This document shows positions 1 to 64,000 of a stretch of 64,000 nt of DNA, in pieces. Positions within the stretch are counted from its first letter, which is position 1. Each line of letters starts with the position of its first letter. Made by a program: the position numbers and the translations under genes. Under the pieces are notes generated by a model. It saw only the letters and a program-made list of their open reading frames with translations, did not search any database and was not told the origin of the DNA. Source of the stretch: an uncultured Prevotellaceae bacterium (GTDB lineage Bacteria; Bacteroidota; Bacteroidia; Bacteroidales; Bacteroidaceae); NCBI GenBank assembly GCA_946415645.1, contig CAMKTJ010000006.1, positions 1-64,000 on the forward strand, in the 5' to 3' direction.

Positions 1-54
1 CTACTAAGCTACTAAGCTACTAAGCTACTAAGCTACTAAGCTACTAAGCTACTA
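1..54. repeat. Tandem decamer repeat, ctactaagct x5.4
   Basis: Perfect head-to-tail copies of ctactaagct fill the window edge just before hflX. Related runs occur at about 3253-3289, 23964-24005 and, in reverse complement, 27212-27231 and 41371-41404. They contain no promoter I can recognise and look like expandable intergenic filler. Confidence 0.9.
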
Positions 55-63
55 AACCAATAA

Positions 64-1404
64 ATGAAGACAAGTAGAAGTAAACATTATAATTCCAGTC
101 GGTCGTCATTACCCTTTGAAGATGGAATGACGGATGTGAAGTTTCACAATGTTGTGGAGACGCGTCCTGAGAGAGCCATCCTGGTGGGTCTTATCACTCC
201 CAACCAGAATGAGCGCAAGACAAAGGAGTACCTTGATGAACTGGAGTTCCTGGCCGAGACGGCAGGAGCAGAAACTATAAAGCGTTTCACACAACGTATG
301 AACGGCCCCAGCAGCGTTACCTATCTAGGAATAGGTAAGCTGCAGGAGATAAGGGCCTATATAGTAACTGAGGAAGATGCTGAGCGCGAGGTGGATATGG
401 TCATCTTTGATGATGAACTGAGCGCCAAGCAGCTGCGTAATATAGAGAACGAACTGAAAGTAAAAGTGCTGGATCGTACCAGCCTGATTCTTGATATCTT
501 TGCTATGCGAGCCCAGACCGCTAATGCCAAGACGCAGGTCGAGTTGGCACAGTATCGTTATATGCTGCCTCGCCTGCAGCGTCTGTGGACACACCTTGAA
601 CGTCAGGGTGGTGGCTCCGGAAGTGGTGGCGGAAAAGGCTCAGTGGGTCTTCGTGGACCGGGTGAAACGCAGTTGGAGATGGACCGTCGTATCATTCTGA
701 ACCGTATGAGCCTGCTGAAGCAGCGTTTGGCTGATATAGACCGCCAGAAGACTACGCAGCGTAGCAACCGTGGCAGAATGATTCGTGTGGCATTGGTGGG
801 CTATACCAATGTGGGAAAGAGTACCCTGATGAACCTGCTCTCCAAGAGTGAGGTCTTTGCTGAGAATAAGCTTTTTGCTACACTGGACACAACGGTACGT
901 AAGGTGATAGTGGATAATCTTCCCTTCTTGCTTTCTGATACGGTAGGATTCATTCGTAAGCTGCCCACCGACCTGGTAGATTCTTTCAAGAGTACCTTGG
1001 ATGAGGTGCGCGAGGCTGATTTGTTGTTGCACGTGGTGGATATCAGTCATCCCGACTTCGAGGATCAGATAAAGGTGGTTGAGAAGACACTTTCCGATTT
1101 GGGTTGTGCCGACAAACCCTCTATGGTAATCTTCAATAAGATTGATGCTTACACCTGGGAGGAGAAGGATGCGGATGATTTAACACCTGCAACCGAGAAG
1201 AACGTCTCGTTGGATGAACTGACACGCACATGGATGTCGCGTCTGAATGGCGACTGCCTCTTTATTTCGGCACAGGAACGGACCAACCTGGATACAATGA
1301 AGCAGGTACTATATAATAAGGTTAGGGAACTGCATGTACAGAAGTACCCCTACAACGACTTCCTCTTCCAACATTATGAGGAAGAGAACTCAGAAAACAA
1401 ATAA
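64..1404 (+). CDS. hflX: GTPase HflX
   Basis: Ribosome-associated GTPase of the HflX family, thought to split or rescue stalled 70S ribosomes under stress. The 446-residue length fits the family. An N-terminal HflX domain (about 35-200) ends in the glycine-rich linker QGGGSGSGGGKG and the RGPGETQLE signature near 198-206. The G domain follows: G1 GYTNVGKST at 246-254, G3 DTVGF at 292-296 and G4 NKID at 358-361. The ATG at 64 follows directly on a decamer repeat array; the first 20 residues are poorly conserved in type, so a start at Met22 is also possible. Fumarase lies 79 bases downstream on the same strand. Confidence 0.95.
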   Translation: MKTSRSKHYNSSRSSLPFEDGMTDVKFHNVVETRPERAILVGLITPNQNERKTKEYLDELEFLAETAGAETIKRFTQRMNGPSSVTYLGIGKLQEIRAYIVTEEDAEREVDMVIFDDELSAKQLRNIENELKVKVLDRTSLILDIFAMRAQTANAKTQVELAQYRYMLPRLQRLWTHLERQGGGSGSGGGKGSVGLRGPGETQLEMDRRIILNRMSLLKQRLADIDRQKTTQRSNRGRMIRVALVGYTNVGKSTLMNLLSKSEVFAENKLFATLDTTVRKVIVDNLPFLLSDTVGFIRKLPTDLVDSFKSTLDEVREADLLLHVVDISHPDFEDQIKVVEKTLSDLGCADKPSMVIFNKIDAYTWEEKDADDLTPATEKNVSLDELTRTWMSRLNGDCLFISAQERTNLDTMKQVLYNKVRELHVQKYPYNDFLFQHYEEENSENK

Positions 1405-1443
1405 AGAATAATATAAACTGCCCAAGACCCTGCGTAGCAGTTC

Positions 1444-1481
1444 CCTCGCCCTGGCGGGAGAGGGTTAGGGAGAGGGTCCCT
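1444..1481. repeat. GC-rich palindromic repeat, 5' of fumarase
   Basis: CCCTCGCCC..GGGCGAGAGGG-type palindrome followed by a second GGGAGAGGGTCC half. It lies directly against the fumarase start codon and belongs to the same element class as 3129-3160, 24010-24048, 41160-41190 and others in this window. Confidence 0.75.
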
Positions 1482-1483
1482 AT

Positions 1484-3124
1484 ATGGCTGAATTCAAGTA
1501 TGCCCCAATGTTCCAGATGGGCGAGGACAAGACCGAATACCGCCTCCTGACAAAGGAAGGTGTGAGTGTAAGTGAGTTTGAGGGTCACAAGATTCTGAAG
1601 GTTAGCAAGGAGGCGCTGACCTTGTTGGCACAGCAGTGTTTCCATGATGTAGAGTTCATGTTGCGTCGTGAGCATAACCTGCAGGTGGCCAAAGTGCTTT
1701 CCGACCCTGAAGCAAGTGAGAACGATAAGTATGTGGCACTGCAGTTCCTGCGTAATGCCGATGTAGCAGCCAAGGGCGTGCTGCCCTTCTGCCAGGATAC
1801 CGGTACAGCTATCATACATGGCGAGAAAGGTCAGCAGGTATGGACAGGCTTCGAGGATGAGGAAGCACTCTCACGTGGTGTCTTCAATACCTTTACTCAA
1901 GACAACCTGCGTTACTCTCAGAATGCGCCCCTTAATATGTATGACGAGGTAAATACCAAGTGCAACCTGCCTGCCCAGATTGATATCGAGGCTGTTGAAG
2001 GTGCCGAGTATCGTTTCATCTGTGTTGCCAAGGGTGGTGGCTCTGCCAACAAGACCTATTTCTACCCCATGACAAAGGCATTGATTCAGAACGAGAAGAC
2101 CCTGTTGCCTTGGCTCGTTGAGGAGATGAAGCACCTGGGTACAGCTGCTTGTCCTCCTTATCACATCTGCTTCGTTATTGGTGGTACCAGTGCCGAGAAG
2201 AACCTGCTGACCGTGAAGTTGGGTTCTATCAAGTACTATGACAATCTGCCTACCACAGGCGACGAGACAGGTCGTGCCTTCCGTGATATCGACTTGGAAG
2301 AAAAACTGCTGAAGGAGGCTCAGAAGATTGGTCTGGGTGCTCAGTTTGGTGGTAAGTACCTGGCTCATGATATCCGTGTGATCCGTCTGCCCCGTCATGG
2401 TGCTTCTCTGCCCGTCGGTATGGGTGTCAGCTGCTCTGCCGACCGTAACATCAAGGCCAAGATCAACGAGGATGGCATCTGGATTGAGAAGATGGATAGC
2501 AACCCCACAGAGTTGATTCCTGAGGAGCTGCGCAATCCGGGTGAGGGTCCCAAGGGTATTGAGATTGACTTGAACAAGGGTATCGATGCTGTTCGTGCTG
2601 AACTGACCAAGTATCCTGTCAGCACCCGTGTCAACCTGAAGGGTACCATCATTGTGGCCCGTGATATTGCTCACGCCAAGCTGAAGGCTCGTTTGGATGC
2701 CGGTGAGGGTATGCCTCAGTACTTCAAGGATTATCCTGTGCTGTATGCCGGTCCTGCCAAGACTCCAGAGGGTTATCCCTGTGGTTCTATGGGTCCCACA
2801 ACAGCCAACCGTATGGATCCCTATGTAGATGAGTTCCAGGCTAACGGCGCTTCTTTGGTAATGATTGCCAAGGGTAACCGTACTCAGCAGGTAACAGATG
2901 CCTGCAAGAAACATGGTGGCTTCTATCTGGGTACTATCGGTGGTGTGGCTGCCGTACTGAGCCAGAGCAGCATCAAGAGCATTGAGTGCGTAGAGTATCC
3001 CGAGTTGGGTATGGAGGCTATCTGGAAGATTGATGTAGAAGACTTCCCCGCCTTCATCCTGGTAGATGACAAGGGTAACGACTTCTTCCAGCAGCTCAAG
3101 CCCTGGTGTCCTGCTTGTAAGTAA
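1484..3124 (+). CDS. Fumarate hydratase, class I (Fe-S)
   Basis: Interconverts fumarate and malate in the cytoplasm; in Bacteroidota this usually serves the reductive branch to succinate. The 546 residues form a single-chain class I enzyme (FumA/FumB type, alpha and beta parts fused). Three cysteines sit where the [4Fe-4S] ligands of E. coli FumA are expected: C103 (FCQDTGT), C223 (ACPPYH) and C317 (SCSADRN). The C-terminal part contains [16 protein letters not shown]. The ATG follows a GC-rich palindromic repeat and a second copy follows the stop, so the gene is bracketed by these elements. A bidirectional terminator at 3287-3328 ends the transcript. Confidence 0.95.
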
Positions 3125-3128
3125 CAGA

Positions 3129-3160
3129 CCCTCTCCCCGCTCCCCCGTAAGGGGGAGGGC
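3129..3160. repeat. GC-rich palindromic repeat, 3' of fumarase
   Basis: CCCTCTCCCCGCTCCCCC-gtaa-GGGGGAGGGC. The inner arms CTCCCCC/GGGGGAG form a strong stem. Copy of the CCCTCC..GGGGGAG element found throughout the window. Confidence 0.8.
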
Positions 3161-3252
3161 TTTAGTTGAAAGTTGAGAGATTAGAGTCAGCTTAGAAAGT
3201 TTAAAGAGTTATGGAGTTCAATAACCAATAATCTATTAACCAACTAATCTAC

Positions 3253-3289
3253 TAAGCTATTAAGCAAATAAGCAAATAAGCAAATAAAA
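3253..3289. repeat. Oligomer repeats (ctactaagct-like, then agcaaata x3)
   Basis: Degenerate decamers run into three perfect copies of agcaaata just before the terminator. Intergenic filler between the fumarase and DUF349 genes. Confidence 0.7.
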
Positions 3290-3328
3290 GTAAGGCAGAC
3301 CTGGAATCCAAGTCTGCCTTACTTTTTA
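3287..3328. terminator. Bidirectional Rho-independent terminator
   Basis: AAAGTAAGGCAGAC pairs with GTCTGCCTTACTTT over a 14-bp stem with an 11-base loop. T-rich tracts on both sides let it stop both fumarase (+) and the DUF349 gene (-). Confidence 0.9.
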
Positions 3329-3341
3329 TTGTGATAACAAT

Positions 3342-5132
3342 TTATTTTCCTTCGTTGGCTATTTGTTCGTCAACGGCTTTGATTTTCTGAGCCAGGAGAG
3401 AGAGCTCATCGCGCAGCTTCTCAACCTTCTTCTTCATACTGTCAACCAGTGAGTTGCCCTTCTTGCTATTGCTGGTGAGGAAACCCAGATTGTTCTCGTA
3501 GGTGTTCAGCTCGTCACGCATACGCTCATAGGCGCGCATCATACGCTGGCGCTCGTTGCTTAGGCTGCCGCCTTCTTTCTCTATCTTCTGAGCCAGGTTG
3601 TTGCGGAAGTTGTTCAGGTGGCGCTTGGCCTGTGAAGCACTCAAGGCACCGTAGATCTTGTCGCAAACCTCACGATACTCTTTGTAGAGACGGTCCTTGT
3701 CGCGGAAAGGTACGTGTCCAACCTCGTTCCATTTCTTCTGCAGTTCCTTCACCTCCTGAATGATTTCCTCACCCTCCTTGGCTGCCAATTCCTTCAGGCG
3801 CTCTATGATGTTCTGCTTCTCTTCCTTGTTGGCGTTCTGCTCATCGCGTACACCGGCTGTAGCTTGCTGGCGAGCCTCAAAGAACTGGTCGCAAGCGCCT
3901 ACGAAGCGTTTCCATAGGTCCTCAGAGTACTTGTGGGGCACATTGCCAATCTCCTTCCACTGCTTCTGCAGTTTTATAAGGATGTCTCCTGTGCTACGCC
4001 AGTCTGTGCTGTCCTTCAGGGATTCTGCTTTCTCAACCAGTTCCTTCTTCTTAGCCAGGTTCTCGTTCAGGCTTTCCTTCAGGGCCTGGAAGAACTGAGC
4101 CTTCTTCTCAAAGAATGCATCGCATCCCTTGCGGAAACGCTCAAAGATAGCAGTATTCATCTTCTGGGGTGCAAAGCCGATGGTCTTCCAGGTGGCCTGC
4201 ATCTCAATGATCTTCTTGGTCATCTCATCCCAGTCAGAAGAGGTCTTCAGCTCATCTGTAGAGATAGCCTCTATCTGTTCGCAAAGGGCGGTCTTCTGGT
4301 TCAGGTTCTCTTCCTCTTTGGCCTTGCGAGCCTCGAAGAAGTCCTGGTGACGCTTGTATATAGCTGTTGTGGCAGCTTTGAAGCGGTTCCATATTTCCTC
4401 GCGGAGTTCGCGGGCAACAGGACCGGTCTCTTTCCACTCTTGGTTCAGGATGAGCATCTGGTTGTAGGCTGCTACCACTTCGGGAGCCTCAATCAGAGCT
4501 TCTGCCTCTTCGCACAGACGTGTCTTGGCTTCCAGGTTCTTGCGGAAGTCATAGTCGCGCAACTCATGTCCTAACTTCAGTAGGTCATAGAACTGCTCTA
4601 CATAGAGCTGGTAGTTCTTCCACAACTCTGTGGCGCGCTCAGCAGGAACCTGCTTAATCTCCTTCCACTCAGCCTGTAGGGCCTTGAACTCGTCAAAGGC
4701 ACTGTTGGCTTCCTCTGGGGTAGAGGCCAACTGCTGAATGCGGTCCAGGATTTCCAGTTTCCTTTTCAGGTTCTCTTGTTTCTGGCGTTCCAGTTCCTCT
4801 TGTGCTGCAGCTCTGCGGTCGCGAATCAACTGCATGGATGCACGGAACTCGGGTTCCAGTGGATCTATCTGCGGCTCAAACTTCTCGGGTTCTCCACCGC
4901 CTTCTATAAAGGCATTGCGTGCCTCTTGTATGTCGTTGTTGTGAAACTTGTAGAAGAGTTGTTTCAGCAAGTCAAGTTCTTGCTTTTCAGCCAGTTCCTC
5001 GCTCTGGGCGATTTCCTTTACACGGTTTACAACCTCCTCTTTGGTGGTGTATACAGGCACTGCGGGTGCTGCATTGATCTCAGAAGACTGCTCTGTGGCA
5101 GTAGTTACATTAGTCTCTAAAGAGTCCATCAT
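3342..5132 (-). CDS. DUF349 domain-containing protein
   Basis: A 596-residue, highly charged, mostly helical cytoplasmic protein. It has several DUF349 repeats, recognisable by the recurring W-K-x-I/T-G-x-V/A-P/A-x-x-x-x-x-x-L/I-W-x-R-F pattern (for example QWKEIGNVPHKYSEDLWKRF and EWKETGPVARELREEIWNRF). The C-terminal 100 residues look like coiled coil (SMKKKVEKLRDELSLLAQKI). The molecular role of the family is not established as far as I know. The start has two consecutive Met codons (5132 or 5129). A small CCCCAA-ttct-TTGGGG hairpin (about 5154-5169) lies in the leader. It stands alone between two terminator or repeat regions and is probably monocistronic. Confidence 0.9.
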   Translation of the reverse strand: MMDSLETNVTTATEQSSEINAAPAVPVYTTKEEVVNRVKEIAQSEELAEKQELDLLKQLFYKFHNNDIQEARNAFIEGGGEPEKFEPQIDPLEPEFRASMQLIRDRRAAAQEELERQKQENLKRKLEILDRIQQLASTPEEANSAFDEFKALQAEWKEIKQVPAERATELWKNYQLYVEQFYDLLKLGHELRDYDFRKNLEAKTRLCEEAEALIEAPEVVAAYNQMLILNQEWKETGPVARELREEIWNRFKAATTAIYKRHQDFFEARKAKEEENLNQKTALCEQIEAISTDELKTSSDWDEMTKKIIEMQATWKTIGFAPQKMNTAIFERFRKGCDAFFEKKAQFFQALKESLNENLAKKKELVEKAESLKDSTDWRSTGDILIKLQKQWKEIGNVPHKYSEDLWKRFVGACDQFFEARQQATAGVRDEQNANKEEKQNIIERLKELAAKEGEEIIQEVKELQKKWNEVGHVPFRDKDRLYKEYREVCDKIYGALSASQAKRHLNNFRNNLAQKIEKEGGSLSNERQRMMRAYERMRDELNTYENNLGFLTSNSKKGNSLVDSMKKKVEKLRDELSLLAQKIKAVDEQIANEGK

Positions 5133-5243
5133 TTAAAGTTTTTAGTATTATCTCCCCCAATTCTTTGGGGTTGCGAAATACAAAATAAGGCAAAATATCC
5201 CTTATAACCTAATAATAGTTGCTTTTTTTTAAGAAAAAGTGAA

Positions 5244-6170
5244 TTAAATCCACGTTTTCCGTTTGAAATACCACCAGAAGAGTACTGTAACGCCTATAGA
5301 AAGGGCTACAGCGAAGGGGAATCCCCACCAGGCATGTTCCATGCCGTTTATCAGGTTCATGCCAAACAGACTGGCAATCAGGGTGGGGAACATCAGGATA
5401 ATGCTGATACTGGTGAGCACCTTCATGACACTGCTTACATTATTATTAATAATGCTGGCGTAGGTATCCATTGTAGAGTCCAGAATATTGGTGTAGATGT
5501 TACAGGTCTCGCGGGCCTGGCTCATCTCAATGTTCACGTCCTCAATCATATCGGCATCCAACTCATCCACGGGCAGTTTGAACTTCAACTTCGATAGCAG
5601 GTTCTCATTACCTCTGATAGAAGTTACAAAGTAGGTCAAACTGTCCTGCAGGCGGCTCAGTGATATAATATCTGCATTGTTGACGTTATGGTCAAGGTTC
5701 CTCTTGGCCTTGTCAATCAGCAAGCTGATTTGCTTTAGGCGCTTCAGATACCAGACGGCACTGCACAGGAAGAGACGGAAGATCATATCCACCGAGTCGG
5801 TGAATCCCAGACCACGCTTCTGCTGATAGCTCACAAAGTCTATCATCATGTTCGTCTCAAAGTTGCATACCGTAATCAGTACATCACCCTTCATGATGAT
5901 ACCCAAGGGGATGGTAGTGTAGGGGGTACGGCTCTTCATCTCCTTTACGTAGGGGATACGCAAAATGATAAGTACCCATCCGTCATCAATGTCATAACGG
6001 GCACGCTCGTCGGTATCGGCGATGTCGGAAATATAGTAATCGGGGATTCCCAGTTTCTTCTCCAGGAAGTCAATGTCTTCCTGTGTGGGGCATGTAACCT
6101 GAACCCAGCAGTTGGGTTCCCATTTGTCGATGGTACGCAGACCATTCGTAGTGTTCCAGTATGTTTGCAT
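5244..6170 (-). CDS. corA: CorA-family Mg2+/Co2+ transporter
   Basis: Inner-membrane divalent cation channel, 308 residues. A long soluble N-terminal domain leads into two C-terminal transmembrane helices. The family's selectivity motif GMN is at about 270-272 (SLFGMNLING), between the helices, and the chain ends in a short basic tail (YFKRKTWI), as in other CorA proteins. No close partner: ksgA lies upstream on the same strand, separated by about 235 bases that contain a promoter and repeats. The immediate upstream sequence holds a broken small reading frame (6174-6280). Confidence 0.93.
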   Translation of the reverse strand: MQTYWNTTNGLRTIDKWEPNCWVQVTCPTQEDIDFLEKKLGIPDYYISDIADTDERARYDIDDGWVLIILRIPYVKEMKSRTPYTTIPLGIIMKGDVLITVCNFETNMMIDFVSYQQKRGLGFTDSVDMIFRLFLCSAVWYLKRLKQISLLIDKAKRNLDHNVNNADIISLSRLQDSLTYFVTSIRGNENLLSKLKFKLPVDELDADMIEDVNIEMSQARETCNIYTNILDSTMDTYASIINNNVSSVMKVLTSISIILMFPTLIASLFGMNLINGMEHAWWGFPFAVALSIGVTVLFWWYFKRKTWI

Positions 6171-6173
6171 CTT

Positions 6174-6280
6174 TCAGTACTCCGGCTTAAAAGGGTCCAT
6201 AACAGTGTGCCTGCCAAGGAGTTCCTCTTGATGCTCCTGGGCGGCTACAAATTCATATTCTCCGCGTGATAATCGTCCAT
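6174..6280 (-). pseudogene. Possible frameshifted small ORF upstream of corA
   Basis: Downstream of the -7 box at 6321-6328 the first ATG (6278-6280) opens a frame of only 11 codons. A second frame, without its own ATG, runs on to a stop at 6174, 4 bases before corA, and encodes a plausible charged segment (RGEYEFVAAQEHQEELLGRH). One indel near 6255 would join the two into a protein of about 35 residues. I do not recognise it; it may be a decayed leader gene or chance. Confidence 0.3.
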
Positions 6281-6320
6281 TTTATTTGTTGTTAAATGCT
6301 TTTTTGCTGTTTTGCGGGGG

Positions 6321-6328
6321 CAAAGGTA
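6321..6328 (-). promoter_or_regulatory. -7 promoter box (TACCTTTG) for corA
   Basis: Read on the minus strand this is TACCTTTG, a perfect match to the Bacteroidota TAnnTTTG element. It lies about 150 bases upstream of the corA start. Confidence 0.65.
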
Positions 6329-6338
6329 AGAATAAAAA

Positions 6339-6368
6339 GTGAAAAGTGAAGAGTGAAGAGTGAAGAAT
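6339..6368. repeat. Oligomer repeat gtgaagagtgaaga
   Basis: Heptamer-based run gtgaaaagtgaagagtgaagag continuing to 6368, same family as 41415-41445, 47388-47408 and 56765-56793. Confidence 0.75.
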
Positions 6369-6405
6369 TTTTGTTTGCACTTACTTTTTTGTGCTATTCT
6401 TGAAC

Positions 6406-7257
6406 TTAGCACTCACCCAAAGGGGGAGCGGGGAGGGGGCTTTCCTTCTGAACTTTGTTTGTAAGTTCAATAAACTCCGCTACGCTCAACTGTTCTGGTC
6501 GTTTGTTGAATATCTCATCCTGCAGGAAGGTGGTGTGGTCCAGTGCTGGTAATCCGGCTTTGGCACGTTCTGCATCCAACTCTCCTAAGAGGGGACGGAT
6601 ATTATTGCGTAGCGTCTTGCGTCTCTGGTTGAAGGTGGTCTTAACCAAACGCTTGAAGAGACGTTCGTCACAACCTAATTCCTGCGTATCGTTTCTGGTC
6701 ATACGTATGACGGCACTCTTGACCTTTGGTGGGGGATTGAAGACGTGTTCATGAACGGTAAACAGGTATTCTACATTGTACCATGCCTGTATCAGTACGC
6801 TCAGGATGCCGTATGTCTTGCTGCCTGGCGCTGCTGTGATGCGCTCTGCCACCTCTTTCTGGATCATACCCGTGCAACAGGGAACCAGATTCTTGTACTC
6901 TAGCATCTTAAAGAATATCTGACTGGATATATTATAAGGGTAGTTGCCCGTCAGCACAAAGGGGCTGCCCTCGAAGGTGCGTTCCAAGTGCATCTTCAGG
7001 AAGTCGTCCTCTATGATGTTCTCCTCCAGTTGGGGGAAGTGCTGGCGCAGGTAGGCTACCGACTCAAAGTCAATCTCCACCACCTTCACCTGACGGGGTT
7101 TTGTTACCAGGAACTGAGTCATCACACCCATACCGGGTCCTACCTCCAGGACGGGGATGTCAGGGAAGGCGTCAACAGTATCGGCAATATCCTTGGCGAT
7201 GCTTAAATCAGTCAAAAAATGCTGTCCAAGAAACTTTTTTGGCTTAACAAGTCTCAT
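6406..7257 (-). CDS. rsmA: 16S rRNA dimethyladenosine transferase RsmA/KsgA
   Basis: Uses SAM to dimethylate two adjacent adenosines near the 3' end of 16S rRNA during 30S maturation. The start was set at MRLVKPKKFLGQHFL (7257), because this is where the family begins and the promoter lies just upstream; an in-frame Met 20 codons earlier (7317) would lie upstream of the -7 box. SAM-binding motif EVGPGMG and catalytic NYPYNIS (the N-L/Y-PYN type) are present. About 283 residues, normal length. The last residues (LPAPPLGEC) and the stop lie in or against a GC-rich palindromic repeat (6418-6442), which seems to have replaced the native C-terminus. Confidence 0.95.
   Translation of the reverse strand: MRLVKPKKFLGQHFLTDLSIAKDIADTVDAFPDIPVLEVGPGMGVMTQFLVTKPRQVKVVEIDFESVAYLRQHFPQLEENIIEDDFLKMHLERTFEGSPFVLTGNYPYNISSQIFFKMLEYKNLVPCCTGMIQKEVAERITAAPGSKTYGILSVLIQAWYNVEYLFTVHEHVFNPPPKVKSAVIRMTRNDTQELGCDERLFKRLVKTTFNQRRKTLRNNIRPLLGELDAERAKAGLPALDHTTFLQDEIFNKRPEQLSVAEFIELTNKVQKESPLPAPPLGEC
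6418..6442. repeat. GC-rich palindromic repeat inside the ksgA 3' end
   Basis: AGGGGGAGCGGGGAGGGGGC, the same element as 3129-3160 in the opposite orientation. It encodes the last residues of KsgA. Confidence 0.75.
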
Positions 7258-7287
7258 ACGTTCTGATATTTTTGTATTTTTGTGCTG

Positions 7288-7318
7288 CAAAGTTACGAAA
7301 AGTCGAGCGCAGAACAAA
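7288..7318 (-). promoter_or_regulatory. Promoter of ksgA (-33 TTTG, -7 TAACTTTG)
   Basis: Minus strand: TTTG (7315-7318), 19-base spacer, TAACTTTG (7288-7295), then a leader of about 24 bases to the ATG at 7257. This supports the shorter KsgA start. Confidence 0.75.
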
Positions 7319-7461
7319 GAATTTCTATTCTTTTTATGCCGAGACCGGAGTAAGTTAGGTACGGAGTGCCAAAGTTACGATTAAGCGAGCGATTCTACAA
7401 ATTTATTTGTGAAAATCCGAGCGCAAGAACTTAGATACGTAGTATCAAAATTACGAAAAAG
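7288..7461. repeat. Degenerate ~80-bp tandem repeat
   Basis: The motif caaagttacga recurs at 7288, 7370 and (as caaaattacga) 7446. Between copies, the segments share agttaggtacggagtgcc / acttagatacgtagtatc and cgagcg words. Each copy carries a TAAnTTTG -7-like box on the minus strand. Confidence 0.6.
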
Positions 7462-7478
7462 AATTCATAATTAGGAAG

Positions 7479-8477
7479 GTGAAAAAGATTTTTTCCTCAA
7501 CGGGTAAGATTGTTCTACCTCTGCTTTTAGCCACAGCTATTCTGTGGTGGATGTATCGTGAGTTCCGTTGGGACGATGTCAAGCGGGCATTGCAGAGCGA
7601 TATGTCCTGGAGTTGGATGCTCCTTAGCTTCCCCTTTGGCATCATGGCTCAGGTGTTCCGTGCTTTGCGTTGGAAGCAGGCCTTGGCTCCTCTGGGCGAG
7701 AAGCCCCGACTGCATACCTGTATCAATGCCGTCTTCATCTCCTACGCCAGCAGCCTTGTGGTACCCCGTGTAGGCGAGATGCTGCGTTGTGGCATTCTCA
7801 GACGTTGGGAAAGAATCAATTTCAGTAAGGGCATAGGCACTGTAGTTACGGAACGTGTTATAGACAGCACCTTGGTAATCTTGTTGGCACTCATCACGGC
7901 AGCCTGCCAGATACCTGTCTTTATGAATTTCTTTACCAAGACAGGCGTTACCCTGAAGGGCTTTTTGGGTACTTTCACCACAACGGGATATCTGGTAACG
8001 ATACTGTCAGGTATCCTAATCCTATGTACAGTAGCCTTCCTGGTATGGCGACTGAACTTCTTCTCTCGTACCCGGGCTGTGCTGACTGACCTCAAGGACG
8101 GTCTCTTCTCTGTCCGTTACGTTCAGAGTCCTGTCCTGTTCCTGTTTAACTCAGTAGGCATTTGGGTGTGCTATTACCTGCACTTCTATCTCACCTTCTA
8201 TTGCTTTCAATATACAGCATCCCTGGGTGCTATGGCAGCTCTGGTAGCCTTTGTGGTAGGATGCTTTGCCGTGCTGGTTCCCACGCCCAACGGAGCAGGC
8301 CCCTGGCACTTTGCCGTCAAGACCGTCTTGGTGTTGTATGGGGTAAATCAGATGGATGGCGCCATGTTTGTTTTGGTAGTTCACACCATCCAAACCCTCT
8401 TAGTCGCTGCCCTAGGCCTTTATGGTGTCGCTGCCCTCTCGCTGACGAAAAAGGTTCCCTCCCAGCCCGTGAAATAA
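7479..8477 (+). CDS. Lysylphosphatidylglycerol synthase TM-domain-like membrane protein (UPF0104)
   Basis: A 332-residue polytopic inner-membrane protein with about eight hydrophobic segments. It resembles the flippase-like domain found in MprF and in stand-alone UPF0104 proteins (motif RALRWKQAL near 65; SSLVVPRVGEMLRCGIL near 90; VPTPNGAGPWHF near 270). Bacteroidota homologs are annotated as 'lysylphosphatidylglycerol synthase transmembrane domain', but there is no synthase domain here, so the lipid handled is unknown. The start is a GTG (7479); no earlier ATG fits. It diverges from ksgA and shares the repeat-rich 7258-7478 spacer. Confidence 0.82.
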   Translation: MKKIFSSTGKIVLPLLLATAILWWMYREFRWDDVKRALQSDMSWSWMLLSFPFGIMAQVFRALRWKQALAPLGEKPRLHTCINAVFISYASSLVVPRVGEMLRCGILRRWERINFSKGIGTVVTERVIDSTLVILLALITAACQIPVFMNFFTKTGVTLKGFLGTFTTTGYLVTILSGILILCTVAFLVWRLNFFSRTRAVLTDLKDGLFSVRYVQSPVLFLFNSVGIWVCYYLHFYLTFYCFQYTASLGAMAALVAFVVGCFAVLVPTPNGAGPWHFAVKTVLVLYGVNQMDGAMFVLVVHTIQTLLVAALGLYGVAALSLTKKVPSQPVK

Positions 8478-8500
8478 TGCAGAGGTTTGTTGGTTTTTGA

Positions 8501-8527
8501 CGGGGTGCTATTTTGCAAAACCCCGTT
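8501..8527. terminator. Stem-loop after the UPF0104 gene
   Basis: ACGGGGT..ACCCCGT with a 13-base loop lies 24 bases after the stop. It lacks a clean T run on the plus strand, so it is a weak terminator call. A run of nine C residues follows at about 8570. Confidence 0.45.
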
Positions 8528-8582
8528 ATCTCTTGGTCTGTTGTTGTGGACTTACTATTTTGTTTTTACACCCCCCCCCGTC

Positions 8583-9335
8583 TTATAACAAGTGGTATTT
8601 GTCTGCATACGCCAGCGCTTCCGCTGTGCTGCTAACGCCCAGTTTCTTGAAGATGCTCCTCTTGTGCGCCTTAACCGTAAAGATGCTTACATTCAGATTG
8701 CCGCCGATTCCTTTGTTATCCAAGCCTTTCTTCATGAGACCCAGAATAACCATTTCCGTTTTGCTAAGTTTGAATGTAAGTTTAATATCCTCATATATCC
8801 CTTGTTTGAAGTCGAACTTCAGGAACCCGCGTGTTTTGCTGACAATATAGCTCTCCATCTCGTTTTTTGGTGAAGTGTTGTATGTCAGCATTCCTATTCT
8901 GATACGTTTCTCTGAATCTATTATCATTGGGACAAACTGTTGGGTAATAAAGAAATCCTTACCTTTTAGTGTAATAGGGAACTCTGTGGTGCTGTAAAAG
9001 ATCTCTCCTTCTTGCAGGTCCATCTTGTGGCAATAATGCAGGAATTCCGTTCTCAGCTTAATAAGTTTATCTAAAATAGCGTCCTTAACATATACCCAAT
9101 ACGGGTTCTCGCAGTCTCTCTGCCGGTCTTTATCCGTTGCCTGGTTCAAGAACAGAAGTTTGTCGGAATGGTATAATATCTTACCATCGGGGAAACTCAT
9201 CAGTATGCAACTGGAGTTAGTCAGGAAGGCATGATATTTGGCTATCTTAACGAGATCGCTGATGTTTAGGCTATCAACCGGTCCGTTGTCTTCTCTCAAT
9301 ATGTTGGTTGTGTCCGAGTGGGATGTTTGCTCCAT
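8583..9335 (-). CDS. LuxR-family transcriptional regulator
   Basis: About 250 residues. The C-terminal 60 form a LuxR-type helix-turn-helix (SKTEMVILGLMKKGLDNKGI..VSIFTVKAHKRSIFKKLGVSS), and the N-terminal part is an unassigned sensor-like domain. I chose Met at 9335 (MEQTSHSD) because a TATTTTTG -7 box lies at 9367-9374, which would place the upstream Met (9401) outside the transcript. The gene faces away from the peptide/export cluster that begins at 9589. The intergenic region contains a 37-bp dyad (9437-9473), so it is the obvious candidate regulator of that cluster. What it senses cannot be told from sequence. Confidence 0.85.
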   Translation of the reverse strand: MEQTSHSDTTNILREDNGPVDSLNISDLVKIAKYHAFLTNSSCILMSFPDGKILYHSDKLLFLNQATDKDRQRDCENPYWVYVKDAILDKLIKLRTEFLHYCHKMDLQEGEIFYSTTEFPITLKGKDFFITQQFVPMIIDSEKRIRIGMLTYNTSPKNEMESYIVSKTRGFLKFDFKQGIYEDIKLTFKLSKTEMVILGLMKKGLDNKGIGGNLNVSIFTVKAHKRSIFKKLGVSSTAEALAYADKYHLL

Positions 9336-9366
9336 TTGCTTAAAAACAATTTGCCATATTTCTCCG

Positions 9367-9374
9367 CAAAAATA
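9367..9374 (-). promoter_or_regulatory. -7 box (TATTTTTG) for the LuxR-type gene
   Basis: Minus-strand TATTTTTG about 32 bases before the chosen start; a TTTG lies 24 bases further upstream. Confidence 0.6.
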
Positions 9375-9436
9375 TTGATTTTTTAAATAATGTGTCATCA
9401 AATTGTGTTAATAAAAACTAAATGCTATTTATTATT

Positions 9437-9473
9437 AGTCCTCGAGAACGATATGGCATAGTTCTCAGGGACT
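9437..9473. promoter_or_regulatory. Dyad (candidate operator) upstream of the peptide cluster
   Basis: AGTCCTCGAGAAC (9437-9449) faces GTTCTCAGGGACT (9461-9473), 11 of 13 pairs matching. A second small dyad TATGgCATA sits in the loop. The centre lies about 65 bases upstream of the start point implied by the -7 box at 9506, a typical place for an activator. An alternative reading is a hairpin followed by ATTTTTA, i.e. a weak terminator. Confidence 0.55.
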
Positions 9474-9505
9474 ATTTTTACTACATTTTATAAAATTTAC
9501 AGAAA

Positions 9506-9513
9506 TAAGTTTG
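9506..9513 (+). promoter_or_regulatory. -7 box (TAAGTTTG) for the peptide cluster
   Basis: TAAGTTTG matches TAnnTTTG and gives a leader of about 70 bases before the first GT32 gene. No clear TTTG lies at -33, as would fit an activator-dependent promoter. Confidence 0.6.
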
Positions 9514-9588
9514 GCGTTAATCGCAGATGCGCATAACTTAGCAGCGCAAAAAACAATTTTGCGAACCTAAAAACTGAAACATAACAAT

Positions 9589-10266
9589 ATGGGTATTAGT
9601 AAAAATATTCATCTGGTTTTTCTTCGTAAGGATGAGATAATTCCGCCCCTTTTTAAAGAATGTGAGCGTAAAATCCGCGAAATGCATCCCTCATGGAGCG
9701 TCACCTTATGGGATGAAGATACAGGTGTTCAATTTCTAAAGGATAATCTTCCAGAATATCTGGACGCATATATGTCCTTCACGCATAATGTGCAGCGGGC
9801 AGATTTCCTTCGGTTAGCGTTGGTATATGGACTGGGTGGTTTCTATATGGATATGGACATGTATCCCCTTAAGGCATTGGATAGTCTATTAGACGAATCG
9901 TTGGTATTAGCAGAGGAAATGACAGTCAATGAGGAAACACAAAGATCTCTGAATCTAAGGTATCGCATGCGAATTGCCAATTATATGTTTGGCGGCGAAG
10001 TCGGTCATCCTTTCCTACGCAGTTTGATGGATGCTATGGCAGAACGCTCAACAATAAAGGTTGCATCACAGCAAGAGATACTGGATGTCACAGGTCCCGG
10101 TTTGCTTACCGATACTTATTGGGACAATACCGAGACATATCCGGATATCACACTCCTGCGTAATGAAGGCTGGTATGTGGAACTGCCTGACGGGCGAAAA
10201 GAAACTTGCCTGTTCGGCGAATATGCTGTTTACCTGCATGCAGGTACATGGCGGAAAGAAATATAA
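9589..10266 (+). CDS. GT32-type glycosyltransferase (first copy)
   Basis: A 225-residue cytoplasmic glycosyltransferase of the Gly_transf_sug/GT32 type. Seen in sequence: an N-terminal KNIHLVFLRKDEIIP (the family's 'IPKIIH' start, modified), the NVQRADFLRLALVYGLGGFYMDMD block with the metal/sugar-nucleotide DxD at 88-90, and a C-terminal CLFGEYAVYLHAGTW that ends as in related enzymes. It is the first gene of the run that leads to the Cys-rich peptide and exporter. Its substrate may be the peptide, or a glycan needed by the system; the sequence does not decide. A second GT32 gene follows after 43 bases. Confidence 0.85.
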   Translation: MGISKNIHLVFLRKDEIIPPLFKECERKIREMHPSWSVTLWDEDTGVQFLKDNLPEYLDAYMSFTHNVQRADFLRLALVYGLGGFYMDMDMYPLKALDSLLDESLVLAEEMTVNEETQRSLNLRYRMRIANYMFGGEVGHPFLRSLMDAMAERSTIKVASQQEILDVTGPGLLTDTYWDNTETYPDITLLRNEGWYVELPDGRKETCLFGEYAVYLHAGTWRKEI

Positions 10267-10309
10267 TCCCATATACATTATTATATAGCAAGATTATATA
10301 GCAAGCAGC

Positions 10310-11026
10310 ATGATAAGAATACCCAAAATAATTCATCAGACCTGGAAGGATGAAAAACTGCCAAATGCTTTTCAACTTCTGTCAGAGACATGGCGTGAAA
10401 TGTTGCCAGATTGGGAGTACAGGTTATGGACAGACGAGATGAACCGCGAATTTGTGCGCACCTATTATCCTGATTTCTTGGAGAAGTATGACGCGTACCC
10501 AAAGAACATCCAGCGCGCTGATGCTATCAGATATCTCTTATTGCAGACATACGGTGGTTTGTACGTGGATTTGGATTTTGAGTGTTTGGAACCAGAATTC
10601 ATTACTCTTCTTGAGGATGCCGATTTCGTTGCTGGTAAAGAGCCATATGCGCATTCCAGTCGATATGGAATGGATTATATCATCTGCAATGCCCTTATGG
10701 CTTCTGTGCCTAATCACCCCTTTTTAAAGGATATTTGCGATATAATGATGAATCATCCTCATGGATGGAATGTTCGGAACAAGATTGATGTATTGGATTC
10801 TACAGGTCCTTTTCTTGTAACAAATGTTTATAATAATTACTCTCAAAAAGAAAATGTAAAACTCGTTGAGCCGGAATATCTTTACCCAATTCAATTGGGG
10901 GAAGCAAGATTAATATTTGAAGATCGAATTCCCAAGGAAATGGTTCATCGTATCAATGTGGCTTACGCCTTACACTACTTCTGGGGGACGTGGTGGAATA
11001 CAAAAACGCTCAAAGATGAAAAATAG
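10310..11026 (+). CDS. GT32-type glycosyltransferase (second copy)
   Basis: A 238-residue canonical GT32 (Och1-like) protein: IPKIIHQTWKDEKLP at 4-18, then NIQRADAIRYLLLQTYGGLYVDLD with DxD at 87-89, and a C-terminal ALHYFWGTWW. It is related to the preceding gene but clearly diverged, so the pair is an old duplication or two separate recruitments, perhaps with different acceptors. Its stop overlaps the next glycosyltransferase by 11 bases, which points to translational coupling. Confidence 0.88.
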   Translation: MIRIPKIIHQTWKDEKLPNAFQLLSETWREMLPDWEYRLWTDEMNREFVRTYYPDFLEKYDAYPKNIQRADAIRYLLLQTYGGLYVDLDFECLEPEFITLLEDADFVAGKEPYAHSSRYGMDYIICNALMASVPNHPFLKDICDIMMNHPHGWNVRNKIDVLDSTGPFLVTNVYNNYSQKENVKLVEPEYLYPIQLGEARLIFEDRIPKEMVHRINVAYALHYFWGTWWNTKTLKDEK

Positions 11027-12884
11027 TATTCATTTCTCAGTCATAATGCCTACATTCAACCAATGCTCTTTCATCAGAAGAGCGATTAAGAGTTTAGTGG
11101 AGCAAACCTATAATCATTGGGAACTTATTATCATCAATGATGGTAGTACCGATGAGACAGAGGAATTCATCTCTGACTACATCAAAGATGAGCGGGTGTT
11201 TTATATAAAGAATATGGAAAATACCGGTCTTGGACATGCTATCAATCAAGGCCTAGAGGCTGCAAGATATGATTATATTGCTTATCTTCCTTCTGATGAT
11301 TTCTATTTTCCCGACCATCTGGAAACGATGGCAAAGACATTGGAAAAAGATGATGTTGTTTTAGCATATAGTGGGCTTCAGAATGACACCAATGATACAA
11401 TGAACCGCAATGCTTATAATCAAACGAAACAGGTGCTGAATGGTCATTGTGTGCAGTTGGTCCAAATAGCTCACAAGAAATACAACACTTTACGCTGGAC
11501 AGAGCGAAATGAATTTATCACAGAAGATCTCTATCTGATGTTTTGGAGCAAACTTGCGGACAAGGGTTTTTTTGTACCTACAAATGTTGTGTCTTGTTTT
11601 TGGACAAGTCATCCGCATCAAAGACATCGTGTCATAAGCGAAAAATATGGAGGTGGACTGAACAAATACAGGAATTATTATAAGCCAAATACACCGCTTA
11701 GGGTCAAAGTGTCCAGGAATAAGTTTGTTGACGAAGAGGAGTTATATAAGGATTTTCGTGTAACAATGCCAAAATGCAAAGAGCCTTTAAAGATACTCGT
11801 TGTTGGCGAGTTGGCATATTACCCTGAACGTATTTATGCCTTGGAACAAGCTGGACACATTCTTTATGGGCTTTGGGACCCCAATCCCATGTATTCATTC
11901 ACTACTGTAGGTCCGTTGCCTTTTGGACATGTGACGGATCTCTCTCTTGATAATTGGGAGAAAGAACTCACAGAAATTAAGCCAGATATTATATATGGAT
12001 TACTAAGCAGTTCTGCTGCCCCCTTTGTCTATGAAGTAGTAAAGAAAGTGCCCCAAATTCCATACGTGTGGTGCTTTAAGGAAGGACCTTCTATGGTGCT
12101 TAAAATGGGTAATTGGGGAAAATTGATATATCTGTATCAGCATGCTGCAGGCAGAATTTTCCTTAATGAAGTAGCAGAGCAATGGTATAATCAGTTCTTG
12201 CCTACTTCCGATACCCCTGCTATGATAATGGATGGTGAATTGCCTAAAAAGGATTATTTCAAGAATACCTTCTCCCCAAAGCTTTCAGATACAGTTGGTG
12301 GAATACATACTGTCGTTACAGGCAGGATGATAGGTATTTCAAATGATGACATAAAAGCTCTTGCGCAAAATGACATACACATTCATCTGTATACCCAAAA
12401 CTATTATGACGGTAATAACCGTGAATGGCTTGTTAAACTGGCTCCCAATCATTTCCATGTCCATCAACATGTGTTTGCAGACAATTGGACAGAGGAGCTT
12501 TCAAAATATGATGCAGGATGGCTTCATTGCCACAAAAGCAATAACAATGGTAACATGCTAATGACCACTTGGGATGATTTGAATCTGCCCGCACGAATCG
12601 CCACGTATGCAGCAGCTGGATTACCAATAATTCTTCCTGATAATACAGGGAATGCGGTGGCATCAAACAGAATTGCGGAGAAATACGATATAGGTCTTAC
12701 GTATAAAGAAAGAGAATACCTGATTTGCTTACTTCAGGAAGAAGTAAAAACACGCAAACATACAAATAACATGTTGAAGTGCAGGATGGAATTCAGTTTT
12801 GACTATCACGTGCCTCGGCTTGAGGAGTTCTTCCGTTCAGCAATAAAATACAAAAAGAAAGAATCGCATGAAGGGTCATATTGA
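11016..12884 (+). CDS. Two-domain glycosyltransferase (GT2 + GT-B-like)
   Basis: About 622 residues. Start set at MKNSIHFSVIMPTFNQ (11016), where the GT2 fold begins; a longer frame from 10917 would overlap the previous gene by more than 100 bases. Residues 1-220 are a family 2 glycosyltransferase (NDGSTDE at 41-47, LPSDDFYFP near 91-99). From about 260 a second Rossmann-like domain begins (LKILVVGELAYYPERIYALEQAGH). Its C-terminal part (ARIATYAAAGLPIILPDNTGNAVA) resembles the donor-binding half of GT-B enzymes. It overlaps the LanC-like gene by 17 bases. In known glycocins a GT2 enzyme glycosylates the peptide; here that role is inference. Confidence 0.85.
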   Translation: MKNSIHFSVIMPTFNQCSFIRRAIKSLVEQTYNHWELIIINDGSTDETEEFISDYIKDERVFYIKNMENTGLGHAINQGLEAARYDYIAYLPSDDFYFPDHLETMAKTLEKDDVVLAYSGLQNDTNDTMNRNAYNQTKQVLNGHCVQLVQIAHKKYNTLRWTERNEFITEDLYLMFWSKLADKGFFVPTNVVSCFWTSHPHQRHRVISEKYGGGLNKYRNYYKPNTPLRVKVSRNKFVDEEELYKDFRVTMPKCKEPLKILVVGELAYYPERIYALEQAGHILYGLWDPNPMYSFTTVGPLPFGHVTDLSLDNWEKELTEIKPDIIYGLLSSSAAPFVYEVVKKVPQIPYVWCFKEGPSMVLKMGNWGKLIYLYQHAAGRIFLNEVAEQWYNQFLPTSDTPAMIMDGELPKKDYFKNTFSPKLSDTVGGIHTVVTGRMIGISNDDIKALAQNDIHIHLYTQNYYDGNNREWLVKLAPNHFHVHQHVFADNWTEELSKYDAGWLHCHKSNNNGNMLMTTWDDLNLPARIATYAAAGLPIILPDNTGNAVASNRIAEKYDIGLTYKEREYLICLLQEEVKTRKHTNNMLKCRMEFSFDYHVPRLEEFFRSAIKYKKKESHEGSY

Positions 12885-13689
12885 AAATTTACATAATGTA
12901 AGTCCTACACTGCATCGTATTGCGAACACTATACTTTGCAATTATAGCATGACTACTACTCCTAATCTTGTAAACGGTAGGATGGGCGTATGCCTGTTTC
13001 TTTATGAGTATGCAAGGCTAACAGGAATTAAAGAATATGAGGACATTGCAGATGAAATGATAGACCTCATATTTAAGGTGTTGCGAAAAGGGCAGAATGA
13101 GGACAATATCAGTAGCCTCTCAGGCGTAGGGATTGGCATAATTTATTTAATTACACACCAATTCCTTGAAGATACTGATGAGCAAGACTCTCTGAAAGAA
13201 GTTGATGAGTACTTGTTGAATATAATTGAAACGGCTAAGGTCTCATCAGAAATGGTTGTTCAATCGGCTCTTTACTTTATATATCGTTACATACATTATA
13301 ATAAAGGACTTGATAAGGGGTATTGTTACAGGCTGGCAGGACAACTTGTAAGGCTTTTCCAAAATCAAGAGGATTCAGGTGATAATGAAAGCAAATTGTC
13401 GGCATATATTTTACATAATGCAATGCTTATTTGTAAGACCAATGCAGAATCTGAGGAGTCTCCATACAGAGATAATATGGTTTTCTTCGACACTTTGTAC
13501 CTCAAAAGTATAGAACAGATTACAGCTGAAAATATATGGTATAATGTCTTGCTCGGAAATGAAACTGTCGAGTGCCTGGTGGATGAGAAATATCTTGATG
13601 TCTTGTGCCGAAACTGTTTCTATGATGCAGACCGTGTTGTTGGCATATTGTGCAGTTATGGTTTAATGTTAATGAATCGAAATAATTAA
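12868..13689 (+). CDS. Truncated LanC-like protein without zinc ligands
   Basis: 273 residues resembling the first half of the LanC-like alpha/alpha barrel: NLVNGRMGVCLFLYEYARLTG..YEDIADEMIDLIF, then SSLSGVGIGIIYLI, the repeated G-x-x-G signature of the fold. True LanC cyclases are about 400 residues and carry Cys, Cys-His zinc ligands in the second half; no CHG or equivalent is seen here, so cyclase activity is unlikely. The precursor's six Cys could suit thioether chemistry, but there is no LanB or LanM dehydratase nearby. It may act as a scaffold or a partner of the fused glycosyltransferase with which it overlaps. It ends 5 bases before the VKOR fusion. Confidence 0.72.
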   Translation: MKGHIENLHNVSPTLHRIANTILCNYSMTTTPNLVNGRMGVCLFLYEYARLTGIKEYEDIADEMIDLIFKVLRKGQNEDNISSLSGVGIGIIYLITHQFLEDTDEQDSLKEVDEYLLNIIETAKVSSEMVVQSALYFIYRYIHYNKGLDKGYCYRLAGQLVRLFQNQEDSGDNESKLSAYILHNAMLICKTNAESEESPYRDNMVFFDTLYLKSIEQITAENIWYNVLLGNETVECLVDEKYLDVLCRNCFYDADRVVGILCSYGLMLMNRNN

Positions 13690-13694
13690 GTATT

Positions 13695-15224
13695 ATGAAT
13701 ATTGTAGAGGTATTATTAAAGGAATTAAAGGTAAAGCACTCCAAATCATTTATAGAGGAAAATTATGTAAATGCGCCGGATAGCGATAACATGCTTGGGA
13801 TACAAAGAATATTGTCTCGCTATGGTATAGAAACTGTAGGTGTTCATTTCCAGAATAAGGAAGAGGCTGGGCTTACATTCCCTTGTGTATTACATTGGGA
13901 AAATTATACTGTAGTTGGTATTGATACTGATGGTAATAGGATCAAGTATTACTTTGATGGTCAATATATAACAGAGGAGATTAGTAGGTTTAATGAGAAA
14001 TGGACAGGCGATGCACTTTTCCTGACAAATGTAGATAATGCAAAAGAACCTACATATGTCCAAAATAGGATAAATGACTTATATGATCTTACCATACGTG
14101 GTTTCTTTTTTGTCCTTATTACCTGTTTGGGGGTTATGTATCTTATAAGAAATGGCATAACTAATCCGAGAGCTATCAATATGGTATTTGATGTATTGGG
14201 ATTTGCTATTTGCACTTTGCTATTCCAGAAGCAAATAAACAAGGGGAGCACTCTTACGGATAAGGTTTGCTCTTTACTTCATAAAGGCGGGTGCGACACT
14301 GTGCTGGAAACAGATGAGGCAAAATTTCTAGGTGTTATTTCGTGGACGGAAGTGGGTTTAACTTATTTTACATCCCGAATAATATTTGGTAGCTTTTGCG
14401 AGAATAATCTTTTGATTTTACAAGTAGTAGGTTGGTTTGCTATGCCGTATGGTATTTGGAGTATATGGTTTCAGGCGTTTAAAGCAAAGCATTGGTGTAT
14501 TATCTGCTGTTCAATCCAAGCCATTATATGGATTTCTGGCATTTATAATATCATAGTTTACGCCCATTCTATGATTACAATATCGGGTATAGTGATTTTT
14601 GTCGTTTCTGGCATTACAATCAATATTGTCATTCATGCATTGTCTAAGTTGTATTCTATAGGAGACAAATATAATAGAATAAGTAAGGATTTTATTGAAT
14701 TAAAGTTGAACAAAGCCATTTTTAAAACAGCTTTGTTGGAATCGAAGGAAATAATAGTTGATAAGGCGGACTCCTCAATTATCTATGGAAATAAGTCAGC
14801 ATCCGAAACTCTAACAGTATTGACCAATCCACATTGTGAGCCTTGTGCTAGAATGCACAAACGACTCTTGCATGTAATGGAGAATAATCCCAATGTCAAA
14901 ATACAGTATATCTATTCTTCATTTAATGAAGATGTAAAGAGTAGTAGTTTATTTTGCATAGCTGTATACCAGCAAAAAACTTATAAGGAGGCTCTAAAGA
15001 TTCTTGATGCATGGTATCAATATGGTAGATTTCAGAGGAAGTCTTTCATTGAAAAAACGGGTGTTAATATTTTCGACCCAAAAGTAACAGAGGAATATTC
15101 GAAACACACTTTATGGAAAGAACACAATGGTATTGATGCTACTCCCACGATTGTATTCAACGGGCACAAAATGCCTCAATATTATACTGTTGAAGATTTC
15201 ATTTATCTAGATAGTGAAGGGTAG
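13695..15224 (+). CDS. C39-like / VKOR / thioredoxin fusion (disulfide-forming membrane protein)
   Basis: 509 residues in three parts. Residues 1-115 look like a C39 peptidase fold (SDNMLGIQRILSRYGIETVGVHF.., PCVLHWENYTVVGID) that parallels the exporter's C39 domain but lacks the catalytic Cys and His. Next comes a VKOR membrane domain with loop cysteines C192 and C200 (CX7C) and the active-site C268-I-I-C271. The C-terminal thioredoxin domain carries C381-E-P-C384 and cis-Pro484. All cysteines for a quinone-to-VKOR-to-thioredoxin electron relay are present, so it should make disulfides in the periplasm. The dead C39 domain may bind the double-Gly leader and bring the precursor to the oxidase (inference). 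Confidence 0.85.
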   Translation: MNIVEVLLKELKVKHSKSFIEENYVNAPDSDNMLGIQRILSRYGIETVGVHFQNKEEAGLTFPCVLHWENYTVVGIDTDGNRIKYYFDGQYITEEISRFNEKWTGDALFLTNVDNAKEPTYVQNRINDLYDLTIRGFFFVLITCLGVMYLIRNGITNPRAINMVFDVLGFAICTLLFQKQINKGSTLTDKVCSLLHKGGCDTVLETDEAKFLGVISWTEVGLTYFTSRIIFGSFCENNLLILQVVGWFAMPYGIWSIWFQAFKAKHWCIICCSIQAIIWISGIYNIIVYAHSMITISGIVIFVVSGITINIVIHALSKLYSIGDKYNRISKDFIELKLNKAIFKTALLESKEIIVDKADSSIIYGNKSASETLTVLTNPHCEPCARMHKRLLHVMENNPNVKIQYIYSSFNEDVKSSSLFCIAVYQQKTYKEALKILDAWYQYGRFQRKSFIEKTGVNIFDPKVTEEYSKHTLWKEHNGIDATPTIVFNGHKMPQYYTVEDFIYLDSEG

Positions 15225-15299
15225 ATTCTAATTAAAGTGTAGCCGGTTAGGATTTGCTGAGTTTTTAGGCTGCATAAAAAACAATTAAATTACATTATT

Positions 15300-15596
15300 A
15301 TGAAGAAATTATCAAAACTGAGCTTGTTAGGAGAAATGGATCTCCTCTCAAAAGCAGAACTTCGACAATTAATCGGATCTAGCGATGGTGGATGTCCAAG
15401 CACAAAAACAGAATGCACTGGACAAAGATGCACTCCTTGGGGTGGCGAAAATGGATTAGCACATTGCCGTTGGGAAGAGAATGATAAGATTAAAGGATGT
15501 CTATGTGAACCTGACAATCAAATGCTATCTGATGGCTATGGTTATGGCTATGGTTATGGCTATGGTTATGGCTATGGCCCTGGTGGCTACTTTTAA
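15300..15596 (+). CDS. Cys-rich precursor peptide with GG/GS-type leader and (GY)7 tail
   Basis: 98 residues. The leader MKKLSKLSLLGEMDLLSKAELRQLIGS has the LSxxELxxLxG signature of Bacteroidota double-glycine leaders; cleavage by the C39 exporter could follow GS (26-27) or GG (30-31). The core has six cysteines (C32, C39, C44, C56, C67, C69), enough for three disulfides, and few hydrophobic residues. It ends in seven exact Gly-Tyr dipeptides (79-92) and GPGGYF. It lies between the disulfide-forming fusion protein and the outer-membrane barrel and is followed by a strong hairpin, which fits a precursor gene expressed more highly than its neighbours. Fate (bacteriocin, signal, adhesin) is unknown. 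Confidence 0.85.
   Translation: MKKLSKLSLLGEMDLLSKAELRQLIGSSDGGCPSTKTECTGQRCTPWGGENGLAHCRWEENDKIKGCLCEPDNQMLSDGYGYGYGYGYGYGYGPGGYF
15534..15575 (+). repeat. 12-bp DNA repeat encoding the (GY)7 tail
   Basis: ggctatggttat is repeated 3.5 times without error. Alternating ggc/ggt codons keep a strict 12-bp period, so the tract could gain or lose Gly-Tyr units by slippage without frameshift. Confidence 0.9.
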
Positions 15597-15615
15597 TATA
15601 ATCTCTTCTTTTCTG

Positions 15616-15639
15616 CCCGGGGGGGGATTCCCCTCCGGG
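15616..15639 (+). terminator. Hairpin after the precursor gene (attenuator-like)
   Basis: CCCGGGGGGG..CCCCTCCGGG forms a stem of about 10 bp within 20 bases of the precursor stop. There is no clear T run, so it more likely stabilises the upstream message or reduces read-through than ends all transcription. Confidence 0.65.
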
Positions 15640-15672
15640 ATATTATTACAAACATCACATCTTTGATAATAC

Positions 15673-18552
15673 ATGAAGTTATCTTGCTTTAAAAATATCA
15701 TCTTCATTATCTGTTTTCTCGGAATATTTCAAACATCCTTCTCTCAGGAGCGTGATTCAATATATATATATCAAGATATAAGCGATTCCTTTACTAAGCA
15801 TGGCATCCCAGAAGTGTTTGTTACCTTGGCGGATACAAACGGAGTTCTAATAGATACACTGTGGGCAAAAAGCAGATACAACTCAAATAGAGCGGCATGG
15901 TCTAAGTATGTTTCACGCAAGCCGCATACTTTTTTATTGAAAGCTGAGCATCCCGATTATGAAACTGTGGTGCAAAGAATCTCGATGAACAAACCTGCCC
16001 GACAGATGGAATATCGATTCCCTGAATTATTCATGAAACGCAGAATGAAGGAAACTACCCTGAAAGAGGTTACCGTTTCAGCCACACGTGTTCAGATTGC
16101 ATATAAGGGTGATACAATCGTTGTGAATGCACAGGCATTTAAGATTCCTGAAGGCTCAATGCTGGACGCTTTAGTGGCCAGTGTTCCGGGAGCTGAGTTG
16201 CGTGATGACGGAACCATATATATGAACGGGCGTAAAGTAGATTATCTGACACTTAATGGGAAGGATTTTTTCAAAGGCAGAAACCGCATGATGCTGGACA
16301 ACCTTCCATATTTTGTAGTCAATAAACTAAAGTTCTATGAAAAAGATATGCCGCAGAGCCAGATGATCCACCAAGATACAGGCGAAAAAGACTATGTAAT
16401 GGATGTGGAAATGAAGCAAGAGTATTCTATAGGATATACGCTCAACGCAGAGGCTGGAATAGGTACTGACAACAAATGGGTGGCAAGAATGTTTGGCCTT
16501 CGGTTTACAGATAACTCCCGTCTGGTAATATTTGGTGGTGAAAATAATATTAATGAGGTAAGACAACCTGGAAGAGACGGATGGTATGATAAGTCGAAGA
16601 TACCCACAGGAGAGAAAGAGGTAAAAATGATTGGCGGAAATCTTAATATTGATGACAAGCATGGGCGTTTTGTAGAGAATGTGGAGGCATCGGTAAACTG
16701 GACGGATAATAAAGACGAAACACGAACTTCACAAGAGACTTTCCTTCCAGAGGGTAGTGCATATAGTCGTTCCCAGGATATTAACCGTAACAAGAACTTT
16801 TCCAGCTCGCTCTCTAATAAACTGGAATTAAAGAAGATTGGGTTAATCTTTAATACAGACGGAAATTACAGTAAACAACAGGGCGATGGCCTATCTCGAT
16901 CTGCATCGTTCGTTTCAGATCCCTCAATGTTTACATGTATAGAAGTGCTTGACTCTATCTTCTCATCACCTGTTAATCCGTTGTTACAAGATATTAATAT
17001 TAATAAGGTGCTTGATCAAGGTAAATATGATTCCTATAACTATAGTTTCCATCAGTCCATAGACTGGGATAAGACACTGCCATGGGGGGATGATGTTGTT
17101 ATATCTTTAAACGGGAGCTATGATAAGTCTGCCAATGACCGCTTCAGCCGATATAATCTAACATATCCTAATGGTAACCAGAGGGATAACATGCAAGATC
17201 GTTTTATGCCATATCGTCATCATGGCTATTCATACAGTGCGAAGGGTGGATATCGTCTACATTTATTAGGAGGATGGCATGTAAATTGGTCATATAATTA
17301 CGCACAACAGTATAGTAACACTGAGAGTAACCTTTACAGGTTAGACAGGTTAGGTGTTGATACGGATTTCGGAATTCTTCCTTCGTTATCAGACTATTTG
17401 AAAACCAAGGATGATGATAATAGTTATCATAGTCTTTACATGACCAAAACTCATAGGAATAATATTAGCTTAAGCCATGTCTATTATGGAAGGAAAACAT
17501 ATTTTCTTTTCTCAATAATGGCACCTGTCATTTATAAAAAAGAAGATGTACGTTACTGGCGGTCTAACCAATATAGCGTTTTAAAACAAGGTAATTGGTA
17601 TTTAGAGCCAGAGGCCTGGATAAGATACCAAATAAAGAGAGATAGTTGTAAAGTTATGTTTGATTGGATTGAAGCTAAATTTGGCAGCTATGTTCAAACA
17701 CCCAATCTGGTTCAGATGCTTGATTTTGAAGACAGTTCCAATCCTCTGGCCATAAGCAAAGGAAATCCGAATTTAAAGACTTCACGGAGACACCATTTAG
17801 AATTACAAATGTATGGAGGAGCATGGGAACGACGCTATGGTGTGGCATTAGACATAAATATTATGGATAATATGGTTGCAAACGGTTTTACCTATAATCC
17901 TCAAAATGGCGTGTATACCTACTGCCCGGAGAATGTGAATGGCAATTGGAATGCACGGGTTTCGCCATACTTTAGAACGAATCTTGATAAAGATAAACAT
18001 TATCAGTTAGAAAGCAAAACAGGTTTCAACTATGTCCATAATGTAGATTTAGCCATGCTGGAAGGTTTCAACACAAGCCAGCTGAGCAGAGTGAACCACT
18101 ATATTACATCGGAAGATCTGAAACTGTCCTATAACAAGAATGTTACTCGCTTGGAATTGATAGGGACTTTTGCGTGGAATGTGGTTAATCGCGAGCAGGT
18201 GAATTATAATAACATTAATGCTTTCGACTTCAGCTATGGCCTGAGTGGCCAATATACCTTCCCCTGGAAGATCCAGTTGGCTACCGACCTAAAAATGTAC
18301 AGCCGTCGCGGATACGAGGAATCATCCATGAACACGAATGAGTTGGTATGGAATGCATCTGTTTCGCGTCCGTTCCTTAAAGGAAAACTCGTGGTTAAGG
18401 TTGATGCCTTTGATATATTGGGACAATTGTCCAATACGCGCTATACAGTTAACGGTCAAGGACGTACAGAGACCTGGCAGCTCATGATGCCTCGTTACGC
18501 CATGTTGAGAGTTGCTTATAAGATTAACAAAATGCCGAAGAATAAAAAATAA
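15673..18552 (+). CDS. TonB-receptor-like outer-membrane barrel of the peptide cluster
   Basis: 959 residues. A signal peptide (IIFIICFLGIFQTSFSQ) leads into a carboxypeptidase-regulatory-like beta domain (about 25-125) and a plug-like domain that begins at LKEVTVSATRVQIAYKGDTIVV. A long beta-barrel follows, of the OMP_b-brl type, rich in alternating aromatic strands. No nearby TonB/ExbB/ExbD. It sits between the precursor and its exporter and ends in the start codon of the ABC gene (1-base overlap). It could be the receptor that takes the peptide up again, a surface partner or a self-protection protein; TolC already provides an exit channel. Confidence 0.8.
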   Translation: MKLSCFKNIIFIICFLGIFQTSFSQERDSIYIYQDISDSFTKHGIPEVFVTLADTNGVLIDTLWAKSRYNSNRAAWSKYVSRKPHTFLLKAEHPDYETVVQRISMNKPARQMEYRFPELFMKRRMKETTLKEVTVSATRVQIAYKGDTIVVNAQAFKIPEGSMLDALVASVPGAELRDDGTIYMNGRKVDYLTLNGKDFFKGRNRMMLDNLPYFVVNKLKFYEKDMPQSQMIHQDTGEKDYVMDVEMKQEYSIGYTLNAEAGIGTDNKWVARMFGLRFTDNSRLVIFGGENNINEVRQPGRDGWYDKSKIPTGEKEVKMIGGNLNIDDKHGRFVENVEASVNWTDNKDETRTSQETFLPEGSAYSRSQDINRNKNFSSSLSNKLELKKIGLIFNTDGNYSKQQGDGLSRSASFVSDPSMFTCIEVLDSIFSSPVNPLLQDININKVLDQGKYDSYNYSFHQSIDWDKTLPWGDDVVISLNGSYDKSANDRFSRYNLTYPNGNQRDNMQDRFMPYRHHGYSYSAKGGYRLHLLGGWHVNWSYNYAQQYSNTESNLYRLDRLGVDTDFGILPSLSDYLKTKDDDNSYHSLYMTKTHRNNISLSHVYYGRKTYFLFSIMAPVIYKKEDVRYWRSNQYSVLKQGNWYLEPEAWIRYQIKRDSCKVMFDWIEAKFGSYVQTPNLVQMLDFEDSSNPLAISKGNPNLKTSRRHHLELQMYGGAWERRYGVALDINIMDNMVANGFTYNPQNGVYTYCPENVNGNWNARVSPYFRTNLDKDKHYQLESKTGFNYVHNVDLAMLEGFNTSQLSRVNHYITSEDLKLSYNKNVTRLELIGTFAWNVVNREQVNYNNINAFDFSYGLSGQYTFPWKIQLATDLKMYSRRGYEESSMNTNELVWNASVSRPFLKGKLVVKVDAFDILGQLSNTRYTVNGQGRTETWQLMMPRYAMLRVAYKINKMPKNKK

Positions 18553-20762
18553 TGAGACGATCCTTTCCTCACTATCACCAATTGGATTCTGCAGATTGTG
18601 GGCCAACATGTTTGCGGATGATAGCCCGCCATTATGGACGCTGCTATACCCTAGAAACCTTACGAGAACGAAGTTTTATCACTCGCGAGGGAGTATCCAT
18701 GCTTGGTATTAGTGATGCTGCCGAGAGCATAGGTATGCATACCATGGGGGTTAAGATTAGTGTGGAGCAATTAGCAAAGGATGCCGTACTACCTTGCATT
18801 CTGCATTGGAATCAGAACCACTTTGTGGTACTCTATAAGGTAAGCAGGCGCAGAGGAGGCAAATACGTGTTCCATATTGCTGACCCCGCTACACAGAAAG
18901 CGGCATTCCGTCAGGAAGAACTGGAAAAGTGCTGGCTGGCGAAGAAAGAAGGAAACAGGGACGTTGGTATGGCTTTGCTGTTGGAACCTGGCCCTGAATT
19001 TATGGATTATGAAGACGAAAGACGCTCTGCCAGACGCGACCTCTTCTTCTTCGTACGCTATCTGACCCCTTACAAGAAGCAGTTCCTGCAGTTGATTGTG
19101 TCAATGCTTTTGGGTATGGGGCTGCAGATGATCTTCCCGTTTCTGACACAGGCATTGGTGGATGTAGGTATCCGTTCTGCCAATATGGGTTTCATAACCC
19201 TTATACTTATTGCGCAATTGGTACTGTTCCTTTCGCAGCTTTCTGTGGGTTTCATCCGTTCATGGATAATGCTGCATGTGAACTCACGAATAGATATTTC
19301 CCTTATCTCGGACTTCCTGATGAAGTTGATGAGGTTGCCCCTGCGGTATTTTGATACCAAGAATACGGGTGATATCATGCAACGTATAGGTGACCACGGA
19401 CGTATAAAAGGCTTCTTGATGGGCAGCTCCATCAATATTGTCTTCTCGCTTTTCAACTTCATTGTCTTTGGCGCCATCCTTGCTTACTATAACGTACTTA
19501 TACTGGTAATCTTCCTGGTTGGTAATACGGGGTATGTTATCTGGATTCTCTCGTTCATGAAGTTTAGACGAGAATTGGATATCAGGCGTTTCAGTCAGTC
19601 GGCAAGTGAACAAAGCAAGATTATCCAGTTGATACAGGGTATGCAGGAGATAAAACTGAACAACTGCGAGAAACAGAAACGATGGGAATGGGAGCGCATA
19701 CAGGTGAAACTGTTTAAAATAGGCATCCGCGGACTGGCCATAGGACAGATACAGCAGATTGGTACGGTGTTCTTTACGCAATCAACAAGTATTGTTATCT
19801 CCTTTCTTGCTGCCAAAAGCGTTGTGGAGGGCGACATGACTCTGGGTATGATGATGTCCCTGACATACATTATCGGACAGGTTTCAGCCCCCATAGGAGA
19901 ATTCATTGGCTTTGCACAGGCTTGGCAGGACGCCAAGATAAGCTTGGAACGATTGAATGAGGTACACCGACGCAGAGATGAGGAACAGGGAATACATGCC
20001 AAACTGACTTGTCTGCCGGAGAAAAAGGATATCAGATTGGAGAATGTAACATTCAGCTATAGCGGAGCAAATCGTGACTATGCACTGGAAGACGTGTCGC
20101 TGACCATTCCTGAGCATAAAGTGACAGCCATAGTAGGTGCCAGTGGAAGTGGGAAAACTACTATCGTTAAACTGTTGCAAGGATTTTATACGCCCAACAA
20201 GGGAAGTATAAAGATTGGCGAAACACCATTGGGAATGATAAATCCGCATCTATGGCGTAGTAAAACCGGGTCAGTAATGCAGGAGAGCTACATCTTTTCT
20301 GACACCATTGCTCATAATATTGCAGTCAGTACAGACCGAGTGGATACGGAGAGGCTGAGACATGCCGTAAAGGTGGCTAACATCGGAGATTTTATTAATT
20401 CACTGCCGATGGGATATGACACAAAGATAGGTATGGAAGGAAGTGGTATCTCACAGGGGCAGCGGCAGCGTATCCTTATTGCAAGGGCGGTGTATAAGAA
20501 TCCTGAGTTTATTTTCCTGGATGAGGCCACCAACTCCTTGGATGCCAACAACGAGGGTGTCATCATGGCAAATCTTGAAGAATTCTATAAAGGAAGGACT
20601 GTCCTGATAGTAGCACACCGACTTTCTACTGTCAGGCATGCTGACAATATTATAGTCTTAGACAAGGGACACATAGTGGAAGAAGGTACACACGAGGAAT
20701 TGACAGAGAAGAGAGGTGTATACTATACACTTGTCAAGAACCAATTGGAGTTGGGAAAGTAA
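18552..20762 (+). CDS. C39-peptidase ABC exporter (bacteriocin-type, PCAT)
   Basis: 736 residues, inner membrane. The N-terminal C39 peptidase is intact: Q10, C16 (SADCGPTC), H90 (NQNHFVVL) and D111 (IADPA). It should cut double-Gly leaders during export. A six-helix ABC membrane domain covers about 165-460, and the nucleotide-binding domain has Walker A GASGSGKTT near 529 and the signature GISQGQRQR followed by IFLDEATNSLD. It forms a tripartite system with the HlyD and TolC genes that follow. Its obvious cargo is the peptide at 15300-15596. Confidence 0.95.
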   Translation: MRRSFPHYHQLDSADCGPTCLRMIARHYGRCYTLETLRERSFITREGVSMLGISDAAESIGMHTMGVKISVEQLAKDAVLPCILHWNQNHFVVLYKVSRRRGGKYVFHIADPATQKAAFRQEELEKCWLAKKEGNRDVGMALLLEPGPEFMDYEDERRSARRDLFFFVRYLTPYKKQFLQLIVSMLLGMGLQMIFPFLTQALVDVGIRSANMGFITLILIAQLVLFLSQLSVGFIRSWIMLHVNSRIDISLISDFLMKLMRLPLRYFDTKNTGDIMQRIGDHGRIKGFLMGSSINIVFSLFNFIVFGAILAYYNVLILVIFLVGNTGYVIWILSFMKFRRELDIRRFSQSASEQSKIIQLIQGMQEIKLNNCEKQKRWEWERIQVKLFKIGIRGLAIGQIQQIGTVFFTQSTSIVISFLAAKSVVEGDMTLGMMMSLTYIIGQVSAPIGEFIGFAQAWQDAKISLERLNEVHRRRDEEQGIHAKLTCLPEKKDIRLENVTFSYSGANRDYALEDVSLTIPEHKVTAIVGASGSGKTTIVKLLQGFYTPNKGSIKIGETPLGMINPHLWRSKTGSVMQESYIFSDTIAHNIAVSTDRVDTERLRHAVKVANIGDFINSLPMGYDTKIGMEGSGISQGQRQRILIARAVYKNPEFIFLDEATNSLDANNEGVIMANLEEFYKGRTVLIVAHRLSTVRHADNIIVLDKGHIVEEGTHEELTEKRGVYYTLVKNQLELGK

Positions 20763-20788
20763 GTTGATAGACGATAAATATCATACAG

Positions 20789-22129
20789 ATGAGTAAGGAA
20801 GAAATAGAAAAAGTGGAGGAAGAGGAAATCAATCTGCGATCGGAAGAGGTGCAGGAAATAATGGGACGAGTTCCACCTGCAATAGAACGATATGGTATTG
20901 CTGTGATAGCTTGCATTACACTATTCTTAATAGTCGGCAGTTTTTTTTTCCGTTACCCTGATGCTATAGATGCACCAATTGTAATAACGAACTCTACGCC
21001 TCCCGTCAACATTATATCAAAAACCAACGGGAAGATTGTAGAGATCTTGAAGCAGAATGAAGATTCCGTTCACGTTGGAGAATTATTGGGCGTAATTGAA
21101 AGCGATGCAGATTACAAAGATGTGCTGGCGTTGGAGGATATGGTGAATCAGTTTCTGGCAGAAAAAATAACTGATAACCAAATGGTCCAATGGATGTCAG
21201 GACGGGAATTGATATTAGGGGGCATGCAAAATGAATATCTGTCATTTAAGACTAGCCTGACTGATAAAATCCGTGTAAAAGAAAAAAAATACCTTCCCCA
21301 AAAGATAGAAGTGGCGAAGGAACGCATAGACTCCAGAGCAAAACTTGAAAGCAAAGAAAAGAATCTGCATGTAATTAATATAGAGCAGGAAGCTATTGCC
21401 TATGAGATATTCAAGCGCGACTCTTTGCTACATTCCAACAAGATGATATCCGATGAGGAGTATGAACGGGCTTCTTTAACGTTTTATCAGAGCAAGCAAG
21501 GCCCTGTTAACCGGGATGTTGCAGATGAGCAGTTCAGGATGCAGCGGATTAATGAAAAGGAAAACCTTTTGGATCTTGAACATCAGTATGACGAGTCAGT
21601 AAACACTCATGAGCAGAATTGTAATAGTGCATTACGACAATTGCGTGCAAGTATTGTTAAATGGGAGCAAATATATATTATGAGAAGTCCTATTGACGGC
21701 GTCCTGAATTATACAAGTGTTTGGAATAAAAACCAGACAGTCAATGTGGGGGAGGCAATATTTATTATTGTACCTGACAAGATGATGAAGCCTATAGGTA
21801 AAGCTCTTGTCCCTCCAACAGGTATGGGTAGAATTAAAGTTGGCCAAAAGGTTATCGTGAAAGTAAACAATTTCCCAGATGAGGATTTCGGAAATTTGGT
21901 TGGAAAGGTAGCATTCATATCTAAGATTCCAACCTCAGAAGGTGTATATATGGTGGATGTTGATTTCCCGGAGGGGCTTGTTACTATTTTCCATAGGCGA
22001 CTTCCTGAGACCTTACAATTAACCGGTACATCACAAATTGTTGTGGAGAACCGGCGTTTGGCAGATTTGTTCATTCAGCCTGTCAGACGTCTGATGAAAT
22101 CCCAGGAAACGCTTAACAAGGCTGAATAA
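20789..22129 (+). CDS. HlyD-family periplasmic adaptor
   Basis: 446 residues. A short charged cytoplasmic start is followed by one membrane helix (about 36-56, YGIAVIACITLFLIVGSFFF), a biotinyl-lipoyl-like half-motif (NIISKTNGKIVEIL near 73-86), and a long helical coiled-coil region (about 165-290). The second lipoyl half (MRSPIDGVLNYTSVW) and a beta-barrel part complete the fold. It bridges the C39 ABC exporter and the TolC channel. The stop overlaps the TolC start (1 base). Confidence 0.92.
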   Translation: MSKEEIEKVEEEEINLRSEEVQEIMGRVPPAIERYGIAVIACITLFLIVGSFFFRYPDAIDAPIVITNSTPPVNIISKTNGKIVEILKQNEDSVHVGELLGVIESDADYKDVLALEDMVNQFLAEKITDNQMVQWMSGRELILGGMQNEYLSFKTSLTDKIRVKEKKYLPQKIEVAKERIDSRAKLESKEKNLHVINIEQEAIAYEIFKRDSLLHSNKMISDEEYERASLTFYQSKQGPVNRDVADEQFRMQRINEKENLLDLEHQYDESVNTHEQNCNSALRQLRASIVKWEQIYIMRSPIDGVLNYTSVWNKNQTVNVGEAIFIIVPDKMMKPIGKALVPPTGMGRIKVGQKVIVKVNNFPDEDFGNLVGKVAFISKIPTSEGVYMVDVDFPEGLVTIFHRRLPETLQLTGTSQIVVENRRLADLFIQPVRRLMKSQETLNKAE

Positions 22130-23574
22130 TGAATACATACAGGATCCTGATTACTGCTATCCTTTTTTCTGCATATAGCTGGTGTTATTCCCAGAGTTTG
22201 CAGGAGATGATAACTATTGCAAAGCATCAGTCGTTGGATGCCTCATACATCAAACATAAGAGAGTAAATGCTGAACTGGCCTATAAATATTATAGGGCGA
22301 ATCTCCTGCCGGAGATAAAGTTAACCTCAATACCTATGCGGTACAGCAGCGATGTGGTTGAGCGCTACTCTTACGATGATGACCGTACCGTGTATAGGGC
22401 TCAGCAATCCTTGTATTCGGCTACCAATGTAATGCTGAAACAGAATGTCGGTTTCCTGGGCGGATATGTCTATATGGAATCAGACCTCCGATACTACAGG
22501 ACATTACAGAATGAAACGAGCCAGTTTACTTCAGTCCCTTTCAGGATAGGTTACAACCAGAATCTGGTGGGATATAATCCGTACAAGTGGGCCAGGAAGG
22601 TTGAGAAGATGAATTTGAGCTTAAGTGAAAAGGAGACGGCGGCCGGGTTGGAGGAGATAGCCATAGAGACAATAAACCGGTATTTTACCATTGTCATTCT
22701 GAAAGAACAACTGAAACAAGCCAGGACAAAGTTCCTGACCTGTGATTCCTTATATCAGACTGGTGTATATAGAAGTAAGTTAGGCGGGATTAACAATAGT
22801 GATTTGTATGAGTTGAAGATTGAACGGAACAGATCTGAGACGGAGATTGTTGAGCTGGAATCAAAAATTGAGACTGAGAAGTTCTCTTTTGCCCAGTTCC
22901 TGCAATTGACAGATACTACCCTGTTCCACTTTGAGGTTCCAACGGATGTGCGTGACATAGATGTTCCGTTAGACAAGGCGCAAAATCTGGCATTGGAGAA
23001 TTCTTCTCTTATCCTGAATTGCAAAAGATCTAAGATTCAGAATGAACAGGCAGAGGCGCAGGCGAAAACTCAACGTTTCCTGGAGGCAAGTCTTAGCGTG
23101 AACGTAGGCTGGCATCAGGTTGCGGATAATTTCAGGGGTGTATATAAAGGACTTTTGAACGAACAGTCAGCTTTGGTAAATGTGACCATCCCTTTGGCGG
23201 ATTTTGGCCGCAGGAAGACACAACTCGCACAGATTAGGGAAAATATCGAGCTGGACATTATAAATGAGAAGAAAGCTACGGATAATGTTATAGAGGAAGT
23301 AGTGGGCAGAGTCTCATACATGACAATCAACCGACGTAAGGTAAACAGCTGTGCTGAGACATATGAGCTGGCGCAGATGTTCTATAAGGAAGCGCTTGAA
23401 TCATATAAGTTAGGACGTAACCCTTTCTCTAAAGTGTGTGAAGCCCTCATCCGGCAAAAAATGGCGTTGGCAGACTATTACAATGCCATGCGTGATTATT
23501 GGGTGAATTATTATGAGATAAGACGCATGACGCTCTACGATTTTGAAAAGGAGTGTCCTTTATCTCCTAAATAG
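22129..23574 (+). CDS. TolC-family outer-membrane channel
   Basis: 481 residues with signal peptide (ILITAILFSAYSWCYS) and the usual two long helical repeats of outer-membrane efflux proteins (for example LSEKETAAGLEEIAIETINRYF and LGRNPFSKVCEALIRQKMALADYYNA). It should complete the exporter across the outer membrane. It is the last gene of the cluster before the terminator at 23765. Confidence 0.92.
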   Translation: MNTYRILITAILFSAYSWCYSQSLQEMITIAKHQSLDASYIKHKRVNAELAYKYYRANLLPEIKLTSIPMRYSSDVVERYSYDDDRTVYRAQQSLYSATNVMLKQNVGFLGGYVYMESDLRYYRTLQNETSQFTSVPFRIGYNQNLVGYNPYKWARKVEKMNLSLSEKETAAGLEEIAIETINRYFTIVILKEQLKQARTKFLTCDSLYQTGVYRSKLGGINNSDLYELKIERNRSETEIVELESKIETEKFSFAQFLQLTDTTLFHFEVPTDVRDIDVPLDKAQNLALENSSLILNCKRSKIQNEQAEAQAKTQRFLEASLSVNVGWHQVADNFRGVYKGLLNEQSALVNVTIPLADFGRRKTQLAQIRENIELDIINEKKATDNVIEEVVGRVSYMTINRRKVNSCAETYELAQMFYKEALESYKLGRNPFSKVCEALIRQKMALADYYNAMRDYWVNYYEIRRMTLYDFEKECPLSPK

Positions 23575-23614
23575 AGTTTTATGATGTGTTGTTATCTTTT
23601 CTTGTGCTTGTTGC

Positions 23615-23740
23615 ATGTTGAATAGATTGGGTGAAGAGGCTATACAGTTTGCAAACTGTCATATGTTTGGGACTGTGGAACATATAGTAGCAGACAAGCG
23701 TCTGATAGACAAGAATGGGATTATGAAATCATCGAGATAA
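23615..23740 (+). CDS. Possible 41-residue ORF at the end of the cluster
   Basis: ATG at 23615 opens 41 codons (starts MLNRLGEEAIQFANCHMFGT, ends IDKNGIMKSSR) between tolC and the terminator. There is no membrane segment or leader motif. If real it could be a small accessory or immunity product, but nothing beyond position and an open frame supports it. Confidence 0.3.
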   Translation: MLNRLGEEAIQFANCHMFGTVEHIVADKRLIDKNGIMKSSR

Positions 23741-23764
23741 AGTTTAAGGTAAATAGTTGGTAAT

Positions 23765-23804
23765 GCCTGCCAGCCCCTCGTGAGAGGAGTGGCAGGCTTG
23801 TTTT
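23765..23804 (+). terminator. Rho-independent terminator of the peptide/export cluster
   Basis: GCCTGCCA..TGGCAGGC outer stem with an inner CCCTC-gtga-GAGG stem, followed by TTGTTTT. This is the first strong terminator after the precursor region and marks the end of the operon. Confidence 0.9.
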
Positions 23805-23963
23805 GTGTCAATATGTAGGATCGAAAGTCAATGGAGGTAACATTCTAACTACCTGATTTCATGTAACCTATATTATGCGACTTTTTTCAATGCGAAGATT
23901 CTCGCATGCAAATAATCTGGAAAACAAGGAATGCCTTTTAATGTAAACATAAACCAAAGGTCT

Positions 23964-24048
23964 CCTAAGCTACTAAGCTACTAAGCAAGTAAGCTACTAA
24001 GCTATAATTTGCTAACCTTCCCTCCCCCTCGGGGGAGTCGGAGAGGGG
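23964..24048. repeat. Decamer repeats plus GC-rich palindrome
   Basis: Degenerate ctactaagct copies (23964-24005) are followed by CCCTCCCCCTCGGGGGAGTC and a GAGAGGGG half (24019-24048). This repeat block separates the peptide island from the ATPase/HU module. Confidence 0.75.
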
Positions 24049-24384
24049 TTATTTCGGAATAATCAGATCTCGCAGGGTTTTCTCAAAGCCGTCGGGTAGG
24101 ATAGGGGCTTCGTTGGGGTAGCATTGGTGGTAATCCTGCTCCAGGAGGTCAAGGATTCTTGCCAATAGCAGTAGCCTGCGCATGGGTGTCTGTTCCCTTG
24201 ACAGGAGCATCCTAAGAATGGTGTAGAACTGCGGAAGACGTAAAAGTCCTCCCTTTTAGACTCTCGCGCGTGTCTCCGGGCTGATGTGGAAACTACGGCA
24301 TCCACGGACCGAGAAATACTTCCGGTCACTGGCAAAAGCTTCCGTCAGGAAACTCATAAATTGTGGAGTTTTCAGAAAATTCAT
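24049..24384 (-). pseudogene. Decayed small gene with in-frame stop, divergent from the ATPase
   Basis: A 112-codon frame from ATG 24384 to the stop at 24049 is interrupted by one TAA at codon 43 (after SPETRARV). Both halves keep protein-like composition. The second half (LRLPQFYTILRMLLSREQTP.., EQDYHQCYPNEAPILPDGFEKTL) is rich in Leu/Arg helices. The same frame continues through the stop, so a single point mutation explains the break. I do not recognise the family. It is divergent from the AAA ATPase and shares its operator-like region. Confidence 0.6.
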
Positions 24385-24422
24385 CGTTATTCTGAATCTA
24401 ATGGTTAATAATGCTTAAATAG

Positions 24423-24443
24423 TGTACAGACATTGTCTGCACA
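24423..24443. promoter_or_regulatory. 21-bp dyad between divergent genes
   Basis: TGTACAGAC-att-GTCTGCACA, one mismatch. A second perfect 10-bp palindrome TGTCCGGACA lies at 24484-24493, flanked by AATTTGT/ACAAATT. Both are operator-like and sit upstream of the ATPase gene. Confidence 0.5.
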
Positions 24444-24555
24444 AAAGTTGCACAAAATTAGTGCTTTTTTCGGAAATTTGTGGTGTCCGGACAAATTAAT
24501 CTACAAAGATTTAAAATTTATTGCCAAATCAACAAATAATTAAATTATTTTCGTT

Positions 24556-25776
24556 ATGAATCATAATATTAACAATTCCGAATGCCCTTCGGAAGATGAG
24601 ATTCCTATGACCGATGATGAGAGGCAGCTGGAACATCTACGTATTACCCGTGATAAGGAATTGCTTGAAATGGATTTCCTGTTTCGTATATTCGGGAAGC
24701 CTTGTTTCCCGCGAGGTGAGCTGGTAGCCGTAACGGGTAAGGCTAAGAGCGGTAAGACGCTGTTCATGTCTATTCTCATGAGCTGTTGCGTAAAGGAAGA
24801 GGTGTTGCAGGTGCAACGGTTCAGGGATTCCGAGAATGAGGATATGCAGAGCCTGCCACTACGTTTTCTGTGGTATGATACCGAGCAGAGCGAGCAATCC
24901 ACCCAGGATATTCTAAAGAACAGAGTTCTCAGGATGATGGGGGATGATAATGTCCTGGAGTACTACGACGTTTTCAATGTCCGTTGCCTTCATTACGAGG
25001 AGCGCCTGCGTCTGTTTCAGGCGGCCATATACAAGTATCGGCCAGATCTGGTTCTCCTTGACGGCGTGCGTGATTTGCTGTCAGACATCAACGATGGCGT
25101 GAAGGCGCAGAAGATCGTTGAACGACTCATGCGGCTGGCTCAGGAAACCTGCTGCTGCATGGTCTGTGTACTACATCAGAACAAGGGCGCAGAAGACCGT
25201 AATCTTCGAGGCTGGATTGGTACGGAGATTATGAACAAAGCCTTCGAGGTTTATTCGTGTGAGAAGGTCAAGCCAGAGAATATCTTTGTCGTTGAGCAGA
25301 CTCATACCCGTAAGTACGATCTGGACCAAATGCTATTCTTCAGCATGGATGCCGATACAGAACTGCCTGTGATAAGCAGTGCTCCGTCGCGTTATGCCGC
25401 TACGGGTGGCTATTCGCAGTCAGTTTCTCAGCCAAAGGAGAAACTGCCCTACATGAACCGTGAGTGGCTCTACTTCGATGATAACAACAAGCCTCATCCT
25501 AAATGCCAGGAATTATTTTACGAGGCATTAAAGACTGGACCGCTGTATTATTCTGATTTGCAGACCAAGGTCATGGACTTGCTTAACTGTGGCACGCAGC
25601 TATGGAACAACATGTTCTGTGAGATGCGTGATAAGTGTTATATCGTCCGTTCCAAGAACGCCAGCGGCAAATCCGTATGGACACTCCCTGTCTCCCAAGT
25701 TGCCAAGCCTCAGCCTGTGCAGCCTGATATATTCGAGGCTTTCGCCGCCGTCTCAGGCGACAGCCCCTCCTCTTAG
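24556..25776 (+). CDS. RecA/RepA-like AAA-family ATPase
   Basis: 406 residues. Walker A GKAKSGKT near 58-65, Walker B LVLLDGVRDLL near 171-181 and the VLHQNKGAEDRNLRGWIGTE segment place it in the RecA-like RepA/DnaB group of ATPases (AAA_25-like). The C-terminal 100 residues look like a winged-helix-type domain. In Bacteroidota this ATPase heads a recurrent gene set with DUF4248, HU-like, smalltalk and amidase genes, as here. The role is not established as far as I know. The last codons (GDSPSS and the stop) fall inside a GC-rich palindromic repeat, so the native C-terminus may have been altered. Confidence 0.85.
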   Translation: MNHNINNSECPSEDEIPMTDDERQLEHLRITRDKELLEMDFLFRIFGKPCFPRGELVAVTGKAKSGKTLFMSILMSCCVKEEVLQVQRFRDSENEDMQSLPLRFLWYDTEQSEQSTQDILKNRVLRMMGDDNVLEYYDVFNVRCLHYEERLRLFQAAIYKYRPDLVLLDGVRDLLSDINDGVKAQKIVERLMRLAQETCCCMVCVLHQNKGAEDRNLRGWIGTEIMNKAFEVYSCEKVKPENIFVVEQTHTRKYDLDQMLFFSMDADTELPVISSAPSRYAATGGYSQSVSQPKEKLPYMNREWLYFDDNNKPHPKCQELFYEALKTGPLYYSDLQTKVMDLLNCGTQLWNNMFCEMRDKCYIVRSKNASGKSVWTLPVSQVAKPQPVQPDIFEAFAAVSGDSPSS

Positions 25777-25806
25777 GCCCCCTATAAGGGGCCATAGAGG
25801 GGGGCT
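25764..25806. repeat. GC-rich palindromic repeat across the ATPase stop codon
   Basis: CCCCTCCTCTTAGGCCCCCTATAAGGGGCCATAGAGGGGGG in pieces: an inner GGCCCC-ctata-GGGGCC stem and outer CCCCTC/GAGGGGGG arms. It supplies the last three sense codons and the stop of the ATPase gene. Confidence 0.75.
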
Positions 25807-25849
25807 TAGCCCACCCGTTAGAATCAATTAATCGTTCAAAAGAGAAAAT

Positions 25850-26035
25850 ATGAAAGCAATGACCCGTCAGCAAATCGCCTATCACGCAGGAGTGAAAGTC
25901 AAGACCCTGAACAACTGGTGCAAGCCATACCGTAAGGAATTGGAGCAGCAGGGGCTGCGCCCCGGCATGATAGTGCTCCCTCCCAACATAGTACGTTGGA
26001 TATGCGACAAGTTCTGCATTGATATAGACCCTTAG
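25850..26035 (+). CDS. DUF4248-type small DNA-binding-like protein
   Basis: 61 residues with a helix-turn-helix-like layout: MTRQQIAYHAGVKVKTLNNWCKPYRKEL, then PPNIVRWICDKFCIDI. It matches my memory of DUF4248 proteins that accompany the ATPase/HU/amidase set in Bacteroides and Prevotella. It resembles the recognition half of an excisionase or MerR-type domain. It probably regulates the module or binds its DNA (inference). Confidence 0.75.
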   Translation: MKAMTRQQIAYHAGVKVKTLNNWCKPYRKELEQQGLRPGMIVLPPNIVRWICDKFCIDIDP

Positions 26036-26101
26036 CAGTCCTTCTTCGTCCTTCTTCGTCCATCGGATGCCCTCTGCGGAAAACGCCCCTCCAGGATGTT
26101 G

Positions 26102-26109
26102 TACCTTTG
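26102..26109 (+). promoter_or_regulatory. -7 box (TACCTTTG) for the HU-like gene
   Basis: TACCTTTG, a perfect TAnnTTTG match, 145 bases before the HU-like ATG. The 22-bp repeats therefore lie just downstream of the start point, in the leader. Confidence 0.65.
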
Positions 26110-26136
26110 CATTGTGTTTGAGAGGCACTGTTTAGG

Positions 26137-26192
26137 CTACGTGTACTAGTAATTACTCCTACGTGCACTAACGAGTTTTCCTACGTGTACTA
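26137..26192. repeat. Three direct repeats, ctacgtgyacta, at exact 22-bp spacing
   Basis: Copies at 26137-26148, 26159-26170 and 26181-26192 (second has C for T). The 22-bp period is two helical turns, so three bound proteins would lie on one face of the DNA. The repeats lie about 20-75 bases downstream of the HU-like promoter. They look like iterons or an autoregulatory operator. Confidence 0.85.
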
Positions 26193-26217
26193 GTTTTCAG
26201 GCCCCAACGACACAAAT

Positions 26218-26247
26218 TTAATTTTCAATTTTCAATTTTCAATTTGT
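26218..26247. repeat. Oligomer repeat aattttcaattttcaa
   Basis: Tandem attttca units just before the HU-like start codon; the same word family recurs at 26878-26914 and 62348-62377. Confidence 0.75.
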
Positions 26248-26253
26248 AAAACT

Positions 26254-26796
26254 ATGGCTCTGAAAGTAAAAGCAAAAGAAAAACTACAGAAGGTCGGCTC
26301 GTTTGCCGGTCAGTACCGTTACGTGATGATGCCCGAGCTCTACACCGCCCTGAACCAGGACAAGGTGATTCGCGAGGCCGCCCTGCGCAGTGGCGTTAGC
26401 CAGGGCGTGATGCAGGCCTGCTGGGATGCAGCTGGCGAGGTGATCAAGGCCTGGGCTACCGAGGGACACTCCGTGGCATTGCCCGGACTGGGTACCATGC
26501 GCTTCGGCCTGCGCGCCAAGAGCTGCGCCTCAGTGAATGATGTGAAGACATCGCTCATCAAGAGTCGCCGCATCATCTTTACCCCCAACAGCGAACTGAA
26601 GGACGAGCTCCACAGCACCGCTATCCAGATTACCTGCTACGACCGCAATGGAGACGAAGTGAAGCGAGTAACCAGCTCCGACCCCGGCGACGTGGAAGAT
26701 CCGGAACAGCCTACCCCCAACCCCTCCCAAGAGGAGGGGAGCCATAACGGTGGCAACAATGGCGGTGGCGGTGGCGACGGCAACGACATGGACTAG
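26254..26796 (+). CDS. HU-family DNA-binding protein (HU-like with Gly-rich tail)
   Basis: 180 residues. The HU/IHF-like fold is recognisable in ELYTALNQDKVIREAALRSGVSQGVMQACWDAAGEVIKAWATEGHSVALPGLGTMRFGLRAK as read over about 28-92, with a beta-arm-like region and a Ig-like or extended C-terminal part. The tail is low-complexity (NGGNNGGGGGDGND). A GC-rich palindromic repeat has been taken into the coding sequence (26714-26743), giving PTPNPSQEEG. Three 22-bp-spaced repeats lie in its leader. A mobile-element-like or nucleoid role is possible; Bacteroidota have many such HU paralogs. Confidence 0.85.
   Translation: MALKVKAKEKLQKVGSFAGQYRYVMMPELYTALNQDKVIREAALRSGVSQGVMQACWDAAGEVIKAWATEGHSVALPGLGTMRFGLRAKSCASVNDVKTSLIKSRRIIFTPNSELKDELHSTAIQITCYDRNGDEVKRVTSSDPGDVEDPEQPTPNPSQEEGSHNGGNNGGGGGDGNDMD
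26714..26743 (+). repeat. GC-rich palindromic repeat within the HU-like gene
   Basis: CCCCTCCCAAGAGGAGGGG core, read in frame as PNPSQEEGS. Same element class as the intergenic copies. Confidence 0.75.
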
Positions 26797-27618
26797 CGCT
26801 GCGCTGAAGTAGGATGTCAGAGGTCTGATGTAAGAGGTGTCCGGGGTGATTAGCGATGAGACACATGTGAGAACCCTGAATTTTCAATTCTCAATTTTCA
26901 ATTTTCAATTCTCATGAACGCGGCCTGCGCCCTTACATCCATCCTCTTCTTCTTCCCCTTCGCTCTTTGATTTTTTTTGAACACGGATTACACGAATTAA
27001 CACGGATATTTAACAAAAACCCTAAAAACCCCTCTTCCAATGTCTTTGCTCTTCGAGCCTCTGTGCTGACATCACTGCTCTGTGCCAGTGAACGAGTTCC
27101 CGCACAAGTCCTGACGTCATCACACATTGCTTTGCAATAAAAGACCTCTCCAGAGGAAAAACCGTAAAAACCATTTTTTTTACGCAAACGATAACGTTAT
27201 TGGCATAATTGTTTATTAGCTTAGTAGCTTATTGGTTCCTCGCTAACCCTTAACCGCTAATCTTTTCCCTTTTGGGGAAATGTTTTTCAGCCCGAAGGGC
27301 GGGGTTTTTCTTGGCTGTGCTGCTAAGCCGTAGGCTGTCTGTGGGTGTCGGTCAAAGACGTGGTTAAGCTTGTTTAAACAGGGCTTTGACTAACGCCTAT
27401 AGACCAATGCTCAAAGAGCATGCAGCACGGACAAGTGTTTTCTCGGTTTTTGTTTATAATAGTGAGATCTGTGTGATTCGTGTTCAAATAAAAAGTTATC
27501 GTTAACGTTAGTGTTATATTATGGTCAATGTTCAATGAAATAAATCTGCGGTTGTCTTTAGCAAACAACTTGTCAACTTGTTTACTTGTCAACTCGTTAA
27601 CTAAAAAATAAACTGTAA
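26797..27618. other. Long non-coding interval rich in stem-loops and repeats
   Basis: No convincing gene in 822 bases. It holds an oligomer repeat (26878-26914). An inverted pair of TTTGAACACGRATYACAC words lies at about 26978-26996 and 27469-27487. Stem-loops include TTTCCC/GGGAAA plus TGTTTTT (27264-27287), GCCC-gaa-GGGC plus GGGGTTTTT (27290-27309), GTCAAAG/CTTTGAC (27351-27390) and TGCTC-aaa-GAGCA (27408-27420). A structured RNA or a decayed insertion are both possible. Confidence 0.5.
27264..27309 (+). terminator. Two adjacent terminator-like hairpins
   Basis: TTTCCC-ttttg-GGGAAA followed by TGTTTTT, then GCCC-gaa-GGGC followed by GGGGTTTTT. Either could end transcripts from the HU-like gene. 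Confidence 0.5.
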
Positions 27619-27729
27619 ATGAATATGAAACTTAACTGGTCAATGATCAAGAAAATCATTCAACTTATTATCACTATTCTCACCTCTGTTGTCGGTACCC
27701 TTGCTGTCCAGAGCTGCATGAATGTTTAA
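27619..27729 (+). CDS. Smalltalk protein
   Basis: 36 residues, MNMKLNWSMIKKIIQLIITI then LTSVVGTLAVQSCMNV: a short basic start, one hydrophobic helix and a C-terminal QSC. This is the pattern of the NCBI family called 'smalltalk protein', found next to N-acetylmuramoyl-L-alanine amidases in Bacteroides and Prevotella. It sits 14 bases before the amidase. A holin-like or membrane-anchor role next to a wall hydrolase is tempting but unproved. Too short for ordinary ORF callers, so easily missed. Confidence 0.85.
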   Translation: MNMKLNWSMIKKIIQLIITILTSVVGTLAVQSCMNV

Positions 27730-27743
27730 GAACCACTATAAAA

Positions 27744-28181
27744 ATGAAAGAACTTAAAACCGTAAAGCTGCTGGTTGTCCACTGCACGGCAACCAGATGC
27801 AACAAGCCCTTCAGCGTGGAGAGTCTGATAAACTGCGGTGTCGGCAAGTACGGACAGTGCAGCTATCACTACTATGTCCGCCTCGACGGGACAGTCGTTC
27901 CCCTGCTCCCCGAATCCGTTCAGGGAGTCCATGCCAGAGGATACAACAGCTGTTCCCTGGGTGTGGTCTATGAAGGCGGTCTGGATGCACAGGGGAATGC
28001 CTATGACACCCGTACGGCAGAGCAGAAGCATACCCTCTATGCCCTGCTGAAGGAGCTGACGCGGAGTTATCCCGAAGCCCGCATAATAGGTCATCGCGAA
28101 CTCCCGCATGTTGCCAAAGACTGCCCCTGCTTCCCAGCATCCAAGGAGTATGCCGATTTGCAACCCGGGAATCGTGGGTAA
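27744..28181 (+). CDS. N-acetylmuramoyl-L-alanine amidase (amidase_2, T7-lysozyme-like)
   Basis: 145 residues, single domain. Zinc-site features: KLLVVHCTATR (H13 region), SVQGVHARGYNSCSLGVVYEGG near 53-76, and the C-terminal RIIGHRELPHVAKDCPCFPA where T7 lysozyme has its His/Cys ligand pair. It should cleave the lactyl-L-Ala bond of peptidoglycan. There is no signal peptide, so it would need a holin-like route or lysis to reach the wall; the smalltalk peptide just upstream could provide this (inference). Confidence 0.9.
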   Translation: MKELKTVKLLVVHCTATRCNKPFSVESLINCGVGKYGQCSYHYYVRLDGTVVPLLPESVQGVHARGYNSCSLGVVYEGGLDAQGNAYDTRTAEQKHTLYALLKELTRSYPEARIIGHRELPHVAKDCPCFPASKEYADLQPGNRG

Positions 28182-28225
28182 GCGAGAGCGATTTCGAACG
28201 CAGTTCAAAGTCGTTTGTGAACAAT

Positions 28226-28262
28226 AAGGTGGAACCTTACACACAGGCTCCACCTTGTTTTG
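28226..28262 (+). terminator. Terminator after the amidase gene
   Basis: AAGGTGGA..TCCACCTT, 8-bp stem, 15-base loop, followed by GTTTTG. Confidence 0.75.
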
Positions 28263-28298
28263 TTGCAGAGGTCTATCTTAGAGTTTTCCTCTGTGTAT

Positions 28299-28540
28299 CC
28301 TTTGATTTCAAGAAGGTGAAGTGCATTGACTATCTGGAATATGTTCCCCGTCAGGCGGGAGAAAATGGCATTGTCCTTGAGGCCGAAATCTACGTCAAGA
28401 CAGCTACAGATAAAGACTACCGCCTGTATGAACATTGTGAATGGAAGTTTAACTATAATACCAAGCGTGTAGTATTCAGGGGCGGATTGCAGAAGCCTGT
28501 CAGCATAAAGTTTAGAATTCTAAAAGGATACGGAGGCTAA
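28299..28540 (+). pseudogene. Fragment of an M60-like protease gene (230-bp duplication)
   Basis: 28299-28528 matches 30801-31030 with no gap and about 9 mismatches, nearly all in the last third. It encodes part of the F5/8-type C-like domain (DFKKVKCIDYLEYVPRQAGE.., ending ILKGYGG and a stop). There is no start or catalytic region, so it cannot work as a protease. It lies just after the amidase terminator. Confidence 0.88.
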
Positions 28541-28556
28541 GCTCTCTCCCGATTAA

Positions 28557-28646
28557 TTCCGTTGGCTTTACACCGCTCTTACCCGTGCTACGGAAAAGGT
28601 TTTTCTGGTGAATTGGCCAAAGGAGCAGGTTGAGACGTATGTATAA
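28557..28646 (+). pseudogene. C-terminal remnant of a RecD/UvrD-like helicase
   Basis: The frame after the stop at 28554-28556 reads FRWLYTALTRATEKVFLVNW.. to a stop at 28646. 'WLYTALTRATEKVFLVN' is the conserved last helicase motif (motif VI) of RecD2/UvrD-type helicases, which in Bacteroidota ends a long protein close to its C-terminus. Nothing upstream encodes the rest, so this is a 3' gene stump of under 30 codons. Confidence 0.7.
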
Positions 28647-28706
28647 AACCTGTTAATATGCCTGTGTCTTTTAGTAAATAGTCCTTATTTGCGAAAAGTT
28701 GTCCAC

Positions 28707-29870
28707 TCACTTTGCCGCTATCTTTTTGCCATTCTGTATGTAGATTTCCTTCCTTATACTATTAACTATTTGACGTCCTTGAAGGTTATAGATGAGGCAG
28801 GTTGGTTTGGGGGGTGACTTCGGGCTTTCTATTTGCGTCGTGATACCTTTGCATTCCAGTGTGACATGCTCTTGCCCTAGCATTCCCACTTCGTAGGTGC
28901 CGGCTTTGAAGCCTGGAACACGCACATCAATCTTCGCCACATGCATTCCCTTTATGTCATTAATAGCTGTTACCTGATGCACGGATACATCAATATGTAT
29001 TCCAGAAACACTTACAGCCACATAACTGTGATAAAGATTCAAATAGTAATAACCGCGGACCAGCAAATCGCTTCCATCAAAAGAACAAGAAAGTGTCGGT
29101 GGTTCTGGAAGATCTGCGTATGTCATATTTTCCGTCTCTTCATCCTTAACCTCCTTAAATGGCTGCAACTTGAAATACTCATCGTTTATGCTTTGATCAA
29201 AAAGGTAATCTGGCGAAAGACCTGCCCACAATCTACAACATAACGGACTATCTATATTATTGAAGTATTTTAACGTCTTGGCAACATAGCCGGGTAGGAA
29301 GCCCCATTGCAGTGATCCAATACCTTCTACCCATGTATCCTCCTCTGTTCCATCCTCCGATTGCAAATACAGTTCTTTATGTTCTGTATCTTTGTAGTTC
29401 GTGAAATTCTTAACCACATAGCATTTACCAGCCCCATCGACAAAGGTGTCACCTGCATTCAGACCGAAATCTAATATAAGCCATTCTTTTGTTCCGTCTT
29501 CAGACTGGCAATAAACTTTGTCACCCTTTTGTTGGATATGCAAAACATCAGTACATGTTGGATAGTTAGGATATTCTTCATCAATAAATGCCATCTCGTG
29601 TATGGGGCCTTTTTCTTCAAGATTATCCAATTCAACAACATCAACATACATCTTTGAATGCTTTATGCCATCAATCTCTTCTTTCTCCTTAATGCAATAA
29701 TAGATGACTGCTCTCTCTGTCCCATGCATAGAACGGGCGTATGTGCAGCCAGCATGAAGTTCTTCAGCATCCTCAATCCAATTTTTTGAAGAAACTGATG
29801 TACTGTCTTGTGCTACCATGTTGACAGAAAAGACGGATAATAAAATGAATAATGAAATAAATTGTTTCAT
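28707..29870 (-). CDS. Secreted hypothetical protein with C-terminal sorting-like tail
   Basis: About 387 residues from MKQFISLFILLSVFSVNMVAQ (signal peptide). The start at 29870 was preferred to the one at 29936 because a TAGCTTTG -7 box lies at 29894-29901. The middle part has two similar QSEDGT segments (YCQSEDGTKEWLILDFG and LYLQSEDGTEEDTWVEGIG), seen in many Bacteroidota secreted proteins of unknown function. The C-terminus (LIYNLQGRQIVNSIRKEIYIQNGKKIAAK in two pieces) is a type A T9SS-like sorting tail. Probably extracellular or surface-bound; no enzymatic motif found. Confidence 0.75.
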   Translation of the reverse strand: MKQFISLFILLSVFSVNMVAQDSTSVSSKNWIEDAEELHAGCTYARSMHGTERAVIYYCIKEKEEIDGIKHSKMYVDVVELDNLEEKGPIHEMAFIDEEYPNYPTCTDVLHIQQKGDKVYCQSEDGTKEWLILDFGLNAGDTFVDGAGKCYVVKNFTNYKDTEHKELYLQSEDGTEEDTWVEGIGSLQWGFLPGYVAKTLKYFNNIDSPLCCRLWAGLSPDYLFDQSINDEYFKLQPFKEVKDEETENMTYADLPEPPTLSCSFDGSDLLVRGYYYLNLYHSYVAVSVSGIHIDVSVHQVTAINDIKGMHVAKIDVRVPGFKAGTYEVGMLGQEHVTLECKGITTQIESPKSPPKPTCLIYNLQGRQIVNSIRKEIYIQNGKKIAAK

Positions 29871-29893
29871 GACATTTTTATTTAAATCTAATG

Positions 29894-29901
29894 CAAAGCT
29901 A
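29894..29901 (-). promoter_or_regulatory. -7 box (TAGCTTTG)
   Basis: Minus-strand TAnnTTTG match 24 bases before the chosen start of the 28707-29870 gene. Confidence 0.55.
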
Positions 29902-29936
29902 CAAATTCTTTTATTTAATTGATATGTTTTTAACAA

Positions 29937-30473
29937 TTATCTTGTATTAATCTTCACACGGGAATTGCCTATTCTTGTTCCAGAATGGAGTGTAACGGAT
30001 TTTCCTTGTATTGTAACATTAGCGTCCTCTATGAGAACATCCCCAACAGGTTTCTCTTCAGTTACATGATTTCCAATGAGAATGTTTTTGCCTACATATT
30101 CTCTTTGGCTATTAATTGTTTCGTTCTGTATGTATAAGTCTTTATAGAATGTTTGTATGTATGGTACATAATTGTGTTTATCTAAACAGATAATAACACT
30201 ATCTGCGTTTGTTTCGTAATCAATACTATCACCGATAAAAGTATCAACAATGGGTTGGGTGTCAGATGGGGTATAAAATGTAATTCTAGTATTTTCGCTT
30301 GGACTTATGACACGAATCTTTCCGCTAGTGTATTTTATAATGGGGGAATCAAAATCTTGTGGTACATCTGTATAGATCATCATAGAAGGGTCGCCAAAAT
30401 AATGAAATAATTTCATTGTGACTTTTCTTCTATCAGAATTTAAATGTCCAATTTTCTCTTCTTTATGGCAATG
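29937..30473 (-). pseudogene. C-terminal stump of a gingipain-like (C25) protease
   Basis: The frame reads ..KVTMKLFHYFGDPSMMIYTD, the conserved 'GDPSM' end of the C25 caspase-like domain, then an Ig-like domain and a C-terminal segment (NILIGNHVTEEKPVGDVLIED) typical of exported Bacteroidota proteins. An ATG at 30416 gives a 159-codon ORF, but the homology-like sequence continues upstream without a start to 30473 and then stops. The catalytic His/Cys part is absent. It is therefore the 3' remainder of a larger protease gene, cut where the promoter of the M60-like gene now begins. Confidence 0.72.
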
Positions 30474-30490
30474 CTAAAGCAAAAAAGTTG

Positions 30491-30498
30491 TATATTTG
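30491..30498 (+). promoter_or_regulatory. -7 box (TATATTTG) of the M60-like gene
   Basis: TATATTTG 50 bases before the ATG. Same octamer as 32633-32640, 34840-34847 and, on the other strand, 39975-39982. Confidence 0.65.
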
Positions 30499-30547
30499 AG
30501 GCTGAAAATTTAAAAACAGAAAGAAAAATACACTAAATTCGAAGAAA

Positions 30548-32632
30548 ATGAAGCGAAAACTACTTATCGCATTGTTTGCTGCCATAAGTTTGGCAGGACA
30601 GAGTCAGGAGAATGTATGGCAAAAGTGTAACGAAAGCCTGCCTGCAGATATTCGTATCAAACCCTCACGTTGTTCTGACAATACACATGAGAGCGATGGG
30701 ATTATCAAATACACTCAGGATGGCGACATAAACACCCAGTATCATTCTGCGTACAGAGGCAAGAAGTTTGAGGTCTCGCCAGAGAACCCTGCAGAACTGA
30801 CCTTTGATTTCAAGAAGGTGAAGTGCATTGACTATCTGGAATATGTTCCCCGTCAGGCGGGAGAAAATGGCATTGTCCTTGAGGCCGAAATCTACGTCAA
30901 GACAGCTACAGATAAAGACTACCGCCTGTATGAACATTGTGAATGGAAGTTTAACCATAATCCCAAGTGTGTAGTTTTCAAGGGCGGATTGCATGATCCT
31001 GTCAGCATAAAGTTTAGAATTCTGAAAGGAGTGGGAGACTTCGGCTCCTGTGCAGAGATGAAGTTTATGAAGGAAGAGAAAGAGAATCTTGACACCTCTG
31101 TGTTTGCCGATGATCTGCTAACAACGCTGAAGCCCCAAACCACTAAGGCGGATATAAAAAAGATTAAGCAGCCGTTGCTGCGCCAGTTGGCTCAGGAGCT
31201 ACTGCAGGGCACCTATGTTACTGATTACCGTGTGGCGTCATACGAGTGCTACAATCACCCCGTATTGCTTGCTAAAGAATGGCGCACACCTAATAAGCAT
31301 TATGACCAACTGCAGGGTGTAACGGGTATTGCTATAAAGCCAGGGAAGCACTTGGTTATGGCAAGCGGAATCCCCGACTCTGTAAGCACCTATATGAACG
31401 TGGTGGCATGGTATACAGAAAAAGAAGTGCATGGTAAGGGACCTGATCAAGCCGAGATTACTACCTACAAACTGCGCAATGGCGTTAACATCATAAATTA
31501 TGACCGGAAATTGGAAGGCCTTGCCTATATCTCTTATTTTTCTAAGGGGTATGCCGATGCCAACCCACCCATACGTGTGCATTTTGTTGGAGGGACCGTT
31601 AACGGATACCTGACACCCGATAAGACTAACGAGCAGATGCACCAGATGACGGCAACAGCCCCTTACCGTCTGATAGATGTGTTAAGCAAAAAGGTACATG
31701 CCGTATGGCCTACTGACGGTTTGCACGAACATTGTAAGGCGGACGATGGCGTATCACCCGGTTACCGCCAGTACATGAATATCCTGGATACCCTGATGAC
31801 ATGGGAACAGCGTCTTGTGGGACTGGAGAAATACGGGCGCATACCCCGCAACCGTACATTGTTGTCCACCAGCTTCTTCTATCCTGCGCTCTGTTCGACT
31901 CCACTGGGCATCAGTATTCCCATTAAGAAACAACAGAGATACGTGAACTGCCAGAAAATCCTCAAGGATGACTCTGAGACCGTTTGGGGAATGAGTCACG
32001 AATGGGGACACCAGCATCAGATTAACCCCTTCTTCTGCTGGGCAGGTATCAGGGAGGTGAGTAACAATCTGAACTCGTATTATAACGTCATGCACATGGG
32101 CTACAAGTACGAGCAGATGGATGCAGAAAAACGCAAGGGAATGGAAGAGGGCATCAGGCATTATCTGGAGGATGATACGGAGGATTGCCTCTTTGAAGTA
32201 AAGAATATATATGATCACGCCTTTGAGCGTTTGGGCCCCTTTGTACGCCTCTGCAACTACTTTATGAACGAAGGCGGAAAACCTGATTACATGCCCGATC
32301 TGTATGAGGCGCTGCGACACTCGGAGGTTAAGAAACAGGGGGGCAACATCGTTCCCTTTGTACTGAACTTCATCCGTACGGCCTCTGCTGTCAGTGGCTA
32401 CAACCTGCTGCCGTACTTCCAACAGTTTGGCTTTCTGCGCGCCAAGAAATTCTTAATAAAAGACTACGATTATGCCTTATATGAATTAAGTCAGGAGGAG
32501 TTGGAGGCCTTCTGCAAGGATATGGAGGCCTTTGCACAAGAGAAGCATCTGCAGACTATGCCGGAAGGCATGATAGAACGTATAGCCCACACCCCCGATG
32601 TGGAGTATAAACGCCCCCATTTTGCTAATTAG
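30548..32632 (+). CDS. M60-like (enhancin-type) metalloprotease with F5/8-type C-like domain
   Basis: 694 residues. Signal peptide (LLIALFAAISLAGQSQ), an N-terminal discoidin/F5-8 C-like carbohydrate-binding region (about 35-175), then an M60-like peptidase domain with HEWGHQHQI (H484, E485, H488) and a glutamate further on. Family members cut mucin-type glycoproteins; the target here is unknown. No T9SS tail is visible, so it may be periplasmic or surface-attached by other means. A 230-bp part of the F5/8 region is duplicated at 28299-28528. Confidence 0.85.
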   Translation: MKRKLLIALFAAISLAGQSQENVWQKCNESLPADIRIKPSRCSDNTHESDGIIKYTQDGDINTQYHSAYRGKKFEVSPENPAELTFDFKKVKCIDYLEYVPRQAGENGIVLEAEIYVKTATDKDYRLYEHCEWKFNHNPKCVVFKGGLHDPVSIKFRILKGVGDFGSCAEMKFMKEEKENLDTSVFADDLLTTLKPQTTKADIKKIKQPLLRQLAQELLQGTYVTDYRVASYECYNHPVLLAKEWRTPNKHYDQLQGVTGIAIKPGKHLVMASGIPDSVSTYMNVVAWYTEKEVHGKGPDQAEITTYKLRNGVNIINYDRKLEGLAYISYFSKGYADANPPIRVHFVGGTVNGYLTPDKTNEQMHQMTATAPYRLIDVLSKKVHAVWPTDGLHEHCKADDGVSPGYRQYMNILDTLMTWEQRLVGLEKYGRIPRNRTLLSTSFFYPALCSTPLGISIPIKKQQRYVNCQKILKDDSETVWGMSHEWGHQHQINPFFCWAGIREVSNNLNSYYNVMHMGYKYEQMDAEKRKGMEEGIRHYLEDDTEDCLFEVKNIYDHAFERLGPFVRLCNYFMNEGGKPDYMPDLYEALRHSEVKKQGGNIVPFVLNFIRTASAVSGYNLLPYFQQFGFLRAKKFLIKDYDYALYELSQEELEAFCKDMEAFAQEKHLQTMPEGMIERIAHTPDVEYKRPHFAN

Positions 32633-32640
32633 TATATTTG
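32633..32640 (+). promoter_or_regulatory. -7 box (TATATTTG) of the outer-membrane barrel gene
   Basis: TATATTTG starts right at the M60 stop (32630-32632) and gives a leader of about 30 bases to the chosen ATG at 32677. Confidence 0.6.
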
Positions 32641-32676
32641 CTGTGTTTTTCTGTAGTCTTAGAAGTGAAAATAGAT

Positions 32677-34824
32677 ATGAGAATTAAGATTCTGCTATGC
32701 CTTTGTTTCCTGGTTTCTTCCATATATGCTCAGGAAAACAAAGAGGTGAAGGAGGACGTTAAAGAGGGTGAGGATGTTAAGGAGGAGAACATTAAGACAA
32801 CTACCCTTTCCGAGGTGGTTGTTATCGGTGACAGTATTTTCCATTACCCTGACAAGGACGTGTATCGTATCACCAAGTACATGCGCAAGGGAAGCTATAA
32901 TACGGCTCAGATGTTGGACAAGGTCCCGGGTATATCCTATAACTATGCCACCAAATCCTTGTCCTACTTGGGCGACAAAAACATCATCATCCTTGTAGAC
33001 AGTGTAGAAAAAGACGTGGAGTATATAAAGAACCTGAGACATATCCGTTTTAGCAAAGTGGAGGTTATACAGAATCCTAGAGGAAAATACGAGTCTTATG
33101 ATGCCATTATAAATCTGTGCCGCAAAACGGATTATGAAGGATACGAGAATAATCTGTATGGGTATGTGGATTTTCATCCGTCAGACCGAAACGGGAAAGG
33201 CAAAAGCTTCGGGAACACAGAGTGGGGCGAGTCTTTCACCTACACAAAGAACAAGTGGAACGCCATGCTCGGTTATTCCGGAGGTTTTAATCAGGGAGAG
33301 CGGAATACATTCCTGATGCGTCGTTATCTGGCCAATGATTACAAGGAAACCGTAGTTGCCAATGCGGATAATTCACACAATCAAGGATATATGGGCCGTG
33401 AAAACAATGTTGGTGTTTCTGTGGACTACCAGTTTAACAAACGGAATTCGATCTCATTGGCATACAGTGTGGAATTCGGGGACAATGACGATTTCTCACG
33501 CCGGACCGTAATAGGTTCGGACCTTCAGGACGGGAATGCCAACACCTTCTATTCGCGCTCCAAAGATAAGGACAAGGGCAACAGGCAAGGCGCTGCTATA
33601 TACTTTCGTGGCGGAACGGGTGCCTGGAATTACAACAGCACGCTGAATTACATAAGAAGATCATGGGATTCCAACAGCCTGTTGTCACGCAGCACGGGAT
33701 ACTACAATCAGGATGACCGCCATCAGATAATGGATCATGTGTTTGGCGATATGGACATAAACCGTCGGTTCCTGAAAAAAAAGCTCTATGTGTCTGCTTC
33801 CTATAATTTCTTCTGGAAACGTTATGACCAGTTCAGGCTCGGCAGCAATGACGTCCTAAGCAAGAACACACTCCAGTATCATTACTTCGGCACCTATCTC
33901 TCGTACGAGTTCCCGCATCATTTAAGTGTGCATGTGTCAGGCAATGTGCGAAGATACATTTCCAAAACGCCGTCATTAAGGGATAGCTATATGGGCTATT
34001 CCGGTTCAGCCGGACTTTATAAGAAGATTGGCAAACATAACTGGGCAAGAATTGACTATTCCTGTACGCTGGACAATCCCTCGCAAGACAAAACATCCGC
34101 GTATGAATATTTCACGGACTCGCTGACGAAGACGGTCGGTAATCCGCTCCTGCGGACCTCATTGAGACACAACCTTTCCCTGAAGGTAAATATAATGGAA
34201 GCCATCACACTGAAAGCAGGCATGAACTACTCTCCGCGTGACTTCGCCTACATCCGGTCTCTGGAATACGGGAACCTACAGAACGGTAAACAGGCTAACT
34301 ATATCCTTTCTACGTATCAGAATGGTGAAAACCGGAGCTGGTGGGTGTCAATGAACTTCAATACCAATGTGGGCAAATTTAATATTGATGCCAATCTGGG
34401 ATATAAACACAGGCAGGCACAATATGAGAGTTTCAGCCACAGCAATGGGGGATGGACAGGAAGTACCCAGGTAAGTTATATGTGGTACAAGAAGAAACTA
34501 TATGTCAATTTAGACTATACCCATGATAATTCGTATAACGCTGAGGCTCAGAGTTGGGGCACAAATTATCATGATTTTCTAGGAGTGAATCTGGTAAAAT
34601 CTCTATGCAAAGAAAAACTTCAACTTCAGTTGTCCTACACCTTACCGTTTAGTTTCACTTCTGAGGAAAATCAAAATTATGCGGCTTCGCCAGGATATGA
34701 ATACTATTCATGCCAATCCTCCAAAGATATTATCCATAATTCTATAACTCTCGCCGTGTCATTCAGAATAGATGGAGGAAAAAGTGTAAGGCAGTACAAT
34801 CACGAAATGTCAAAAGAGCGATAG
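32677..34824 (+). CDS. TonB-receptor-like outer-membrane barrel
   Basis: About 715 residues. Start set at MRIKILLCLCFLVSSIYAQ (32677), giving a clean signal peptide; the open frame begins 39 bases earlier, inside the promoter. A Glu/Lys-rich linker, then a plug domain (TLSEVVVIGDSIFHYPDKDVYRI.., SKVEVIQNPRGKYESYDAIINL) and a long beta-barrel of the OMP_b-brl_3 kind. Placed between an M60-like protease and a TldD-type protease with the same promoter octamer, it may handle peptides, but the ligand is unknown. Confidence 0.8.
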   Translation: MRIKILLCLCFLVSSIYAQENKEVKEDVKEGEDVKEENIKTTTLSEVVVIGDSIFHYPDKDVYRITKYMRKGSYNTAQMLDKVPGISYNYATKSLSYLGDKNIIILVDSVEKDVEYIKNLRHIRFSKVEVIQNPRGKYESYDAIINLCRKTDYEGYENNLYGYVDFHPSDRNGKGKSFGNTEWGESFTYTKNKWNAMLGYSGGFNQGERNTFLMRRYLANDYKETVVANADNSHNQGYMGRENNVGVSVDYQFNKRNSISLAYSVEFGDNDDFSRRTVIGSDLQDGNANTFYSRSKDKDKGNRQGAAIYFRGGTGAWNYNSTLNYIRRSWDSNSLLSRSTGYYNQDDRHQIMDHVFGDMDINRRFLKKKLYVSASYNFFWKRYDQFRLGSNDVLSKNTLQYHYFGTYLSYEFPHHLSVHVSGNVRRYISKTPSLRDSYMGYSGSAGLYKKIGKHNWARIDYSCTLDNPSQDKTSAYEYFTDSLTKTVGNPLLRTSLRHNLSLKVNIMEAITLKAGMNYSPRDFAYIRSLEYGNLQNGKQANYILSTYQNGENRSWWVSMNFNTNVGKFNIDANLGYKHRQAQYESFSHSNGGWTGSTQVSYMWYKKKLYVNLDYTHDNSYNAEAQSWGTNYHDFLGVNLVKSLCKEKLQLQLSYTLPFSFTSEENQNYAASPGYEYYSCQSSKDIIHNSITLAVSFRIDGGKSVRQYNHEMSKER

Positions 34825-34839
34825 AATAGAAAAAAGCAG

Positions 34840-34847
34840 TATATTTG
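34840..34847 (+). promoter_or_regulatory. -7 box (TATATTTG) of the TldD-type gene
   Basis: TATATTTGAAGCCG 41 bases before the ATG; the leader resembles that of the M60-like gene (TATATTTGAGGCTG). Confidence 0.65.
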
Positions 34848-34887
34848 AAGCCGCAAACCCACAAGTCGGGACGGAAAATACACAGAA

Positions 34888-37800
34888 ATGAAGAAAATTC
34901 TTATCATTACCCTTCTTGCAGCGATAGGTAACATGGCATTCGCCAATAACACATCTGATGAGGACGTCTTGTATAACGTGCTCAGGCAAGAGGTGAAATA
35001 TTACTATTCCCATCTGTCTAAGGACTCTATTCCTGTTGGCTACCTCTCTTTGAACGCTACACGCGAGGAGAAAAAAGTCATTACCAGTGAGGAGGGAACG
35101 GCATCGGTAAGTAAGGAAGAATCCAGCATACTGGTCCCTGTTATACAGTTCGATGAGAATGAATATCATGTCTCAAAGAACCGTTCCAGATCCTACGAAC
35201 TGCCTTTTACAAACGATACGGTATCCATAAAGGATATGGTGTGGCAGGCGCTGGAGCGATGCTACAGGGAAACCAAATGGTCGCTCCCCCGATTGGATGA
35301 GCAGGAAAAGGAAAAACGGGCTAAGGTTACCCCTATACCGTCACAGGCAGAAGAATACCTGGCACCTTTTCTTCCGCCCCTGGATGTTGACATGGATAAA
35401 TGGAAGCGGCTGCTGAACAATGTTACCATGAGGGAGAAGGAAGACTCCCTGGCTGTATGTAAGGCCTATCTTTCCTGTGTCTTGCAACGGAAATATTTTA
35501 CAGACTCGGAAGGGAGGGCCATTGCCCAAAACTACCGGTCTTACATATTAGAAATCTCTGTCACAGAGAAAGATGACAAAGGGCTTCCCATTAATTTAAA
35601 TAAAATCTTTTATGCAAGCCATGAGGATGAATTGCCATCTGAAGCGGAACTCCGCAGTGCGGTGGATGACCTGAAACAGCGCACAGATGCCCTGCGCAAA
35701 GCCCCTATGGCTGAAGCATTCACGGGCCCTGTGCTTTTCTCGGGAGAGGCTGCAGGCGTTTTCTTTCATGAGGTTCTCGGCCACAGGTTGGAGAATGAAA
35801 CATCGGAATTCAAACCCAGAATGGGGAAACCGGTTCTGCCTGCCGGTTTCAACGTGACCAGCGACCCTACCGTTGGCAGTTACAACGGCATCCCCCTGCA
35901 TGGCGGTTATCTGTACGATGACGAAGGCACCAAAGCACGGAGGGTGGAGTGCATAAAGGACGGCATACTCAAAAGCATGCTAACCGGCAGGTGGGCTGAA
36001 AACGGAAGAGTGACAAGTAACGGACACGGACGCGCCGATGCAGTCCATAAGCCCAGTCCCCGGCAATCCAACTTCATTGTTGAAACAGCCCATCCTCACT
36101 CCCCGCAGCAGTTGCGCGAGATGCTCATTCAGGAACTCAAGAACAGGAATATCGCATACGGATACTATATACGTTCAGTCAGTAACGGTTGGACAAGAAC
36201 CAGTACAAGCGAAAGGGACATTTCATCCTATAATGTAGTTCCGCTTGAGACCTACAAGATTTACGCCGACGGGCGTCCCGACTCTTTGGTACGCGGAGTC
36301 TCCTTCATTGGTACCCCACTGACTGCATTCAGTAATATCAAGGCTGCTGGCGGGAGCTACGGAGTATGTAATGGCCGTTGCGGTTCTATATCCGGTTGGA
36401 TACCTGTTTCGCTGGTAGCCCCCATGCTCTATGTGTCGCAGATGGAAACCCAGCGCATCAAGGCGGAGGAGAAAAAGCTGCCCCTTCTCCCCCGACCGGT
36501 AATTGTCCCGGAGAAAGAACTCGAAAGTATGGACACCGGCTCCTTCGTCTTCAAGGCAATGGAAGACGAAATGAAACGAAGCATGGACAGCCTGAAACTG
36601 AATAACGGGGAGAAACCTTATTTTATAGACTATAGATTGTTCCAGACAGCTTGGGGCGACGTGGGTTCTGTTCTTGGTGCATGCAAACGGAATTATATAT
36701 CGGTAGATAATACATGCGAAGCAGTTTTTTTCTCTGGAAATGCAGAAAAAACAGAACGCGCATACGATCATTCTTATATTTTACCAAAGGAGATAGGCTA
36801 TAGCAGTTTGAGACGTGAATTTTGGCAATTATCAAGCAGCGCATTAACCAGGCTGAATAAACACGCCGTCTCAAACAAGGAAGCAGAGCTGACCGATCCT
36901 CAGAAAATGGGCATCCCGGAATTCCCTCCGATGCCAGGAGGAGTATTTATAGAAAAATCTGCCTTGGAGTCCTACCAGGAAGATATGGAAAGGCTTAAAG
37001 GACTTGCAGATACCCTGTCGGCAGTATTCAGGAACTATCCGCAGCTGTTTAATACAAGTGTCTGGTTTAAATTAAAATACCTTGACACATACCGCCTTAC
37101 AAGCGAAGGGTTGCGCATGCGAGTACCAACCAAGGAAATAACTCTTGAGTCGGAAGCCTGTTGTTATATGAAGGGAGAGGATGCCATAGATGAGCGCTTA
37201 ACCCTGCACTATTACGACTGTGAGGACCTGCCGCCAACCGATTCGCTGATTGCTGAGATTGAGAGGTTTGCATCACGCACAATAGGGAAAAGCCGTAATG
37301 CATTGCCGGATGATCTGACGTACATGGGTCCGGTATTATATGAACAGAGTACTATATGGCCGGCACTTCGTGATGCTATTCAGGACAATATTCGTTGTGA
37401 TATAGATATGCGCCGGCAGAAGTATGACAACTCATACAAAAGAATCGGGAAAAGTGTTATGAACCGTAATGTCAGCGTTTGGCAGACAGTAACCGATTCT
37501 GTATATAACGGACATCGTCTTTTCAAATACCGGAAATACGATGCCGACGGGATTGCCCGAGCAAAGGTGGAGTTAATACGTAATGGCGTACTTGTGAATC
37601 AGCTTTCCGGAAGAACACCATCCCCGGCAGTGCAGAAATCGACAGGAAACGAAAGGCTGCCAGGACCAGGCAGAGGCGAGGTAGTGGATGACGGGAGAGG
37701 TGTTCTTCGTATATCCTTCCATAAAACAATGAGCTACCGGAAACTGGTAAAGAAGCTTATCCGTCTTGCCAAAAAACAGAAACAAGACTATGCGTACATT

Positions 37801-38067
37801 ATAATGGGTAGTGGCGGCTGTGAAGAAGTTGTACGACTCAATGTGAACACCGGCAAAAGAGAAGATCTTAGATTAAATTACGAATACGAGACCTATCCTC
37901 ACGGATTGCAATTGACAGGTGACATCTGGGCATCGAAAGAGATTATTGCTGACGGATATAGTTCTGTCATACATCCCAAAGCTGTCTTGTTTCCAATGCT
38001 TGAAATTGAGTTCGACGAACCGAACCCTAATAAATGTAGCCAGAATTTCCTAAAACTGAGACACTGA
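34888..38067 (+). CDS. Fused TldD/TldE-type metalloprotease, secreted
   Basis: 1,059 residues with a signal peptide (ILIITLLAAIGNMAFA). The N-terminal half is TldD-like with the zinc motif HEVLGH (H294, E295, H299), followed by the usual GGYLYDDEGTKARRVECIKDGILKSMLTGR region. The C-terminal half repeats the fold without an HExxxH motif (AKVELIRNGVLVNQLSGRTPSPAV near 890-915), like the TldE/PmbA partner. E. coli TldD and TldE form a cytoplasmic heterodimer that trims peptides such as microcin B17; here both are on one exported chain. A periplasmic peptide-trimming role is inference. Confidence 0.85.
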   Translation: MKKILIITLLAAIGNMAFANNTSDEDVLYNVLRQEVKYYYSHLSKDSIPVGYLSLNATREEKKVITSEEGTASVSKEESSILVPVIQFDENEYHVSKNRSRSYELPFTNDTVSIKDMVWQALERCYRETKWSLPRLDEQEKEKRAKVTPIPSQAEEYLAPFLPPLDVDMDKWKRLLNNVTMREKEDSLAVCKAYLSCVLQRKYFTDSEGRAIAQNYRSYILEISVTEKDDKGLPINLNKIFYASHEDELPSEAELRSAVDDLKQRTDALRKAPMAEAFTGPVLFSGEAAGVFFHEVLGHRLENETSEFKPRMGKPVLPAGFNVTSDPTVGSYNGIPLHGGYLYDDEGTKARRVECIKDGILKSMLTGRWAENGRVTSNGHGRADAVHKPSPRQSNFIVETAHPHSPQQLREMLIQELKNRNIAYGYYIRSVSNGWTRTSTSERDISSYNVVPLETYKIYADGRPDSLVRGVSFIGTPLTAFSNIKAAGGSYGVCNGRCGSISGWIPVSLVAPMLYVSQMETQRIKAEEKKLPLLPRPVIVPEKELESMDTGSFVFKAMEDEMKRSMDSLKLNNGEKPYFIDYRLFQTAWGDVGSVLGACKRNYISVDNTCEAVFFSGNAEKTERAYDHSYILPKEIGYSSLRREFWQLSSSALTRLNKHAVSNKEAELTDPQKMGIPEFPPMPGGVFIEKSALESYQEDMERLKGLADTLSAVFRNYPQLFNTSVWFKLKYLDTYRLTSEGLRMRVPTKEITLESEACCYMKGEDAIDERLTLHYYDCEDLPPTDSLIAEIERFASRTIGKSRNALPDDLTYMGPVLYEQSTIWPALRDAIQDNIRCDIDMRRQKYDNSYKRIGKSVMNRNVSVWQTVTDSVYNGHRLFKYRKYDADGIARAKVELIRNGVLVNQLSGRTPSPAVQKSTGNERLPGPGRGEVVDDGRGVLRISFHKTMSYRKLVKKLIRLAKKQKQDYAYIIMGSGGCEEVVRLNVNTGKREDLRLNYEYETYPHGLQLTGDIWASKEIIADGYSSVIHPKAVLFPMLEIEFDEPNPNKCSQNFLKLRH

Positions 38068-38121
38068 TTACAGTTAAGGGGCAAGCTGAGCTTGCGAAAG
38101 TTGTATTAGCGGTTAAAAAAA

Positions 38122-38145
38122 GGCGGAACGTATTTACGCTCCGCC
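38122..38145 (-). terminator. Terminator of the PI-PLC-like gene
   Basis: GGCGGAGCGT-aaat-ACGTTCCGCC on the minus strand (one mismatch), followed by TTTTTTT. It should end the minus-strand gene, and its stem may also slow plus-strand read-through from the TldD-type gene. Confidence 0.88.
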
Positions 38146-38168
38146 CATAGTCAAGTATTCTTCTATTT

Positions 38169-39914
38169 TTACTTGACTACAATCTTCTTACCGTTCACAA
38201 TATTTATTCCCCTCTGTAATCTGTTAATACGCTGGCCTGCCATATTATAAATGGAAGTCTGGTTTTCGTTGACGTTTTCGTTGACGTTAGCAATAGCAGT
38301 CTCCTCATCAAAGTCGCCGACAAACTCCTTAGTGTTATTTGAGGCAACAGAGAACTCCCAGCGATAGTCGGGCACACCCATCACATAACCGGCAACGGGA
38401 TTGCTGCCTGCGCTCTTTACTGACCAATAGGTATTGGCAGCATAGAGGTTCCAGTTGTTACCTGTAGCAGGAGCATTGGTAGCGCGGATAGCATACTTAC
38501 CATTGCTGTTCTGCAACAGAATCTGGCTATCCCAGATACGGTTCCAGTCATAACCGCAGATGGGAACCAGGTTGTTGTTAGAAGCAAAGGTTCCGTTACC
38601 GCCTGTGTTCTGATTAGGATTGGTAAAGTGGTAGTTGGTATTTCCAACCGTAAACTCAAAGAAGAAGGAATCTCCATACTCGCCACCATTGCTGTTACCC
38701 ACCTTAGCAGTGAATCTGCCTGCATCGCTCTTGGTGCTGGTCAGTGTACCGCTGGTAGTGATATAGTACTTGGTACCATTGATGGTAGTATAGATGTTAT
38801 AGGCTGTACCAATGTTCAGGGTAGGCAGGGCACGGAAGTAAGGCTTGAAGGGACCTTCCTTGTAGTTCTGATTGATAAGGGCATTTGTCAGAGCCTGTCC
38901 CTTTGTATTGTAGCCTGCAGAATTGTCCACGCCTCCGTAGTCCATTACCACGATACCTGCTGAGCCTGTGTGATTGCTCAGATAGTTGATGACAACAGGG
39001 TTCTGGGTCTGTGCATTCTCACGATAGCCGTCGCTGGTTACGATGCCGAGCCATGTCTTAGAGTAACCTGAGGTATGGTTGATAACCCAGATCTTAGCAT
39101 CCTTGTTCTCTGTGCAAGAGAACTGCAGCATACGCTGGATGCTGGCTGTCTTGGTAGCAGGAGCACCGCTGGCAGATACGTTGTAGAAGTCCTGAATATA
39201 AACGGGGCACTCATTGCCAATACCCTTTAATTTGCCACCCTTCTGCTGACTGAAGTCGGCACTGCTGCCCCAGCCTGTGAGGAAGGCGCCAATGGGATTG
39301 GTGTCGTAAGTGTCACGACAGAGCACAATCAGCTTATGGCGTACATCTCCCATCTTCAACTTGGGGTTGAAGTTGATGGTGTGACTGTTGGCAGGGCTGC
39401 TGCTTAGCTTACTCTTGATCAGATTGTTCCAGTTGCCACTTCCGCTGTCGCCCTCTGATTCATGACGGATAATAACAATAGCTGTCTCTGAAGGATGCTG
39501 ATCCAGCAAACTGCAAAGTGTGCTGATAGCAGTAGAGAACATCAGGTTGGTGTTCACATAACCGTGACAGATGCGCAGGTCGCCGTCGTCAACAGCAGGA
39601 CGGAGGTCAAAGCAACGGATACCGCTGTTCCACATCTCTGTCAGAGTCTTGCTCTGCGTACGTGCAAACTCCTCACCAATAACACTGTACCAGGTGGTAA
39701 AACCATGCCCCGTACCAGCATCATGAACACCGGGGATGGACATCTGACTTACAAACGTGTTGTCGGGCACGTTGCTCATCCAGGAACTGTTCTGTGCAAA
39801 CAAGTTGCCACTTGCCAAGGTACATAAGAATGCCGTGGCAAACATCTTTCTCAGATTTCTCATCTTACTGCTAATAGCAGAATGATGGATAGAAGAAGTA
39901 ATGATCGCTTCCAT
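38169..39914 (-). CDS. Secreted PI-PLC X-domain protein
   Basis: 581 residues. Signal peptide (MRNLRKMFATAFLCTLASGNLFA; whether translation starts at 39914 or at this Met, 39863, is unclear). The A-rich leader favours 39914. The PI-PLC X domain has the two catalytic histidines: H64 (IPGVHDAG) and H117 (RICHGY). The C-terminal region (about 370-550) is a beta-rich, ricin- or sugar-binding-like part with repeats of NTNYHF / NGKYAI. The last 40 residues (IYNMAGQRINRL..GINIVNGKKIVVK) are a sorting-type tail. Substrate may be inositol phospholipids or their glycans. Confidence 0.88.
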   Translation of the reverse strand: MEAIITSSIHHSAISSKMRNLRKMFATAFLCTLASGNLFAQNSSWMSNVPDNTFVSQMSIPGVHDAGTGHGFTTWYSVIGEEFARTQSKTLTEMWNSGIRCFDLRPAVDDGDLRICHGYVNTNLMFSTAISTLCSLLDQHPSETAIVIIRHESEGDSGSGNWNNLIKSKLSSSPANSHTINFNPKLKMGDVRHKLIVLCRDTYDTNPIGAFLTGWGSSADFSQQKGGKLKGIGNECPVYIQDFYNVSASGAPATKTASIQRMLQFSCTENKDAKIWVINHTSGYSKTWLGIVTSDGYRENAQTQNPVVINYLSNHTGSAGIVVMDYGGVDNSAGYNTKGQALTNALINQNYKEGPFKPYFRALPTLNIGTAYNIYTTINGTKYYITTSGTLTSTKSDAGRFTAKVGNSNGGEYGDSFFFEFTVGNTNYHFTNPNQNTGGNGTFASNNNLVPICGYDWNRIWDSQILLQNSNGKYAIRATNAPATGNNWNLYAANTYWSVKSAGSNPVAGYVMGVPDYRWEFSVASNNTKEFVGDFDEETAIANVNENVNENQTSIYNMAGQRINRLQRGINIVNGKKIVVK

Positions 39915-39974
39915 TTTTAGATTAGTTTAAGTTTATAAAAAAGTTCTAATGGCGAAATGTGTGTTTTCGCGCCA

Positions 39975-39982
39975 CAAATATA
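39975..39982 (-). promoter_or_regulatory. -7 box (TATATTTG) of the PI-PLC-like gene
   Basis: Minus-strand TATATTTG, 61 bases before the ATG at 39914. Confidence 0.6.
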
Positions 39983-40127
39983 AATAATAATGGAAACCGA
40001 CAACAAAAAATGGATAAAAAAATTCGGGAACTACCGAAAATTATTCAATAATTACAAAAATAATATCATATATAATTAAATTCTTGATAATTATATACAA
40101 TTTACTGGGGGGTGAGGCTGCTAACCA

Positions 40128-41357
40128 CTAATAAATCTTTTGGATTTCTGCTCCGGGGTAATAGTGAGTGAGGATGTCTTGGTAGGAATAGCCTTGGTGT
40201 CCCATCACGGCAGCGCCTATCTGGCACATACCCACACCATGGCCCCAGCCCTTTCCGTTGAGGATGATAGTTTGGGGAACGCCATCCTGCAGGTCTTCCA
40301 TGCTGACGGTGAAGGCACTGCTGAGCAGATGTGAGGTGCTGAGGGTCTTGCGTATCTGCAGTTCCTTACCTATTATATAAGTGCGCTCGGAACCTACTAT
40401 GCGCAGACGACTGATATGTCCGGCTGGACCAGCCTCTAAAGGCTCCAGGCGTAGGATGTCGCCGAACTTCATGCCCAGGTTACTTTCTATCAACTGCCTG
40501 AGTTGCTGCTGGGTGAAGCGGACCTCCCAATGGTAGAAGTTCATGGTCTCCAGATCATAGTCGTTCAGTACTTGTGAAAGCACCTCTCTGTCGGAAGTGT
40601 TGCAGAACGGATCAGTAACGCTGGTGAGGTACGACTTGCGGATGTTCTGCCAGCAGTACTGGAACTCGTTGGTCTGACCACCACAGCATTTGCCAAAGCG
40701 GGCGTCACAGATCTCCCCATCGCCCATCAGTACCTGTCCGCGTGTCTCGCTAATAGCCTGACGGACGTTAGGATTGCTGGCCTGGGTGATTCCTTGGTAG
40801 CGCTGACAATGGTCATCGGCACAGACATCAAAGAGGTCGTGGTCCTCACGGTCCCACCAGCGGATAAGTTCATTATCGGTCTGGGTGAATGAGGGTGTTT
40901 TGTCTTTCTTCTGCCTGAGCTGGGCTAAGAGCCAGCTGCGACTGATTACAGCTGATGCTTTCAGGAATTGCAGTGAGCAGGTGCTCTTCATCTCGCTGCT
41001 GATGACGCTGACCAAATAGTCCTCTAACGGCAATTCGTTGATGACAACAATCTGTCCTCCCTGTTGTATGAGATGTAGTGTGCCGGTAAAAACCTGTACC
41101 TGTTGGCGCTCCCAATGGAATTGCTTGCCTATGGTTACGTTGTAGAGGCGAAAAACAGCCTCCCCCGTCCCCTCCAAAGGAGGGGTGAGCGTTAGTTCTT
41201 TATACAACTTTCCTTGCCATAAGATGCCATTGGGTTGGGCAACGGCTGTCTGTTCGCCTTCTACAGACACGCCATCAATATAATAAGGTGTATCCAGACG
41301 GAAGCGGACCTCTGGGGCATAAAGTATTCCTACGGTTATTGTGGGCTCTTCTTGCAT
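40128..41357 (-). CDS. SpoIID/LytB-domain protein
   Basis: 409 residues. The SpoIID-like part is clear: VVINELPLEDYLVSVISSEM, LKASAVISRSWLLAQL and the C-terminal GWGHGVGMCQIGAAVMGHQGYSYQDILTHYYPG. SpoIID of Bacillus cuts peptidoglycan glycan strands; Bacteroidota homologs are common but their role is not settled. No signal peptide is visible at this start. A GC-rich palindromic repeat is incorporated in frame at 41160-41190 (LTPPLEGTGEAV). Decamer repeats precede the start codon. The gene lies 81 bases after the DUF4922 fusion on the same strand. Confidence 0.85.
   Translation of the reverse strand: MQEEPTITVGILYAPEVRFRLDTPYYIDGVSVEGEQTAVAQPNGILWQGKLYKELTLTPPLEGTGEAVFRLYNVTIGKQFHWERQQVQVFTGTLHLIQQGGQIVVINELPLEDYLVSVISSEMKSTCSLQFLKASAVISRSWLLAQLRQKKDKTPSFTQTDNELIRWWDREDHDLFDVCADDHCQRYQGITQASNPNVRQAISETRGQVLMGDGEICDARFGKCCGGQTNEFQYCWQNIRKSYLTSVTDPFCNTSDREVLSQVLNDYDLETMNFYHWEVRFTQQQLRQLIESNLGMKFGDILRLEPLEAGPAGHISRLRIVGSERTYIIGKELQIRKTLSTSHLLSSAFTVSMEDLQDGVPQTIILNGKGWGHGVGMCQIGAAVMGHQGYSYQDILTHYYPGAEIQKIY
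41160..41190. repeat. GC-rich palindromic repeat within the SpoIID-like gene
   Basis: CTCCCCCGTCCCCTCCAAAGGAGGGGTGAG: CCCCTCC-aaa-GGAGGGG stem, read in frame on the minus strand as LTPPLEGTGE. Confidence 0.78.
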
Positions 41358-41370
41358 AGTTGAGCGGTTT

Positions 41371-41445
41371 TATAGCTTAGTGGCTTAGTAGCTTAGTAGC
41401 TTATTTTTTTCACTTTTCACTCTTTCATTCTTCACTCTTCACTTT
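41371..41445. repeat. Decamer and oligomer repeats between two genes
   Basis: tagcttagtagcttagtagctta (reverse of the ctactaagct decamer), then ttcacttttcactctttcattcttcactcttcac. They fill the 81-base spacer between two minus-strand genes. Confidence 0.8.
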
Positions 41446-43799
41446 AATGTTCTGACATTAAGAGATACTTCTTTTAGGATACTGGCGGCTAACTCGGGGG
41501 TGAGTTTCTTGAAGTCCTGTTCTCTGGGAGTAATCAATAAACCACACATATCCAATGCGCCAGGACTTACCAATAACTGGTCTTCGCCCTGGGCGGTATA
41601 GCAGTCAGGACGGTGTTTGGCACGTGGGAAAACGAGGGTTACAACCTCTTCGTCTTGCTGCCAGCAGACAATATTCATACGGGGTTCAGTCTCGCCCTCA
41701 TGTAAGGGCAGACTGTTATAGATACGTTGGAAACGTTCCTCTGCCTCTTCTGCCTCTGCTGTGCGTATCACCAGAACTGGGCAGGGATAGTTGGTCAGTA
41801 GGGAGATGCCTTCGGCAAAGGGCTCCAAAGCGGGTTCGTAGATACGTTTCCAGTCGCGTTCCAAGGGGGCAATGCCTCGACTTCCCGCCTGCAGGTGCAT
41901 ATGGTCGGGACAGGAAGCTCCGCACAGTGGACCATTGTAGAATACCATATAATCAGGCATCTGTTGGGCTATCTTGAACAAGTCCTGAAAGCGACCCTTT
42001 ATAAGTTGTGGGGTATGCTCACGGGCAGGGATAGTGAAGTGCTTGGGCAGGATAGGGAAGGGGTTGACCAACAATTGGTACTGTCCCAGCACGGGCAGAG
42101 CATGTTGCTCGGCAGGTCGGTTACTATCGCACAGGAAGCAGGGGCGTTTCTCTATTGCCTGCTTGCTGATATTGGCACCAGTACTGACCATGCGGGCGGG
42201 GTTCCACTGAACATTGAGCCCCCCTCCGACTCCCCCGAGGGGGAGTGCTTTCGTCTGTACTTCTTTTAGGGCCTCGTAGCGAGTGGCGGCGTCAGACCAG
42301 TTTTTTTTTTCGCTTTGGAAGAATTCTTCCACCTCTGTGGGCTGCGGCACTTGATTCCTGCTTTTGTTCAGTTGCTGGCGAGCCAGAATCTCCAAGGTGC
42401 GCAGGTGATCCTTGTAGGTATTGTTCTTGTTGATCTTTTCCTGACTAAGGGCAGCATCGCTATTGCCTTCCCATCTGCGGCAGAGATAAACCTCGTGGTA
42501 GATACGACCGATGTGGTAGCGTCGGCTTATCATCAGACCTAACGCATAGTCCTCGCCATAGCTGGTGTTGGGAATCTGCAGTTCCCTTAGCACAGGGGTA
42601 TAGAAGGCACGTGGTGCCCCCAGTCCGTTGATGCGAAGGGCATTGTTGCGTCCATTATCGGGTGTCCATTCCTTATGGTCGATGAGGCCTGGTGGCAAGG
42701 TGTTCAGTTGGAAGTCGCACATACGGTAAGAGCCAATGACCATGGCAGCCTGTTGTTCACGGAAAGCATCTACCATTTCTTGTAAGGTGTTGGGGGAACT
42801 GTAGAGGTCGTCGCTATCCAATTGTACCACAAAGCGTCCTACTTGTGGGTGATGCACGGCTGTGTTCCAGCAACCACCGATGCCCAAATCATTGCGTTCG
42901 GGGATGATGTGAATAAGGTGGCCCCCTCCGTCTCCCCCTTGGGGGAGTGATTTGCCAATCTGCTTTATCTTTTCAGTTGTGCCATCAGTGGAATGATTGT
43001 CGATGACGATAACATTAAAGGGGAATGATGTCTCCTGCGTGAGGGCTGAGCGTATGGCATCTTCTATAGTGCGTTCGCGGTTGCGGACGGGTATGATGAC
43101 AGAAGCCTCTACGGCAAACTCGCCTTCAGAGAAATCTATGTCCTGGAAGGTCTCGGGTGCCAGATAAGCACCAATGGCTTTCAGATGATTGGTACATGCC
43201 TGTTCCATCTCTATCTGACGGTCGCGATTGCGAGGGTCAACGTAATCAAACTGCTTTTGTCCACTCAGATGGGTATCCTGCTCCACCTCGGTATACAGGA
43301 ACTCATCGACATGAACAGGCAGCATGGTACGACTGACAAACAGGCGGAAGTCGTACAAGGCGGCAAAGCGGAAGTTCACCTCTTTTGCCTGAGCAATATA
43401 ATCCTTGAGGGCTGATGTGCGAATCAGCAATAGGGAGCCCATCTGGAAATCATCGCGTACAGAGCCTAATTGACAGTCAACAAGAGGGGCCCCCTCCCTG
43501 CTCCCGGAAGGGAGGGCTATGTAATGATCTGAATACAGCATCAGGGCGTTGCTGTCCTCTGCTATTGTGAGCATGCGTGTCAGGGCATAGTAGCCTAACT
43601 GCAGCGTATCATACTTGGTGTACAGCAATAGGTAGGGGGCTGTAGCCTTACTGACTATCCACCGTAAGGTTTCTATGTTTCCGGGGCCATCTTCGCGTAG
43701 GAAGTGGATGGCACCCACCTGTTCTTCTTTCTGTAATTGTTGCAGTGTGGCGGCCACTTGCTCGTCGCTCTGCCAGGGTATAAAGCAATCTATTGTCAT
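41439..43799 (-). CDS. GT2 glycosyltransferase fused to DUF4922 (HIT/GalT-like) domain
   Basis: About 786 residues. Start placed at [10 protein letters not shown] (43799 or the Met one codon before) because a TACTTTTG -7 box at 43808-43815 would put the longer start (43862) upstream of the promoter. N-terminal part: glycosyltransferase-like with [21 protein letters not shown] and [10 protein letters not shown] near 255-295, and [12 protein letters not shown]-terminal about 300 residues: DUF4922, with CDSNRPAEQ and the HIT-like [10 protein letters not shown]. Three in-frame GC-rich palindromic inserts are visible ([28 protein letters not shown]). A nucleotide-sugar role is plausible but not shown. 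Confidence 0.85.
42218..42254. repeat. In-frame GC-rich palindromic insert 1
   Basis: CCCCCCTCCGACTCCCCC-gag-GGGGGAGTG, encoding [11 protein letters not shown] on the minus strand. Confidence 0.8.
42919..42956. repeat. In-frame GC-rich palindromic insert 2
   Basis: CCCCCTCCGTCTCCCCC-tt-GGGGGAGTG, encoding [11 protein letters not shown] on the minus strand. Confidence 0.8.
43486..43519. repeat. In-frame GC-rich palindromic insert 3
   Basis: GGCCCCCTCCCTGCTCCCGGAAGGGAGGG, encoding [11 protein letters not shown] on the minus strand. Confidence 0.75.
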
Positions 43800-43807
43800 C
43801 ATAGGCA

Positions 43808-43856
43808 CAAAAGTAGGGCTTTTTTTTCGTTCTACAAAATAAAAGATGTATCTTCG
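43808..43856. promoter_or_regulatory. Divergent, nearly leaderless promoters
   Basis: Minus strand: TACTTTTG (43808-43815), 8 bases before ATG 43799. Plus strand: TATCTTCG (43849-43856), 4 bases before ATG 43861. Transcripts would begin at or next to the start codons. Confidence 0.55.
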
Positions 43857-43860
43857 CATC

Positions 43861-44829
43861 ATGAAAGTTTATATTTTCAATCCCGAGAATGATATGGCCC
43901 TTGCCGATGGTAACCCCGGCTATACGCCTCCAGCTATCATCAGGCAGATGAGAGATGAACTCTATTGGCTTCCCAACTGGTGGGCCGAGGAGGATGATAT
44001 TGTGTGGAACGGAACGGATAAGCTGCAACTGAAACCGGGTGACGAGATATGTCCATGGGGGTGGAGTCCTGCCCTTATCCATCAACTGCGTCTGGCTGGT
44101 GTGACTGATGAGTTTCTGCCTACGGACGAGGAAATGGAACGACTGCGTTGGCTCTCGCACCGTCAGACGGCTGTAGAGGCACTGGCTGCCTGTAGAAAGG
44201 ATGGCTTGATTGGTGACGCCCTGATGGGGGAATCTCATCTTTGTAAGACGGAGGAAGAGATAAAAGCCATTCTTTCTGCTGCCAAAGAAGGGCAGGAGTT
44301 CATGCTTAAAGCCCCTTGGAGCAGCAGCGGTAGGGGCTTGATGCTTTGTGGCAGTCCTAATGCCAAGGGATGGATAAAGAATACGCTAAAGGCACAAGGC
44401 TCTGTGGTGGTGGAGAGGCTGTTACAGAAAGTATCCGACTTTGCCCTGGAGTTCTGGTGCGATGGCAAGGGTGGGGTGGAATATAAGGGACTGAGTCTGT
44501 TCTACACCAACGAGGGTGGTGCATACCTGGGTAACTGGGTAGCTCCTGAGGGTCAGAAACTGCAATGGTTGATGCAATATGCTGATCCGCAGATGCTGAT
44601 GGATATCCGCCAATGGTGGGAGAAGTATCTGCAGCAATTCCAATACCGTGGACCCGTGGGCGTTGATATGATGCTTTGCCAAGGTGGTATCTGTCCGTGC
44701 ATAGAGATAAACTGGCGTATGACAATGGGGTATATCTCCACCCTTCTTCCTGCCCAAGGTAAGTATGGCCGTATGGTGGTGGAGTACATATATGGTCATT
44801 ATTCAGCTGAAGTGGAAGCGTTTAGTTAA
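43861..44829 (+). CDS. ATP-grasp-like hypothetical protein
   Basis: About 322 residues from [24 protein letters not shown] (43861). An upstream Met (43846) lies before the -7 box. The pattern [20 protein letters not shown] near 147-166, VVERLL and the C-terminal [11 protein letters not shown] is ATP-grasp-like (Lys/Gly-rich ATP loop, E-x-N metal site). Such enzymes ligate carboxylates to amines. No neighbour gives a clue to the substrate. It diverges from the GT2/DUF4922 gene and ends at a strong terminator. Confidence 0.7.
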
Positions 44830-44837
44830 ATAAAAAA

Positions 44838-44867
44838 GAGCGTCACAATTGTGATGCTCTTTTTTTT
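44838..44867. terminator. Terminator between the ATP-grasp-like gene and tRNA-Gln
   Basis: GAGCGTCACAATTGTGATGCTC then T9; A6 on the left side makes it usable from both strands. Confidence 0.92.
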
Positions 44868-44871
44868 GTGT

Positions 44872-44941
44872 TGGGCTACCCGGACTCGAACCAGGAAAGG
44901 CAGGACCAGAATCTGCAGTGTTACCATTACACCATAGCCCA
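44872..44941 (-). tRNA. tRNA-Gln (anticodon CTG)
   Basis: 70 bases that fold into a cloverleaf: acceptor TGGGCTA/TAGCCCA, D arm GTGT..ACAC, anticodon loop TTCTGGT (CTG) and T arm CCTGG-TTCGAGT-CCGGG. The base of the anticodon stem has an A31-C39 mismatch. CCA is not encoded. Confidence 0.92.
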
Positions 44942-44972
44942 ATAAATAACGGGACGAATCCGTTTTGCGCTG

Positions 44973-45003
44973 CAAAGGTATGGACTTTTTCTGAACTGAC
45001 AAA
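44973..45003 (-). promoter_or_regulatory. Promoter of tRNA-Gln
   Basis: Minus strand TTTG (45000-45003), 19-base spacer, TACCTTTG (44973-44980): a full consensus match, 31 bases before the tRNA. Confidence 0.8.
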
Positions 45004-45029
45004 ACTTTATGCCAAAAAAATACAAAAAA

Positions 45030-45061
45030 TTTGCATTATCGCCTAACTCTCTGTACCTTTG
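45030..45061 (+). promoter_or_regulatory. Promoter of the rsfS operon
   Basis: TTTG (45030-45033), 20-base spacer, TACCTTTG (45054-45061), 12 bases before ATG 45074: a full consensus match. Confidence 0.8.
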
Positions 45062-45073
45062 CAACCAAATAAA

Positions 45074-45448
45074 ATGATAAATAAATTGAAGAAAGAAAAG
45101 AATCTCCTTGTAGAAGCTATAGTACAAGGAATGCAGGATAAGAAAGGTAGAAATATTGTTGTGGTGGATCTCTCGGAGATACCTGACACCATCTGTAGGT
45201 ATTTTGTTATAGCCACGGGCGGTTCACCCTCACAGATACAGGCCTTAGCGCGCAGCGTTGGAGATAAAGCATTGGAACTGGCAGAGCAGAAGCCACTTGC
45301 CATAGACGGTTTATTGCATGCCCAGTGGGTTGCTATGGACTTTGCCGAGGTTATTGTTCATATACTCTTGCCTGAAGAGCGCGCCTTCTATGATATAGAG
45401 CATTTGTGGGCCGACGCAGAGTTGACTCAGGTGCCTGATCTGGATTAA
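45074..45448 (+). CDS. rsfS: Ribosome silencing factor RsfS
   Basis: About 124 residues. RsfS/DUF143 family protein that binds L14 and blocks subunit joining when nutrients are short. Family core visible: GRNIVVVDLSEIPDTICRYFVIATGGSPSQIQALA and AQWVAMDFAEVIVHILLPEERAFYDIEHLW, read in parts. The ATG at 45074 is preferred; a TTG at 45059 would overlap the -7 box. It leads an operon with ftsH, 15 bases downstream. Confidence 0.93.
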   Translation: MINKLKKEKNLLVEAIVQGMQDKKGRNIVVVDLSEIPDTICRYFVIATGGSPSQIQALARSVGDKALELAEQKPLAIDGLLHAQWVAMDFAEVIVHILLPEERAFYDIEHLWADAELTQVPDLD

Positions 45449-45463
45449 TATAATGTAAGAACT

Positions 45464-47404
45464 ATGAGCAAGCAGAAACCCAAACTTCCCCAGTTCAGCC
45501 TTACGTGGCTATACGTTGTTATAGCGGTAGTGCTGGGATTCCTTATTCTTAATGGCGGTACCGGCTCATTGATGGATGGTGGCTCTAAGGAAGTCACTTA
45601 TAGTCAGTTCAAAGAGTATGTAAGAAACGGCTATGCCAGTAAGATTGTTGTTAACAAAAAGGAGGGAACTCTGGTGATGTATGTTCAGCCTCAGCATTTA
45701 CGCGATGTGTTCCCCACTACCAAGATTAAGCCGGGTGCCACAAGTGTTGTGCAGGCCCAATACCCTTCGAATGACAAGTTGGAGGACTTTGTGGAGCAGG
45801 AGCATGAGGCAGGACATTTCAGTGGCGATGTGAAATATGAGAATGGTAGTGATGCCATCTCCAACTTTTTCTGGAGCTTTGGTCCCCTGATTCTTATTGC
45901 TATCTTCTGGATATTCATCATGCGTCGTATGGGCGGTGGTGGAAGCGGAAGCAGCGGTGGAGGTCCTATGGGTATCTTCAACGTAGGCAGAAGTCGTGCC
46001 CAGTTAGTGGATAAGGATGAGGCCAGCAAGGTTACTTTCAAGGATGTTGCTGGTCAGGCTGGTGCCAAGCAGGAGGTGCAGGAGATTGTAGAGTTCCTGA
46101 AGAACCCTGATAAATATACAGAATTGGGTGGTAAGATACCCAAGGGCGCCTTGTTGGTAGGCCCTCCGGGAACAGGTAAGACCCTTCTGGCAAAGGCTGT
46201 GGCTGGTGAGGCTGATGTGCCATTCTTCTCTATGTCGGGTAGCGACTTTGTAGAGATGTTTGTGGGCGTTGGTGCCAGTCGTGTGCGCGACCTCTTCCGC
46301 CAGGCAAAGGAGAAGGCTCCCTGTATCATCTTTATTGATGAGATTGATGCCGTGGGTCGTGCCCGTAGCAGGGGTATGCAGATGGGTGCCAATGATGAGC
46401 GCGAGAGCACGCTGAACCAGTTGCTCACCGAGATGGACGGCTTTGGTACCAATAGCGGTGTTATCATTCTGGCCGCTACCAACCGTGCTGACATTCTGGA
46501 TAAGGCGCTGCTGCGTGCAGGTCGTTTCGACCGTCAGATACACGTTGACCTGCCTGATGTGAACGAAAGAAAGGAAATCTTCCAGGTTCATCTGCGTCCT
46601 GTGAAGACCGATGATACTATAGATATAGATTTCCTGGCCCGACAGACCCCTGGCTTCAGCGGAGCTGATATTGCCAATGTCTGCAACGAGGCTGCCTTGA
46701 TAGCTGCCCGTAACAGCAAGACTGCTGTGGGTAAGGATGATTTCCTGGCTGCCGTTGACCGTATCATAGGCGGTTTGGAAAAGAAGACCAAGGTGATGAC
46801 AGCCGAGGAGAAGCGCACTATTGCCCTCCATGAGGCTGGTCATGCTACCATCAGCTGGTTGTTGCAGTATGCCAATCCTCTTGTGAAAGTCACCATTGTT
46901 CCCCGTGGCCGTGCCTTGGGTGCTGCCTGGTACTTGCCTGAGGAACGTCAGATAACCACTCGTGAGCAGATGCTGGATGAGATGTGTGCCACCCTGGGCG
47001 GTCGTGCTGCCGAGGAACTCTTTACCGGTCACATCAGCAGCGGTGCTATGAACGACCTGGAGCGTGTGACCAAGCAGGCCTACAGCATGATTGCCTATAT
47101 GGGAATGGCTGACGATCTGCCCAACATCTGCTATTACAATAATCAGGAGTATAGCTTCCAGCGTCCCTACAGTGAGGCTACAGCCCAGCTGATAGATCAG
47201 GAGACGCAGAAGATGATAGCCCAGCAGTATCAGCGTGCCAAGGATATTCTGAGTCAGCATACCGAGGGGCACGCTCAGTTGGCTCAACTCTTGGTAGAGC
47301 GTGAGGTCATCTTTGCCGAGGATGTAGAACGTATCTTTGGTCCTCGTCCCTGGAGCAGTCGCACAGACGAGCTGCTGAGCGAAGAAGTGAAGAGTGGAGA
47401 GTGA
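45464..47404 (+). CDS. ftsH: ATP-dependent zinc metalloprotease FtsH
   Basis: 646 residues, inner membrane. Membrane helix near 14-31, periplasmic domain, second helix near 140-160 ([13 protein letters not shown]), then AAA+ domain with Walker A GPPGTGKT (233-240), Walker [10 protein letters not shown] and the zinc motif HEAGH (456-460). It degrades membrane and regulatory proteins. The end of the gene (EEVKSGE and stop) lies inside a gaagtgaagagtgga oligomer repeat, so its last residues look repeat-derived. Confidence 0.96.
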
Positions 47405-47435
47405 AGAATGTTCAATTCTCAATGTTCAATAATAA
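47388..47435. repeat. Oligomer repeat at the ftsH 3' end
   Basis: gaagtgaagagtggagagtgaaga then ttcaattctcaatgttcaat; it covers the last ftsH codons and the whole spacer to cdsA. Confidence 0.78.
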
Positions 47436-48278
47436 ATGAAAAACCTTGTAACTCGTACCCTTACCGGCCTAGTATATGTGGTATTATTAGCAGGGAGTAC
47501 TATATATAGTCCTGTAACTGCATTTTTCTTCTTTGGTATTGTAGCGGCTGCCACCCTTTTTGAGTTCGGCACTGTTATGAACAATCATGCCGGGGCCAGC
47601 ATGCCCCGTGCCATCAATGCACTGGCTGGATTCATTCTGGTAGCTGCTGTCTGGCTGTTCTGTATTGGAAGCATCTCGGCATCCCGTATGATAGCCCTTT
47701 GGGCTCTGCTCTTATTATATATAATGGTAAGCGAGTTGTACAGACATAGTCAGGATTCCATTCGAAACTGGAGTCTTGCCCTGGCCTCTCAGCTCTATGT
47801 TGCTATGCCGTTTGCTTTGCTTCCCTTGCTTAGTATCAGTAGGGATGAGATGGCAGGTAAAATGGTTTATACATGGATTTATCCGCTTGCCCTGTTTGTT
47901 TTCCTTTGGGTGAACGATACCTTTGCATATCTTTCCGGTCTAACATTACACAAATTCTTCCCTTGGAAGCTGTTCCCCAGTGTGTCACCTAAGAAGACAT
48001 GGGTGGGCAGCACGGGCGGATGTCTGTTTACTCTGCTGACCAGTGTAGCCATCTGGCATGTGCAGCCTGGCACCCTCAGCCTGTGGCAGTGGCTGGGCTT
48101 TGCTGCCATTGTAGTTGTCTCCGGCACCTTTGGAGATCTGGTTGAGAGCCATATGAAACGCCAGCTCAACATCAAGGACAGCAGTCACATCCTTCCTGGG
48201 CATGGAGGTCTTCTAGACCGCTTCGACAGTAGCCTTTTGGCTATTCCTTCGGTTACAATTTATTTCTTATTACTATGA
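47436..48278 (+). CDS. cdsA: Phosphatidate cytidylyltransferase
   Basis: 280 residues, polytopic inner-membrane enzyme that makes CDP-diacylglycerol from phosphatidate and CTP. The family signature is complete near the C-terminus: GDLVESHMKRQLNIKDSSHI, then LPGHGGLLDRFDS. It is preceded by FtsH across a repeat-filled spacer and followed 3 bases later by the CotH-like gene, so it is probably co-transcribed with both. Confidence 0.95.
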   Translation: MKNLVTRTLTGLVYVVLLAGSTIYSPVTAFFFFGIVAAATLFEFGTVMNNHAGASMPRAINALAGFILVAAVWLFCIGSISASRMIALWALLLLYIMVSELYRHSQDSIRNWSLALASQLYVAMPFALLPLLSISRDEMAGKMVYTWIYPLALFVFLWVNDTFAYLSGLTLHKFFPWKLFPSVSPKKTWVGSTGGCLFTLLTSVAIWHVQPGTLSLWQWLGFAAIVVVSGTFGDLVESHMKRQLNIKDSSHILPGHGGLLDRFDSSLLAIPSVTIYFLLL

Positions 48279-48281
48279 TTT

Positions 48282-49796
48282 ATGCGTTTTTTTCTTTTTT
48301 TGTTCCTTGTTTGCTATTACCCTTTATGCTGTAAATCGCAACCAACTAAATTACCTGTTCTGAGAGTCTATTTTGAGGGAGAAATCCTTCCTGATATGGA
48401 CTATTGTAATGGTACCATGCAACTTACGGATACGGATAATTCTGTTGTCCGCTTGCCTGCCAAGTTCCGTACCAGAGGGGCTACGGTCAGAAAATACCCG
48501 ATGAAGCCCTCGCTCAACATGAAGCTCCGTTCAGAAGATTACACAGAGGAGGCTGATTCGGCATTACTGAGCATGCGTTCCTGTTCATCATGGATTCTGG
48601 ATGCTATGGCCATAGACCGTATATGCATGCGTAACCGTGTGGCCTTTGATATCTGGAATGAATTCTCGCGTCTGCCGTATGACACCGAGTTTGAAGGGCG
48701 TAACGGAACAGAGGGCAGGTTCATAGAATTATATATCAACGACCAGTATCGTGGTATTTACTGCCTTACGGACCGCATTAACCGTAAACTCCTTAATCTG
48801 AAGAAATACCAGGAGCAAACTGACGGTAGTGTTCTGGTTAGAGGCGTCCTGTACAAAAGCGGCACAATGAATATCCAGAACCAGAATGAACCCTGTTACA
48901 GTGAAGACTCTGCAACTTGTGTTGTAGAATGGCATAATGCCTGGGAACTGTCTTATCCGGAAGAGTATGGAAGTGCCAAGGTCTGGCAACCTTTGCAGGA
49001 TGCTATACTGAATGGCTATAATAGCGACTATGTCAAGCGTTATTTCTATCTTCAGAACTTGGCAGACTATCAGATTCTTGTTATGGCTCTTGCCATCAGT
49101 GACAACTGGGGTAATAAGAATAGGTTCTTTAGTATTCGCAACATCAATAAAGACATCAATAACCCTGATCCTGCGGAATCTAACCGACGTAAGTTTGTTA
49201 TAACACCATGGGATCTGGATACAAGCTTTGGTGGCCATTATGAAGGAGAATATTATGATGGAAACTATTTGGACTGGCCTTTGGATCCGATATTTAATAA
49301 TGCACCTTACCCTTATGGTCCCATTTGTGCGGATGATGAATATCTGGCTATCCTTAAACAACGTTGGATAGAAGCCAGAAGGGGAGCGTTCTCTCCGTCT
49401 TCTATACGTGAAAAGTTGGAGCGCTATCGCAACCTTTTCCTAAATAGCGGAGCATGGCAGCGTATGGTGGACTATTACGAGAAACAGAATTTGCGTCCCT
49501 TGTATGTGTTGGACTTGTCCCGTGAGATATCTCTTATTAATGAGTGGTATCAGAACCGTTTCCGGCTGATAGATGCTTGTTTTGGCATCACAGACACTGA
49601 GGATGGAATTGAAGAAATTCAAAATTCAAAATCAGAAATTCAAAATGATGAGATATACGACCTCGCAGGTCGTAAGGTGCAAGGAGCAAGGTGCAAGGGG
49701 CTAGGGGATAGCTCTAACTCTCAACTCTCAACTTTCAACTCTCAACTAAAGAAAGGAGTTTATATCCATAGAGGAAAAAGGATATCCGTTAGGTAA
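48282..49796 (+). CDS. CotH kinase-like secreted protein with repeat-expanded C-terminal tail
   Basis: 504 residues. N-terminal hydrophobic signal (FFLFLFLVCYYPLCCKS; possibly a lipoprotein). The CotH region follows: RVYFEGEILPDMDYCNGTMQL, KFRTRGATVRKYPMKPSLNMK, SWILDAMAIDRICMRNRVAFDIW and TPWDLDTSFGG, spaced as in the family. CotH of Bacillus is a protein kinase. The last 60 residues carry a sorting-like tail (IYDLAGRKVQ..KKGVYIHRGKRISVR) interrupted by two oligomer repeats (IQNSKSEIQN and SNSQLSTFNSQL). Last gene of the rsfS operon. Confidence 0.82.
   Translation: MRFFLFLFLVCYYPLCCKSQPTKLPVLRVYFEGEILPDMDYCNGTMQLTDTDNSVVRLPAKFRTRGATVRKYPMKPSLNMKLRSEDYTEEADSALLSMRSCSSWILDAMAIDRICMRNRVAFDIWNEFSRLPYDTEFEGRNGTEGRFIELYINDQYRGIYCLTDRINRKLLNLKKYQEQTDGSVLVRGVLYKSGTMNIQNQNEPCYSEDSATCVVEWHNAWELSYPEEYGSAKVWQPLQDAILNGYNSDYVKRYFYLQNLADYQILVMALAISDNWGNKNRFFSIRNINKDINNPDPAESNRRKFVITPWDLDTSFGGHYEGEYYDGNYLDWPLDPIFNNAPYPYGPICADDEYLAILKQRWIEARRGAFSPSSIREKLERYRNLFLNSGAWQRMVDYYEKQNLRPLYVLDLSREISLINEWYQNRFRLIDACFGITDTEDGIEEIQNSKSEIQNDEIYDLAGRKVQGARCKGLGDSSNSQLSTFNSQLKKGVYIHRGKRISVR
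49612..49745. repeat. Two oligomer repeats inside the CotH C-terminal tail
   Basis: attcaaaattcaaaatcag (49616-49645) and ctctcaactctcaactttcaact (49719-49745). Both are read in frame on either side of YDLAGRKVQGAR. Confidence 0.75.
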
Positions 49797-49803
49797 GTAT
49801 TCG

Positions 49804-49841
49804 AAAAAAGGGAGTTGGAAAATACCCAACTCCCTTTTTTG
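49804..49841. terminator. Bidirectional terminator
   Basis: GGGAGTTGG-aaaata-CCCAACTCCC with A6 before and T6 after. It ends both the rsfS-cotH operon (+) and the GH115/giant-protein operon (-). Confidence 0.92.
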
Positions 49842-49853
49842 TAAACTTTCATT

Positions 49854-49948
49854 TCACTCACTTAATCGCAACCTTGAACTTTGTTCGAGCTTGCTCACGT
49901 TCGGAAGTGATAGTGAGCTTTCACTTCGCTCACTTAATCGCAACCTTT
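49854..49948. repeat. Direct repeat of the giant gene's 3' end
   Basis: The word ttcactcacttaatcgcaacctt-like occurs at about 49854-49875 and again at 49925-49948, where it encodes the last residues and stop. The spacer also has a gagcttgctcacgttcgg palindromic stretch. Confidence 0.7.
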
Positions 49949-52900
49949 TTCCCATTAATAATGTAGAGGCCCTTCTGAACTCTGTTAACCTTACGTCCAC
50001 TCAGGTCATAGATTCCATCAGATTGAGCATTGTTCATTGATGATGGAACATCCCCAATGCCAACCTCGTCTTCGTTAACATAGCCACAGTAAGAGATGTA
50101 GTCGCCACGCTCTACCTGCCAGTTCAAGATAGGCCATCCGTTGCCGATGGTGCCATTGCTGTTCCAGCCTTCCCATTTGCTAACAGTGGTGCAGATCTCC
50201 TGCTGGTTGCTACCATCAAAGAAGGGATAGTTAATCTTCAGTATAGCACCTCCGCCAATCAAGCTGTTAGCCTGACTACCGTTGACCTTGCCGGCAGAGT
50301 AACTTGACAGGAATTCGTATTGACCTTCAACGGTACCAATCATATCACCTATTGTGCCCTCGCCCTGAACGGCAGCACATGTGTAGCTGTTGCTGATGGT
50401 GGTATTATTCATTACTGTACCGATAAGGGCACCGGCTGTGCCGTCTTCAGTTCCTATTGTTCCGCTAACGTATACACCATTGATAGTAGTTGTGGGTGCG
50501 TCTTCTGCTTCGGCATCGCCTGTGCGTCCAGCCAGACCGCCTACGGAAGAGGTGTTGCCACCCTCTACAGTGATGTTCCAGAGACCCAAGTTCTGAACGC
50601 TACCAACAAAGGTACCAAAGAAACCTGTCTCGTCTGTGTTATCTGCGTTGGCAGCAACGGTTACGTTTTTGATGATGTGCTTGTTACCATCCAGGCTGAC
50701 ACGCTTGCCATAGCCCTCAGAGAAGCTGTTACCAAAGAAGTTGGCATTCAGAGGCCACCAACCCTTGCCCGTCATGTTGATGTCATCCATGAGCTTGAAG
50801 TAAGTAGTCTGTCCATCCACCAGTCGGTCTTGCATACTCTGCAGGTCTGCTGTAGTAGCAATCTGATAGGGATCAGTCTCTGTGCCACGACCTTTAGTTT
50901 GGAGTAAGGTAGCCTTCATGGTGGCATTGTTCATATCGAACTCTATGAGGTACTTGCCGGCAGGTGAGATACGCCATGTACGGTCCAGTCCACGCACAAG
51001 ACTGTCAACTTTCTGACCGCTCTCAAGCTGCAAGTACTGCTCGCTGCTTCCGTATCGGGCCTCGGTCCAGCTGCTGCGGGCTGTGGTGCTGTAGTTAGCC
51101 ATATCCGCAGTGCTACGACATGCCATGATGCCGAATGAACAGAATGAGTTGGCATTGTCCAGAACCATATCCACAGTACCTACATACTTGCCGTTGCCTA
51201 CATGCTGCAGTGGCCACTGTTCGGTATTCTTCCAGCGTGCGGTTGCACCGCTGCGATCAGTCAGGGTACCAGTTACGTATACCTGATTGTCCCAGTTGTA
51301 GCTATCCTGCAGTTTGCAATCCACAGTGCCGTTCTCCAAATCCAATACAATATTATATGTACCGTTCAGTGCCTGCAGGTCGGTGCCGCCCTCCTGTATG
51401 CCAAAGATGTGGATGGCAGGCGTTACAAAGTTGCGGTTGGCATCGTTACACTTGTAAACGGTATTGATGCGACGGAAGTAGAAGCCTGCACGCTGGTAGC
51501 CTTGGATGCGACGACTACGATCCTGCAGGGTGACAGAGCCTACCCATTTGCCATCAGCATTCTGGTGGAGGGGATACAGACCACACATGGTGTTGTAATT
51601 CCATTCGTTATTCTCGGAATTTTCATCGTATAGGTCGCCCTGAACGTAGACGACACCTCCAATATTAGGATCCTTCATGAGGGCTTCTATCTTCTCTGTT
51701 ACCTGCTGGTCAGTGAGACTGCCGAGAACAATAACACTAGAGAGCTCGTTGTAGACATCTGTTAAGTACTCTTCCAACTCCCCTTCCTTTAATCCTTCGG
51801 CCATATCGCTAGCGAACTGACACAGATCGTCAAGCTGCTTGTACAACTCTATGCTAGGCTCTATTGCATTGAATTCATCATTGATAAGGCTGATGAGTTC
51901 AAACTGCTTACTTGTATCGTTATTAGTACGAACCTGACCTATATATTTACGGATGTTATCGATGTGAGACATACTCATGAATCGATCCTGATCATATCGC
52001 TGGATCTCCAGTAACTCAAGTCTGGCCTCGTACTGTTCCATCATATCGCTGATAGCCTGTTGGCTTTCTCCCTGATAGATGAGTTGGAATCCGCCCCATA
52101 CGGTGTGGTTCTTGTTGCGCCAGGGAGTTGCATCGTTTCTGACACCCACTTTCAGCGTTCCGTCTGTTACAACGGCGTATGCGCTTTGGCGGTAACGATT
52201 ACCATTGAAGGCAAAGCTGGCAGTGTAGGTGTTGTCAGGGAAGTATCCGAATCCATCTATAAAGATATCCGTGCTGCCTGTTTCCTCTCCATTGTGAGGT
52301 GCGTCGGGATCGTTGGTGCTGTCATAGCGACAGTTCTCTCCGTTGACGGCGTTCTCCACTTCCAATGGGTCGGCATATACACTCATGATAGGCGTATTAT
52401 AGTTATTCAGGAATAGCTTGGCCGGGATGGCATCGGTGCCATCATATGTACCTTCTTTGCCAGCACCGGGACGGTGGTAGGCATTGGCTCTTAGCTCATA
52501 GATTCCGTTGGGGATACCTGTGATCTGCTGTTCAACAACGAAGGCGGAGTTGTAGCCTGCTGCTACAGGGAAGACGTCTGTGAATCCGGCGTTGTCAACG
52601 ATATTGCCGTTCTGGCTGTCATCTAACTGTACGGTCCAACCCTTCCAGTCTCCTTCGTTGAACTTGGGGTTCGCAATGAATGATGTAACATCCATACCTT
52701 CTGTGTGGCTGGCTGATAGAGCCTTTGACAATAGAGTGCGCGCAAACTGCATCTCGTCCTGCAATTCCTGAATGCCCAATAGGCGATTCTCCTTGATGTA
52801 GAGATAGGTACCGTTGGGGAACCGGTCAGACGGGGCTTCCTCTTCTGTCAGATATGCCTCCAGCTGGTCGGTCTCTTCGCCCTGTAACTTATCGTTGTTC

Positions 52901-55900
52901 TCCTCCCAATATGCATTGATATCAGCTATGGCAGCGTAATATGCCTGATAGACGGGAACGCAGAGTTTAATCATGTCGGGCAAGCGGACAGCTTTGTCAG
53001 CAGCGACCAGAATCTGATCCTTTCCCGTAAGGTTCTCTGCACCGTCAATTACCTCCTCATATTCCTCCATGAGGGTTGTCTGACTTTCCAGACTTTGTAT
53101 TTCCTGAACATCTTCTGCAATCTGCTGTGCTATGAGGGCATATGAGTCAGCATCATCACCTATGTATTCTAAGCGCATACGGTCAATAGCAGAATAGCAG
53201 TTTGCATTATGAATCTGGTTGCTGAAACCAATGGTCAGCGTGTCTGAGGTGACAGCAAAGTATAGGAAGTTCCAGTACTTGCCTTTGCTGAAATACTTGG
53301 CAGTACCCACGGCATTTGAAGGTACGTAGGTGTCGTTGGAGAGAAGTGTCTCGCCCTGACCGTCGTTCAACCTATATTCCAAAGCCTCTGCAGTGATGTC
53401 TTTGAGTCGGATTCCGGTACGCAGACCATTGCTCTCGGCATAGACATAGGTGTTACGATTCAAATCCTGGAAGTTATCAGGGTTACCGTAAACTTCCTCG
53501 TTGTTGAGCGCTGCAGCACGACTGTAGCCCTGAACACGCAAGCGGTAAACACCAGGCTGAAGTCCGGCTATACGCTGCCATGTGTCGAATTTCTTGTTGG
53601 TATGCTCGGCCAGACCTTCTGTTACGTTAAAGCCTGTACCCTCCCAACCAAAGTTATCTGTGTTGAAGTCCGGGTTCTTGATACCTTTGACAAAACCATC
53701 GTAATTCATATCTTCCTGACCGCAGACAATACAGAAGCCATGACTAAACTCATGGTCAGGTATGATGTTCTCCTTGTTGTTGGAGTATGTGACAGAAGAA
53801 GGATCCACAGTACCGTCGCATAACATCTTTCCCTTGGGATATACCACAGCGTGTCCGTTGGCAAATGGAACGGGCTGAGAATCTGCTTCGTTATCATTAT
53901 CCAGATTCTGGAACCATGTGATATAGGACTGATCGCCATTGAGCTTGTAGCAGAGTTCACCAGACTCTATGATTTCAGAGTCTTCTATGATGATGCCTTG
54001 CTCGCCCTGTGTGGCGTAGATATTAGAGAAGATACCGTTGCCATGACGAACAAGCCACATGTCTGCACGGTCATTTCCGGATACGTCGGCACAAGACCAG
54101 CAGTTGGATACGCGGGGACTATTGCTGCCTGCCCATCCTGCAATGGCGGCGCATTCATTTGAACCCTCAATGATACCTGATGAGAAACAGTTCTCTATGA
54201 CGAGGGTAGTCTTACTGCCGGAGTTACCTCCAAAGATACCAGCGGCCTGTTTTCCAGTGGCATATACATTACCCATGTTTCCAAGGTTGCGTAATGTTAC
54301 GTTGCCGCTCATCTGGTTGGTACCGCCCACCAAGGCCACGCACTCACCAGTGCCGCTGATGGAGCAAGTCCTGTCGAGTAGCAGGTTCTCAATAACAGCT
54401 CCGTTGCCAGGCTGTCCGATGAATCCTGTGTAGCTTGTACCATTGATATGCAGATTGCTGATTTTGTGTCCTTGTCCATCGAAGTGACCGGAATATCTGG
54501 CGCCTGAACTACCAAGAGGGCTGAACAGATCTGAGTACATCTCCATGTCAATGTCAGCAGTAAGGCGTACATCCCAGTCTCCACAGTTCTTCTCGTTTAC
54601 CATGCGAGACAGCCAATATAGCTTAGAATCGGTGTCTATACAGTGGAAACCATCCACAACCTCGGCATAGTCTAATTGCGGTGCATCGCAATTGATACAG
54701 AAGCCATCCTCAAACTCGTGGGGAGGCAGACTCCCTCCATCGGTATTGCTATATACAACAGAACCCAAGGGAGTTCCATCGCAGCTGAGCTCACCGTTGG
54801 CAAACACTTTGCCACCCTCAATATAGTAAGGTACAGGTACAGCATCAGTTCCTAGCTTCTGATACCAAGAGATTGTTGTCTGGTCTCCGTTCAGCAGATA
54901 GCAGAGTTCGCCCTCCTCTACGGGATTGTCTGTTGTCCAGTCTTCGTAGATACCCTGACCGAACTCCTCTGTTCCAGTAACGTCAAAGCAGTTTGTGACA
55001 TTCATGGTGCCGGGCTCATAGCGAACTAAGTTGCAGAGATAACCAAACTTGCCGCCAGAGTTATCTACACCATTGATTATACCTTTGTTCACGCAGTTGA
55101 TGATAGAACTGCCACCGGCGTTCAGCCATGAACAGAAAGCTGTAGCAGGTACACCAGTTATTTCGCCTGTATTCAGACAGTTGACCATCTTCATAGCAGG
55201 GTATGCACTCAGTCCTGCGCCTACAATACCTCCGGTGGCTCCTGTACCAATGACGCTTGCTTCGTTGACACAGTTTTCGATAGTGAGAAGCGTGCTGCCA
55301 TTGGTTTGAACGCCACCAATGAGGGCACCAACTCTTCCGTTACCGATAATCTCGCAACTCTTGTCGATGATAAGGTTGCGGATGACCGTTCCACCACGGA
55401 CATAGCCGAAGAAACCAACGCCATCTTGTTGCAGGTTGAGAATCATGTTTTTGATGCGGTGTCCCTGGCCATCGAAGATACCATTGTACTTGTAGGTGGT
55501 GTTAGGTCCGATGGGAGAGTGAGCATTTTCTACACCGCCAAAATCAATATCAGCAGTAAGTTTACCATTGATGGTAGTAAGATAAGCCTCGTTGACCATG
55601 GCTGTAAACCATTTTACATCAGCTGCTGAAGCCAAAGGCAGGAATCCGTCGGCATCAGGCGTGATATGGTCTTGCAGCAGGTTGCCACAGACAGTACACC
55701 AACCATCAACATCGTTGTGCTGGGGGGTAGGAGAGGTGTTCTCGTTAGAGAAGGTGAGTTCACCCTCTAATACAGTTCCGTCGCAACGTTTGTTACCAAT
55801 ACCGAATACCTCCTTATGTGTGCTGAATGGAACAGGGAATGCGTCCTGACCAAGTGTCTGGTAGAAGACTGTGTGGTCTGAAGCCTTGTTCAGCATATAG

Positions 55901-56667
55901 CAAAGTTCACCTGTACCAATAACAGAGGAATTAATGTAGGTGGTACCAGTGGGGGCATTGCCACCGTCGCCATCCTGCTCGTAAGCGAAGCAGTTAATGG
56001 TAGAGGCCTTGCTTTGGGGATTACAGAAAGAGTATGCCGATGGTAAGTCTGTCTCCATGATGGAGATACAGTTACGAGCCTCGACGGAACCTGCACTGTT
56101 CACCCAGCCGCAGAAAGCCATATTGTAGGCATCCGTTCCTGTGAACTTGATGGCTGATACGCAGTTGGTGATGTTAGTGCTGCCGTTTACATAGCCGATG
56201 AAGGCTGCATTAGAGGCATTGGCACCGCAGTTAGAGCTGATGGTGGTCAGCACCACCACATTCTCGAACGTACCATAGCCAGTACCGCCCAAAACGGCAG
56301 AGTTCTTGTACGTAGCATTGATGTTGCCATCTACGATGAGGTTCTTGACACTTCCCTTGAACTTTACGAACATAGCAGTCTGCTCACCAGGGAAGTCATA
56401 GTTGACCGTAATGGTGTGCCCGTCTCCATCAAGGGTTCCGGTGAAATCACTTGCGGTAGCCATTCTGAAGTCCAAGTCGGGAATGTCAGCTGTCAGCTTG
56501 ACACTCGTCTTCTCGTAGCCGGCGACCTTAGTCCAAGTTTGAAGGTCGGCCTTGCTTCCAATCAGATACGCACCGCTCTCGTCTGTTTGCAGATTCTGTG
56601 CAAAGACGTTGGTTCCTATTAGCCACATAAAGGCTAGTTGGAACATTAGGTGTAGTTTTGTCTTCAT
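49930..56667 (-). CDS. Giant secreted repeat protein (GLUG-type), 2,245 residues
   Basis: A signal peptide (LMFQLAFMWLIGTNVFAQ) leads into three related modules of about 330 residues, each with a GLUG-like beta-helix part (DGQGHRIKNM.., NLIIDKSCEIIGNGRVGALIGG), a GELCYxLN..QPVPF block and a CxxC motif (WCTVCG near 322, FCINCD near 659, FCIVCG near 981). From about 990 come jelly-roll or CBM-like domains, helical linkers, a further beta domain and a last GLUG segment (VGGLAGRTG). The end (IYDLSGRKVNRVQKGLYIINGKKVAIK in parts) is a sorting tail. Probably a surface adhesin or glycan-binding protein; it lies 48 bases downstream of GH115 in one operon. Confidence 0.85.
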   Translation of the reverse strand: MKTKLHLMFQLAFMWLIGTNVFAQNLQTDESGAYLIGSKADLQTWTKVAGYEKTSVKLTADIPDLDFRMATASDFTGTLDGDGHTITVNYDFPGEQTAMFVKFKGSVKNLIVDGNINATYKNSAVLGGTGYGTFENVVVLTTISSNCGANASNAAFIGYVNGSTNITNCVSAIKFTGTDAYNMAFCGWVNSAGSVEARNCISIMETDLPSAYSFCNPQSKASTINCFAYEQDGDGGNAPTGTTYINSSVIGTGELCYMLNKASDHTVFYQTLGQDAFPVPFSTHKEVFGIGNKRCDGTVLEGELTFSNENTSPTPQHNDVDGWCTVCGNLLQDHITPDADGFLPLASAADVKWFTAMVNEAYLTTINGKLTADIDFGGVENAHSPIGPNTTYKYNGIFDGQGHRIKNMILNLQQDGVGFFGYVRGGTVIRNLIIDKSCEIIGNGRVGALIGGVQTNGSTLLTIENCVNEASVIGTGATGGIVGAGLSAYPAMKMVNCLNTGEITGVPATAFCSWLNAGGSSIINCVNKGIINGVDNSGGKFGYLCNLVRYEPGTMNVTNCFDVTGTEEFGQGIYEDWTTDNPVEEGELCYLLNGDQTTISWYQKLGTDAVPVPYYIEGGKVFANGELSCDGTPLGSVVYSNTDGGSLPPHEFEDGFCINCDAPQLDYAEVVDGFHCIDTDSKLYWLSRMVNEKNCGDWDVRLTADIDMEMYSDLFSPLGSSGARYSGHFDGQGHKISNLHINGTSYTGFIGQPGNGAVIENLLLDRTCSISGTGECVALVGGTNQMSGNVTLRNLGNMGNVYATGKQAAGIFGGNSGSKTTLVIENCFSSGIIEGSNECAAIAGWAGSNSPRVSNCWSCADVSGNDRADMWLVRHGNGIFSNIYATQGEQGIIIEDSEIIESGELCYKLNGDQSYITWFQNLDNDNEADSQPVPFANGHAVVYPKGKMLCDGTVDPSSVTYSNNKENIIPDHEFSHGFCIVCGQEDMNYDGFVKGIKNPDFNTDNFGWEGTGFNVTEGLAEHTNKKFDTWQRIAGLQPGVYRLRVQGYSRAAALNNEEVYGNPDNFQDLNRNTYVYAESNGLRTGIRLKDITAEALEYRLNDGQGETLLSNDTYVPSNAVGTAKYFSKGKYWNFLYFAVTSDTLTIGFSNQIHNANCYSAIDRMRLEYIGDDADSYALIAQQIAEDVQEIQSLESQTTLMEEYEEVIDGAENLTGKDQILVAADKAVRLPDMIKLCVPVYQAYYAAIADINAYWEENNDKLQGEETDQLEAYLTEEEAPSDRFPNGTYLYIKENRLLGIQELQDEMQFARTLLSKALSASHTEGMDVTSFIANPKFNEGDWKGWTVQLDDSQNGNIVDNAGFTDVFPVAAGYNSAFVVEQQITGIPNGIYELRANAYHRPGAGKEGTYDGTDAIPAKLFLNNYNTPIMSVYADPLEVENAVNGENCRYDSTNDPDAPHNGEETGSTDIFIDGFGYFPDNTYTASFAFNGNRYRQSAYAVVTDGTLKVGVRNDATPWRNKNHTVWGGFQLIYQGESQQAISDMMEQYEARLELLEIQRYDQDRFMSMSHIDNIRKYIGQVRTNNDTSKQFELISLINDEFNAIEPSIELYKQLDDLCQFASDMAEGLKEGELEEYLTDVYNELSSVIVLGSLTDQQVTEKIEALMKDPNIGGVVYVQGDLYDENSENNEWNYNTMCGLYPLHQNADGKWVGSVTLQDRSRRIQGYQRAGFYFRRINTVYKCNDANRNFVTPAIHIFGIQEGGTDLQALNGTYNIVLDLENGTVDCKLQDSYNWDNQVYVTGTLTDRSGATARWKNTEQWPLQHVGNGKYVGTVDMVLDNANSFCSFGIMACRSTADMANYSTTARSSWTEARYGSSEQYLQLESGQKVDSLVRGLDRTWRISPAGKYLIEFDMNNATMKATLLQTKGRGTETDPYQIATTADLQSMQDRLVDGQTTYFKLMDDINMTGKGWWPLNANFFGNSFSEGYGKRVSLDGNKHIIKNVTVAANADNTDETGFFGTFVGSVQNLGLWNITVEGGNTSSVGGLAGRTGDAEAEDAPTTTINGVYVSGTIGTEDGTAGALIGTVMNNTTISNSYTCAAVQGEGTIGDMIGTVEGQYEFLSSYSAGKVNGSQANSLIGGGAILKINYPFFDGSNQQEICTTVSKWEGWNSNGTIGNGWPILNWQVERGDYISYCGYVNEDEVGIGDVPSSMNNAQSDGIYDLSGRKVNRVQKGLYIINGKKVAIK

Positions 56668-56715
56668 TGTTAATTTGTTGGGGTTAGTATGTTATTAGTT
56701 TATGTTGTTTTTGAG

Positions 56716-59700
56716 CTAATGGATGATGTATTTCTTTCCGTTCACGATGTAGATACCCTTCTTGAGTGAAGAGTGAAGAGTGAAGAGTGAAGAATCCTCT
56801 TGCCCCTTGCCCCTTGCTCCTTGCACCTTACGACCAGCAAGGTCATAGACATCATTATTTTGAATTTTGAATTTTGAATTTTGAACCCTATCTATTCCGT
56901 CAATGGCATCATTGTTTGTCTCCACTTCTTCGATGCGGAAGTAGTCCACGCGGAACTTACCTGTACGGTCGGTTCCTGTTGCCAGTTTGCCATCACTTTT
57001 CCTGCAACCTGAGCGGATGCCAAGGGTCAGGTCTTCTCCCTCGGCTACCGTAACCAATACGCTCAGTTCCTGCATTGCGGTAGCATTGACACCCACTCCA
57101 TCCGTATAGGAGGCAAAGGTAGATGTCTCACCCTCTGTCAGGTTGTTCTGGTAGGTGCGGGGTGTGCTGAAGTATTGAACCTGGTCATTGGCAAAGAGTC
57201 GACCTTGACCTTCCAGTCCTTTCTCGCTCCAGAACAAGCAGCTAACACGGTAGGTGGTATTAGCCTTTAGCTTGTTAGCAGGTATTGTCTGGTAGAGGCA
57301 GAAATCCTCTGGAATGGGACGGAGGCCGCTGGGGGTGAAAGCACAATAGTTCTGTCCGTGCATGCCTTCGCCCTTACCATAGATGCCTGAGGTGGTCATT
57401 GTGTAGTTGCCAGTGTAAGATATCTCCCATCCATAGGGAACAGCGTTCAACACGTTCTTGCCCTCGGCCAGAGTTTCCGCATCCTTGTATTCGAAGTCGG
57501 GGTTCACCAGTAACTCCTGGGTTAATGAATCGGGGTCAGTTGTGGGGAGGTCAGCTAAACGTCGGATGGTGAAGTGGTCAACCTTGAACCATCCCGTCTC
57601 GTCGGTCTGTGCTCCGGCATTGCTGATGCAACTAGTCTTGATACCCAAGCGAAGGTCCTCTCCCTTTTGTATCTTCAGGACAACGCGCATGGGATGCATG
57701 ATGGTATGAGTCTCGTATCCAGCTTTGTATCCTGCAAAGGTGTTCACCTCGTCGTCTTTCAGAATCTGGTCGTAATCGTGTTTGTAAGCGTAATACTGAA
57801 CTTGGTTGTTGGCAAAGAGACGACAAGAGCCTCTTTTGCCCGACTGTACCCAGAGCCAGCAACCAACCTCGTAGATGCCGGGTGTGAGTTTCTCTGCAGG
57901 AACAGTCTGGTAGAGCTCGCAGTCCTCTGGCATGGGTTTTGATTTAATCCAGCACAAGTTGCTGTCATCACCCTTAATAGACTCGTCTTTGTTAATACCA
58001 TAGGAATTGCCATTGAGGGTTCCCTTCAACGTCCATCCGTAGGGGACTCCACGACGGATAGAGCCGTCGGTGTTGGTGAGAACACTATTACCGCTTTTGT
58101 ATTGTTCAAAGTCTGGGTTTACCATCAGTTGGGGAGCAAGGTTGTCATCTTCCACGGCATCCATCTGACGATACATAATCTGACTGACCACAATGGCTGG
58201 ATTCATGGCATAGATGCGTAATTGGTAGTCTTTCTCGGCAGTAGCCTTATATGTGAAGCGTGCCTCAGAGTAACCGTACATCACATTGTCACTCCATTTA
58301 TTTGTCTCGGCATTACATTTAATGCTGGCTGTTGTTATGGAACCTGTTCCCATAGCCATTCCCACAACCAAGTCATTACTGGTGGTGATGGGGAAGGTGG
58401 GAAGACAGCGTACGACAATCTGGTACGAACCTTTCTTCAAAGGTACGCTATACTCCAGGTATGGACCTTTGCTACGGGCTGTAGTGGCTGTGTATTTGGT
58501 GTAGTCGATGGGCCAGACTGTCATGCTGCTGTCGCTGACGCCCAAGTTCTGTAATAATTGCCAATTGCCTCTGCTATTGGTGTAATCAGATGCGGTAATG
58601 AATTTCATATCATCAGTGAACATCTTGCCCTGCACATTGTTAACCTCATTGGATGTTGCTGCATATACGGGACCGAACTGACTGGTCATGTTGGCATTGG
58701 GACGCATGCTCATAATACCGTTCCATTTGCCACCAGCTAGTGTGTTGTTGAAATAGTCTGTCAGATAGACAATGTTGTCATAGCTGGTACGTGATAGTGC
58801 AGCATATTGCATACTGTTCTGGCGGTCGCCCATGCCGGCGTACCAGAAACTCAGGTTAGCACCTAAGAGCTTGATGTTCATGTCGGCTGTAGCTACAATG
58901 GGGTAGGTAAAGAGCTCGAAGTAAGCATCCTTCAATCGGGTGGGGATGCTGGCTTCCAGATTCTGAACCCTACGGGCCAGATTCTGATAATCAAAAATAC
59001 GCTGCTTCATCTCCTCGTGTGTGAAGACAACCTCGCGCACTGTCTCAGGTTTGCTCTGTGCAGCCAGTCGGTAATGTTCCAGGCGTATGTCAGCCATTTC
59101 GTCGGCCAAATCCTCACCAAAAGTCTTGGCTGCCCACCAACGACTGAACTTCCAGGCATTCTCGGGTGTCCAGCTCTTAACGTTCCATGCCAGTTCCATA
59201 CAGAACTCAAACTCCACTTCGGCAGGTTTTATGTCGCCTACGTTAATCATCCAGAAGCGCTGCATGCCATTCTCGTAGGCTTTGCAGAGTTCATAGCTTA
59301 TCAGCGAAGGCGAGATGGTGCTGAGCCAGATGTAGGAACAAGGATTGCCTAAATAAGAAAGGTGGTAGTAGATACCGTTGCCACCACTGCGCTTCTGTTC
59401 GGTTGCTGTGGGCAGCTGACGGATGTAGGCGTAGTTGTCGTCCACCCAGCAGAGAGTTACATCGTCTGGGATTTTCAGTCCGGCGTTGTAAAGTGTCAAT
59501 GCTTCCTTATATGGAATGTATATCTGCGGTACCTTGGTGGGGTCTCCTCCCAGAGAATCTGTGATAATCTTTCGCTGACACTCTATAATGTCCTTCAGAC
59601 CTGCCAACTGAGCTTCTTGTCCCTCGTAACCCAATAGAGCCACATCTTGCAAACCACGCATACCTATGTCATAGATACCCTCGTAGTCACGTGCCTCTCC

Positions 59701-60648
59701 TGCGCGTTTGGCCCAATAGTCAAAGCATCCCTCTGGGTTGTTGGCAAAGGTGAAGTTGCTGCTATTATTACCACTCTTAAAGCGAGGCCACTCCCAAAGG
59801 TTGTCGCGTAGCATGCTGTCACCGCTACTCATTACTATAGCCCATGCTTTGGCTAAACGCTTGTTTTCCTCCATCGACCAGAAGGCCTTGGAACTACCAT
59901 GTTTGGCTGGCCAGAGGCAGTTGGCGCGCAGACGTAGCAGCAGTTCCATTACCTTTTCATATGTATTCGGACCAATGTTGTTGCAGCTGGCGTCAATGGT
60001 TTTCTTGGCCCAGGGGAGAAGTGCCCAATCTTCATCGTTGATAAAAAGTCCTCGGTATTTTACCGATGGGGCTTCCACCTCTGTATAATCACCGCTTGCA
60101 TAAATGGTATTCATGGGGGGCGGAGCTACGTCAGCCCACCAGATGTAGGGAGAAACACCAATGCGCCGACTGATCTCGAACAGTCCGTATGCTGTCCCTC
60201 TTGGCGTTCCGCCAATGATTACCAACGCCTCTTCTATACCTTCTGCCGGATTCTTGATGAGTTGCAGGGTGTATGCCTCCCATCGATCCGTAACGCCAGT
60301 GGTGTCTATCTTGCCGGCTTGCATTAGATTGTCAATGAATGTGGAATTGCCCAATGTTCCGGCTATAATGGGATAGTCGCCGTTCTTCAGGTTGTTCCGT
60401 AAAAGCAGTGTTTTGCCTGTGACAGCCTTGATATCTTGAATAACACAGTTAGCGACGGTGGTAACCACCTCAGCATCATGGGCATCTACAACCAAGACTG
60501 CATTCTTGCTACTACCGACAATGGGGAATCCATTTACCGCTGTCTCGGTAAAGGTGATGTCAGCTTTTGCTATGGTAACGCATAGCAGCATTGCCAAAAG
60601 TAATACGTTGTATAACAATCTATGTAAATATAAACTTAATTTGACCAT
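56716..60648 (-). CDS. Glycoside hydrolase family 115 (xylan alpha-glucuronidase-like)
   Basis: About 1,310 residues. Start set at MVKLSLYLHRLLYNVLLLAML (60648): the open frame goes on to 60729, but the promoter (-7 60667-60674) lies inside that extension. After the signal peptide, the GH115 body includes GTPRGTAYGLFEISRRIGVSPYIWWADV, KYRGLFINDEDWALLPWAKK and LLRLRANCLWPAKHGSSKAF in pieces. GH115 enzymes remove (methyl)glucuronic acid from xylan. Two CBM-like beta domains follow (about 860-1270). The C-terminal tail has in-frame oligomer repeats (QNSKFKIQNND, SSLFTLHSSL) around YDLAGRKVQGAR. First gene of the operon with the giant repeat protein. Confidence 0.88.
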   Translation of the reverse strand: MVKLSLYLHRLLYNVLLLAMLLCVTIAKADITFTETAVNGFPIVGSSKNAVLVVDAHDAEVVTTVANCVIQDIKAVTGKTLLLRNNLKNGDYPIIAGTLGNSTFIDNLMQAGKIDTTGVTDRWEAYTLQLIKNPAEGIEEALVIIGGTPRGTAYGLFEISRRIGVSPYIWWADVAPPPMNTIYASGDYTEVEAPSVKYRGLFINDEDWALLPWAKKTIDASCNNIGPNTYEKVMELLLRLRANCLWPAKHGSSKAFWSMEENKRLAKAWAIVMSSGDSMLRDNLWEWPRFKSGNNSSNFTFANNPEGCFDYWAKRAGEARDYEGIYDIGMRGLQDVALLGYEGQEAQLAGLKDIIECQRKIITDSLGGDPTKVPQIYIPYKEALTLYNAGLKIPDDVTLCWVDDNYAYIRQLPTATEQKRSGGNGIYYHLSYLGNPCSYIWLSTISPSLISYELCKAYENGMQRFWMINVGDIKPAEVEFEFCMELAWNVKSWTPENAWKFSRWWAAKTFGEDLADEMADIRLEHYRLAAQSKPETVREVVFTHEEMKQRIFDYQNLARRVQNLEASIPTRLKDAYFELFTYPIVATADMNIKLLGANLSFWYAGMGDRQNSMQYAALSRTSYDNIVYLTDYFNNTLAGGKWNGIMSMRPNANMTSQFGPVYAATSNEVNNVQGKMFTDDMKFITASDYTNSRGNWQLLQNLGVSDSSMTVWPIDYTKYTATTARSKGPYLEYSVPLKKGSYQIVVRCLPTFPITTSNDLVVGMAMGTGSITTASIKCNAETNKWSDNVMYGYSEARFTYKATAEKDYQLRIYAMNPAIVVSQIMYRQMDAVEDDNLAPQLMVNPDFEQYKSGNSVLTNTDGSIRRGVPYGWTLKGTLNGNSYGINKDESIKGDDSNLCWIKSKPMPEDCELYQTVPAEKLTPGIYEVGCWLWVQSGKRGSCRLFANNQVQYYAYKHDYDQILKDDEVNTFAGYKAGYETHTIMHPMRVVLKIQKGEDLRLGIKTSCISNAGAQTDETGWFKVDHFTIRRLADLPTTDPDSLTQELLVNPDFEYKDAETLAEGKNVLNAVPYGWEISYTGNYTMTTSGIYGKGEGMHGQNYCAFTPSGLRPIPEDFCLYQTIPANKLKANTTYRVSCLFWSEKGLEGQGRLFANDQVQYFSTPRTYQNNLTEGETSTFASYTDGVGVNATAMQELSVLVTVAEGEDLTLGIRSGCRKSDGKLATGTDRTGKFRVDYFRIEEVETNNDAIDGIDRVQNSKFKIQNNDVYDLAGRKVQGARGKGQEDSSLFTLHSSLKKGIYIVNGKKYIIH
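56762..56888. repeat. Two oligomer repeats inside the GH115 C-terminal tail
   Basis: gagtgaagagtgaagagtga (56764-56793) and tttgaattttgaattttgaa (56861-56884), at the same two tail positions as in the CotH-like protein. Confidence 0.8.
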
Positions 60649-60666
60649 TTCCTTTGTATTTGTTTG

Positions 60667-60697
60667 CAAAAATAGCAAATATATTATTGTGCACAAA
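60667..60697 (-). promoter_or_regulatory. Promoter of the GH115 operon
   Basis: Minus strand TTTG (60694-60697), 19-base spacer, TATTTTTG (60667-60674). A second TATATTTG overlaps the spacer at 60676-60683. Confidence 0.7.
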
Positions 60698-60959
60698 CAA
60701 AAGCATGAAAAAATGTGCAAAAATTTCAAAAAGCTATTCGAATATTGATAAAAAGTGACGTATGCAGCATTTTTTATGTGTAATTAATGGCTATCCTTGC
60801 TTTTTAATGTGAAATGAACTTATCAACTCAACAAAAAGAAGCATCGAATTGGTTTAAAATGCACTCTTTTCAGGCTTGCTTTAATACCTTATTTATATAT
60901 AAGAGGCATGTTTTTTTATATTTATTAGTGTTTCAATATAAAAAATAGATAACGAGGTC

Positions 60960-60988
60960 TTTGTATATTAGAATATTGTTTATCTTTG
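60960..60988 (+). promoter_or_regulatory. Promoter of the metallophosphoesterase gene
   Basis: TTTG (60960-60963), 17-base spacer, TATCTTTG (60981-60988), 42 bases before the ATG. Confidence 0.65.
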
Positions 60989-61030
60989 CCCGCTGAAAGA
61001 TATGATAAAACCGCATAACCTTTTCTATAT

Positions 61031-62299
61031 ATGAGAAACAAAAGGCTTTTCTTTAGTATTATGCTGACACTCTGTCTGTTGCAGGCAATGGCGCAGTCGT
61101 GGATGACGGTTGGTCCGTACTTGCAGGAACTGACAACAGACGGGGTGACCGTTGTTTTTGAACATGGGATTCCCTCGGTATCATGGATAGAAGTCAGGGA
61201 GAAGGGTAGTACTGAGGTGACATCGTATTATCAGACTGTGAACGGTAGAATTAAGGCATATAGTCAGATCCTGAGTAAGAAGAATTCTGCCGTTCCCATA
61301 CAGAACTTTGCTATCAGAGCAGAAGGCTTAAAGCCTGCCACAACCTACGAGTATCGTGTAAAGGCACATAAGGTCTTGTCAGAGAATTCCAATGGAGTTT
61401 CAGCAGGAACGGCTTTCTCTACTACTTATACCGGTTCGTGGAACCAATTTACCACACAGGATCCCCATCAGACGGAGCATCATATCTTTATTACCAGTGA
61501 TATGCACAATCGCCCGGATACGCTGGAGGCGTTGTTGAAGTATCTTGATTATCAGACCTGTGACCGTATTATCTACAATGGAGATATGATTAACTACATG
61601 CAGTACGGTTCGCAAGAGCCTTACACTGGGTTTATCAATACCAGTGTGAATCTGTTTGCTCAGAATAAGCCTTTCGAGTTGGTGCGTGGTAATCACGAGA
61701 CACGTGGTAACCTGTCGCGACACTTCATGGAGTACTTTCCTCACAAGAGCGGCCATATCTATAATGCATACCGATGGGGCGACCTGGAAATCATCCTTTT
61801 GGATAGCGGAGAGGATAAGATCGATACTGCAGAAGAGTACTACGGCATGGCTTCATTCTACAGTTATCGTGAAGAGATGGTTCGCTGGTTTAAGGAACTT
61901 ATCCAGACAGATGAGTTCCGTACGGCCAAGTACCGTATTCTTATCTGTCACTTTACCATGCTGTTAAATAATGACAAGCCTACCGACAAGTTTGGCGGTG
62001 AGCCGCAACTGATAAGTCTGCTTACTCCCTTGCTTAAGCAGTGTGATATAGATATGCTTATCAGCGGTCATTATCACCCTGCGACCTACACCTATATGGA
62101 AAAGAACTATAACAACAAGGGCAATCAATTTGAGGAGTACAATATAGGTAACCATAGCGCTATGCGAATTGACATTGCCGACGGAAATATCAATCTGAAG
62201 ATTGTCTCCTCGCTGGGAACTGTGTTGTTGGACAAGAAGGTGAAGGATGCTAAGGCGGGCAGAAAGCTTATATATATAACCACTAAGTTGGAGGAGTAG
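61031..62299 (+). CDS. Secreted metallophosphoesterase (purple acid phosphatase-like)
   Basis: 422 residues. Signal peptide (FFSIMLTLCLLQAMAQ), an N-terminal fibronectin-like domain (about 25-120: FEHGIPSVSWIEVREKGS.., GLKPATTYEYRVKA), then the calcineurin-like phosphoesterase core with its metal motifs SDMHNRPDTLE, YNGDMIN, RGNHETRG and SGHYHPATY. Probably removes phosphate from an outside substrate. It is followed by another secreted-protein gene after a 41-base repeat-filled gap. Confidence 0.9.
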   Translation: MRNKRLFFSIMLTLCLLQAMAQSWMTVGPYLQELTTDGVTVVFEHGIPSVSWIEVREKGSTEVTSYYQTVNGRIKAYSQILSKKNSAVPIQNFAIRAEGLKPATTYEYRVKAHKVLSENSNGVSAGTAFSTTYTGSWNQFTTQDPHQTEHHIFITSDMHNRPDTLEALLKYLDYQTCDRIIYNGDMINYMQYGSQEPYTGFINTSVNLFAQNKPFELVRGNHETRGNLSRHFMEYFPHKSGHIYNAYRWGDLEIILLDSGEDKIDTAEEYYGMASFYSYREEMVRWFKELIQTDEFRTAKYRILICHFTMLLNNDKPTDKFGGEPQLISLLTPLLKQCDIDMLISGHYHPATYTYMEKNYNNKGNQFEEYNIGNHSAMRIDIADGNINLKIVSSLGTVLLDKKVKDAKAGRKLIYITTKLEE

Positions 62300-62301
62300 T
62301 C

Positions 62302-62378
62302 TTTAGTTCATAGTTCATAATTCATAGTTCATAGTTCGCAATGTTTAATTCTCAATTCTCAATGTTCAATTCTCAATG
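62302..62378. repeat. Oligomer repeats ttcatagttcataa / aattctcaatgttc
   Basis: ttcatagttcataattcatagttcatag (62307-62335) then aattctcaattctcaatgttcaattctcaatgtt (62346-62379). The second array contains both candidate start codons of the next gene. Confidence 0.8.
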
Positions 62379-64000
62379 TTACCCGGTTCTCCTTGGATTG
62401 TTATTAATAACAACAGGGATTCGAGCCCAGGAACCGATACCTGACGGGTATTATACTATAGGAGCCCTGGCACAGGAGAAAGACGGGTATCTGTATTCCT
62501 ATGACACAGATGCCTTGCGCAGCGTATATGGCAATGCAGCGGACTATCTTAACCCACTTGGTAAGAATGGGGAACATGCGTATTTGTATAGCATAAGTTC
62601 TACATCTGCTAATCTGGCCAACAGAACTTATTACTTTACTGCCAATACTGAGGGCAGCTATACTATACAGAGTTGCTCGGGTGAGGCATATTCCTATCTG
62701 AGTGTTGCACGTTATGATCGTCATCTTGTAACACACACTGTCAGACCAAGACAAAATTTCTTCCTACGTCAGGAGGAGGATACATCACCGTGGCCAGAAG
62801 ATCATCACATCATGCAGCAATTCCAGAAGGCAGCGCTGTTTGATTCGCTGGCTTCCAAGGCACATGGGCTGGATGCTGTGCAGGTCCTTACTCCCTTGGA
62901 TGCAGATATGGTAACCCCTTCTATCTGCATACGTAGGGCATTGGGTCATGCAAGAGGCGCTTTGGCTCTCTATCCCAGCGGAGACAATCCCGGTCAGGTA
63001 ACACCTTTGTTGAGCAGCTCGTTACAGGATTGTATAGATGAGGCTCAGGCTTTAGCAGATAATAAAAAAACAACCTCTCAGCAGGCGGATGATATTATCC
63101 TGCGACTCCAACAGACCTCACAGGCATATGAGGAGACGGCTCATACTGCCATTAATCCTTTGGTGGAGGGATATTACTGGCTGACCAGTGCCTACCGTGC
63201 CTTTGTATTGCGACAGAACAAACAGAAGGTGATACGCATGCAGGAGACTGACGGACAGTTGGTACTCCGATGGAACAATCCCAGCATCAATGACGGTTCT
63301 ACTGTCTTCCATCTGTCTCCAAGCGGAGATAATGTTATTATGCAGGATTACTTAGGCAGATGGTCGGGTCGTCAGCTTTTCAACTATGATACCGAAGGTA
63401 TGTTTACTATTGCCGATGCCGATACTCCAGATAACCTCCTGACAGCAGACGATTCGTGGATAGGCGAGAAAGGCCTTTACGGGAAGCCTTCAGATGGTCC
63501 TGTCATAGCTCGTCCTGACGGTTATCTTTATCCGGGTTACTGTTCTTCTTGGTTCCTGCAGCGTGCCTATCATCAAGTAACAGTTCCTACATCGGGATGG
63601 GCAGTGCTGAGTGTATCCTTCCCGGCAGAAGTTCCTGAGGATGTGGAGGTCTATAGTGTGGCAGAAAAAGATGGGATTCTTTCTATGGTGCCTTATGAAT
63701 GTGATGTTATCCCTGCCCGTATGGCTGTCGTTCTCCATGCTGCCAAGGGTACCTATACTTTCTGGAGCACAACGCAGGAGGTGCCTGCCATAGAAAATAA
63801 TGCCTTGGTAGCTAATTGCGAAGATCGCAAGGATGTAGAGGCTGGTACTATGGCGCTATTGAAGGTGAAGAGCGGACAAGTGGGATTCCAGAAGTCCACG
63901 TCGAAGCAGATTGCTGCAGGCTCAGCCTATATCCCCTATTCTGAAGGTCAGGAAGAATTTCGCGTTCTGCAAGATGCTGAAACAGGAGTCAAAAAAATTG
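62341..64000 (+). CDS. Secreted hypothetical protein, cut by the window edge
   Basis: An open frame of 553 codons from ATG 62341 (or 62362) to the end of the window without a stop. Signal peptide: ..CYPVLLGLLLITTGIRAQ, the first 12 codons being made of the aattctcaatg repeat. The body (PDGYYTIGALAQEKDGYLYS.., LVLRWNNPSINDGSTVFHLS, GWAVLSVSFPAEVPEDVEVY, MAVVLHAAKGTYTFW) has the beta-rich composition and the last-listed block seen in many Prevotella surface proteins before a sorting tail. No catalytic motif. In the same direction as the metallophosphoesterase and probably co-transcribed. Confidence 0.8.
   Translation, partial: MFNSQFSMFNSQCYPVLLGLLLITTGIRAQEPIPDGYYTIGALAQEKDGYLYSYDTDALRSVYGNAADYLNPLGKNGEHAYLYSISSTSANLANRTYYFTANTEGSYTIQSCSGEAYSYLSVARYDRHLVTHTVRPRQNFFLRQEEDTSPWPEDHHIMQQFQKAALFDSLASKAHGLDAVQVLTPLDADMVTPSICIRRALGHARGALALYPSGDNPGQVTPLLSSSLQDCIDEAQALADNKKTTSQQADDIILRLQQTSQAYEETAHTAINPLVEGYYWLTSAYRAFVLRQNKQKVIRMQETDGQLVLRWNNPSINDGSTVFHLSPSGDNVIMQDYLGRWSGRQLFNYDTEGMFTIADADTPDNLLTADDSWIGEKGLYGKPSDGPVIARPDGYLYPGYCSSWFLQRAYHQVTVPTSGWAVLSVSFPAEVPEDVEVYSVAEKDGILSMVPYECDVIPARMAVVLHAAKGTYTFWSTTQEVPAIENNALVANCEDRKDVEAGTMALLKVKSGQVGFQKSTSKQIAAGSAYIPYSEGQEEFRVLQDAETGVKKI

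Follow-up and report, generated by a model that had tools for sequence, protein, structure and literature searches.

To our knowledge, all characterised glycosylated, disulfide-bonded RiPPs come from Gram-positive bacteria, and in the extracts of the literature searched such peptides were likewise seen from Gram-positive bacteria alone. Among the closest described systems, the glycocins (sublancin, glycocin F and thermoglycocin/orniglycocin) combine a glycosyltransferase, thioredoxin-type proteins and a C39-ABC exporter with a Cys-rich peptide, and a cleavage site other than Gly-Gly, namely Gly-Lys, is known for them (PMC12457901, in part). The bacteroidetocins (class IIf) have a dedicated thiol oxidoreductase, a C39-type ABC transporter and leaders of 15–16 aa, and bacteroidetocins A and B carry an even number of Cys, four in a core of about 42 aa, according to PMC6671954 (in part), from the main text of which the term “glycosyl” is absent. 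The Bacteroidales rSAM and LanC clusters BGC3–5 include a glycosyltransferase in BGC3 and a C39 exporter in BGC4, and LanC-like proteins without zinc ligands have already been reported for them in sections of PMC10352776.

The operon described here lies in a window of 64,000 nucleotides (the whole stretch of DNA that was analysed; contig CAMKTJ010000006.1 of assembly GCA_946415645.1, an uncultured Prevotellaceae bacterium) and would work like a glycocin system but is not one. It shares with the glycocins a C39 peptidase-ABC exporter and a thiol oxidoreductase, here a VKOR fusion and not free thioredoxins, whereas it has no SunS-type enzyme and carries three glycosyltransferases, a LanC-like partner, the VKOR fusion, and HlyD, TolC and outer-membrane proteins suited to a double membrane. 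The original prediction of a Gram-negative glycocin analogue survives as an analogy only, and a SunS-type glycocin was rejected: a search of the genome with the SunS model TIGR04195 (E ≤ 1) listed four matches, all off the operon's contig, the best of which scored 34 bits (cut-off, 350), and no operon glycosyltransferase was among those listed. With the bacteroidetocins, the operon has in common a Bacteroidetes host, the thiol oxidoreductase, the C39-type ABC transporter and an even Cys number, but its leader is 27 aa and its core 71 aa with six Cys, and it adds glycosyltransferases and a LanC-like protein. A zinc-less LanC-like protein, a leader peptide and, in BGC4, the C39 exporter are shared with BGC3–5 as covered by those sections of PMC10352776, which do not mention LanC-like proteins coupled or fused to glycosyltransferases; the operon differs in having no radical SAM enzyme among its ten proteins and VKOR oxidation instead. 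The TIGR04149 rSAM-modified RiPP cassette also differs, the operon's precursor having no NCBIfam match to TIGR04149 at E ≤ 0.1 and a radical SAM enzyme being absent; with regard to TIGR04149/TIGR04157 cassettes, enzymes of relatives match TIGR04157 best, at 297–358 bits against a cut-off of 400 (NCBIfam).

Organization of the Operon

The complete operon is carried by a gut-type Bacteroidales genome. Ten co-directional genes on the + strand (9589–23574), spaced by at most 76 bp, are followed by a strong, terminator-like hairpin (23765–23797, + strand, −23.5 kcal/mol, z −4.5), which was not among the calls of a simple terminator scan. The ten genes and the hairpin agree with what had been predicted, but the regulator counted with them, a LuxR/GerE-type gene (8583–9401, PF00196 E 3.2e-14), is on the − strand, divergent from the operon and outside 9437–23804; judged by position alone, it is a candidate regulator of the operon.

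All three of the predicted glycosyltransferases were found at the start of the operon. GT32a (9589–10266, PF04488 E 1.1e-17) and, after a gap of 43 bp, GT32b (10310–11026, PF04488 E 4.8e-18) are DXD-type enzymes, and the latter overlaps by 11 bp the gene of a two-domain glycosyltransferase with an N-terminal GT2 domain (11016–12884, PF00535 E 6.6e-36), whose ATG is at 11016 and whose protein searches were run from 11013, one codon upstream. An overlap of 17 bp leads to the gene of a LanC-like protein without zinc ligands (12868–13689, PF05147), and 5 bp further begins that of a fusion of a protease-dead C39-like domain, VKOR and thioredoxin (13695–15224; PF03412, PF07884 and PF13462). The precursor gene (15300–15596, 98 aa) follows after 75 bp, and directly 3' of it is a hairpin (15616–15639, + strand, −23.0 kcal/mol, z −3.4), possibly a partial terminator or mRNA stabiliser. 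The original prediction also held for an outer-membrane beta-barrel protein (OMP) and a C39 ABC-HlyD-TolC exporter. The OMP gene (15673–18552, PF14905 E 9.7e-11), whose product may act in exit, immunity or uptake, starts 76 bp beyond the precursor gene and overlaps by 1 bp that of a C39 peptidase-containing ABC exporter (PCAT; 18552–20762; PF03412, PF00664 and PF00005), with predicted roles in leader cleavage and inner-membrane export; a HlyD-type periplasmic adaptor (20789–22129, PF13437 E 2.8e-12) is encoded 26 bp further and, with an overlap of 1 bp, a TolC-type outer-membrane channel (22129–23574, PF02321 E 5.7e-22). Neither of the GT32 proteins had an NCBIfam match at E 0.1, nor did the VKOR fusion, precursor and OMP, and a tRNA was the sole match in Rfam at gathering scores.

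Precursor Peptide and Related Cores

The precursor consists of a leader (residues 1–27) and a predicted mature part of 71 aa, which contains six Cys and has a tail of Gly-Tyr repeats. The six Cys had been predicted correctly, but cleavage is expected after Gly-Ser and not after a double Gly. By the leader-spacing rule, part of which is given in PMC12457901, residues L(−12), E(−8), L(−7), L(−4) and G(−2) place the predicted cut after Gly26-Ser27. The “DGG” of the precursor, probably the motif meant in the original prediction, is not kept in its homologues, of which 20 have a similar leader, whereas the G[S/Q/A] site is kept. Precursor matches occurred in 2 of 139 genomes of the genus, one of the matches having internal stops, and in at least 2 of 399 genomes of the family, the own genome being included in both counts and the family survey giving lower bounds, with up to 13 candidates (three in another tally) scored per genome.

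Precursors near VKOR fusions were collected by a leader regular expression on the same strand within 4.5 kb. The Cys count was even in 55 of the 62 unique cores and odd in seven (binomial 2.4e-10, with cores treated as independent); within the precursor's own family, it was odd in 5/21. No conserved glycosylation sequon was found by eye. The fraction of Ser/Thr/Tyr, one of six compositions tested, was 0.254 in 33 cores from glycosyltransferase loci versus 0.218 in 29 others (p 0.018), Ser/Thr alone gave p 0.13 between cores with and without a glycosyltransferase in the locus, and core composition was nearly equal between the two kinds of loci. The predicted precursor structure had a mean pLDDT of 54, and no PDB match was obtained at E ≤ 0.001.

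VKOR Fusion

The VKOR protein, by its domains a putative dedicated disulfide-forming enzyme, proved to be a triple fusion, the predicted VKOR/thioredoxin part being preceded by an N-terminal C39-like domain without catalytic Cys/His. With the operon's PCAT as the reference row, the catalytic Cys and His were each present in 0 of 63 VKOR fusions (gaps occupying the Cys column in 15 rows and the His column in 53), whereas 37 of 37 exporters had both; a Cys within four columns of the catalytic position was seen in 2/63 VKOR-fusion rows. Hydropathy analysis of 63 relatives gave five hydrophobic segments in 41, six in 17, four in three and seven in two. If an additional helix precedes the VKOR domain, the C39-like domain could be periplasmic, which would weaken the idea that this domain docks the leader. 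The genome has one VKOR, and a DsbB was not found in its assembly. VKOR-fusion matches were present in 14 genomes of the genus, several of them partial, and that in G116 resembles the C39 domain of ABC exporters.

Recurrence across Bacteroidota

Relatives of the VKOR fusion were found in at least 78 named loci across Bacteroidota (best 80 of 81); a first scan of genome contigs had found no relative. The 61 loci of at least 12 kb were analysed, and the 17 shorter ones were left out. Same-strand matches in these long loci comprised a glycosyltransferase in 39 (counted by similarity, at E ≤ 1e-4, to a set of seven query enzymes), a LanC-like protein in 27, C39-ABC in 39, HlyD in 27 and OMP in 18. 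In 18 control stretches, the corresponding counts were 0, 0, 2, 1 and 1; these were contig starts and not random draws (18 of 20, two short ones dropped), 15 from the own genus and three from two further genera, whereas the loci compared with them range across Bacteroidota. Related loci do not count as independent; L073 and L074, for example, match the same DNA. By comparison with the control stretches, these genes cluster beyond chance. A locus of Bacteroides sp. 519 (L070) contains a similar precursor (phmmer E 8.2e-06) beside a GT2, a LanC-like and GT4 fusion and a VKOR fusion. Glycosyltransferase and peptide genes, on whose co-occurrence in other genomes the original prediction had staked itself, were seen together in many Bacteroidota. 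The parts recur, but their order is shuffled among relatives, and none of the loci examined showed the exact arrangement of the operon.

LanC-like Protein and Its Pairing with Glycosyltransferases

The LanC-like protein, one such gene being present in the genome, matches PF05147 above the cut-off, as predicted, yet it covers profile positions 4–99 of 350 alone and contains no CH dipeptide. Neither the CHG nor the W[CS]xG motif occurs in any of its 33 relatives, and NCBIfam matches to LanM/LanL fall in the LanC part of the models, far below the cut-off. Foldseek with the structure model found nothing at E ≤ 0.001, and phmmer against the PDB gave a chance match alone; a profile of the family reached LanKC, LanM and NisC chains (4.1e-05 to 0.078). 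By its sequence, the protein is not a working cyclase, and we propose that it is a peptide-recognition partner of the glycosyltransferases.

A glycosyltransferase was present in 27/27 long VKOR-fusion loci with a LanC-like gene versus 12/34 without (Fisher p 4.8e-08), and these 12 loci suggested that the LanC-like protein is not always needed. The distance from a LanC-like gene to a glycosyltransferase was at most 55 bp for 30 of 33 genes, 23 of which touch or overlap it. In a second survey, a LanC-like profile search of 399 genomes with no VKOR anchor, matches were obtained in 55 genomes, and a glycosyltransferase was adjacent or fused in 28 of the best 30 loci, among them L158, where it is fragmentary. 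One exception, L164, has a LanC-like gene and a leader peptide but lacks a glycosyltransferase in the surrounding 1.5 kb; in the other, the next gene reads N. As 12 of the 30 are DNA already covered by the other loci analysed or by the window, the loci new to this survey number 18, of which 16 are paired; the survey is not fully independent, because the profile was built mainly from LanC-like genes beside glycosyltransferases. In L147, a LanC-like homologue with no PF05147 match at 0.01 accompanies a leader peptide, and no glycosyltransferase was detected in 20 kb.

Fusions of LanC-like and glycosyltransferase domains, each with a Pfam match, were found in L162, L172, L173, L174, L176, L049, L070 and L039 (the LanC-like match being below Pfam's cut-off in L173 and L039); in L160, L175 and L177, the LanC-like part was seen by phmmer and profile alone. 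The glycosyltransferases that adjoin the domain or are fused with it include GT4, GT2, GT32, GT6/GT11 and other types, and a radical SAM enzyme lies near GT2 and LanC-like genes in L037. Relatives point to the reuse of a dead “LanC” enzyme as a partner of sugar-adding enzymes. No description of such fusions was found in the portions of the open-access literature searched, and the zinc-less LanC-like domain as an apparent partner of RiPP glycosyltransferases appears to be new. The chances seem about even that this domain, as a mix-and-match unit, generally provides substrate recognition for a large family of Bacteroidota peptide glycosyltransferases that is as yet undescribed, that it serves both VKOR/disulfide and radical-SAM clusters, and that it thereby marks out a new glycosylated RiPP class among Gram-negative gut bacteria.

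Proposed Mechanism and Alternative Explanations

The analysis showed the parts themselves and that they recur as a set, that catalytic residues are missing, that Cys numbers tend to be even, and that LanC-like and glycosyltransferase genes are paired and in places fused. The predicted system for making, modifying, oxidising and exporting a Cys-rich peptide is well supported. The operon probably makes one secreted, disulfide-rich and glycosylated peptide by cytosolic glycosylation, export with cleavage and periplasmic oxidation; we infer the glycosylation from the gene partnership. The 27-residue leader would be recognised in the cytosol, with the zinc-less LanC-like protein as the proposed adaptor, and the GT2 and two GT32-type enzymes would build a short glycan on the core. 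As expected from their families, the C39-ABC exporter would cut after Gly26-Ser27 and, with HlyD and TolC, move the 71-residue core out. In the periplasm, the VKOR-thioredoxin fusion would oxidise the six cysteines to three disulfides, with the protease-dead C39-like domain plausibly docking the substrate.

The same chemistry could instead yield a signal or surface/adhesive peptide, not an antibacterial one, with the outer-membrane barrel as receptor or anchor, a possible though somewhat doubtful reading. The barrel gene between precursor and exporter, recurring in 18 of the 61 loci, the Tyr-rich tail, which is variable within the precursor family, and the lack of an immunity-type family match among the ten operon proteins are consistent with it, but these proteins include no sensor kinase, and antagonistic peptides typically combine a constant leader with variable, Cys-rich cores. 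It is unlikely that the product is a bacteroidetocin-like, disulfide-bonded but unglycosylated peptide and that the glycosyltransferases, though encoded in the operon, act on another molecule (OMP, capsule or LPS). In its favour, polysaccharide loci often contain GT32 and GT2 enzymes. Neither a glycosyltransferase nor a LanC-like gene was detected on the same strand in 22 of the 61 long VKOR-fusion loci, which suggests that oxidation and export can do without both. Synthetic bacteroidetocins made without disulfide formation are potent (PMC6671954, in part). Against this stands the tight coupling of glycosyltransferase and LanC-like genes, including fusions, beside precursors and C39 exporters across genera. 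A lanthipeptide, in which the LanC-like protein would cyclise Cys onto dehydrated Ser/Thr, accords with the PF05147 match and with a core containing Ser/Thr and Cys, but it is highly improbable and was rejected: no dehydratase family (LanB, LanM or kinase/lyase) was matched in Pfam by the ten operon proteins, the zinc ligands are missing, and disulfides are what the VKOR oxidase and the even Cys numbers indicate.

If the glycosylated, disulfide-bonded product is real, Bacteroidota, a dominant gut group, would carry a widespread toolkit for such RiPPs, in which a dead cyclase has become a guide for glycosyltransferases and an oxidase is joined to a C39 domain that has lost its protease activity, and the role of the zinc-less LanC proteins of Bacteroidales would become a question answerable by co-expression.

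Glycosyltransferases and Candidate Sugars

Four relatives (L037, L056, L070 and L110) have a UDP-galactopyranose mutase gene close to that of the GT2 enzyme; galactofuranose was rejected as the likely sugar, no such mutase being found in the operon's own 86.6%-complete genome. The C-terminal half of the GT2 protein is at best weakly GT-B-like, its profile matching glucosyltransferase 4w6q weakly (E 0.0086). GT32a matched the initiation-specific alpha-1,6-mannosyltransferase 9n3s by phmmer (E 3.1e-07), and GT32b homologues are encoded on the strand of the VKOR fusion in L056, L060, L062, L081, L084, L103 and L111 among the 78 loci.

Organization of the operon

Ten genes, all on the + strand, extend from 9589 to 23574 with gaps of no more than 76 bp or small overlaps, in a window of about 46% G+C from a 2.89-Mb assembly that is 86.6% complete. 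Pfam assigned two Gly_transf_sug proteins (GT32-type), a GT2 protein whose C-terminal half is long, a LANC_like protein (12868–13689), a C39-VKOR-thioredoxin fusion (13695–15224), a barrel protein (OMP_b-brl_3), a C39-ABC exporter, an HlyD protein, and an OEP/TolC protein; the precursor ORF (98 residues; 15300–15596, +) matched no family in Pfam or NCBIfam. These assignments confirmed the gene set of the original prediction, which had described a regulator and ten genes as a make-modify-export system for a Cys-rich, possibly glycosylated secreted peptide. The tight packing of the ten genes was borne out, and the LuxR-type regulator proved to be divergent from them (8583–9401, −). A strong, G+C-rich hairpin is present at 15616–15639, between the precursor and OMP genes; as a candidate attenuator, it could provide more precursor mRNA relative to exporter mRNA.

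A proposed LanC-like partner of glycosyltransferases

Among the matches listed, 61 VKOR-fusion loci were 12 kb or longer; 39 of these carried a same-strand glycosyltransferase and 27 carried a LanC-like gene, all 27 belonging to the 39, and neither gene was found in 18 control contig-start stretches, 15 of them from the window's genus. The distance from the LanC-like gene to a glycosyltransferase was 55 bp or less in 30 of 33 cases, 23 of which touched or overlapped. A LanC-like profile search that was not anchored on VKOR gave a match in 55 of 399 family-level genomes, and in 28 of the best 30 loci a glycosyltransferase adjoined the LanC-like sequence or formed part of the same protein, although at one of these (L158) it was only a fragment. 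The two exceptions had as neighbor a leader peptide and a gene reading N, respectively. Twelve of the 30 loci were DNA already in the earlier locus set or the window and 18 were new, with a glycosyltransferase at 16 of the latter; the survey is not fully independent of the earlier one, which slightly lowers our otherwise reasonable confidence in the overall reading.

Fusions were of several kinds: GT4 with LanC-like (L162 and, by phmmer, L160), LanC-like with GT4 (L070), GT2 with LanC-like (L176), two GT2 stretches with LanC-like (L172–L174, and by phmmer and profile only in L175 and L177), and GT6 and GT11 with LanC-like (L049). In L039, DUF707, LanC-like, and GT2 regions form a single 1337-residue protein (LanC-like match below cut-off), uniting relatives of the window's GT2 and LanC-like genes, which overlap by 17 bp. 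The CHG motif was found in none of the 33 LanC-like relatives. Fernandez-Cantos and colleagues, in passages on the rSAM clusters BGC3–5, noted earlier that zinc ligands are missing in the LanC sequences, and one of these clusters includes a glycosyltransferase (PMC10352776). We infer that the LanC-like domain would guide the precursor to the glycosyltransferase. The original reading was mostly right, and the link of LanC-like genes to glycosyltransferases is a more interesting point than first flagged. The system would count as a new class only if the peptide itself proves to be glycosylated.

Recurrence of the operon's parts

The two-domain GT2 protein was rare: with three candidates scored in each of 399 family genomes, at least five genomes had it at E ≤ 1e-30, the window's included, and one of the five copies was a fragment with an internal stop. 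Neighbors of the full-length protein were LanC-like, UDP-galactopyranose mutase, a radical SAM enzyme, and C39-ABC in genome G456, and barrels and C39-ABC in G221, where the next ORF (255 aa) was without a Pfam match; in G328 it was fused with LanC-like beside TolC, HlyD, and C39-ABC. VKOR-fusion loci contained GT32, precursor, GT2, UDP-galactopyranose mutase, GT2, and LanC-like genes in Dysgonomonas sp. ZJ279 (L056); precursor, ABC, HlyD, LanC-like, GT4, and two GT32 genes in a Bacteroidales MAG (L060); and two precursors, LanC-like, GT4, a GT32+GT4 fusion, and ABC in a Tannerella MAG (L103). These gene sets indicate that the kinds of parts are common to the loci and the order is shuffled; none of the loci read had the window's exact order.

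UDP-galactopyranose mutase genes near a GT2 enzyme in L037, L056, L070, and L110 suggest galactofuranose donors there; none was found in the window's genome (86.6% complete). L039 also encodes, near a C39 exporter, a protein of 194 residues (18911–19495, +) whose leader is of the Gly-Gly type; by eye, its Cys/His/Asp-containing core looks like a small cysteine-peptidase-type domain.

The VKOR fusion and peptide cysteines

The catalytic Cys and His were both absent from the C39-like domain in 63 full-length VKOR-fusion relatives, and both were retained in 37 neighboring exporters in the same alignment. The VKOR cysteines (two loop Cys and CxxC) and the thioredoxin CxxC were invariant in eight aligned fusion proteins. 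In 62 unique, leader-bearing cores near at least 78 VKOR-fusion genes in named loci, the Cys number was even in 55 and odd in 7 (1, 3, 4, 5, 6, 7, 8, and 9 Cys in 2, 1, 16, 2, 31, 1, 8, and 1 cores, respectively). The search of the window's genome (86.6% complete) detected a single VKOR and no DsbB, which suggests that the oxidase serves this operon specifically. Coyne and colleagues (PMC6671954) state that general disulfide machinery is absent from Bacteroides and that bacteroidetocin disulfides are likely formed by a thiol oxidoreductase encoded beside the bacteroidetocin genes.

Five of at least 78 loci encode, upstream of the VKOR fusion, a small protein that looks secreted and weakly matches DUF3244, and in four of them its gene is the immediate neighbor; the protein is seen in L021 (10200–10565, −) and also in L048, L065, L072, L077, and L079, and one control stretch has a match as well.

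The precursor peptide and a proposed pathway

A search of 5.8 billion proteins yielded 20 precursor homologues, with a strongly conserved leader (consensus including MKKLSKLSLLGEMDLLSKAELKQLVG) and a variable core of consensus C-x(n)-C-x-G-x-C-x(n)-G-x-C-x-W-x(n)-C-x-C. A variable core behind a constant leader is the classic appearance of an exported modified peptide. The leader spacing is compatible with C39 cleavage after Gly26-Ser27, the predicted site, and the final leader residue in the homologues is Ser, Gln, or Ala. At least two Tyr occur within the last 14 residues in 18 of 21 family members, the window's included. The Gly-Tyr tail of the window's precursor is encoded by a perfect 12-bp tandem repeat (15532–15578, 3.8 copies) and is probably slippage-prone, since its unit number differs from that in P0001 and P0002, two homologues with 87% identity.

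We propose that LanC-like/GT2 would glycosylate the leader-bearing precursor in the cytosol and the GT32 enzymes would extend or cap the glycan; that the C39-ABC/HlyD/TolC machine would then cleave the leader and export the peptide; and that the VKOR-thioredoxin fusion would oxidize it in the periplasm. This predicted order follows from the established locations of nucleotide sugars and oxidizing enzymes. The barrel may serve in exit, anchoring, or self-protection. Tyr, Ser, and Thr are possible glycosylated residues, and the first places to consider may be the Gly-Tyr tail in the window and the (Gly-Ser)n stretches in L065 and L094, which lie near a GT25-type enzyme.

Surroundings of the operon

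On the 3' side of the operon are genes for an AAA_25 ATPase (24556–25776) and an HU-HIG protein (26254–26796), and a mobile or genomic-island region may border the operon. Further along, positions 30548–32632 encode an enhancin-like peptidase of family M60 that also matches F5/8 type C weakly; enzymes of this kind are known in gut Bacteroidales as mucin-directed proteases.
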